Below, one piece after another: positions 1 to 39,528 of a DNA stretch of 39,528 nt. This DNA is from Bacillota bacterium. Its GTDB lineage: Bacteria; Bacillota; Limnochordia; DTU080; JAAYLA01. Position 1 is the stretch's first letter; each line of letters begins with the position of its first letter. The DNA lies in assembly GCA_012522135.1 (NCBI GenBank), contig JAAYLA010000210.1:1-39528 (forward strand), written 5' to 3'. Under the pieces are notes generated by a model that was not told the DNA's origin, did not search any database, and saw only the letters and a list, made by a program, of their open reading frames with translations. Position numbers and translations under genes: made by a program.

Positions 1-33
1 ACAAAACAATGCAGCAGGAAGGATGGATGTCCG

Positions 34-258
34 TTGCGGAAGGCGTCTCGTTACGCGTTGCTGGCGCTGATGGTCGTCGTCTTGCTCGTCGCCGCGGCCA
101 GGCTAAGGGCACTGAACACGGCGGCACGGGATGTACTTGTCACGGGCGCTTGGGCCGTCGGAGGCGTCCTCGCGCTCTTTGCCGTCCTTACCGGAGTCGG
201 CAAGGGTATCGGTGCGCTCGCCGGCCGGGAGGAGGACACGAACGAAGAAGGGCCGTGA
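34..258 (+). CDS. Small hydrophobic (membrane) protein, 74 aa, unknown function
   Basis: TTG start preceded by AGGAAGGATGG; hydrophobic segments YALLALMVVVLLVA and GVLALFAVLTGVG. Confidence 0.5.
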   Translation: MRKASRYALLALMVVVLLVAAARLRALNTAARDVLVTGAWAVGGVLALFAVLTGVGKGIGALAGREEDTNEEGP

Positions 259-302
259 CGCCTCGGCCACGGCCCGAAACAATACCTATGCCACGAGAGC
301 GG

Positions 303-500
303 TTACTTGGCGCGGACGGTGCTTTCGAAACCTTGCCGGTGCGAGCCGTCGCAGAACGGTTTGTTTTTCGATAGACCACAGCGACAAAGGGCGAACTGTT
401 CGCGCGTCTCAAAAGCATTGCCTTCGGCATCGACGAGCTGTACCTCTCCCGAAACGAGCAAAGGCCCGTTGTCTCGAACCGTAATAGTCGCCTTGGCCAC
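303..500 (-). CDS. CDGSH-type iron-sulfur domain protein
   Basis: Motif CRCGLSKNKPFCDGSH; GTG start with GGAGG upstream. Confidence 0.9.
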   Translation of the reverse strand: MAKATITVRDNGPLLVSGEVQLVDAEGNAFETREQFALCRCGLSKNKPFCDGSHRQGFESTVRAK

Positions 501-704
501 GGTCGACGCACCTCCGACGAATGAATTTTGCGTAGGCCGCGCAGCGATCCGCCTTCTGCTGCGGCGCGGCTTCTTCCCCCTTCACCTTACCTGGAAAAAG
601 CTTCCATGTCAAACGGTGCGCCCCTCAGGACGGGAAGAACCAGCCGTCGCATCCCCAGCACGATTTGCCGGTACGAAGGTTGTCGCGTCCCCGGTAAACT
701 TTCC

Positions 705-1373
705 TTATACCCGCTCCGCATTTTTCGCCAGACGTATTAGATCGGCCAATGGCAGGTCGGCTAAGGAGTTTAACTTTAGGTCGGCAAAACTGAAGTCCAA
801 ATGTTTCGTGAGGGTGCTCGGCACGGCAACGCAGTATATCCCCGCGGCCACCGCCGCCCGGGCACCGTGGGGCGAGTCTTCAAAGGCAATAGCTTCATCC
901 GGCCGGGCGTCGAGGGCGCTGAGCGCCGACAAATATAGATCCGGCGCGGGCTTTGCCTTCTCGACGTCCTCGGCGCACCGGATGACGTCGAACCGATCGA
1001 GGAGGCCCTTGCGCGCCAGATGGCCCTCTACCCACTCATGGGACGAGTTGGAAGCCACACCGAGGAGGAGTCCCCGGTCGCGGGCTTCGTCCAGATATTC
1101 GAGAACGCCGGGCAAGATCGGCAGTTCCTCAATGATCTCCATGGTGCGCCTGCGCCGCTGCGCTTGCACTTTTGCGCGGTCGACGGGCCGGCCGATGAGC
1201 CCCTCCAAATATGCGACCGGATCGAAGTAACCCTGAGCCGAACCGACGACGTCGGCCCATACCTCCAACGTGAGCTCGGCGCCGTGGCCCGCGTAGACTT
1301 CACGCCATGCTTCGAACTCCGCTACCTCCGTGTCCACTATCAAGCCGTCAAAATCGAAAATAAGCGCTTTCAT
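705..1373 (-). CDS. HAD-superfamily hydrolase (beta-phosphoglucomutase-like phosphatase)
   Basis: ALIFDFDGLIVDTE motif I, GVASNSS motif II, AFEDSPHGARAA motif IV; ATG at 1373 preferred over the TTG at 1379. Confidence 0.9.
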   Translation of the reverse strand: MKALIFDFDGLIVDTEVAEFEAWREVYAGHGAELTLEVWADVVGSAQGYFDPVAYLEGLIGRPVDRAKVQAQRRRRTMEIIEELPILPGVLEYLDEARDRGLLLGVASNSSHEWVEGHLARKGLLDRFDVIRCAEDVEKAKPAPDLYLSALSALDARPDEAIAFEDSPHGARAAVAAGIYCVAVPSTLTKHLDFSFADLKLNSLADLPLADLIRLAKNAERV

Positions 1374-1497
1374 GTCCAACCCCTTACGCCAAACTCTTGC
1401 GGGCGCCCCGGATCGTGCGCAAGGCGCCCTATTGCGGAAAGAGCATCGACCCTTCGGCCGATGCTCCTTGCCCGCTAGGTATTCGTCCGCTTCGTCT

Positions 1498-2916
1498 TCA
1501 GCGCTTCGGCCGGTACATGTGAATGCTCTGACCGAAAACCCCTTGCGCCGCCTCCATGATCGTTTCCGACAGGGTGGGATGCGGGTGAATGCTCAGCTCA
1601 AGATCAGCAGGCACTGCCGCCATCTCGATGGCCAGGATCAGCTCGCCGATCAGTTCGCCCGCTCCGGGACCGACGATGCCGGCACCGACGATCTGTTCCG
1701 TTTCGGCGTCGACGATCAGCTTCGTCACGCCGTCGATGCGGTCCAGCGTGATAGCGCGGCCGGAAGCACCCCACGGGAAGCGGACCACGTGTACATTCCG
1801 GTTCTGCTCCTTCGCTTCCGCTTCCGTAAGTCCTGCCCAAGCGAGCTCGGGATCGGTGAACATGACCGCAGGAATCACCTTGGGCTCGAAGGCTACGTTC
1901 TTGCCGGAGATGACCTCCGCCGCGACGATGCCTTCGTGAGAGGCTTTGTGCGCGAGCATGGGACCGGGGGTGACGTCTCCGATAGCGAAGATGTGGGGAT
2001 CGTCGGTCCGGCGCTGCGCGTCGACCTGAATGAAGCCTCGCTCGTCCACCTTTACCTTCGTGTTCTCGAGGCCCAAATCGGCCGTGTTGGGCCGGCGACC
2101 GATGGCCACGAGGACGCGGTCGAAAAGCTGTTCGGGCTGTTCGACTTTGTCGCCCTCAAACCGCACACGCACCTTTTCACCCTCGATTGTCATCTCGGCG
2201 ACCCGGGTGCCGAGTAGGATCGCTTCGAAGGTCTTCCTTAACTGACGCGAAAGGACGCTTACAAGGTCGCGGTCGGCGCCGGGCAGCATGTCGGGCAATG
2301 CCTCGGCCACCGTTACCTGCGAGCCGAGCGCAGCGTAAACCGAGCCGAGTTCGAGGCCGATGTACCCTGCCCCGACGACGAGCAGGCGCTCCGGAATATC
2401 CGGCAGATCCAAAGCGGCAGTCGAGTCCATGATGCGAGGCGAGTCGGGCGTTCCGGGCAGCCGAACGGGGCTCGATCCGGTTGCCACGATCGCGTGCTCG
2501 AAAGTGATCTCGCGTGTTCCTCCGTCGACGAGGTCGACGTGGAGCCGGTTGCTGCCGAGAAACTTGCCGCGGCCTTGGATATGTTCGATCTTCCGCTGCT
2601 TCGTCAACGTGCCGGTTCCTTGGGTAAGCCGCTTGACGACGTTGTCCTTCCAGGCACGGATCTTGTCGAGGTCGATCTGAGGCTCGCCGAAGGTAATGCC
2701 CCACGCCGCGGCCTGCTTGGCGTCGTTCAAGAGCTTGGCCACATGAAGCAATGCCTTAGAAGGAATGCACCCCCAATGGAGACACACCCCGCCTGGATTC
2801 GGCTGCGTGTCGACGAGCGTCACTTGCAGCCCTAAATCCGCTGCCTTAAACGCCGCAGCGTACCCGCCCGGTCCGCCGCCGACGACTACTACCTGCGTAG
2901 AAAGTGTTTCTGCCAT
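1498..2916 (-). CDS. lpdA: Dihydrolipoyl dehydrogenase (E3)
   Basis: GGGPGGYAAAFKAADLG, redox motif GGVCLHWGCIPSKALLH, C-terminal HPHPTLSE; start MAETLSTQ with GGAGGG upstream. Confidence 0.95.
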   Translation of the reverse strand: MAETLSTQVVVVGGGPGGYAAAFKAADLGLQVTLVDTQPNPGGVCLHWGCIPSKALLHVAKLLNDAKQAAAWGITFGEPQIDLDKIRAWKDNVVKRLTQGTGTLTKQRKIEHIQGRGKFLGSNRLHVDLVDGGTREITFEHAIVATGSSPVRLPGTPDSPRIMDSTAALDLPDIPERLLVVGAGYIGLELGSVYAALGSQVTVAEALPDMLPGADRDLVSVLSRQLRKTFEAILLGTRVAEMTIEGEKVRVRFEGDKVEQPEQLFDRVLVAIGRRPNTADLGLENTKVKVDERGFIQVDAQRRTDDPHIFAIGDVTPGPMLAHKASHEGIVAAEVISGKNVAFEPKVIPAVMFTDPELAWAGLTEAEAKEQNRNVHVVRFPWGASGRAITLDRIDGVTKLIVDAETEQIVGAGIVGPGAGELIGELILAIEMAAVPADLELSIHPHPTLSETIMEAAQGVFGQSIHMYRPKR

Positions 2917-2921
2917 GTTGA

Positions 2922-4313
2922 TTAACCCTCCAAAGCGAGTAGGAGCGGATCCTCCAATACACCTTTCAGCCACCGCACGAAGCGTGCGGCGTCGGCACCG
3001 TCGATGATGCGATGATCGTACGACAACGACAGCGGGAGCATCGTGCGCGGCACGAACTCGCCGTCACGGTAGACCGGCTCGACCTTGCTGCGGGCCACGC
3101 CGAGGATCGCCACCTCGGGCCAGTTCACGATCGGCGTAAAGTACTCCCCGCCGATACCGCCCAGGTTGGAGACGGTAAACGTCGCACCCGACATATCCTC
3201 TAACGTCAGCTTCTTGTCCCTGGCCTTCGCCGAGATCTCGCCGAGCTCGACAGCGATTTGCGCGATGCTCTTCTTGTCGGTGTCCCGTATGACCGGTACC
3301 AGCAGGCCACGGTCCGTATCGACGGCGACGCCGATATGGTAGTACTTCTTGTAGATGATCTCGTTCGTCTCCATGTCGATGCTGGCGTTGAACTGCGGGA
3401 ACTCTTTTAGAGCCGCGGTCACCGCCTTGATCAAGATGGCCGTCATGGTCAGCTTGCCGCCCATCTCCTGCACCTTGGGCGCGTAGGCCTTGCGGAACTT
3501 CTCCATCTCCGTGACGTCGGCCTTGTCATGGTGCGTGACGTGGGGAATCGTGACCCAAGCGTAGCTCAGATGGTTCGCTGTCGTCTTGCGTACGCCCGTC
3601 ATGGGCACGCGCTCAATCGCACCCCACTTTTCGAAATCGGGCAAAGCACGTGCCGCCGCAGCGGGTGCAGGGGCAGCGGCCGCCGGTGCGGTTTCAGGCG
3701 CCGCAGCCGCAGGCGGCGCCTCGGCACTACGGCTGCGGGCATACGCCTTGACATCTTCGATGGAGATGCGCCCCGAAGGTCCAGTGCCTTTCACCTGACG
3801 AATGTCGACGCCGATTTCCCGGGCGAACCGCCGCACCGAAGGCGCAGCGGGCACCAGGTGGCCCGGATCCGATTCTTCCGGCTCCGGCGCCGCGACGGCA
3901 GGAGCCGCCGCAGTTACGGGCGCGGCCACCTCCACGGGTTCGGCCGCGGCGGCAGGCGCTGCCGGCTCGGCAGGCGGCGCTGAAGCCACGGGCTCCGTCC
4001 CTTCCTGCGCCGCTCCGGCCTGCTCGGCGGGCGCAGCTGCCGCCGGAGCCGCCGGCTCGGACGCAGCAGCACCCTCCGCAGGTGCCAGCGTGAGCACGAG
4101 CTGCCCGGTCGACACCTCGTCGCCTTCCTTTACGTGAATCTGCTGTACTACGCCGGCCACCGTCGAAGGCACTTCGACCGCGGCCTTGTCCGTCTCCACC
4201 TCGATGACCGGATCGCCTTCGGAGATGGTGTCTCCGACGGACACAATCACCTTGACGACCGTCGCGGAATCCACACCCTCTTGCAAAACGGGAAGTTTAA
4301 ACTCGAGAGCCAT
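2922..4313 (-). CDS. aceF: Dihydrolipoyllysine acyltransferase E2 of the pyruvate dehydrogenase complex
   Basis: Lipoyl motif [14 protein letters not shown], long Ala/Pro linker, E3-binding domain [24 protein letters not shown], catalytic [15 protein letters not shown]. Confidence 0.93.
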
Positions 4314-4448
4314 CGCGTTGATCCTCCTGCGGAAGGGAGTTCGTTCGGGCTGCGCCGCCTCCGCCCGGGCGCTGCGCCCAGGCGAAGGCCGCCCGGCATA
4401 CCGAACCCGCCCCTTCACGGTTGAACTTTCGGCGCGCGAGGCGCCGGC

Positions 4449-7124
4449 TCACTTTGAATGCCTTACGGGATTCACCTTGTCTGGATCGATGTTCAGATCC
4501 TTGATCGCCTTCTTCACTTGCGTCTTGCTTACCTTTCCATCCCGGTACAGCGTGTATAGCGTGGCCAACACGATGTAGCGGGCATCGACCTCGAAGTAGT
4601 CCCGCAGGGCCGCCCGCGATTCGCTCAGGCCGAAGCCGTCGGTTCCGAGGGTGTGGAACCTTCCGGGGATCCAGCGGGCGATCGACTCGGGCAACGCCTT
4701 CACGTAATCGGAAGCGGCCACGAAGACGCCTTCCTCGTCCTTCAGCAGCCGGGTCACGTAGGCCTCCTTCGGCTCGTCCGGATGCAGCATGTTCCACCGC
4801 TCCGTATCCAACGCGTCCCGGTGCAGGTTCTTGTAGCTTGTTACGCTCCATACGTCGGCCGACACGTCGTAGTCGGCCTCGAGGATCTCCGCCGCCTTCA
4901 AAGCTTCGTTCAAAATCGAACCGCTGCCGAAAAGGTGTGCCTTGTGCTTGGCTTGTTTGCCCGACTTCCGGAAGCGGTACATCCCCTTCAGGATGCCCTC
5001 TTCCACGCCTTCGGGCATCGGCGGCTGCGGATACGGCTCGTTGCCCACCGTAAGGTAATAGAACACTGTCTCCTGGTCGACGTACATCCGCTTCAAGCCA
5101 TCCCGGATGATGACGGCGATCTCGTAGGCGAACGCGGGATCGTAGGCCAGCAGGTTGGGAACGGGATAAGCGAGCAGATGGCTGTGTCCGTCCTGATGCT
5201 GCAGGCCTTCACCTGCGAGCGTCGTGCGGCCGGCCGTGCCGCCTACCAAGAAGCCTTTGGTCATCATGTCGGCTGCCGCCCAAATCAAGTCGCCGATGCG
5301 CTGAAAGCCGAACATCGAGTAGTAAGTGAAGAAGGGGATCGTGTTGATACCCCGAGTGGCGTACGCCGTGCCGGCCGCGATGAACGACGACATCGCACCG
5401 GCCTCGGTGATGCCCTCCTCCAGGATCTGCCCGTCCTTCTTTTCCTTGTACGGAAGGAGCGTTGCAGCGTCGACAGGTTCGTACAGCTGACCTTCGGACG
5501 AGTAGATGCCGTGCGTACGGAAAAGGGCCTCCATGCCGAACGTCCTCGCCTCGTCCGGGACGATGGGCACGATCAACTTGCCGATCTCCTTGTCCCGGAG
5601 CAGATTGCTGAGGAGCCTTACGTAAGCCATGGTCGTGCTGACCGGCCGGTCGGAACCCTTGTAGAACTCGGCGAAATGCTTCTCGTCCGGCATCGGCAAA
5701 GGCTTCGCCCGCACCTCGCGGGAAGGCAGGTAGCCGCCCAGCTCCTTGCGCCTTTCGTGCAGATAGATGATCTCGGGACTGTCGTCCTTCGGCTTGTAGA
5801 ACGGCGCGTTCGCGATCTCATCGTCCGAGATGGGAATGCCGAAACGGGTGCGGAACTCGCGCATCTCGTCCTCGTTTAGCTTCTTTTGCTGGTGCGTGAT
5901 GTTCTTGCCTTCACCGCTCTCGCCGAGGCCGTACCCCTTGATGGTCTTGGCCAAGATCACCGTGGGCTGCCCGCGGTGCTCGACGGCAGCCTTGTACGCC
6001 GCGTACACCTTCTCCGGATCGTGACCGCCCCTGCGCAACCGCTGCAGCTGCTCATCGGACAGGTGCTCTACGAGCTTCAGCAGCCGCGGGTCCTTGCCGA
6101 AGAAGTCTTTGCGGATGTAGTCGCCGCTTTCCACGGTGTATTTCTGGAACTGACCGTCGACGACTTCGTTCATGCGCTGGACTAAAAGGCCCTCGGTGTC
6201 CTTTTCCAGAAGCGGATCCCAATCGCTGCCCCAAATCACCTTGATGACGTTCCAGCCCGCGCCGCGGAATGCCGCTTCAAGCTCCTGGATTACCTTCCCG
6301 TTGCCGCGTACGGGGCCGTCGAGGCGCTGCAAGTTGCAGTTGATGACGAAGATCAGGTTGTCGAGTTTTTCCCGGGCAGCAAGGGTGATGGCGCCCAAAG
6401 TCTCGGGCTCGTCCGTCTCTCCGTCGCCCAGGAACGCCCAAACCTTCGCGTCCGACGGCTCGATGAGTCCCCGGTTTTCCAAGTAGCGCAAAAACCGCGC
6501 CTGATAGATGGCCATGATCGGCCCCAGGCCCATGGACACCGTGGGGAACTGCCAGAAGTTCGGCATCAGCCACGGATGGGGATACGACGACACGCCGCCT
6601 CCCTCACGCAGCTCACGCCGGAAGTTTTCCAGCTGCTTCTCGGTGATGCGGCCTTCGAGAAACGCGCGGGCATAAATGCCGGGGGTCGCGTGACCTTGGA
6701 AATATACCAGGTCGCCCGGGTGCTTGTCCGACGGTGCCCGGAAGAAATGGTTAAAACCTACTTCATACAACGTGGCGGCCGAAGCGTAAGTAGAAATGTG
6801 ACCGCCGATGCCGTCCTCTTCCTTGTTCGCACGCACTACCATCGCCATGGCGTTCCAGCGGATGATGCTCTTGATCCGGCGTTCGATCTCGCGACTGCCC
6901 GGATAAGGCGGCTGCTGGTGCGCCGGAATCGTGTTGATGTACGGCGTGGTGGCGGTAAAGGGGAAGCGTACGCCTCTTTGCTGCGCACGGATTTGCAGGC
7001 GTTCGAGCAGCTCTTGGGCGCGCTTTGCCCCTCCATGCTCCAGTACGTAGTCCAGGGATTCGAGCCATTCCCTGGTCTCTATGTCGACCTCGCTCAAGTT
7101 TTGAGCAATGCGAATGTCACTCAT
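4449..7124 (-). CDS. aceE: Pyruvate dehydrogenase E1, homodimeric AceE type (891 aa)
   Basis: Full-length AceE-like sequence (AFLGDGETDEPE...FVINCNLQRLDGPVRGNGKVIQELE, GRTTLAGEGLQHQDGHS). Confidence 0.95.
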   Translation of the reverse strand: MSDIRIAQNLSEVDIETREWLESLDYVLEHGGAKRAQELLERLQIRAQQRGVRFPFTATTPYINTIPAHQQPPYPGSREIERRIKSIIRWNAMAMVVRANKEEDGIGGHISTYASAATLYEVGFNHFFRAPSDKHPGDLVYFQGHATPGIYARAFLEGRITEKQLENFRRELREGGGVSSYPHPWLMPNFWQFPTVSMGLGPIMAIYQARFLRYLENRGLIEPSDAKVWAFLGDGETDEPETLGAITLAAREKLDNLIFVINCNLQRLDGPVRGNGKVIQELEAAFRGAGWNVIKVIWGSDWDPLLEKDTEGLLVQRMNEVVDGQFQKYTVESGDYIRKDFFGKDPRLLKLVEHLSDEQLQRLRRGGHDPEKVYAAYKAAVEHRGQPTVILAKTIKGYGLGESGEGKNITHQQKKLNEDEMREFRTRFGIPISDDEIANAPFYKPKDDSPEIIYLHERRKELGGYLPSREVRAKPLPMPDEKHFAEFYKGSDRPVSTTMAYVRLLSNLLRDKEIGKLIVPIVPDEARTFGMEALFRTHGIYSSEGQLYEPVDAATLLPYKEKKDGQILEEGITEAGAMSSFIAAGTAYATRGINTIPFFTYYSMFGFQRIGDLIWAAADMMTKGFLVGGTAGRTTLAGEGLQHQDGHSHLLAYPVPNLLAYDPAFAYEIAVIIRDGLKRMYVDQETVFYYLTVGNEPYPQPPMPEGVEEGILKGMYRFRKSGKQAKHKAHLFGSGSILNEALKAAEILEADYDVSADVWSVTSYKNLHRDALDTERWNMLHPDEPKEAYVTRLLKDEEGVFVAASDYVKALPESIARWIPGRFHTLGTDGFGLSESRAALRDYFEVDARYIVLATLYTLYRDGKVSKTQVKKAIKDLNIDPDKVNPVRHSK

Positions 7125-7337
7125 ACCTATACCGTCCTTTCACCTAGGCACTCCGAACGGAAACGGCTCAACCGAATGCGTCTATATACAGCTCGGGTCC
7201 CTACGGGAGAGGCGTGAAGGCGCGACAAACCCTTGCGGAGCCACTCCGTCCTAGGATCCGGCAATGCACGGCCTCCCAAACGTCAGGGACCGACCGGTGG
7301 CGCAAACATATTCTGGCAAGCGTCGTGACCCACGTCC

Positions 7338-7366
7338 ATCATAACATAACATTTGCCACTTGGCAG
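7338..7366 (-). promoter_or_regulatory. Putative sigmaA promoter for aceE with an inverted repeat over the -35 element
   Basis: Minus strand CTGCCA - 17 nt - TATGAT; TGCCA-CT-TGGCA repeat at 7354-7365. Confidence 0.4.
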
Positions 7367-7492
7367 CCCCCACAGCCTGTACGAGCGCAAATTTATCCGT
7401 TGCTCCCGTATGAATATACCAACCAAGGGCCGTAAACAGGACCACTGTCCCGACAAGTTCAGTCTACTCTGCCCGGGTGACGTTTAGTAAAC

Positions 7493-8731
7493 TTAGTACA
7501 AGGGCATCCCCTTGTGGTACGATTCGAGGCGCTGTTTGACGCTTCGCAGAAACCGTCCGCACACGGCGCCGTCCAAGATGCGGTGGTCGAGTGACACGCA
7601 TAGGTTGACCATCCAGCGGATGGCGATGCCGTCGCCGATGACGACCGGCCGGCGAGTGATCGTTTCCATGCTGAGAATGGCCGCCTGCGGGTAGTTGATG
7701 ATGGGTGCCGACAAAATCGAACCGAAAGCGCCCGTGTTGTTGATCGTGAAGGTACCGCCTTGCACGTCTTGCGGCCGCAGCTTGCCGGCCCGGGCCCGGG
7801 TCGCGAGATCGGCGACGGCCTTGGCGATGCCGGCGATGCTCAGCTGGTCGGCGTTGTGGATCACCGGTACGATGAGCCCGTCCTCCAGGTCGACGGCGAC
7901 GCCGATGTTGATCTGCTTGCGGATGACGATCTGGTCGTCCTCCCACATGGAGTTCATAATCGGGTATTCCTTCAAGGCCTCGACGGCCGCCTTGATCACG
8001 AAGGGCAGATAGGTCAAATTGACCCCCTCGCGCCGCCGAAACTCGGCCTTGATGCTCTCGCGCCACTCGACCAGGTTCGTCACATCCACTTCAACCATAG
8101 TCCAGGCGTGCGGGGCGGTCTGCACGCTGCGCACCATCCGTTGGGCGATGGCACGCCGCATGCTCGTCAGAGGCAATATCTCGTCCCTCGCATCGCGGCC
8201 GTAGGCAAATTCCTCAGCCTCCGGCGGCGCGGCCTCGCTCCGCCCGCTCCTTGTTTTCTCTTCGATCGCACGCAGCATGTCCCGCTTCGTGACGCGTCCG
8301 CCGGCACCCGTTCCCCGCACGCTCTCGGGATCGATGCCGTGTTCCCGAGCGAGGCGCCGCACGGCCGGAGAGTATCGGTGACCCTTTTCCGGATCATAAC
8401 CCGCCTTGGCAACCGCCTCCCGGGCCTTGCCGGCAGACTCGGCTCTGTCCCCTCCGTCACCTTGGCCCGGGCCCGGGCCGCGGTCGGCTCCCTCCTCGGT
8501 CGCGATGACGCAGATCACCTTGCCGACGGGAACTACTTCCCCTTCCTGCGCACACAGCTCCTCCACGACGCCGCTCACGGGCGACGGCAGATCCGTGCTC
8601 ACTTTATCCGATTCGACTTCCGCCAGCGGCTCATCGGCCCGAACGATATCGCCTGGCCTCTTCAGCCAGCGTACGATGATGCCTTCGACTACGGTCTCAC
8701 CCAGCTTGGGCATTCTGATCTCAACTGACAC
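7493..8731 (-). CDS. 2-oxoacid dehydrogenase E2 (branched-chain/pyruvate type lipoyl acyltransferase)
   Basis: Lipoyl motif VESDKVSTDLPSPVSG, E3-binding domain VRRLAREHGIDPESVRGTGAGGRVTKRD, SLDHRILDGAVCGRFL. Confidence 0.93.
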   Translation of the reverse strand: MSVEIRMPKLGETVVEGIIVRWLKRPGDIVRADEPLAEVESDKVSTDLPSPVSGVVEELCAQEGEVVPVGKVICVIATEEGADRGPGPGQGDGGDRAESAGKAREAVAKAGYDPEKGHRYSPAVRRLAREHGIDPESVRGTGAGGRVTKRDMLRAIEEKTRSGRSEAAPPEAEEFAYGRDARDEILPLTSMRRAIAQRMVRSVQTAPHAWTMVEVDVTNLVEWRESIKAEFRRREGVNLTYLPFVIKAAVEALKEYPIMNSMWEDDQIVIRKQINIGVAVDLEDGLIVPVIHNADQLSIAGIAKAVADLATRARAGKLRPQDVQGGTFTINNTGAFGSILSAPIINYPQAAILSMETITRRPVVIGDGIAIRWMVNLCVSLDHRILDGAVCGRFLRSVKQRLESYHKGMPLY

Positions 8732-8793
8732 ATAAGGCGCCGCCGCGGACCTCGTTCCGCGCGGCTACCTCCTTCCCTTGCACGATAATGCGA

Positions 8794-9780
8794 TCAGAGC
8801 GTCGCCAGGTTGCGCAAGGCCTCGGCCATCTTTTGCTGGTCGGGCATAGCGAAATCTTCGAGCGACTTGGCATAAGGCATTGCGGGAATGTCCGGTGCCG
8901 CCAGCCGATTCACGGGCGCGTCCAGGTGCCAGAAGGCTTTTTCCGCAATGCGCGCCGCAATTTCGCCTCCGATGCCTCCCGTGAGGTTGTCTTCATGCGC
9001 GATCAACACCTTGCCCGTCTTGCGCACGCTGCTCAAGATCGTCTCCTCGTCCAACGGCAGCAGCGTCCGCAGATCGACCACCTCGACGTCGATTCCCTCC
9101 CGCGCCAGCTCCTCGGCCGCGGCCAAGGCATAGTGCACCATCAGGCCATACGTGATGACCGAGACGTCCTTGCCTTCCCGTTTCACGTCGGCCTTGCCTA
9201 TAGGTATCTCGTAGGGCTCCTCGGGCACTTCCTGGCGAAACCCGCGGTAAGCCAATGCGTTCTTGTGCTCGAAAAAGAGAACGGGATCGGGATCCTTGAC
9301 GGCGGCCCGCAGCAACCCCTTGACGTCGTAGGGCATGACGGGCGCGACGATTTTCAGACCCGGCGTACTGAAGAACAGGGCCTCGACCGATTGGGAATGG
9401 TATAACCCGCCGGTAATGCCTCCTCCGTACGGTGCCCGCACGACGATCGGACAGGAAAAAGCACCGTTGGAGCGATATCGCATCTTGGCGGCCTCGTTGA
9501 CGATCTGATCGACCGCGGCGTGGATGAAATCGGCGAACTGGATTTCGGCGACGGGAAGCAGCCCGCCCAGAGCCGCTCCGATCGCGATGCCCACGATGCT
9601 CGCTTCGGCCAAGGGCGTATCGATGACCCGTCCCGGGCCGAAGGCTTCCAAGCAGCCCTCGGTCGCGCCGAACGTTCCGCCCATCTCTACGTCTTCACCG
9701 AGGACGAAGACCCTTGGATCTTCCTCCATGATTTCGCGCAGCGTGCTGTTGATGGTTTCGATGGTGTTTTGCAATGCCAT
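8794..9780 (-). CDS. 2-oxoacid dehydrogenase E1 component beta subunit
   Basis: EDVEMGGTFGATEGCLEAFGPGRVIDTPLAEASIVGIAIGAAL; ILIAHEDNLTGGIGGEIAARI. Confidence 0.95.
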   Translation of the reverse strand: MALQNTIETINSTLREIMEEDPRVFVLGEDVEMGGTFGATEGCLEAFGPGRVIDTPLAEASIVGIAIGAALGGLLPVAEIQFADFIHAAVDQIVNEAAKMRYRSNGAFSCPIVVRAPYGGGITGGLYHSQSVEALFFSTPGLKIVAPVMPYDVKGLLRAAVKDPDPVLFFEHKNALAYRGFRQEVPEEPYEIPIGKADVKREGKDVSVITYGLMVHYALAAAEELAREGIDVEVVDLRTLLPLDEETILSSVRKTGKVLIAHEDNLTGGIGGEIAARIAEKAFWHLDAPVNRLAAPDIPAMPYAKSLEDFAMPDQQKMAEALRNLATL

Positions 9781-10787
9781 TACGCCGAGCCCTCCTCCGC
9801 ATAAACGTGGCGCAGCGCGGTCGGACCTTCGGGCGGAGGCGCGGCCTCGGCCTTGCGAGCTGCTTCCAACGCCTCCTGCCGCGCCCGTTCCTCGAGTTGC
9901 TCCAGTTCTTCAGAGGAGGCAAGTCCGTGGGACAGCACGTACTCCCTGAGGCGGCGCACCGGATCCTGCTCCCTGCGGGCACGTTCCACCTCTTCCCGCG
10001 GCCTGTACTTGCGGTCGTCGTCATTCGTCGTGTGGGGATCCATGCGGTAAGTGAGGGCCTCGATCAGGGTCGGCCCCTCGCCTCGCCGGGCCCGTTCCAC
10101 CGCTTCGCGCATGGCGCCGTAGACCGCAAACACGTCGGCGCCGTCCACCGTCACGCCGGGTATGCCGTAGGCCAACGCCCGGGTGGCAACATTCGGCACG
10201 GGCGACTGCTTCGCAAAGGGCACCGAGATGGCATAGCGGTTGTTTTGGCAATAGAAAATGACGGGCAGTTTGTGGATGGCGGCGAAGTTGATCCCCTCGT
10301 GGAAGTCGCCTCGCGAAACGGCACCGTCGCCGAAGGAGACCCATACCACCTTGTCTTCCCCCTTCAGCTTGACGGCCAGGCCTAGCCCCGCCGCGTGGGG
10401 AATTTGCGTCCCGACGGGACTCGAGCCGGAGGGGATGTTCAAAGCCTTGTGCCCCCAGTGCTTCGGCATCTGGCGCCCGCCGCTCGACGGGTCGGCGGCC
10501 CGCGCGAATTCACCGAGCATGATCTCCTCCGGCGTCATACCGAGGGCCAGCACGACGGCGGTGTCGCGGTAATACGGCATTGCGACGTCGTGACCGGCAC
10601 GCAACGCCCACACCGCCCCGACCTGGGCACCTTCGTGGCCGATACCGGTGACGGTAAAGGCGATCTTCCCTTGGCGATATAAGATGTTCGCCCGTTCGTC
10701 CAAAGCCCTGGCCAAAACCATGGTGCGGTACATGGCCAAGACATCGCCGTCAGATAGCTCTAGGGCAATGTGTGGCAGTGCATTCAC
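9780..10787 (-). CDS. 2-oxoacid dehydrogenase E1 component alpha subunit
   Basis: TPP-binding GDGAVSRGDFHEGINFAAIHKLPVIFYCQNNRYAIS; stop overlaps the E1 beta start (TAATG). Confidence 0.95.
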   Translation of the reverse strand: MNALPHIALELSDGDVLAMYRTMVLARALDERANILYRQGKIAFTVTGIGHEGAQVGAVWALRAGHDVAMPYYRDTAVVLALGMTPEEIMLGEFARAADPSSGGRQMPKHWGHKALNIPSGSSPVGTQIPHAAGLGLAVKLKGEDKVVWVSFGDGAVSRGDFHEGINFAAIHKLPVIFYCQNNRYAISVPFAKQSPVPNVATRALAYGIPGVTVDGADVFAVYGAMREAVERARRGEGPTLIEALTYRMDPHTTNDDDRKYRPREEVERARREQDPVRRLREYVLSHGLASSEELEQLEERARQEALEAARKAEAAPPPEGPTALRHVYAEEGSA

Positions 10788-10981
10788 GCTCGTATCGGAC
10801 TCCTCTCCACTACAGAACCTGGTCGTCCGTATGGGCAGACGACCCGGTCAATCAATTGTATACCTAAGTGCTGCCAAGAGCCAACATCCCTTTCAGTTAT
10901 TTCCACGCCGCAATTGACATGGTCCTTCCCAATCCCGGGAAGAATGACCTGCTGAGACGGATACCTGCCACAAGAGGGGTG

Positions 10982-11224
10982 GTGAGCCCATTGCAACTTA
11001 CGCAGCGGGATTTTCTATTTCTGGAAGACGCCATGGCCGCGGAGCGGCTGGGAGTCGTGCAGTTTCGGGATATGGCGCGGCATTGCACGGATCAGGAGCT
11101 GCGCGATTTGTGCCTGCAAGCCGCCGACCAGAGCCTGCAGCACTTCGGCCGCTTGCTCAACGTCCTCAACCGGAGCGCGGGCGGGCACGGCACCTTCCAA
11201 ACGTCCTGGCATCAAAATATGTGA
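10982..11224 (+). CDS. CotF-like (ferritin-like helical) spore coat protein
   Basis: LTQRDFLFLEDAMAAERLGVVQFRDMARHCTDQELRDLC...ADQSLQHFGRLLNVL helical pattern; GTG 10982 or TTG 10991 start near GAGGGGTGG. Confidence 0.65.
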   Translation: MSPLQLTQRDFLFLEDAMAAERLGVVQFRDMARHCTDQELRDLCLQAADQSLQHFGRLLNVLNRSAGGHGTFQTSWHQNM

Positions 11225-11236
11225 GGAGTGATCCGG

Positions 11237-11632
11237 ATGACCGATCAGGATCTGATGAACGCCGCCCTGACCGCCCTCAAGCACCAAAGCCACGTATATC
11301 ACGGGCTCACGGAGCACACGGCGAACGAGGGGCTGCTGCGCGAGATCTCAACCCTTCTGAACGAAAAGCAAAGCATGCGCCTGCGTGTGTTCGAGGCGAT
11401 GAACCGGCGGGGATGGTACAACCCGCAACTGATCTCGCAAGCCCAATTGGATCAGCACAAGCAACGCATGAACCAGACGTTCCAGCAGCTGCAGCAGGCA
11501 CCGGCCTACGCGACCGGTCCAGCGCAGTCACCGGGAATCAGCCATCCGGGCATCACGTATCAGGCCTGGGGTCACATGCCACACCCGCAGGCACAGCAAC
11601 CAGCCTGGCAAGGAGCGCACGGCCCGCATTGA
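11237..11632 (+). CDS. CotF-family spore coat protein
   Basis: MTDQDLMNAALTALKHQSHVYHGLTEHTANEGLLREISTLLNEKQSMRLRVFEAMNRRGWY; Gln/Pro-rich C-terminus. ORF track starts at 11228; first likely Met is at 11237. Confidence 0.75.
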   Translation: MTDQDLMNAALTALKHQSHVYHGLTEHTANEGLLREISTLLNEKQSMRLRVFEAMNRRGWYNPQLISQAQLDQHKQRMNQTFQQLQQAPAYATGPAQSPGISHPGITYQAWGHMPHPQAQQPAWQGAHGPH

Positions 11633-11648
11633 CCGCCTGCACGAACCA

Positions 11649-11674
11649 ATCGGGGCCCCCTAGGGAGCCCCGAT
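11649..11674. terminator. Hairpin between convergent genes, likely bidirectional terminator
   Basis: ATCGGGGC-N10-GCCCCGAT perfect 8-bp arms; no strong U tract. Confidence 0.5.
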
Positions 11675-11684
11675 CCGTCTTACG

Positions 11685-11951
11685 TCAGGCAAACTGCTCA
11701 GACAATACCTGTTCCACCTGGGGCACCAGATCTTCCCAGGAGGCTTCGGGCGCCTTGGTGACGGTAACGAAGTTGCCCAGCATGAATACGCCAGCCACTC
11801 CCTCTATCGCGAACAGCGCCGACGCCACGGGCGAGCCCTTTGCGTCCTCGGCGTTCATGTACGACTCGCTCCCGGCTTCTACCACGGGGCGGTCCAAAAC
11901 GAACTTGAGGCTATTCGGGTTGGGCGTCGGCTGGTAGGTAACGTTCGCCAC
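11685..11951 (-). CDS. NFU N-terminal (NifU_N) domain protein, iron-sulfur scaffold-associated
   Basis: VTYQPTPNPNSLKFVLDRPV...SALFAIEGVAGVFMLGNFVTVTK; GTG start with GGAGG. Confidence 0.8.
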   Translation of the reverse strand: MANVTYQPTPNPNSLKFVLDRPVVEAGSESYMNAEDAKGSPVASALFAIEGVAGVFMLGNFVTVTKAPEASWEDLVPQVEQVLSEQFA

Positions 11952-12056
11952 ACGATCTCCTCCTTGGTCAAGTCTTCGGTCGGCGCCATTGTACCACGTC
12001 GAGCCGGGCCTGGCCACGCCGGTACGGTTCTGGCCCTCTTACCCGGCCCTGCTCCG

Positions 12057-13607
12057 CTACTCCGAGCTCCAGCGCGCCAGCACGGTCACGATGACGTCCT
12101 GATAGGTGGTGCTGGGAACGCCGAGCGCGTGGTTGAACATGATACTAAAGACGAGGCGCTCGCCCGTGGCGTTGTCCACGTATCCGCTCAACGTCGATAC
12201 GTTTCCGATGCTGCCGGTCTTGGCCCGGGCGTTGAACTGGGCGGGCGTACCTTGTAACCGGCTGCGCAGCGTCCCTCCTACCATTCGATCGGAAGCGCCC
12301 GCCACCGGCAGCGCGTGATAGAAGTACGGGAAATTTGGCCGGTCGGCCATGTAACGCAGGACGGCGATGAGTTGCTGCGGCGTCACGAGATTCGTCCGGC
12401 CGAGACCCGAACCGTCGGAAATGTTGAAGGATCCGGGTACCCGTACGACGTCCCGCAGGAAGGACTCGATCACGGCCCTGCCCGCCGCCCAGCTGCCTTG
12501 GGAGCGGAATTTCCGGCCCAACGTTTTCAAGATGACCTCGCCATGGCCGTTGTTGCTCAGTTTGAGAAAGGGCACGAGCAGCTGCGACAGGGGCATCGAC
12601 GTATGACCGGCCACGTGCACCAGCTCGCGGCTTACGCGTCCCGGTACCACGTCCCCGGCCACCTCGATGCCGGCTTGCCGCAGCGCGTTGGCAAAAACCG
12701 TTGCGACCAAAGGGGCCGGATCCTGCATGGCGATCCACATAGTCGTCGGGCCTCTCCCAAGGGGCGTGCTACCGGAGACGACGAGGCTGCCGTCATCCGC
12801 CCAGTACGCGGAGATGCTCCCGGTCGACGCCGCGCCCGCCGTGCGCGTCTCGTTTACCACCCGAATGCCGGCGAGGCTGGGCGATATGACGACGAGCCCG
12901 GGTTCAAAAAGGGCACCGGCCGGGTAGACGCTGACCTTCACCGTATTGGCGTCGTAATCGCGGTCGGGCGAAAGCGCCAGGCCCGATACGGGAGCTGCAT
13001 AGTACGCGTCCAAGTAGTCCCACGACCAGCCAGGACCCCGCAGCTGGTCGTCGAAAAAGGAAGCATCGTAGACGACATCGCCCGCTATATGCCGCAGGCC
13101 CCGCGCGTGAAGCAGGCGGGCGAGGCGCTCGAGGTCCTCCTGCAGCAAAGTGGGATCGCCCCCGCCCTGAAGATAGATATTGCCTTCCAGCCGTTCGGGA
13201 AGGGGACCCGTCAGGTGCTCGCTCCCTCCGGCGCTTTCCCACGGATCGAGCCATACCCGGGTTTCCCAAACGTGGTCGGGTCCGAGGAGTTCTAACCCGG
13301 CCGCCGCGGTGATGAGCTTCATGTTCGACGCCGGCATCATCAACTTGGCTCCGTTGAAGTCATAAAGCACCCGGCCGTCCACGGTCTCGACGCGCACTCC
13401 GACCCACGCGGAGTCGACGGTCGGCTGACGGACAACGCCGTCCAACGACTGCACCAGTTCAGCTACGCGCTCCTCGGAGATGGTCCCGGCCGCCTGTCCG
13501 TGCGCTACAGCCGCGGCCATTGCCAGGACGACGAGAACCCACAAGGCAAGTAATCCGCTGCGTCCCAAGGGAAAACGCAATGCGACCGACGGTACACGGA
13601 TCTTCAC
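12057..13607 (-). CDS. dacB: D-alanyl-D-alanine carboxypeptidase/endopeptidase (PBP4 family)
   Basis: N-terminal signal segment; SxxK in MMPASNMKLITA, SxN in KLSNNGHGE, KTG in RAKTGSIGN. Confidence 0.92.
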   Translation of the reverse strand: MKIRVPSVALRFPLGRSGLLALWVLVVLAMAAAVAHGQAAGTISEERVAELVQSLDGVVRQPTVDSAWVGVRVETVDGRVLYDFNGAKLMMPASNMKLITAAAGLELLGPDHVWETRVWLDPWESAGGSEHLTGPLPERLEGNIYLQGGGDPTLLQEDLERLARLLHARGLRHIAGDVVYDASFFDDQLRGPGWSWDYLDAYYAAPVSGLALSPDRDYDANTVKVSVYPAGALFEPGLVVISPSLAGIRVVNETRTAGAASTGSISAYWADDGSLVVSGSTPLGRGPTTMWIAMQDPAPLVATVFANALRQAGIEVAGDVVPGRVSRELVHVAGHTSMPLSQLLVPFLKLSNNGHGEVILKTLGRKFRSQGSWAAGRAVIESFLRDVVRVPGSFNISDGSGLGRTNLVTPQQLIAVLRYMADRPNFPYFYHALPVAGASDRMVGGTLRSRLQGTPAQFNARAKTGSIGNVSTLSGYVDNATGERLVFSIMFNHALGVPSTTYQDVIVTVLARWSSE

Positions 13608-13705
13608 ACCATCGCCCCCCAGAAGATGTCATGCTATATAGGTTTTTTCTACGTTCTTCTCCCACATGCCGATTCCCTCCGAGGCGAAGTTCAGGAAAAA
13701 AGGAG

Positions 13706-13734
13706 TTGACACGAAAGCCGAGGCTCATTATTTT
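13706..13734 (+). promoter_or_regulatory. sigmaA-type promoter upstream of the DUF2089 gene
   Basis: TTGACA - 17 nt - TATTTT. Confidence 0.65.
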
Positions 13735-13798
13735 TAAGGTGATGCTTCAACATCTCTCAACATGGAGGTTGATTTTTTGCAGAAGGAGGCGATATCCG

Positions 13799-14185
13799 TT
13801 GCAACTCAGACCCATCAGCCGGTGCCCGGCGTGCGGCGGCGATTTGTCGATCCGGCGCTTCGAGTGTGAGAGATGCCAGACGGCGATTGAAGGGCGCTTC
13901 CCCCGCTCGCGCCTGGACCGGCTCACGAAAGAGCAACAAGAGTTCGTCGAAGTCTTCCTCTTGGCCCGCGGGAACATAAAAGAGGTGGAACGCATCCTGG
14001 GCATCTCGTATCCGACCGTGCGCAACCGGCTCGACGGCATATTAGAGAGTCTAGGCCACCGGGTCGAAAAAGGCGACGGGTCCACATCCGAACAGCGAAG
14101 CCGGATCCTGTCGGCGCTCGATCGCGGGGAGATCACGGTAAGCCAAGCGATTAAGCAGCTCAGAGGTGATGAGGATGAAGGATGA
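13799..14185 (+). CDS. DUF2089-like protein: zinc-ribbon plus HTH plus C-terminal SHOCT-like helices
   Basis: CPACGGDLSIRRFECERCQTAIEG; ISYPTVRNRLDGILESLG; TTG start after AAGGAGG. Confidence 0.8.
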   Translation: MQLRPISRCPACGGDLSIRRFECERCQTAIEGRFPRSRLDRLTKEQQEFVEVFLLARGNIKEVERILGISYPTVRNRLDGILESLGHRVEKGDGSTSEQRSRILSALDRGEITVSQAIKQLRGDEDEG

Positions 14186-15404
14186 GCGCATCATCATCCT
14201 GCAAATGCTCGAAAAAGGCAAGATAACCGTAGAAGAGGCCGCCGCACTGCTCGACGCCCTTGAGCCAGCTGCAGTGAGGGAGCACAAAGAGGCGCCCGCA
14301 CCGGAGCACGCTGCCGAAACCATTAGCTCAAGGTCCGGACCGGGTGACCGTTGGGAGGAGACAAGAGAACGCATCGACAGCAGCCTGAAGCACCTGCGCG
14401 AGACCTTGCGGGAGAAGGCGCCGACCGGCGATGAGATCAACGCCTTCGTCCGCAAAGTGCAGCAAGGGGTCGCGCAGGTCATCGACGAGCTTCCCGACGT
14501 AGTCAACAGGCTGCTTCACTGGGAGTTCCGCTCGGGATTCACCGGCCGCACTGTGGAGGAACGTTTCAGCGGCACGTTTGCCGAGGGGCAGAAAGTAACC
14601 GTGCGCGTCCACTGTGAGGACGGACCGGTACGTTTTGCCCCCAGCGAAGACGAAGGCTATCACGTGCGGGTCGTGAACCAGGTGCGGGCCGACGACGATG
14701 CCCACGCTAAAGCCTTGAGCCTTGAAACTGTAGACTGGCGGGAGACGGAGAACGGCTTTGAACTAACGTTGAAAAACCACCCGAAGGTCCGCTCCCAAGT
14801 GCACGTCGCGCTGCCCCTCGGGCCAGCCTACATCGTGGACGTCACTTCCGATGACGGTAGCATCGTTTGGGAGAAGCTGCCCGCCGAAGAAGTCCGCCTG
14901 ACCACGCAAGACGGTGCCGTGAAGGTGAGCGACGTGAAGGCCGAGCGGCTCGAGGCGAGAACCGAAGACGGGGCGGTCTGGCTGCACAAGGTCGAAGCCA
15001 ACGAGGTGCGGGCATTGAGCGCCGACGGCGCCGTGCGCTTTCGCGGCTTTGCCCGCCGGCTGCGCTGCGCGACGGACGACGGCGCCGTACGGGCAGCGCT
15101 CATCGCCCCCGCCTTGCCCGAAGTCGACGAAGGCGAACTGCACTGGGAGCTGAGCTCGCAGGACGGGGCGGTATCCCTTTGGGTGCCGACCCGGGACGAT
15201 TACGGCTACCGCTTGCGCCTGACCGCCGGCGAAGGCAGCGTATCCGTATCCCTGCCGGGTATCAATACGACCACGAGCGGAACAGCCGGCCTTACGGGGC
15301 ACACGGCGGGTTTTGAGGAGAAGAGGGTTCGAGCGACTTTGATCCTGCGGACGGAGGACGGAGCGATTCGGGTAGCGGGAGCCCGCGAAGGAGCGGACGC
15401 TTGA
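14175..15404 (+). CDS. SHOCT-like/DUF4097 (YvlB-like) beta-repeat protein
   Basis: N-terminal ERIIILQMLEKGKITVEEAAALLDALE; C-terminal repeated TxDGAV/EDGAV strands. Confidence 0.8.
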   Translation: MKDERIIILQMLEKGKITVEEAAALLDALEPAAVREHKEAPAPEHAAETISSRSGPGDRWEETRERIDSSLKHLRETLREKAPTGDEINAFVRKVQQGVAQVIDELPDVVNRLLHWEFRSGFTGRTVEERFSGTFAEGQKVTVRVHCEDGPVRFAPSEDEGYHVRVVNQVRADDDAHAKALSLETVDWRETENGFELTLKNHPKVRSQVHVALPLGPAYIVDVTSDDGSIVWEKLPAEEVRLTTQDGAVKVSDVKAERLEARTEDGAVWLHKVEANEVRALSADGAVRFRGFARRLRCATDDGAVRAALIAPALPEVDEGELHWELSSQDGAVSLWVPTRDDYGYRLRLTAGEGSVSVSLPGINTTTSGTAGLTGHTAGFEEKRVRATLILRTEDGAIRVAGAREGADA

Positions 15405-15751
15405 TGGGCGCTTTCACCGGAGAGAGGGTCCGCATCCTGCGCATGCTGGAGGAGGGCAAAGTGTCCGTCGACGAGGCGGCCCGGCTGCTCGACGCCCTGG
15501 AAGGTGGAGGTGACGGCAAGGCGCCGCGGGCGCGGCGCATCCGTATCACGGTGCGTGAAAGCGGCCTGTCGCCTCTCCACGTGACCATACCCGTCGGCCT
15601 CGTCGAAAGGCTTGCCCGCCTCGCCGAGCATGCATCCCGGCCGGGAGCGGTCAGTGCCGAGGCCATCGTGCGCCTCGTGGCCGAGGGCAAAGAAGACAAG
15701 CTCCTCGAGATCGAGCACGGCGATCAGCGCATCGAGATCTTCGCGGAATAG
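15404..15751 (+). CDS. SHOCT-like domain protein
   Basis: ERVRILRMLEEGKVSVDEAARLLDALE, paralogous to the N-terminus of the preceding protein; TGATG overlap. Confidence 0.7.
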   Translation: MGAFTGERVRILRMLEEGKVSVDEAARLLDALEGGGDGKAPRARRIRITVRESGLSPLHVTIPVGLVERLARLAEHASRPGAVSAEAIVRLVAEGKEDKLLEIEHGDQRIEIFAE

Positions 15752-15757
15752 GCCGCC

Positions 15758-15786
15758 TTGACAACCCCAGCTAGGGGCGATACGAT
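15758..15786 (+). promoter_or_regulatory. sigmaA promoter positioned for a leaderless transcript
   Basis: TTGACA - 17 nt - TACGAT; ATG at 15793 lies 7 nt past the -10 box. Confidence 0.65.
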
Positions 15787-15792
15787 CGCGGT

Positions 15793-16617
15793 ATGGAACT
15801 TCCAAAAGGCAGAATTCGTCCTCGGGTCGGCCGCCTGCCCTATTTGTTTGCGCTGCCGTTCACTGCGCACTGGGAGGGGGCCGACCGCTTTGAGTTGATC
15901 ACGGCGCCGCCGCGCCAACTCGGCCATCTGACTCGCCACGACGAACTGGACGCAGCGTGCGTCCCCGTTCTCGAGGCTCGATCGCTCAGCCGCCGTTACG
16001 AACCCCTGGGCAACCTGGGGTTCGCTGCCGTTGGCCCCGTGCCCGTGGCCGTACTGGCCGCGCGCCTGGAAATCGAGCTCTTGGGCAGCGCCGCCGTTGG
16101 CGTCTCCGATCAAGGCGCCACCGCCGTGGCCGCGCTCGAGGTGCTGCTTTCCCACGCGTACCGGGTGCGGGAACCGAACATCGTGCCGCTGTCTCCGGAC
16201 CGTTTCGACCTCGGCGCCGTTCTGCTCGTCGGAGACGATGCGATCGAGGCCAGCCGCTCGCCCTCCGCTCCTTTCGTGCATCCCTATGACCTCGCCGGCG
16301 AGTGGCGCAATTGGACCGGCGGTCCGCTTCCCCTTTGCCGCTGGATAGTGCGCAAGAGCTTGCCGGACGAGCAAAAGGAGGAGCTCGAAGCCCTTGTGCG
16401 GCGCAGCGTCACCGAAGTGCTGAAAAATCCCGGTCCGCTGCTCGAATCCCATATCGTCGAGCACGGCCTGTCCTGCTCCGTGCTCGATGCCGAGGCGTGG
16501 CTGCGCTCGTGCACCTATGAGCTCGGACCGGCGGAGGAGCGGGCCGGGCAGCACTTATACGAGCTCCACCGCGAGCTGCATCGCAAAGTCACTTCCTGGC
16601 GCGATCTGTTGGGCTAG
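15793..16617 (+). CDS. MqnA/MqnD-family (menaquinone biosynthesis, chorismate dehydratase-like) protein
   Basis: [13 protein letters not shown] near the N-terminus, periplasmic-binding-like fold pattern with [19 protein letters not shown]; divergent. Confidence 0.6.
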
Positions 16618-17957
16618 GCTCCGCGCCCCGCCTCGGGCGGGTCTTGCAGGTCGAACACGCCGCAAGCCGGCTGCAGAAGCTTTCCAGCAACCGTGCCGTT
16701 GCCGGCCTCCGGCCGGTCGCCCGGCGCGATGATCGTCAGCCCGTCCTGACCGGGTTGCATGAGCCGGGCGACCCCTTCCTCCGTCCCCTGCGCCCGCCGG
16801 CAATACTCGCACTTCGAAGGGTCGTGGGTGTCTCCGTGCTCGGGTTCAGGGTACGACACCACGCGGCCTTCGTAGTTGCGCAGCACGATCTTGCCCGGCG
16901 ACTGGGAAAGAATGTAGTTCGGCCCGACCGGGATCTTGCCTCCGCCCCCCGGCGCGTCCACCACGAAGGTCGGCACGGCGTAACCCGACACGTGGCCGCG
17001 CAGGTGCTCGATGATCTCGATGCCTTTCGATACGGGGGTCCGGAAGTGTTCTATGCCCTCGGACAAGTCGCACTGGTACAGGTAATACGGACGCACTCTG
17101 GCCTTGACTAGCCCGAGCACCAGCTCCTTTTGTATGTAGGGGCAGTCGTTTACGCCCCGCAGCAGCACCGTCTGATTGCCCAACGGAACGCCCCCGTCGG
17201 CTAGCTTGGCCAAGGACTCGACGGCCTCCTTGGTCAGCTCCTTCGGGTGGTTGAAGTGGGTGTTGATCCAGATCGGATGGTACTTGCGGATCATCTGCAC
17301 GAACTCGTCCGTAATGCGGAACGGATTCGTCACCATAACCCTTGTCCCGAAACGGATGACCTCTACGTGGGGGATCTCCCGCAGTTTCTTCAGAATGTAT
17401 TCCAGTCGGCTGTCACCGAGGGACAGGGGGTCGCCTCCCGATATCAACACGTCGCGAACTTGCGGTGTCCTGCGGATATACTCGATCGCCCGATCGATTG
17501 CCGGCGTCGGAATGCTTCCTTCCTTCGACCCGACGAGCCGGCGCCGCGTGCAATGGCGGCAGTACATCGCGCACATCTCGGTCACGATGAAAAGCACGCG
17601 GTCCGGATAGCGGTGGGTGATGAAGGGCACGGGCGAGTCGACGTCTTCGTGCAGAGGATCCCGCATGTCGTGCTTGCCGATGATCGCCTCATCGTCCAAG
17701 GGCAGAGCCTGGCGGCGAATGGGGCACTCCGGATCGTCGGGATCCATGAGCGCGGCATAGTAGGGGTTGATGCCGGCGGGGAACCCCCGCTGGGCATACC
17801 TCAACCCCTCCTCCTCCTCGGGCGTCAGGTTGATTACCTGCTTCAGCTCATCTATCGTACGCAGGCGATTGCGCACCTGCCATTTCCAGTCGGTCCACTC
17901 TTCGATGGAAACGTCCTTCCACAGAGGGATCTCTCGGTAGTCGCGCACCGATTTCAC
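16614..17957 (-). CDS. kamA: L-lysine 2,3-aminomutase (radical SAM, PLP)
   Basis: [15 protein letters not shown] radical-SAM motif; [16 protein letters not shown] and [15 protein letters not shown]-terminal DPSKCEYC. Confidence 0.93.
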
Positions 17958-18053
17958 TCCCCAATAGAATAGATAGGTTGACGGGCCGCAGACGGGCCAT
18001 AACGGGCTGCGAACGAACCGTGCCCGCGCCCACGCGCCCCTCCCCGGCGCATG

Positions 18054-19541
18054 TCAACCGGCAACGGAACAGGGTGCCATAACGGCGTCCACCATGCCGT
18101 GGATCACTTTCTTGTCGAGGGGCGTCACGGTGGCAAGCACCCCGCCAAGGCGCGTCCTTCCGTCGACGACAAAGTAGTACGGACAAAGGCGCGCTCTGCC
18201 CCGCATCGGCACCAGCCCCTGCTTGGCAAAATCGTAATACTGCAGTTTGAAGCCGGTTCCTTTCCGAAACTCCTGCAGTATGTGGGGCGACTGGGCAAAG
18301 GCTGCCAAAGCTTCGTCGACGGCGGCGGCCCACTCCTCCCGCGCCATGTCGTGGCCGATGCGCACGCCCCGGCTGCCCCAAGCGTCCTCCGCGAAGCCGG
18401 AGGGCTTGATCACGAGCTCCCTCTCCCTCTGAGTGGTCTCCTTTAGCTGGTTCCAGTCGGAGACGACCCGTCCGCCCAGGCGCAGATCCGGAATGACCGC
18501 GTGGGCCGGCAGCGGCGCGGGGTCGAGCACCCATGTCTTCGGGAAGAGGGGCTTTAGGAACTCCACGCCGTCTTTACCCAGCTGTTCCAGCCAGAACGGC
18601 TCGAGGACCGGGTGGTGGAAGAGGGCCATGAGCATCTTCTCTTCCAGATGGTGCTTGAGCGGCGGCGTCGCCACGACCAGTTCCTTGCGTATCGCATACA
18701 GGATCAGATCGATTTTCGGGATATTCTTTAAGTCGAATAGCTCGAAGAACCTGTACAGGACGTCGATACGGACCGGTTCCGCGGTGCCGGTCACGTGCCG
18801 CGGCAAGAACAGACCTTCCTCGGTGAAAACGAGGTCGCGCGGATGGATCGCAAAGGCAGTAAGGCCGGTACCGGTGACAGCTCCCGCGAGCCACTCCATT
18901 TCGCCGCGGTACGCATCCGACTCGTCGCTGACGACAATCGCCACAACCGGGTGGGGATTGCCGGGAACGAGGCTGCGCATGGCATCGACGAAGCCTTCCA
19001 CCATGCCGTCCTTTCCACCGACGATTCCCTCCGCCCCGACCTTTGCGTACTGCCGTGTCATGGCGGCCAGCAGCCCAAAGCCACCGGGCACCGAGTCGAG
19101 CTCCGTGATGGCGTATCCGTCGTCGGTCGGAATGACGTCGGGGCGAATGATGGCCGGCACCGCGGTGCGGAATCGACGCATACGGGCATAGTCGATGACC
19201 TGCTCGGGCTTGCCCGCGTCGAGCCAAGCCCGGACCCAGTCCGGCAGCGACCCCCGCACGGCCCGGGCGTACAGCCGGTTGCTTGCCTCATAAAAACGCA
19301 GCAAGTGATCGCCAAGCTCATTGAAGAATCGATACGTCTTCTCGTCGAGCTTGAACGGTTCCGGCGACACGCGCCAGGTCGTGTTCTGACCTTCCGCCAG
19401 TTCGCCCTTGGGTTCGCGGTAAAGGCCGGTTCCCTTCAACCCCTCGTTGATAGCAAGCGCCTTCTCGACTTGCCTATCCGCCGTGGCCGCTGGCACGCCG
19501 TGACACTCCGCCCTCTCCTCTTCGGTCTTAACGGTACACAT
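18054..19541 (-). CDS. Glutathionylspermidine synthase-like/circularly permuted ATP-grasp ligase of unknown substrate
   Basis: ITELDSVPGGFGLLA (ligand/metal-binding half) precedes LVIKPSGFAEDAWGSRGVRIGHD (nucleotide-binding half); SD AGAGGAGGG. Confidence 0.65.
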   Translation of the reverse strand: MCTVKTEEERAECHGVPAATADRQVEKALAINEGLKGTGLYREPKGELAEGQNTTWRVSPEPFKLDEKTYRFFNELGDHLLRFYEASNRLYARAVRGSLPDWVRAWLDAGKPEQVIDYARMRRFRTAVPAIIRPDVIPTDDGYAITELDSVPGGFGLLAAMTRQYAKVGAEGIVGGKDGMVEGFVDAMRSLVPGNPHPVVAIVVSDESDAYRGEMEWLAGAVTGTGLTAFAIHPRDLVFTEEGLFLPRHVTGTAEPVRIDVLYRFFELFDLKNIPKIDLILYAIRKELVVATPPLKHHLEEKMLMALFHHPVLEPFWLEQLGKDGVEFLKPLFPKTWVLDPAPLPAHAVIPDLRLGGRVVSDWNQLKETTQRERELVIKPSGFAEDAWGSRGVRIGHDMAREEWAAAVDEALAAFAQSPHILQEFRKGTGFKLQYYDFAKQGLVPMRGRARLCPYYFVVDGRTRLGGVLATVTPLDKKVIHGMVDAVMAPCSVAG

Positions 19542-19562
19542 ATCGTGTGACCCGTCCCTCCT

Positions 19563-19862
19563 CTACTCCGTTGTCGTCTTCCAAGCCGTCTGCCGGCAGC
19601 GCGTAAGCAGCTTGTCAATGCAGATGCCGTACCGTTCAAAGGCTTCAGCGTTCAGGGTGCAGTAGGTCGACGGCCCATCGCGCTCCGCCGAGACAAGCCC
19701 GGTGTCGCGCAAGATTTTCAGATGGTGCGAGAGCGTCGGTTGAGAAAGGCCGAGATGCCTGGCGAGATCACAAACCCCGTAACGCGTGTCGGCCAGGGCC
19801 GCTAAAATGCGCAGCCTGCTCTCGTCGCTCAAAGCCTTGTAGACACGCACCAACTCTCTCAC
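19563..19862 (-). CDS. ArsR-family winged-helix repressor
   Basis: ALSDESRLRILAALADTRYGVCDLARHLGLSQPTLSHHLKILRDTGLV. Confidence 0.92.
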   Translation of the reverse strand: MRELVRVYKALSDESRLRILAALADTRYGVCDLARHLGLSQPTLSHHLKILRDTGLVSAERDGPSTYCTLNAEAFERYGICIDKLLTRCRQTAWKTTTE

Positions 19863-19899
19863 ACCGAGACACCCTCCATCGTTTACGGTTCCCTGATCT

Positions 19900-19923
19900 A
19901 CGTATTTAAATATGTAAATACGT
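19900..19923. promoter_or_regulatory. Putative ArsR operator, perfect inverted repeat
   Basis: ACGTATTTA-AATATG-TAAATACGT, 38 bp upstream of the arsR start. Confidence 0.7.
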
Positions 19924-20069
19924 CAATGTGCATCATACCATGACATATGCCCTTTGACCAGTCAAGGATAAGAAACGAATTGCGTTTGTGCGGGCGTTGC
20001 CAGTGTGTTAAGGTAGAGGCGAGGTCGGGACGAATGTCCGGACCATGCCGTTGCAGGATGGTGTTCACC

Positions 20070-20954
20070 ATGGAAGTGATCAAGATCTCGCCGCGCGGCT
20101 ACTGCTACGGAGTGGTCGATGCGATCAATCTTGCCAAAGTAGTGGCCAAAGATCCCAAGTACCCGCGGCCCATCTACGTCCTGGGTATGATCGTCCACAA
20201 CCGGCATGCCGTGGCCGAGTTGGAAGAATACGGCATCGTCACGCTCGACGGTGAAAATCGCCTGGAACTCCTCGACCGGATCGATGCGGGCACCGTCATC
20301 TTCACCGCGCACGGCGTCTCACCGCAAGTCGTTGCCAAGGCGAAAGCCAAGGGGTTGACGACTGTCGATGCAACGTGCCCCGACGTGACGCGCACCCATG
20401 AGCTCGTGCGAGATCTCGCGTCGCGGGGCTATCAAATCATCTACGTAGGAAAGCGGGGCCATCCGGAACCGGAGGGAGTCATTGGCGAAGCCCCGCACCA
20501 CGTGCACCTGGTGGAGACTTTGGAAGACGTCGAGCGGCTGGAATTCGATACCGACAAACTGGCCCTCACCACCCAGACGACCTTGAGCCAGTGGGACACC
20601 CAGGCCATCATCGAACGGTGCGTCGAGCGCTTCCCCGGCATCGAAGTGTACAATGAGATCTGCCTGGCCACCCAACAAAGGCAGGAGGCGGCGGCTACGC
20701 AAGCGAAGGAGGCGGACGTCGTCCTTGTCGTGGGCGACGAGCGGAGCAACAATTCGAACCGGCTCGTTCAGGTCGTGCGCGAGCTGGCTGGACGCCCCGC
20801 CTACCTGGTCGACAGCGTCGAGTCCATCAATCCCGAGTGGCTGCGGGGCGCGCGCAAAGTCGGCGTGACGTCGGGATCCTCCACGCCGACGTACATAACC
20901 CGGGCAGTGATCAAGTACCTGGAAGAGCTCGATCCCGAGGCCGTGCCCTCGTGA
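20070..20954 (+). CDS. ispH: 4-hydroxy-3-methylbut-2-enyl diphosphate reductase
   Basis: SPRGYCYGVVDAI, IVHNRHAVAELEEYG, TVIFTAHGVSP, DATCPDVTRTHE, VGDERSNNSNRL, VTSGSSTP. Confidence 0.96.
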   Translation: MEVIKISPRGYCYGVVDAINLAKVVAKDPKYPRPIYVLGMIVHNRHAVAELEEYGIVTLDGENRLELLDRIDAGTVIFTAHGVSPQVVAKAKAKGLTTVDATCPDVTRTHELVRDLASRGYQIIYVGKRGHPEPEGVIGEAPHHVHLVETLEDVERLEFDTDKLALTTQTTLSQWDTQAIIERCVERFPGIEVYNEICLATQQRQEAAATQAKEADVVLVVGDERSNNSNRLVQVVRELAGRPAYLVDSVESINPEWLRGARKVGVTSGSSTPTYITRAVIKYLEELDPEAVPS

Positions 20955-20959
20955 CATCG

Positions 20960-20993
20960 CCGGAGCGGGACCTGCACGCAGGCTCTGCTCCGG
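20960..20993. terminator. Hairpin between convergent ispH and mutY
   Basis: CCGGAGC...GCTCCGG with inner CCTGC-AC-GCAGG. Confidence 0.45.
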
Positions 20994-20994
20994 G

Positions 20995-22071
20995 TCAACC
21001 CATCTGTTGCACCGCGAGACGCAGCGTTTTCTTGATGCCCGTGGCCGTCGGCAAAGCCAAGACCCGGTCTAGCGCTACGGCTCGCAACCCGGCGGGCGGT
21101 GGCCCCTGTGCATCGCACCGGTACACCCACATGCGCCACTCGACGTGGCTAAAGCGGTGCTCGGTGCGCCCGCAAAAACGCAGCGTCCCCTGCACACGCA
21201 CTCCGAGTTCGTGCAGAAGGCCGCGCAGCGCCCTCTCACGCGCCAGGGGCGAAGGCCACGTTCCCGGCGCCGCCTCCAAAGCCGGTAGCTCCCACATCCC
21301 GGCCAGCAGGCCTTCTGACGGCCGCTGCACGAAAAGCAGCGCGTTGTCGGCGACGATGCCCGCTACGAGCCGCTCGACGGGCCGTACCGCCGTCCGTCCC
21401 TGTACCACCGGCAGGACGTCGGCGGTCCCGTCCTCGGCGGCGCGGCACCAAGCTCGCAGAGGACACGCGCTGCAGTTCGGTGAGGCCGGGCGGCACACTA
21501 AGGCTCCTAGCTCCATCAAGGCTTGATTCCAGTCGCCGGGAGCATCGTCGGGCACAAGGGCCGCGGCTGCATCCTGTACGGCGCGCCGGCCAGATGCCCG
21601 GTCGACCGGCTCGGAGACGCCGCACAAACGTGCGAGCACCCGCTGCACGTTGCCGTCCACCGCCGGCAGAGGTTTGCCGTAGGCGATGCTGAGCACCGCA
21701 GCGGTGGTGTACGGTCCGACGCCGGGCAACGCTCCGAAAGCCTCGGGTTCCGCCGGCACCCGGCCGCTGTACGCAGCCGCCACTTCGCGCACCGCGGCGT
21801 GGAGGTTACGGGCCCGGTTGTAGTAGCCCAGGCCTGCCCACAGCGCGAGCACTTCGTCGAGATCCGCAGCGGCCAAGTCGTGCAACGTGGGAAAGCGCTC
21901 GATGAAGCGTTCGTAGTAGGAGATCGCCGTGTCGACCCGGGTCTGTTGCAGCATGACCTCGGAAAGCCATATGCGGTACGGGTCGTCGGTCCGTCTCCAA
22001 GGCAAGTCCCTGCGGTTTTTTCTGTACCACTCCAACAGGGCCTGCTGCACGGAGGCGACCGGCAGCCCCAT
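20995..22071 (-). CDS. mutY: A/G-specific adenine glycosylase
   Basis: SEVMLQQTRVDTAISYYERF, LPGVGPYTAAAV-like LPGVGPYTTAAVLSIAYG, 4Fe-4S CRPASPNCSACPLRAWC; start MGLPVASVQQ overlaps upstream stop. Confidence 0.95.
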   Translation of the reverse strand: MGLPVASVQQALLEWYRKNRRDLPWRRTDDPYRIWLSEVMLQQTRVDTAISYYERFIERFPTLHDLAAADLDEVLALWAGLGYYNRARNLHAAVREVAAAYSGRVPAEPEAFGALPGVGPYTTAAVLSIAYGKPLPAVDGNVQRVLARLCGVSEPVDRASGRRAVQDAAAALVPDDAPGDWNQALMELGALVCRPASPNCSACPLRAWCRAAEDGTADVLPVVQGRTAVRPVERLVAGIVADNALLFVQRPSEGLLAGMWELPALEAAPGTWPSPLARERALRGLLHELGVRVQGTLRFCGRTEHRFSHVEWRMWVYRCDAQGPPPAGLRAVALDRVLALPTATGIKKTLRLAVQQMG

Positions 22072-23168
22072 TACCCCTCGAGCCGCGTCAGTACCTCCAG
22101 GCATGCCCGGGCCGACACCTCCAAGATCTCCATCCGCACGTCCAAAGGACTTTCCATGCCCATCTCCGTGGTGAAACAGAGTGAGCCCATCTGACCGACG
22201 TAGGGACAAAACGCATCGGGAGGCCTGCGCACGCGCCTATTGGCCTGATAGACGCCGGGGTAGATCTCTTCGAAGGCCGACTCGTCCATTCCTACGTAGG
22301 CGGCGAGCTCTTTCAGGCTCTGGATCGGATAACCGCGCCCGGAAACGGCATCGACCATAGCCTTCGCCGCATCCTTCCCGACGGAACTTTCGCCCACGAG
22401 CGCATACAGGCAGTAGCTGGCACCGAAGCCCTCATGTAAGTCCAGTGTCCACCGGGGCCGCACCTCGTCGGCGAAGGCGCGCAAGATCTGCACCTCCACG
22501 GGAGGATTTTCGGCGGCGAAGAAACGATTAAAGTTGCCCACGCGGCCGTCCGCATCCACGTAAATCGTCGGCCCTCCGCCCCAGTCGTACACGTCCCGTT
22601 CCTGCGTCAGTTTCGGCGAGCCGGGCACAAATACGCGCTTGCCCAAAAGACGCTCCCGCACGTCGTCCCGCTCGCTAAGAAACGCGTGAGCGAAAACTCC
22701 GGTGTCATCGTTGCCCGGATGGGAGTCGGCAAGCGAGAAAAAGGCGACCTGGTCGATGATGCCTACGGTGACATCGCCCAGCAAAATCGGTTCTCCCTCG
22801 CGTTTGATCAGTTCGACCACATCGTGGTGGCTGCGAATCCGCACGGGACGGCCCACTGCCCGCGCCAGATTGCGGCGGAAACCGTCCCAGCCCAAAGGAT
22901 CGCGGCACGGCACGATCCATCCTTGCAGCCCCGGCTGAAACCGCGCGGCCAGCGAATAGGCCGTCGCCACGCCGGCCACTTCCTCCGCGTGGGCACCCGC
23001 CGTCACCATGCCCGTCGGACCTGCCTCACCCACGCGGTACGCATAAATATCGAGGCCGTAGGGTGCAGTCCCGATGCGCCGGCTCGGAAGTCCAAGGCGC
23101 GAGAAAGCTGCGACGACCTGCTCGTAAGGCCCTAGAACCTGCCGCATCTGGACGAGTGGCGCCCCCAT
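22071..23168 (-). CDS. M14-like zinc carboxypeptidase family protein
   Basis: TAGAHAEEVAGVATAYSLA (HxxE) and WTLDLHEGFGASY. Confidence 0.65.
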   Translation of the reverse strand: MGAPLVQMRQVLGPYEQVVAAFSRLGLPSRRIGTAPYGLDIYAYRVGEAGPTGMVTAGAHAEEVAGVATAYSLAARFQPGLQGWIVPCRDPLGWDGFRRNLARAVGRPVRIRSHHDVVELIKREGEPILLGDVTVGIIDQVAFFSLADSHPGNDDTGVFAHAFLSERDDVRERLLGKRVFVPGSPKLTQERDVYDWGGGPTIYVDADGRVGNFNRFFAAENPPVEVQILRAFADEVRPRWTLDLHEGFGASYCLYALVGESSVGKDAAKAMVDAVSGRGYPIQSLKELAAYVGMDESAFEEIYPGVYQANRRVRRPPDAFCPYVGQMGSLCFTTEMGMESPLDVRMEILEVSARACLEVLTRLEG

Positions 23169-24013
23169 TACCGCCCCTCCCGGGCCAGGAAGGGGTTGTG
23201 CACGGATTCCAGCGCGACCGTAGTGACGGGCCCGTGTCCGGGTAGAAGCACCGTCCGTCCATCCAAAGCAAGCAGCCTTTGTGCTGAGCGGAGCAGTCGC
23301 TCATACGTCACCGGACCTTGGGCGGACCGCCCCAGGGATCCGGCAAACAGAGTGTCGCCCGTGAACGCGATGTTACCGGCGATGAAGACCACGCCGTCGT
23401 CGCTGTGCCCCGGGGACTCCCAAACCTCCAACTCAAAGGAGCCAATCGGGACGCGCTCGTCTCGGGTAACGGCAACGGCCTTCACTCCCCCCGGCAAGGC
23501 CAAGCGGCGCAGCGCCTTCTAGTGCCCCACCACGAGTGCTTCGGGAAATCTGTTGACGAGCTCGGGCAACGCCTGCACGTGATCCGAGTGAGAGTGGGTT
23601 ACGAGGACAGCGTCCAGTCCGCCGGACTGTATGCAAGCGGCGATCAACTCGTCCGGCCGGTCGCCTGGATCGACGAACAGGGAGGTCGCGATTCCGCCGC
23701 CCGTCACCAGGTAGCCGTTGGAGTCCATACTCGCAAAACGAAACGTTCGGACTGCATACGGACCCGTGTCGATCTCGGGGGGAACCCACCCATGGATTAT
23801 AGCCTTAAACGCCTCCACACCTAGGCCGAGCGCGCGGGCCAGCCGTTCCGCCTCCGCATCCGTAGGCGTGCGGAGCCCGGCTTCAAACCTGTTGATGGTA
23901 TCCGCCGTCAATCCCGTAATCTCGGCCAGTTTGGTCTGGTCGAGGCCGAGACCGAACCGGGCCTTGCGTAGGATGTCGCCGAAGCCGTCCTCAAGCGCTC
24001 TAGACACCAGCAT
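23168..24013 (-). pseudogene. XRE-type HTH domain fused to MBL-fold hydrolase, interrupted by an in-frame TAG at 23519-23521
   Basis: HTH LRKARFGLGLDQTKLAEITGLTADTINRFEAG; MBL THSHSDHVQALPEL before the stop and SPGHSDDG...FTGDTLFAGSLGR...LLPGHGP after it, same frame (165 + 117 codons). Confidence 0.75.
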
Positions 24014-24236
24014 CCCACCTTCCCGCCGCAATCGTCCGCCGCGCCCGCGCCGCGGCGTTCGCCGGGCACCGGGTATTTCGGCTACAGCGTGCTGAGTACT
24101 TCGTCAATGGAGTATGCAGCCCCTGCCGGCGTGACGGTTGTCCCATTCTTGCCTGCCAAAGATAGCACTCCTCTGCCCGGGACAAGGTTCCGGGTGCAAC
24201 GACGGTGAAAAGGTCCTGAGGGAGGCTGCTGCATCC

Positions 24237-25124
24237 GTGGCTGCGACGCAGGACGACATCCGAGGTGCCGATTTTCTGCACTGGTCGAAAAAACACTATG
24301 AGAACTTCACCGTCGTCTCGCTGCTGCTCCCGCGCCGCCTGCGCCGCCCGGTGCGCTTGCTGTACGCCTACTGCCGTTACGTGGACGATTTGGGCGACGA
24401 AGCGCCGGGCGACCGCCTCGCGCGGTTGGACGCGTTCGAGCAGGACTTGGAGCGGTGTTACGGGGGTACGCCCCGTCACCCCCTGCTGCAGACCTTCCAA
24501 CCGGTAATTGTCCAGTACGGCCTGCCCCGGGGGGAGCTCTGGGCGCTCATCGAGGCCAACCGGATGGATCAAGTAGTGCGCCGCTACGAGACCTTTTCCG
24601 ACCTCGTGCACTATTGCCGCCACTCCGCGATGCCGGTAGGGCGCCTATTTCTCAAGCTGCTCGGCTACGACGATGCCCGGCGCATACAGCTTTCGGACGC
24701 CACGCGCACGGGACTGCAGCTCGTCAACTTCTTGCAGGACGTCGGTGAAGACTACGAAAAAGGCCGCATCTACTTGCCCGGCGACGACATGGCCCGCTTC
24801 GGTGTGTCTGAGGAGCACATCGCACGGCGTGACGCTACGCCCGAGTTCCGCACCCTGATGCAATTCGAGGCGGATCGCGCTCGCGCCCTGCTCTATGCGG
24901 GCCTTCCGTTAGCGGAGACGGTGGAGGGCCTGGCCCGGGTCGACGTGCGCCTTTTTTCCTATGGGGGTTTAGCCGTTTTGGATGCCCTGGCTGACGCCCG
25001 GTACGACGTGTTTGGCCGGCGAGTCCGCGTTGGGAAGCTGCGGAAGGCCGGGCTTTTCTTGCGGGCAGCGCTGTGGCTTTTGCGCTCTCGCCGCCTCCCG
25101 CCGTGGAAGGGAGAATGCCGATGA
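24237..25124 (+). CDS. hpnC: Squalene synthase HpnC-like
   Basis: ENFTVVSLLLPRRLRRPVRLLYAYCRYVDDLGDE; QLVNFLQDVGEDYEKGRIYLP; GTG start with GGGAGG. Confidence 0.85.
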   Translation: MAATQDDIRGADFLHWSKKHYENFTVVSLLLPRRLRRPVRLLYAYCRYVDDLGDEAPGDRLARLDAFEQDLERCYGGTPRHPLLQTFQPVIVQYGLPRGELWALIEANRMDQVVRRYETFSDLVHYCRHSAMPVGRLFLKLLGYDDARRIQLSDATRTGLQLVNFLQDVGEDYEKGRIYLPGDDMARFGVSEEHIARRDATPEFRTLMQFEADRARALLYAGLPLAETVEGLARVDVRLFSYGGLAVLDALADARYDVFGRRVRVGKLRKAGLFLRAALWLLRSRRLPPWKGECR

Positions 25125-25990
25125 ATCCGACCCGAGCTCTGCTGCGAGCTTACGGAACCTGTACGCAAATTGTCAGGCGCAACGCGCGCAATTTCTACTA
25201 CGCCTTCCTCTCGCTGCCAAAAGCCGAGCGCGCTGCGATTCACGCCGTTTACGCTTTCTGCCGCCTCGCCGACGACGCGGCGGACGGCACCGGCAGCGTG
25301 CGGTCGAAGAAGGCCCGGCTCGACGAATACCGCCGCCTGCTGGACCGGGCCGTGGCGGGCCGCGCGGAGGATTCAGTCTTCATCGCCCTGTCCGATGCCA
25401 TTCGGCGTTTTCGTATATCGCCAACCTTGTTTCACGACCTGCTCGACGGGCTGACGCAAGATCTCACCGTCACGCGCTACGAGACGTACGACGACATGAA
25501 ACGCTATTGTTACCTCGTCGCATCGACGGTAGGGCTGATGTGCCTGCCCATCTTCGGCGCCCGAGACGAAAAAGCGAAGCAACACGGCGTCGACTTGGGC
25601 CTGGCCCTCCAGATTACGAATATCCTGCGCGACGTAGGCGAGGATGCGGCCCGCGGACGCATCTACCTGCCCCAGGAAGATCTGCGCGCCCACGGCTACA
25701 CGGAAGATGAGCTTCTTCGCGGCGTCGTCAACGATGCGTTCCGGGCCCTTATGAGTCAGCAGGCAGCGCGGGCCAGAAAGCTTTACGCCTCCGGCCGGCA
25801 AGTGCTCAGGTACATTCCGGAACGCACGCGTGCATGCCCTGAACTGATGTACCGCGTGTACGGCCGGATATTGGAGATGATCGTGGAGGCTGACTACAAC
25901 GTCTTTGACCGCCGCCTCGGCCCCGGCAAGTGGGAGAAGGTGCGCATGGTAGGCGAAGTCTGGCGCCGTACGGCGCTGAGCACATCGTGA
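25115..25990 (+). CDS. hpnD: Presqualene diphosphate synthase HpnD-like
   Basis: NFYYAFLSLPKAERAAIHAVYAFCRLADDAADG; LQITNILRDVGEDAARGRIYLPQEDL. Confidence 0.87.
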   Translation: MPMNPTRALLRAYGTCTQIVRRNARNFYYAFLSLPKAERAAIHAVYAFCRLADDAADGTGSVRSKKARLDEYRRLLDRAVAGRAEDSVFIALSDAIRRFRISPTLFHDLLDGLTQDLTVTRYETYDDMKRYCYLVASTVGLMCLPIFGARDEKAKQHGVDLGLALQITNILRDVGEDAARGRIYLPQEDLRAHGYTEDELLRGVVNDAFRALMSQQAARARKLYASGRQVLRYIPERTRACPELMYRVYGRILEMIVEADYNVFDRRLGPGKWEKVRMVGEVWRRTALSTS

Positions 25991-27309
25991 CCGTAGTGAT
26001 CGTAGGTGCCGGCCTTGCGGGCATTACAGCCGCGGTTCGGTTGACCGATGCCGGCCTGAAGGTGCTGCTTTTCGAACGCAGCCGGCATCTGGGCGGACGG
26101 GCGGGCTCGGCCCCAGACCCCACTTCCGGCCGGGAACTCGATTTCGGCCAACACGTCTACCTTTACTGCTGCGAACGGTACCGTCTGCTCCTGCGCAGGC
26201 TGGGCACTGAAAGCCTGGCGCCGCTGCATCGCCCCATGCGCATCCGGGTGATCGACGCGCACCGGGACGCGCTGCCGGGAAAGGGGGCCACCCTGTACTC
26301 GACCTCGCTACCCACGGGCTTGCACCTGGTGCCTGCCTTCTTGCGGTACAGCCACCTGAGCGTCCGTGAACGCATGGAGACGGCCCGCATCCTGCTGCGG
26401 CTGCTGCATCGTGACCGCACGGCAGGCGAGTTGGAGACGTTGACATTCGGCGATTGGTTGCGCGGCCAGGGAGCGAGCGAGACTTCACTGCGGTCGTTCT
26501 GGAACGTCGTCACGGTGGCGGCTTTAAATGCTGCTGTAGACGATGTCAGCGCAGCCTGGGGCTTCATGCTTTTTCAGACCGGGTTGCTGGCGAACAGGCG
26601 GGCGGCGGAGGTGGGTGTACCCCAAGTGCCCCTTTCCCGGCTTGTAGCGCCGGCGGAGAAGATTATAGCGGACGGCGGCGGAAAGCTGCTCCTGCAATCG
26701 CCCGTGGCGCAGGTTGAAGTCGAAAGGGGGCGCGCCAAGGGAGTCCGGCTGGCCGACGGCACAAGGGTGCCCGCCGACGCCGTGGTCGTTGCCACGGCAC
26801 ACCGCCAGCTTCCAGGCCTTTTGCCGCACGAACACGCGGGCCACCCCTTCTTTTCCGAGGTCCTGCAGCTGCCGGTGCGGCCCATAATCGACGTCCACAT
26901 GGGCTTCGCCGCTCCCGTGACGTCCCCCGAATTCTCGTTTGCCGTATTCTTGAACTCCCCCGTGCAGTGGGTATTTGCCCACGAAGGGGGCAGACGGCTA
27001 GCGGTCTCCATCAGCAACCCGGTCGATTTCCGGCGCGCAAAGCGCGACGAAATCGCCGGAGCCGTCACGGCCGAAGTGCAGCGCCTTTTCCGCTGCGGGC
27101 GGCCGGAGTGGATCGCGGTGCGGCGCCATGCGAGCGCGACCTTCGACGTCGGACCCGGCAAGGCGCGGTTTCGGCGACCCCAGAAGACACCGATCGCCCG
27201 CCTTTACGTTGCGGGCGACTGGACGGACACTGGCTGGCCTGCGACCATGGAAGGCGCCGTGCGCAGCGGTGAGCTGGCCGCAGACGCCGTCTTACAAGAC
27301 TTGCGCTAG
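25987..27309 (+). CDS. hpnE: Hydroxysqualene dehydroxylase HpnE-like FAD amine oxidase
   Basis: VIVGAGLAGITAAVRLTDAGLKVLLFERSRHLGGRAGS; C-terminal YVAGDWTDTGWPATMEGAVRSGE. Confidence 0.9.
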   Translation: MTVVIVGAGLAGITAAVRLTDAGLKVLLFERSRHLGGRAGSAPDPTSGRELDFGQHVYLYCCERYRLLLRRLGTESLAPLHRPMRIRVIDAHRDALPGKGATLYSTSLPTGLHLVPAFLRYSHLSVRERMETARILLRLLHRDRTAGELETLTFGDWLRGQGASETSLRSFWNVVTVAALNAAVDDVSAAWGFMLFQTGLLANRRAAEVGVPQVPLSRLVAPAEKIIADGGGKLLLQSPVAQVEVERGRAKGVRLADGTRVPADAVVVATAHRQLPGLLPHEHAGHPFFSEVLQLPVRPIIDVHMGFAAPVTSPEFSFAVFLNSPVQWVFAHEGGRRLAVSISNPVDFRRAKRDEIAGAVTAEVQRLFRCGRPEWIAVRRHASATFDVGPGKARFRRPQKTPIARLYVAGDWTDTGWPATMEGAVRSGELAADAVLQDLR

Positions 27310-27334
27310 GCCGCAGACGGCCGCCTGCCGGCGC

Positions 27335-28462
27335 CTAACCGGCGACCAATGCCGCTCCGGCCGTGCGGCTGCGAGAGCGGGCATCGCGAAGATGTTGCTG
27401 TAGAAGCTCGGCTACGCTGCCCGTCCCAGCATCCTCTACCAAGGCGTGATAGCGGACGGTCGGGTGGACCTTCGGGGCGTGCGCAGCGTCGCCTTCCAAG
27501 AGGAACTCCACGTAAACCCTCTGCGCGGGCACCATCAAACCGCTCGGATCCACGTGAATGCTGGCATATTCGCCGCCTTCCACCACCTCGGCCAAAAAGC
27601 CGAACTGGTCGCCCGTCACCCCGAACATCACCTGAGACTTAAGGCGCTCGTGCAAGGCGGCGTCAACGGCCTCTTCACCCGAACCGGCCAAAATCAGCCG
27701 ATTGCCTGCGGCGCCGTCACGCACCTGGAAGAAAGGAAACAGCTCGATGGCCTTGACTTCATAGCTGCCGTACGTCTCGATGCCGTTTTCAGGAATGCGC
27801 ACTTCCAAGAAGCCATCGCCGAGCCGGTAGTCGATGCGCACCGCAATTCGCAGGTCTTCGAAGAGGTAGCGAATGCCGATCCCTGAGGAGATATGGTAGT
27901 ACTCGATCAAGGTTGCGTCGTCGTACGGATTTGCCCACCCCTCGACGCGCCCCATGGCGTCGCCGTAACGGATGGAGAAGGGGCTGCTCAGGCGGCCGAG
28001 CTGGCTCGCCGGCACCCTCGCGTCCCGCACGTCAGGGCTTGTACTCCATGTTTGCCCGGAAGCTTTATGCCGGATGAGAAACCGCATGCCGTCCACGTGC
28101 AGCCACAGGTCGTATTCCGCGTTACCGGCAACCCAAGAGTAATCGGATCCCGTGTGGTTCGCTCCGGCTGCCGAACTGAACACGATCCCGCGGTCGGACC
28201 GGGCCGCGGCCTCGAGCATCTGCGTCCGGAGCAGGTAGCCGTGATTGAAAAGGGGCAAGCCGATGACGAACAGTACGGCACACGCCACCACGCTCAGCAG
28301 CCACATGGCGCGGCGACGGGTACCGCGCTGCCTGAGGCCGGCACTCTGCCTGTGGCTGAGCTCGGTTGCGACGTTGCGCCAAAGTTGGTCGCGCCCCTCT
28401 TGCGAGTAGATCGGAACGGACTCACCGAGCTCCTGAATTTGTCGCCTCAAGGCACAGGTCAT
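27335..28462 (-). CDS. Membrane anti-sigma-like protein with large extracytoplasmic domain (DUF5696-like)
   Basis: Single TM segment WLLSVVACAVLFVIGLPLF; extracellular YDLWLHVDGMRFLIRHKASGQTWSTSPD; start overlaps the sigma factor stop (ATGA). Confidence 0.6.
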   Translation of the reverse strand: MTCALRRQIQELGESVPIYSQEGRDQLWRNVATELSHRQSAGLRQRGTRRRAMWLLSVVACAVLFVIGLPLFNHGYLLRTQMLEAAARSDRGIVFSSAAGANHTGSDYSWVAGNAEYDLWLHVDGMRFLIRHKASGQTWSTSPDVRDARVPASQLGRLSSPFSIRYGDAMGRVEGWANPYDDATLIEYYHISSGIGIRYLFEDLRIAVRIDYRLGDGFLEVRIPENGIETYGSYEVKAIELFPFFQVRDGAAGNRLILAGSGEEAVDAALHERLKSQVMFGVTGDQFGFLAEVVEGGEYASIHVDPSGLMVPAQRVYVEFLLEGDAAHAPKVHPTVRYHALVEDAGTGSVAELLQQHLRDARSRSRTAGAALVAG

Positions 28463-29058
28463 GCCTGAATCCCCTCTCCTCGTTTAGACAGCAAGTGATA
28501 GACGGCCGTGTCGCTCCGTTCGAGCCTCTTGCGTAAGGCACGAACGGCATGGTGAATCCGCGACTTCACCGTCCCTTCGGGTGCTCCTACTACCTCTGCT
28601 ACCTCCGAGATGCGCATATCGTTCAAAAAATAGAGCACCACGACTGCCCGATGCTTTGGAGAGAGCTCGCGAATGGCTTGGGCCAAGCGGGCGAGTTCTT
28701 CGTCCTGCAACATGGAGTCTTCCGGCAACGGGGTCTTCTGATCGCGCACGTTGTACGCCTGCTCCAAGGGGATGAAGAACCACTTCCGCCGTTTCCAGTA
28801 GTCCTTGCAGACGTTGAGCAAGATCCTGTGCAGCCACGGGCGGAAGGGGCGGTCCAAGTCGTACGTGTGCAGGGACTGAAAGACGCGGATGAAAGTTTCT
28901 TGCACGGCGTCGTCCGCATCGGCCGGCGACTTCATGAGCATGTAGGCCGTCCGGTACAGCTCGTCGAAGAAATGATCAAAGAGAGCCCGGTAAGCGTCTT
29001 GATCCCCTCTGAGACACCGTACGACGATCTCTTTTTCCTTCAATTCATCCGATTTCAC
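28459..29058 (-). CDS. ECF-family RNA polymerase sigma factor
   Basis: DADDAVQETFIRVFQSLHTYDLDRPFRPWLHRILLNVCKDYWKR; LSPKHRAVVVLYFLNDMRISEVAEVVGAPEGTVKSRIHHAVRALRKRL; GTG start after GGGGAGGGG. Confidence 0.92.
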   Translation of the reverse strand: MKSDELKEKEIVVRCLRGDQDAYRALFDHFFDELYRTAYMLMKSPADADDAVQETFIRVFQSLHTYDLDRPFRPWLHRILLNVCKDYWKRRKWFFIPLEQAYNVRDQKTPLPEDSMLQDEELARLAQAIRELSPKHRAVVVLYFLNDMRISEVAEVVGAPEGTVKSRIHHAVRALRKRLERSDTAVYHLLSKRGEGIQA

Positions 29059-29260
29059 CTTCGCCCCTCCCCCGGAACCGTTCACTCCGCCTCCCTTGGC
29101 GTGTTTTATGTCTACTCCAAGGTGGACGCGGACGTTCCCGCCTCCGACTGTCGCCCGGCACACGGACATACTCGTCGTACTGCTTCGGTATTGCAGCCGT
29201 GAACTCCTGCCGCGGACAGGGGCCAGGGCCGCTCCCGTCCCCCGTCCGCACCCTGGACGT

Positions 29261-30154
29261 CTAAATCAACCCTGCTTCCCGCAAGAACTCCTGCGCCACG
29301 TCGCGGGGATTTCTGCGATGGCCGTCGACCTCGTAATTGAGCCGTGCCATCGTGACATCGTCTATGGCACCTTCCAACTTCCCGAGTATCTCGCGGAGCT
29401 CGGGATACTGTTCAAGCACCTGGGCACGCACAATCAGCCCCGCGTGGTACGGCGGGAACAGCTGCCGGTCGTCCTCCAGCATGACGAGGTCCAAGGCAGC
29501 GATCTGGCCATGGGTCGAGAAGGCGACGATCAGGTCGACCTGCCCTAGCTGCATCGCTTGGAAGAGCAAGCCCGACTCGATCGCCCGGGTGCGGCGGAAT
29601 TTCATGCCGTAAACCGCCTCGACCCCGCGGATACCATCCTGGCGATCCCCCATGAAAAGTATCGAGCCGCCGAGGGTCAACGTGTCGGCAATCGGAATCA
29701 GGTCGGAGACTTTCGTCAGTCCATGCTTTTCCACCAGACTGCGATCTGCGACGAAAACGTACGTGTTGTTGAACCCGATCGGCTCGAGGAGTACCAGGTT
29801 GTGCCGCTCGAGGAGCTGCCGTTGCGACTCCCGGTACAGCTCGTCGGGATCCGCTCCCAGCACGAGCTCGTTGCCGAGAAGGACGCTGTAGATGGTACCT
29901 GAATAACTCATCCAGATGTCGATCTCGCCACGGTGCATGCCCGTAAAGACCAGATCGTCACCGCCCAGGCCCAGGATCCGGTTGGTCGCAAAGCCGTGAG
30001 CCTCCAGAAGATCCGCCACCATGTGCCCCATGATGACCTGTTCCGTGAAGTCCTTTGAGCCGACCGTAATCGTCTGGGCCCCTGCGCCCGAGAAAACGAG
30101 ACACCAGGCCGCCAGCGCGGTGAGCAGAACCATCGTGACAACGTCTTTGCGCAT
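29261..30154 (-). CDS. Glycine betaine/carnitine/choline ABC transporter substrate-binding protein
   Basis: Signal peptide then ITVGSKDFTEQVIMGHMVADLLEAHGF. Confidence 0.92.
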   Translation of the reverse strand: MRKDVVTMVLLTALAAWCLVFSGAGAQTITVGSKDFTEQVIMGHMVADLLEAHGFATNRILGLGGDDLVFTGMHRGEIDIWMSYSGTIYSVLLGNELVLGADPDELYRESQRQLLERHNLVLLEPIGFNNTYVFVADRSLVEKHGLTKVSDLIPIADTLTLGGSILFMGDRQDGIRGVEAVYGMKFRRTRAIESGLLFQAMQLGQVDLIVAFSTHGQIAALDLVMLEDDRQLFPPYHAGLIVRAQVLEQYPELREILGKLEGAIDDVTMARLNYEVDGHRRNPRDVAQEFLREAGLI

Positions 30155-30211
30155 CGTCCATCGACTCCTTTCGTGTAGGTGAAAAAGACTCAAGTACAGC
30201 TATCGACCGGT

Positions 30212-30850
30212 CTAGGCGCGCACTCCCCTGGGCGTGACGAAGCGTTCCACTCCGCCGAGCAGCAGATCGGACAAGATGGCCAGAGCCGCCGCCGGCACGA
30301 TCCCCGCCAGAATCTGCTCGGTACGGCCTTGGTTGATCCCTAGAAAGATCATGTCGCCCAAACCGCCTGCGCCGATAAAAGCCGCGAGCGTGGCAATGCT
30401 GATGCAGTGCACGGTAGCGGTGCGCACACCCGCAGCGATGGCCGGCGCCGCCAAGGGAAGTTCGACCATAAACAGCCGCTGCCCCGAGGTCATCCCCATT
30501 CCCTTGCCCGCTTCCGTGACCGCCGCATCGACGCCCGCAATCCCGACGTAGGTGTTGATCAAAACCGGCAGCACGCCTCGGACGGTGAGGGCGGCCACGG
30601 CGAGGGGTGTGCCGATGCCGAAGACGGGCATCAACAGTCCTAAGAGGGCCAGGCTCGGGACGGTTTGGCCGATGCTGCCTACCCACGTAACGAGGAAGCT
30701 CAGACGGCGCACCCTTGCCGCGAGCACGCCGAGCGGGATCGCAATGAGTACGGCGAGGCCAACGGCGGTGCCGGTCATGGCCAAGTGCTCCTGGGTCAAC
30801 CACCAGATCTCCATGCGCTGGTCCCACATGTACTGCAATATCGCGGTCAT
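30212..30850 (-). CDS. Osmoprotectant ABC transporter permease
   Basis: HLAMTGTAVGLAVLIAIPLGVLAARV; EAGKGMGMTSGQRLFMVELPLAAPAIAAGVRTATV. Confidence 0.92.
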   Translation of the reverse strand: MTAILQYMWDQRMEIWWLTQEHLAMTGTAVGLAVLIAIPLGVLAARVRRLSFLVTWVGSIGQTVPSLALLGLLMPVFGIGTPLAVAALTVRGVLPVLINTYVGIAGVDAAVTEAGKGMGMTSGQRLFMVELPLAAPAIAAGVRTATVHCISIATLAAFIGAGGLGDMIFLGINQGRTEQILAGIVPAAALAILSDLLLGGVERFVTPRGVRA

Positions 30851-30861
30851 CGGATCCCCTC

Positions 30862-31518
30862 CTAGGCAGCGGCGGCACGACGGCGCAGCGGCAGAGTCGC
30901 CCGTTGGTGCCGCGCGGCCAGGCGTTCAAGCAGGACAAAGGCGAAGTCGACGGCTACCGCCATCACCGATGCGGGAATCGCGCCGGCCAAGACCATCTCG
31001 GGCCAGAGCAGGCGCATGCCCTGGAAAATGAGGGTGCCCAGGCCCCCTGCCCCCACGTACGCCGCGATCGTAGCCGCCCCGATGGACATCACGGCCGCGA
31101 CGCGAATGCCTGCGATGATCATGGGCAAGGCCAAGGGCAGCTCAACGAGGAAAAGCCGCTGGAGCCCGGTCATTCCCATCCCCTCCGCCGTTTCTCGTAA
31201 CGAAGGCGGAACCGTGAGCAGTCCCGTCGCCGTATTCCGCACGATCGCCAGTTGGGAGTATAGCACCAGGCCGATGACGGCCGGTTGGGGTCCAAGTCCG
31301 GTGACGGGCACGAGCACGGCAAACAAGGCCAAACTCGGGATCAGGTAGAAGATGCTCGCCACCGCCAAGACGACGGGGCCAAGGGGGCGAATGCGAGCGA
31401 TCAATATGCCCAGCGGCACGCCTATCGCGACGGCGATAGCCATGGCGAAGGCAGTGATCCGCAGATGCTCTGCTGCTAAGTTGATCACTTCCGGCCAGTT
31501 CTCTACCAAGTACGTCAT
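30862..31518 (-). CDS. Osmoprotectant ABC transporter permease
   Basis: HLRITAFAMAIAVAIGVPLGILIARI; EGMGMTGLQRLFLVELPLALPMIIAGIRVAAV. Confidence 0.92.
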   Translation of the reverse strand: MTYLVENWPEVINLAAEHLRITAFAMAIAVAIGVPLGILIARIRPLGPVVLAVASIFYLIPSLALFAVLVPVTGLGPQPAVIGLVLYSQLAIVRNTATGLLTVPPSLRETAEGMGMTGLQRLFLVELPLALPMIIAGIRVAAVMSIGAATIAAYVGAGGLGTLIFQGMRLLWPEMVLAGAIPASVMAVAVDFAFVLLERLAARHQRATLPLRRRAAAA

Positions 31519-32747
31519 CGGGCAACGGCCCCTTTCACCCGCTGGCGCGTGAAGAAAGCTGCCGTGGATTCATCCTCGGGGTCTGCGCCGCTCGTTTCTT
31601 CGATAGCCGTGCCGGTGACCAGGCCCGCGATGAGGCGCACGATGTCGTCGTAGCTCACGAGGCCGCACGGACGACTCTGTTCATCGACCACGACGAGGCC
31701 GGGATCAACCGCACCTCCGGTCGGGCCGCCGGCTCGGTTGGTTCGGCAAAGCCCCGGGAAAAATTCCCGGACGAGCTCGTCGCGGCGTGCCACGCGCACG
31801 TGCTCCCGGGGCCTGCGCTGCACCGCCGTTCGGTTGCCCCCCTCTGCGTGCGGAATCACTTGCACTATGCCGGTGAGCCTGCCACCCGGATCGATGGTCG
31901 CCCCGACCGCAGTGCCAGCTTTTCTCAGGGCCGTGGCGATCTGCCAGTCGGGCGCATCCGCCGGGAACGTGGGCAGCGGCGTGCGGCAAATTTCACCCAT
32001 CTGCAAGTAGTCAAACTGGCGGCTTACCGCCTCGTCGCCGATGAACTCGTGTACGAAGTCATTTGCAGGGCTCCGCAGGAGCTCCTCGGGCGTCGCGTGC
32101 TGCACGACCTCGCCGTCTTTCAGAAGGCAGATCGAGTCGCCCAGAAGGAACGCTTCGGAGATGTCATGGGTGACGAACACGATCGTCTTTTGCACCTGCT
32201 CTTTGATACGAGCGAGCTCCCGTTGCAGCTGTTTGCGCGTAATGGGATCCGTCGCTCCGAAAGGTTCGTCCATGAGAATGATGGGCGGGTCGGCGGCCAA
32301 CGCCCGGGCCACCCCGACGCGCTGGCGCTGGCCGCCCGACAAGTGGCGCGGATAGCGGTCCCGGTAGACGGCCGGGTCCAGACCCACCAAGTGCAACAGC
32401 TCGTCGACCCGTTCGTTTCGCTTGGCCCTAGGCCACTTCTTGAGCCGGGGCACCAACGCGACGTTCTGGGCGATGGTCATGTGCGGAAACAGCCCCGTCT
32501 CCTGAATGACGTAGCCGATATTGCGTCGCAACGTGACAAGGGGCATTTCGGACACGTCGGTGCCGTCGATGAGCACCCTGCCGCTCGTCGGTGCGATCAG
32601 CCGGTTGACCATCTTCAACGCCGTCGTCTTGCCGCAACCGCTCGGTCCGATCAAGACGAGAAACTCGCCGGGGCGAACGGTGATGTCGAGCCCCCGTACG
32701 GCGTGGACGGCGCCGTAATACTTGTGGACGTTTTCAAACCGGATCAA
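31515..32747 (-). CDS. opuCA: Osmoprotectant ABC transporter ATP-binding protein with C-terminal CBS-like region
   Basis: Walker A GPSGCGKTT, LSGGQRQRVGVARALAADPPIILMDEPFGATD; C-terminal LVVVDEQSRPCGLVSYDDIVRLI. Confidence 0.93.
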   Translation of the reverse strand: MIRFENVHKYYGAVHAVRGLDITVRPGEFLVLIGPSGCGKTTALKMVNRLIAPTSGRVLIDGTDVSEMPLVTLRRNIGYVIQETGLFPHMTIAQNVALVPRLKKWPRAKRNERVDELLHLVGLDPAVYRDRYPRHLSGGQRQRVGVARALAADPPIILMDEPFGATDPITRKQLQRELARIKEQVQKTIVFVTHDISEAFLLGDSICLLKDGEVVQHATPEELLRSPANDFVHEFIGDEAVSRQFDYLQMGEICRTPLPTFPADAPDWQIATALRKAGTAVGATIDPGGRLTGIVQVIPHAEGGNRTAVQRRPREHVRVARRDELVREFFPGLCRTNRAGGPTGGAVDPGLVVVDEQSRPCGLVSYDDIVRLIAGLVTGTAIEETSGADPEDESTAAFFTRQRVKGAVAR

Positions 32748-32979
32748 GTCGCTTCCCCCTTAAGCAGACTGCGTGAAGGGCCGAGCACGGGGGAAAACGC
32801 CCGACGAGGACAACTTTCGGGCCATGCCGGAGGGCGGAACGAGCCGTTCACGCCCCGGCCGCAGACACAACATGAGAGAGCGGCTGACAACTGCCGAGGT
32901 ACAGAGGACGGCGAGAGTGCATCCGACCGGTCTTAGCCGGTGCCAACCGAGGGAAACGTGGCACGGTGTTCCTCTCTCA

Positions 32980-33113
32980 CGGTGGCCTACGAGGTTAGCT
33001 GACGGGTTCGGACCGAAAGAGTAGCCCTACTCGCACAGCGTGCGAGATTCACCCCAGGTGCCCGCTTGGGCGTTGGTTCCCCCGCTTCTCGTCTGCCGAG
33101 AATTCGGCCGTTG
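32980..33113 (-). ncRNA. c-di-AMP riboswitch (ydaO/yuaA type) in the opuC leader
   Basis: RNA GGCCGAAUUCUCGGCAGACGAGAAGCGGGGGAACC...UGGGGUGAAUCUCGCACGCUGUGCGAGUAGGGCUACUCUUUCGGUCCGAACCCGUCAGCUAACCUCGUAGGCC matches the ydaO consensus core. Confidence 0.92.
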
Positions 33114-33240
33114 AACAGCCCGGTTGCGGAGCCGGGCGTACCCGTTCACGTACAAGGTGTGCCGGGAGTCTTGGGCATGCTGCCCCTGGAGATGACACCT
33201 CCTGATACTCCACGGGACACTCACGCGGTTTGTGGGGTCC

Positions 33241-33269
33241 AGTATACCAAGTTGTGCCCATCGAGTCAA
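33241..33269 (-). promoter_or_regulatory. sigmaA promoter for the riboswitch-opuC transcript
   Basis: Minus strand TTGACT - 17 nt - TATACT. Confidence 0.75.
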
Positions 33270-33398
33270 ATATTCGCATGAGACTCCATTATGACGATGA
33301 TTCGGAGGAGGAAGCGGGCACTTCAGCAGGGTAGTCTACACTACCAGCAAGCACAGGCGCCGAAGTGACGTGCCGACCATCGGAAGGAGCTTCACACC

Positions 33399-35009
33399 AT
33401 GCAGTTCGACCCCGAGTACATGCCGTACCCGTCCCGGCGGGCGTGCGTCTACGCGAAGAAAGGAATGGTCGCGGCGCAGCACGGGCTGGCCGCCCAAGCA
33501 GGCCTTTCCATGCTGCAGCAGGGAGGAAACGCCGTCGATGCTGCGGTCGCGGCGGCCGCGGCCCTCACCGTGCTCGAGCCGACCTCAAACGGCATCGGGG
33601 GCGACGCCTTTGCCCTCGTGTGGAGCGGCGGGCAGCTCCACGGCCTCAACGCCAGTGGACCGGCGCCGAAGGGGTTTAGCAGGCAGGCTTTGCAGCGGCT
33701 CGGTCTGGACCGCATCCCGCGGGACGGCGTCGTACCGGTTACGGTTCCCGGCACGCCGGCGGCTTGGGTCGCGCTCTCCCGCCGCTTCGGTCGGCTACCC
33801 TTGACGACGGTACTTTCCCCGGCGATCCGCTATGCCGAGGAAGGTTTTGCCGTATCCGCGAACGTCGCCTACCTCTGGCGCCGCGCTTTCGCCCGCTACC
33901 GCCACGAGTGCCACGGCCCGGAATTCACGCCTTGGTTCAAGACGTTCGCGCCGCAAGGCCGTGCCCCCCACGCCGGGGAAACCGTGCGCTTGCCGGACCA
34001 CGCCCGCACGCTGAAGGTTATAGCAGAAACGGAAGGCGCTGCTTTTTACCGCGGGGAACTGGCAGAACGCATCGACGGGTTCATGCGCGAACACGGCGGT
34101 TTCCTCCGCAAAGAAGATCTGGAAACATATCGTCCCGAATGGGTGACGCCGATCTCGATCGAGTACCGGGGCTACCGGGTATGGGAGCTGCCGCCCAACG
34201 GACACGGACTCGTTGCGCTGCTGGCCCTGAACATACTAAAGGGCTTTGACTTGGGAGACGTCCGCGAGTCGGTCGAGGCGTACCACAAGCAAATCGAGGC
34301 TCTGAAACTGGCTTACGCCGACGGCAAGCGCGTCATCGCGGATCCGGCTTGTATGCGCGTCTCCGTGGAGGAACTGTTGTCGGAAGAATATGCGGCCGAG
34401 CGGCGCAGGCTCATCGGCAAGGAAGCGCTGGTGCCGGAACCCGGCCGCCTCGCGCGCGGCGGTACGGTCTACCTAGCCGCGGCGGACGCCGAAGGAAACA
34501 TGGTCTCCTACATTCAAAGCAACTACATGGGTTTCGGATCGGGAATCGTCATTCCGGACACCGGCATCGCCCTGCATAACCGAGGCCACAACTTCACACT
34601 CGAACCCGGCCATCCGAACGCCCTAGCGCCCGGCAAACGGCCCTATCACACCATCATTCCCGGCTTCCTAACCCGGGGCGAACGACCCGTAGGTCCCTTC
34701 GGCGTCATGGGCGCCTTCATGCAGCCCCAAGGCCACGTGCAGGTAGTGGTGAACACGATAGACTTCGGCCTCAGCCCCCAAGCGGCGCTCGACGCTCCTC
34801 GTTGGCAGTGGCTCGAGGGCAAACAAGTCGCTCTAGAGCGCGGCGTTGCCGAGCACTTGGAGCTGGCCTTAGCGCGGCGCGGCCATGAAGTGGTCGGTCC
34901 CCTCAAGCCGGGCAGCTTCGGCTTTGGACAGATCATATGGCGAACCGACGACGGTGTCCTGATCGGCGGAACGGAGCCCCGCACCGATAGCGGCATCGCC
35001 GCTTGGTGA
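33399..35009 (+). CDS. Gamma-glutamyltransferase family protein (YwrD-like, no signal peptide)
   Basis: QGGNAVDAAVAAAAALTVLEPTSNGIGGDAFALVW; Ntn nucleophile region GGTVYLAAADAEGNMVSYIQSNYMGFGSGIV; ends GGTEPRTDSGIAAW. Confidence 0.9.
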   Translation: MQFDPEYMPYPSRRACVYAKKGMVAAQHGLAAQAGLSMLQQGGNAVDAAVAAAAALTVLEPTSNGIGGDAFALVWSGGQLHGLNASGPAPKGFSRQALQRLGLDRIPRDGVVPVTVPGTPAAWVALSRRFGRLPLTTVLSPAIRYAEEGFAVSANVAYLWRRAFARYRHECHGPEFTPWFKTFAPQGRAPHAGETVRLPDHARTLKVIAETEGAAFYRGELAERIDGFMREHGGFLRKEDLETYRPEWVTPISIEYRGYRVWELPPNGHGLVALLALNILKGFDLGDVRESVEAYHKQIEALKLAYADGKRVIADPACMRVSVEELLSEEYAAERRRLIGKEALVPEPGRLARGGTVYLAAADAEGNMVSYIQSNYMGFGSGIVIPDTGIALHNRGHNFTLEPGHPNALAPGKRPYHTIIPGFLTRGERPVGPFGVMGAFMQPQGHVQVVVNTIDFGLSPQAALDAPRWQWLEGKQVALERGVAEHLELALARRGHEVVGPLKPGSFGFGQIIWRTDDGVLIGGTEPRTDSGIAAW

Positions 35010-35124
35010 CGGCCGGCAAAAGGCCTTCTGCCCCTGCCGGGCGAATGATTACCGAGGACGTACTGCGCCGCGTGCTTCCGGAACCGTCCGGGGGCACGCG
35101 AGGCTTTCTTAGGAGGCGATGTGG

Positions 35125-35964
35125 ATGCAGTGGCTGGACGCGCGGGATAGCGATACGCTGATGATTCGTCACCGCGTCGTTAACAGCGTGCACAAAGAAC
35201 GGTCTGCGTATCAGGAGATCGAAGTCATCGACACGGTCGACTTCGGCCGCATGTTGCTTCTAGACGGCATCATCCAAACTTCAGTACGCGATGAGTTCAT
35301 CTACCACGAGATGCTGGCCCACGTTCCCCTTTTCGTCCACCCGAATCCGAAGCGCGTGCTCATCATCGGCGGCGGCGACGGCGGCACGCTGCGCGAGACG
35401 CTAAAGCACCCGTCCGTTGAAGAAGTGCACTTGGTCGAGATCGACGAGCGGGTGATCGACGCTTCCAGGAAATATTTGCCCGAGCTCAGCGGCGGTTTCG
35501 ATGACCCCCGGGCGAAGGTGGTGATTCGTGACGGCATCGAGTACGTTGCGGAGGTAAAAGGGGCCTACGATGTGATCCTCATCGACGCTCCCGATCCCGA
35601 AGGCGCGGCCGTGGGACTGTTCAGCACCGATTTCTATGCGAACGCGCGCGACGCCCTGGGGGACGATGGCGTGCTGGCAGCCCAGACCGAATCTCCCTTC
35701 ATAGATCCGAAGCTGGTAAAGGAAATCTATGACCGCATCTGGGCACAGTTCCCCCTGTGCCGCCTGTACACTGCGCACGTCCCCTCGTACTCGGTCGGCA
35801 TTTGGAGCTTCGCACTGGCATTGAAGCGCCCCGAGATGTTCGAGCGATATCGCAGGGCTGGCGGCGAGTTCAAGACCCGTTACTACAATTCCGAAATCCA
35901 CGCGGCCGCCTTCGCCTTGCCGGAGTACATTCTTGAGCTCCTCGGCGACAAAGCGCGGGCGTGA
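35125..35964 (+). CDS. speE: Polyamine aminopropyltransferase (spermidine synthase)
   Basis: LLLDGIIQTSVRDEFIYHEMLAHVPLF; IIGGGDGGTLRETLKHPSVEEVHLVEIDERVID; IDAPDPEGAAVGLFSTDFY; SD AGGAGG favours ATG 35125 (ORF track opens at 35119). Confidence 0.95.
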   Translation: MQWLDARDSDTLMIRHRVVNSVHKERSAYQEIEVIDTVDFGRMLLLDGIIQTSVRDEFIYHEMLAHVPLFVHPNPKRVLIIGGGDGGTLRETLKHPSVEEVHLVEIDERVIDASRKYLPELSGGFDDPRAKVVIRDGIEYVAEVKGAYDVILIDAPDPEGAAVGLFSTDFYANARDALGDDGVLAAQTESPFIDPKLVKEIYDRIWAQFPLCRLYTAHVPSYSVGIWSFALALKRPEMFERYRRAGGEFKTRYYNSEIHAAAFALPEYILELLGDKARA

Positions 35965-36042
35965 CGCTGTTCCACCGGGAAGGGTGATCTGCAAAGGCGA
36001 GCCGCGCATAGGCTAGACTATCTCGAGCCCCGCCCCGGGCCG

Positions 36043-37437
36043 GTGAGGTTGAACTCCTTGCGCGTGCTCGTCCTTCACCCATCCGACACGGCAGTCCGTG
36101 CTCTTGCCCCGTTCCTTGCGGGCGCGGCGGTTCGCACCCGGCACCCGGGAGGAGCGTGGGACGTTCTCGTGCGTTGGGGCTATGCGGACGGCCCCGACGC
36201 GCCCTACACGTTGAACCCGTCTTGGGCGTTGGCCCACGCGGCGGAACCTGCAGCGGCGCGCGCTTTACTGCAGCTAAACGGCGTGCGCTGCCTTACCGAG
36301 TCTACGACAAAGCGCCTATCCACCAGGTCTGTCGTCGCGCTCCGTATCCACGCCGTCGATCTGTGCACCGTGGCGATTCGGCGCCTGATCGGGGACCGAG
36401 AGATGCCCGTGCGCAACCTCTCCCCGCGCAGCGCGCACGTGCTGGAGACCGTGGCGCGCCGGGCCCTGTACGCGCTGGGGCTCCACTTCGGCGCCGTCGA
36501 TGTCGTGGTGGCAGCCACCGGCAGACCATTCGTGCGCCGGGTCGACCCCTCTCCCTCCTGCGATGACGAACTTGCCCGTCTGTACGGTGTGGAACTTGCC
36601 CGATCCCTGCGTACTTTGGCCGTGGACGCAGCCGAACCGCCGCGATCCCGCGCGTCCCGCCTGCTTCTCGGCGCCGATCCGGAGTTCGTCATCGTCCGCC
36701 GCGACAACCGCACGCTGCGCTGCGCGTCGGATCTGTTCCCGATGGACGGCAGCGTGGGATACGACCGTCAACGCACGATGCTCCACGGCCGGCATTGCCA
36801 CCCGATCGCTGAAATCCGTCCGTCACCGAGCGGTTCGCCTTACGCTTTGGTCGAACACGTCCGCACCGAACTCAAGAAGGCGTACCGCTTGGCACCCGAC
36901 AGGAACGCAGATTGGCTGGCCGGTGCCCATCCCGCCCCAGGGTGTTTCACCGGGGGACACGTTCACTTCAGCGGCATCCGTCCTACGACGTTTCTCCTGC
37001 GGGCCCTCGACAATTACCTAGCCCTGCCCTCGCTGCTGATGGAAGATCCCGGCCTTGCGCGGGCCCGCCGGCGACGCTACGGACTGCTCGGTTCTTTCCG
37101 GCGCAAAGAGCACGGCGGCTTCGAGTACAGAACCCTCAGCAGCTGGCTAACGGGCGTGCGCCGGGCCCGCAGCACCCTCTGCCTTGCCAAATTGGTGGCC
37201 GTGGAATACCCCCGGCTCCGACGGCACCTGCTCGCCACGCCGCAGGCTCACCGCGCCTTTTACCACGGAAAAAAAGAGGTCTTCCGGGAGGCGGTGGAAG
37301 CGCTATGGGATGACATGCGCGGCACCGACTCGTACCAAGAGTTTAGTCAAGATCTGGAGGGGACGCGCATATGGATTCTTAACCGACGGCAATGGCGCGA
37401 GGGGGCCGATTTAAAAAGGCTTTGGCGCGTCGTTTGA
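36043..37437 (+). CDS. Putative COOH-NH2 ligase type 2 (phiEco32-like amidoligase) with N-terminal ATP-grasp-like region
   Basis: C-terminal LLGADPEFVIVRR, HPIAEIRPSPSG, GGHVHFSG, GSFRRKEHGGFEYRTLSSWLTG; N-terminal ALGLHFGAVDVVVAATGRPFVRRVDPSPS. TTG 36058 (SD GGTGAGG) is an alternative start. Confidence 0.8.
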   Translation: MRLNSLRVLVLHPSDTAVRALAPFLAGAAVRTRHPGGAWDVLVRWGYADGPDAPYTLNPSWALAHAAEPAAARALLQLNGVRCLTESTTKRLSTRSVVALRIHAVDLCTVAIRRLIGDREMPVRNLSPRSAHVLETVARRALYALGLHFGAVDVVVAATGRPFVRRVDPSPSCDDELARLYGVELARSLRTLAVDAAEPPRSRASRLLLGADPEFVIVRRDNRTLRCASDLFPMDGSVGYDRQRTMLHGRHCHPIAEIRPSPSGSPYALVEHVRTELKKAYRLAPDRNADWLAGAHPAPGCFTGGHVHFSGIRPTTFLLRALDNYLALPSLLMEDPGLARARRRRYGLLGSFRRKEHGGFEYRTLSSWLTGVRRARSTLCLAKLVAVEYPRLRRHLLATPQAHRAFYHGKKEVFREAVEALWDDMRGTDSYQEFSQDLEGTRIWILNRRQWREGADLKRLWRVV

Positions 37438-37464
37438 AACCATGTCACACCCCGCCGTGCGGTG

Positions 37465-37472
37465 CATAGGAT
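37465..37472 (+). promoter_or_regulatory. Putative sporulation (sigmaE/sigmaK-like) -10 element upstream of cotE
   Basis: CATAGGAT with CACAC about 14-16 nt upstream. Confidence 0.35.
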
Positions 37473-37545
37473 GTGCTGATTCAGTTGTCGGCCGCCCGGT
37501 GACGCATCCTTACGGGGATAGAGACGAATAGGGAGTGAGAACTCG

Positions 37546-38100
37546 ATGGGAGAGTTTCGGGAGATTTACGTGAAGGCGGTCTGCGGCCGCAGCCGGCACG
37601 CCTTTCACGATACGAACATACTCCACACCGACCGTGCCGTCGACGAGATCCTAGGGTCCCGGGTCACGAGTCACCAGTTCGCCGGTGTGGTCACGAGTGC
37701 GGGCGTGAAGATCAACGGCAGCTACGATATCCACGTCTGGTTTACCCACTCCGGCGGCCAGAACACGACCGTCCTCACGAAGACGATCGATTACAGCCGG
37801 GTCATATCCTTTGAAGAGCTCGGCATCGATCCGGGCGGATGCGACAACCCGCAGGCCACCGTGCGGCTGACCCACGGCCCGATCTGCTCGGACGGAACGC
37901 TCGTCGCGGGATCGGCTATTCGCTGCACCGTCGACGTCGGCTACCTCATCGAGGTGATCGGCGACACCAAGTTGTGTGTCAAGCATTACCCGGGCGCGTG
38001 CGACGACAGCATAAAGAAGGAGTTCATCGACCTGTTCGACGACGAGTTCGAGGACGAGTTCACGGACGAGTTCGACGAAGAGGAAGACTTGGTCGGGTAA
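37546..38100 (+). CDS. cotE: Outer spore coat morphogenetic protein CotE
   Basis: MGEFREIYVKAVCGRSRHAFHDTNIL...ILGSRVTSHQF...VKINGSYDIHVWFTHSGGQNTTVLTKTIDYSRVI...EVIGDTKLCVKHYPG and an acidic tail, matching CotE layout. Confidence 0.9.
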   Translation: MGEFREIYVKAVCGRSRHAFHDTNILHTDRAVDEILGSRVTSHQFAGVVTSAGVKINGSYDIHVWFTHSGGQNTTVLTKTIDYSRVISFEELGIDPGGCDNPQATVRLTHGPICSDGTLVAGSAIRCTVDVGYLIEVIGDTKLCVKHYPGACDDSIKKEFIDLFDDEFEDEFTDEFDEEEDLVG

Positions 38101-38114
38101 AGGGGCCTTGCCCC

Positions 38115-38153
38115 GGCCGGGCGCATGGGTGCGCGGGTCCAGGCCGCCCGGCC
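38115..38153 (+). terminator. GC-rich hairpin downstream of cotE, possible terminator/attenuating structure
   Basis: GGCCGGGCG-N21-CGCCCGGCC perfect 9-bp arms; no U tract. Confidence 0.35.
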
Positions 38154-38308
38154 ACCCGTCCGGACCCCGCCCTTATTCCGGGAGACGGACGGCGGTGAGG
38201 AGGGGCGAGAGGAGTTTCCTGCGCAAACACGAAGGGTAGGATAAACAAAACTTCCTGCGCCGAAGCAGCCCGTCCGGCCGCCGGCGATATTCAAAGGAGT
38301 CACGGAGG

Positions 38309-39528
38309 ATGCAACAACAAGGCAACCGACTACCTACCCGTGCAGAGATCGACGATCGCTTTAAATGGAATCTTAACGAGCTCTACCCCACCGAACAGGC
38401 GTGGGAGCAGGCCATGGAAGAGGCCAAGCAGCTGATCGAGCGGGTCGGCTCGTTCCAAGGCAGGCTATCCGAGTCGTCCGAGGTGCTGCTCGAGGCGCTG
38501 CAAGTTTCAGACGAGCTCGGGCAACGCCTCGAGCGGATCGTCGCGTACGCCAGGCTGCACAGGGATACCGACACGACGAACCCCAAGTACCAGGCGAACG
38601 AGGGGCGGGCCATGAGCCTAGTCACCCAAGCCCAGGCGGCCGAGGCGTACATGGTGCCGGAAATCTTAGCCATCGATGATGCGACGTTGGAGGCGTTCTT
38701 GGCCGAGAACGACGGCTTAAGGCTTTACAGTCACGCCTTGCAGGAAATTCGCCGTAGGAAGCAGCACTTCCTCAGCACCGAGGAGGAGGTGCTCCTCGCC
38801 AACATGAGCGAGGTGGCCAGAGCACCGCAGAAGGCCTTTACGATGCTGAACAACGCCGACATGAAGTTCCCCACCGTGGAGGATGAAAACGGTGAACCGA
38901 CCGAGCTCACCCACGGGCGCTACCTGCGCTTTATGCGAAGCCGCAACCGCGACGTGCGGCGGGCCGCGTTCAAGGCGCTGTACGGCACCTACGACAAGCA
39001 AAAGAACACAATCGCGGCGCTCTACGATGCCTCGGTGAAGAAGGACGTCTTCTTCGCCAGGGCGCGCAAGTATGTATCGGCGTTGGAGCATTCCCTGGAC
39101 GCCAACAACATTCCGGTCAAGGTATACGACAATCTGGTCGACACCGTACGCAGGAATCTGCCCTTGATGCACCGCTACGTCCGTTTGCGCAGACGCGCCT
39201 TGGGCGTGGACGAGCTGCGCATGTACGACGTTTACGCACCCATCGTACCCGACGTCGACTTTCGCATTCCCTTCGAGGAGGCGAAAAAACTCGTAGAGGC
39301 CGGGCTCGAACCGCTCGGGTCCGAGTACCTGTCCCAACTGCGCAAGGGGATGAATGAAGGGTGGCTCGACGTTTACGAAAGCGTGGGTAAAGCATCGGGA
39401 GCGTACTCGTACGGCATCTACGGCCACCATCCGTACGTTCTGCTCAACCACCAGGACGATCTGAACAGTGCATTCACCCTGGCGCACGAGATGGGCCACG
39501 CTATGCACTCGTTCTATTCGAGCTCGAC
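38309..39528 (+). CDS. pepF: Oligoendopeptidase F (M3 family), truncated by the window end
   Basis: MQQQGNRLPTRAEIDDRFKWNLNELYPTEQAWEQAM...; zinc motif HEMGHAMHSFYSS in frame at 39485; absent from ORF track because no stop lies in the window. Confidence 0.93.
   Translation, partial: MQQQGNRLPTRAEIDDRFKWNLNELYPTEQAWEQAMEEAKQLIERVGSFQGRLSESSEVLLEALQVSDELGQRLERIVAYARLHRDTDTTNPKYQANEGRAMSLVTQAQAAEAYMVPEILAIDDATLEAFLAENDGLRLYSHALQEIRRRKQHFLSTEEEVLLANMSEVARAPQKAFTMLNNADMKFPTVEDENGEPTELTHGRYLRFMRSRNRDVRRAAFKALYGTYDKQKNTIAALYDASVKKDVFFARARKYVSALEHSLDANNIPVKVYDNLVDTVRRNLPLMHRYVRLRRRALGVDELRMYDVYAPIVPDVDFRIPFEEAKKLVEAGLEPLGSEYLSQLRKGMNEGWLDVYESVGKASGAYSYGIYGHHPYVLLNHQDDLNSAFTLAHEMGHAMHSFYSSS

Follow-up and report, generated by a model that had tools for sequence, protein, structure and literature searches.

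The COOH-NH2 ligase of family PF14395 and the coat morphogen CotE are encoded by adjoining genes on the stretch of DNA analyzed here (denoted the window; 39,528 nucleotides), and the link between these two genes is real, old and kept far beyond close relatives. We consider it probable that the ligase is an amidoligase associated with the coat, which acts late in the mother cell on carboxylates of the spore coat, and that it belongs to a module with CotE and ATP-grasp ligases of the YheC/D type; the two genes that precede it in the window, encoding a gamma-glutamyltransferase (GGT) and the spermidine synthase SpeE, would lie outside this module.

Gene content of the window and the upstream neighbours of the ligase

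The window corresponds to one contig (C304) of a genome of 3.22 Mb in 399 contigs. Open reading frames and profile matches agree in placing GGT, SpeE, the ligase and CotE on one strand with short intergenic gaps of 109, 78 and 108 nt (Table 1), as the original prediction had it. The CotE profile, PF10628, scored 102 bits against a cut-off of 25. SpeE lay above the NCBIfam equivalog cut-off, and GGT, at 341.9 bits, slightly below the TIGR00066 cut-off of 357.85. Two CotF-like proteins had also been assigned to the window; one Coat_F protein is indeed encoded there (11240-11428, + strand), and the other was located on contig C291.

Table 1. Positions of the genes, domains and putative regulatory elements at the ligase-CotE locus (nucleotide positions refer to the window, aa positions to the ligase).
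Feature	Position	Strand	Length or placement	Basis or description
GGT	33399-35009	+	536 aa	G_glu_transpept 4e-153; signal peptide: none evident
Terminator-like hairpin	35069-35100	+	between GGT and SpeE	14 pairs, then T-rich stretch
SpeE, spermidine synthase	35119-35964	+	281 aa	Spermine_synth 6e-64
Sigma-K-type -10-like element of ligase	36007-36015	+	27 nt before ligase start	CATAGGCTA
PF14395 COOH-NH2 ligase	36043-37437	+	464 aa, GTG start	PF14395 8e-85
Predicted degenerate ATP-grasp domain	ligase aa 1-205		N-terminal	structure match
PF14395 GS/GCS-fold COOH-NH2 ligase domain	ligase aa 209-463			profile match
Sigma-K-type promoter-like element of cotE	37447-37473	+	72 nt before start codon	AC - N16 - CATAGGATG
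CotE coat morphogen	37546-38100	+	184 aa	PF10628 3e-29
Oligoendopeptidase F (M3, PepF)	38309 to window end	+	next gene after cotE	

The four genes had originally been joined in a single polyamine and gamma-glutamyl pathway, in which the ligase would attach the spermidine made by SpeE to carboxylates of the coat or of gamma-glutamyl peptides, and the bond so formed would be trimmed by GGT. The common orientation and close spacing of the genes in this single genome speak for such a pathway, and amidoligase chemistry would permit an amine acceptor; the gene neighbourhood of relatives, however, largely refutes it. GGT was found near no ligase locus beyond the window among the surveyed and mapped genomes. 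SpeE occurred within 10 kb of the ligase in one other surveyed genome (G089, at a distance of 5.7 kb), which is about chance level. In ten relatives that carry the ligase and share order or class with the window genome, no SpeE gene was present on a ligase contig, and the homologues were found on other contigs; these assemblies are fragmented, yet the mapped ligase contigs hold neither SpeE nor GGT. Six ligase genomes gave no SpeE-family match. Within the window, a terminator-like hairpin stands between GGT and SpeE, which is weak by itself because the hairpin scan yielded no excess over shuffles. The promoter elements also differ: CATA, part of the sigma-K-type element described below, does not occur in the 160 nt upstream of GGT, SpeE or PepF in the window. 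We judge SpeE and GGT to be accidental neighbours of the ligase-CotE pair here, an outcome that the original prediction had itself allowed for and that the lack of linkage in relatives supports, and we regard the joint pathway as highly improbable. Gene neighbourhoods in relatives rule out GGT and SpeE as conserved partners of the ligase, and the polyamine idea is thereby removed as a starting place.

Linkage of the ligase to CotE and YheC/D genes

We surveyed 300 genomes from the phylum by profile search for PF14395 and CotE; genes outside the window were called with a simple ORF picker. PF14395 matches were obtained in 37 genomes, or in 36 once G234 is set aside, which was left out because its match is partial and resides in an aberrant fused protein. 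CotE exceeded the cut-off in 37 of the 300 genomes and accompanied the ligase in 24 (Fisher p=1.4e-17 for co-occurrence, calculated over genomes that are related). In each of these 24 genomes the two genes lie on the same contig, 93-6612 bp apart with a median of 2.2 kb; the genomes are related to each other and do not amount to 24 independent events, and the surroundings of the pair differ. Paenibacillus and Brevibacillus have the order cotE-ligase-mutS. Family f17 has CotE-CotE-AG-AG-AG-AG-LIG (AG, YheC/D ATP-grasp gene; LIG, ligase gene), families f23 and f60 have CotE-AG-LIG-AG-AG, and LIG-CotE-AG-AG is the arrangement in f5, a family of the same class as the window genome, with the ligase-to-CotE order seen in the window. 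Ligase and CotE genes are close together wherever both occur in the survey, and of the four-gene neighbourhood proposed originally it is the ligase-CotE part that is conserved, the GGT and SpeE part that is not.

The ligase also occurs without CotE. Twelve of the surveyed ligase genomes have no Pfam CotE on record, most of them belonging to family f21 (Syntrophomonas/Thermosyntropha), and CotE is likewise missing beside the ligase in f55; in five relatives from the order of the window genome, the ligase and YheC/D genes are present and CotE is absent. Because of these 12 genomes, CotE cannot be an obligate substrate of the ligase. Further genes were seen at particular loci. In those of the Syntrophomonas/Thermosyntropha type (L003, L005, L006, L062-L069), a gene for an AstE/AspA (M14/M99-like) amidohydrolase follows the ligase on the opposite strand in every mapped case. 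At five loci of family f17 (L037, L038, L070, L072, L074), the opposite strand beside the ligase encodes a Mur-ligase-like protein (PF08245/PF02875 for the one tested, in L070) and a small protein of 126 aa that matches no Pfam family.

Maps of 54 loci revealed that the usual third partner of ligase and CotE is a set of YheC/D-type ATP-grasp genes, and every AG protein tested proved to be a member of PF14398, the YheC/D ATP-grasp family. In genome G089, a single 924-aa protein (L056:8567-11338, - strand) contains PF14395 followed by PF14398 and represents a natural ligase-YheC/D fusion. The fused protein of G234 mentioned above (L059) has 907 aa and comprises a YheC/D domain together with the merely partial PF14395 match. 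YheC/D genes are usual but not universal near the ligase: none is present in the window, and they are absent also from the Paenibacillus and Brevibacillus loci. The genome from which the window derives carries four YheC/D genes on contig C360 and a fifth on C175.

The same genome has a second ligase, 37% identical to that of the window. It is encoded on C360 (locus L035:3487-11281), where a GNAT-like gene accompanies it and the four YheC/D genes; CotE is not present at this locus. In the ligase tree, the CotE-linked copies from same-class genomes are joined by the C360 copy, and the window ligase falls into a sister group, so that two ligase lineages exist in this genome. We considered whether the window pair is orthologous to the same-class LIG-CotE pairs and rejected this, since the tree places the C360 paralogue, and not the window ligase, with them.

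Upstream of the CotE and AG genes we observed an AC-spacer-CATAnnnT element that resembles the sigma-K promoter type, as judged by sequence match. CATAnnnT was preceded by AC, with a spacer of 17 nt exactly, at 23 of 29 sites for CotE and at 20 of 43 for AG genes; among 554 other genes in these loci the spacer profile was flat. Counted by locus with spacers of 15-17, the element was found for CotE at 24/31, for AG genes at 25/43, for the ligase at 5/56 and for all other genes together at 16/59. As a full promoter of this type is seen at only five of the 56 ligase loci, transcription probably often reaches the ligase from an upstream gene. In the window, the putative cotE element has a spacer of N16 versus the optimum of N17 in relatives, and the ligase has a -10-like element with no match to AC at the -35 position. 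In B. subtilis, P2 of cotE is a sigma-K promoter, and yheC/yheD are controlled by sigma-E with SpoIIID (PMC517825).

Domain architecture and proposed role of the ligase

The PF14395 profile matched the window ligase with 284.6 bits (curated cut-off 25) and was covered over positions 1-254 of 254. The motifs GADPEF, AEIRP, GGHVHFS, RRRYG and GGFEYRT are all intact, and each of the five contains residues that are invariant in 14 sequences that share 31-39% identity with the window ligase; the conserved motifs are of the acidic, Arg and His type, as in the GS/GCS-type fold. No sequence relative of the ligase was found in the PDB. An AlphaFold2 model of the whole chain (pLDDT 87.5, pTM 0.90) matched YbdK (1r8g), glutamine synthetases, ATP-grasp enzymes and the bifunctional glutathione synthetase 3ln7 in Foldseek. 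When the N-terminal 205 residues were modelled alone (pLDDT 80.9), all of the 50 best matches were ATP-grasp proteins (Ddl, ArgX, RimK, PsnB, MdnC and others). The TM-scores were modest, about 0.4 to 0.6, and support the fold class, not the detail. The N-terminal domain, with ~205 residues against 240-300 in ATP-grasp enzymes, is about 100 residues shorter; only A138, G146, L147 and V152 are invariant in this region, and the catalytic and metal-binding residues of an active ATP-grasp enzyme are not conserved. We read this predicted architecture as a degenerate ATP-grasp domain ahead of an intact GS/GCS-fold amidoligase.

The apparent decay of the ATP-grasp half would fit a protein that serves as a structural or scaffolding component of the coat with its enzymatic activity unused, and coat enzymes are sometimes structural. 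We hold this to be very unlikely, because GS/GCS-type motif residues that stay invariant across 14 sequences with identities of 31-39% point to selection for catalytic function. To our knowledge, activity has been demonstrated for no PF14395 ligase.

In the amidoligase reading that we favour, CotE, the YheC/D-type ATP-grasp ligases and the PF14395 ligase would form a module with late, sigma-K-type expression in the mother cell. We infer from its fold class, GS/GCS, that the ligase would acylphosphorylate a carboxylate of a coat component, or of a precursor peptide bound for the coat, and would then join the activated carboxylate to an amine; the YheC/D ligases may act in concert with it and add further residues. 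The nearest candidate acceptor would be the acidic C-terminal tail of CotE, in which 17 of the last 40 residues are D/E. This acidic tail restrains formation of the CotE meshwork until it is neutralised by Ca (PMC11980541). Neutralising or lengthening its carboxylates could accordingly be expected to alter Ca-dependent meshwork assembly. By analogy with the tail modification made by RimK or seen in tubulin, one may go further and suppose that the amidoligase and YheC/D enzymes extend or cap the tail carboxylates, and that assembly of the meshwork round the spore is triggered by enzymatic neutralisation of charge as well as by Ca; we consider this more specific proposal decidedly improbable. 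Tail acidity was also examined as a mark of ligase genomes and discarded: acidic tails occur in some ligase-free genomes, and the difference is weak (p=0.049, with phylogeny not removed).

The main rival to modification of coat carboxylates is that the product of the ligase and the YheC/D enzymes is a layer of non-ribosomal peptide or poly-amino acid, or a small metabolite, deposited in or on the coat, which CotE would organise while remaining unmodified. Three observations speak for it: a cluster holds several differing YheC/D paralogues, as if residues were added one after another; an AstE/AspA-type amidohydrolase or Mur-ligase-like gene is near the ligase in some clusters; and families f21 and f55 have the ligase without CotE. 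The hydrolase and Mur neighbours are clade-specific, however, and the clusters contain no recurrent transporter, precursor gene or carrier protein. We rate such a layer or metabolite as unlikely.

Relation to known systems and other genes of the window

The window ligase shares the full-length domain, all motifs and the setting of CotE and YheC/D neighbours with the PF14395 'Phage phiEco32-like COOH.NH2 ligase-type 2' proteins of Firmicutes; unlike their clusters, the window locus has no adjoining YheC/D genes and is preceded by GGT and SpeE. Iyer et al. 2009 (Mol BioSyst) reportedly noted such ligases near CotE and YheC/D and predicted a role in the coat or cell wall, and the Pfam entry text of PF14395 presumably gives the same context with a predicted function in coat biosynthesis. 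The CotE/YheC/D/ligase association was reportedly predicted before, and the window locus is a further example of that kind. Added here are the quantified linkage, the spacing of the promoter-like elements, the ligase-YheC/D fusion and the predicted degeneracy of the ATP-grasp half. A literature search retrieved no paper reporting a PF14395 ligase in spores and no experimental work; nor did we find reports on the reaction or substrate of this enzyme cluster, which is widely conserved and tied to the main outer-coat morphogen.

In its predicted fold, the window ligase is alike to YbdK, glutamine synthetase and GshF, with low identities of 8-15%. The ATP-grasp half of GshF is C-terminal and active, whereas that of the window ligase is N-terminal and apparently degenerate. 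The N-terminal domain shares its predicted fold with the ATP-grasp peptide ligases RimK, ArgX and PsnB/MdnC, from which it differs in the shorter length and the missing catalytic residues noted above; these enzymes act on the acidic tails of proteins or peptides and provide a working analogy for the ligase. The spore-coat transglutaminase Tgl needs no ATP. It introduces amide cross-links into the coat (PMC6490927), and to that extent is like the ligase in its proposed role, the enzyme being unrelated. B. subtilis YheC/YheD are of the same ATP-grasp family (PF14398) as the usual partner genes and are under mother-cell control (PMC517825); the ligase differs from them in fold, and the YheC/D genes of the window genome are on other contigs. 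With the conserved linkage, the spacing-locked sigma-K-type promoter elements and the fusion, a coat-modifying amidation pathway becomes open to direct testing in Paenibacillus or Brevibacillus.

Elsewhere in the window, 16617-17957 (- strand) encodes a lysine 2,3-aminomutase, a radical SAM protein with LAM_C; kamA of B. subtilis is a sporulation gene. Two kinds of pyruvate dehydrogenase E1, an AceE-like single chain and a split alpha/beta form, adjoin at 1501-10787 (- strand), each with its own E2. A squalene/phytoene synthase gene followed by one for an amine-oxidase-type desaturase occupies 24138-27309 (+ strand), and IspH (LytB) is encoded at 19947-20951.
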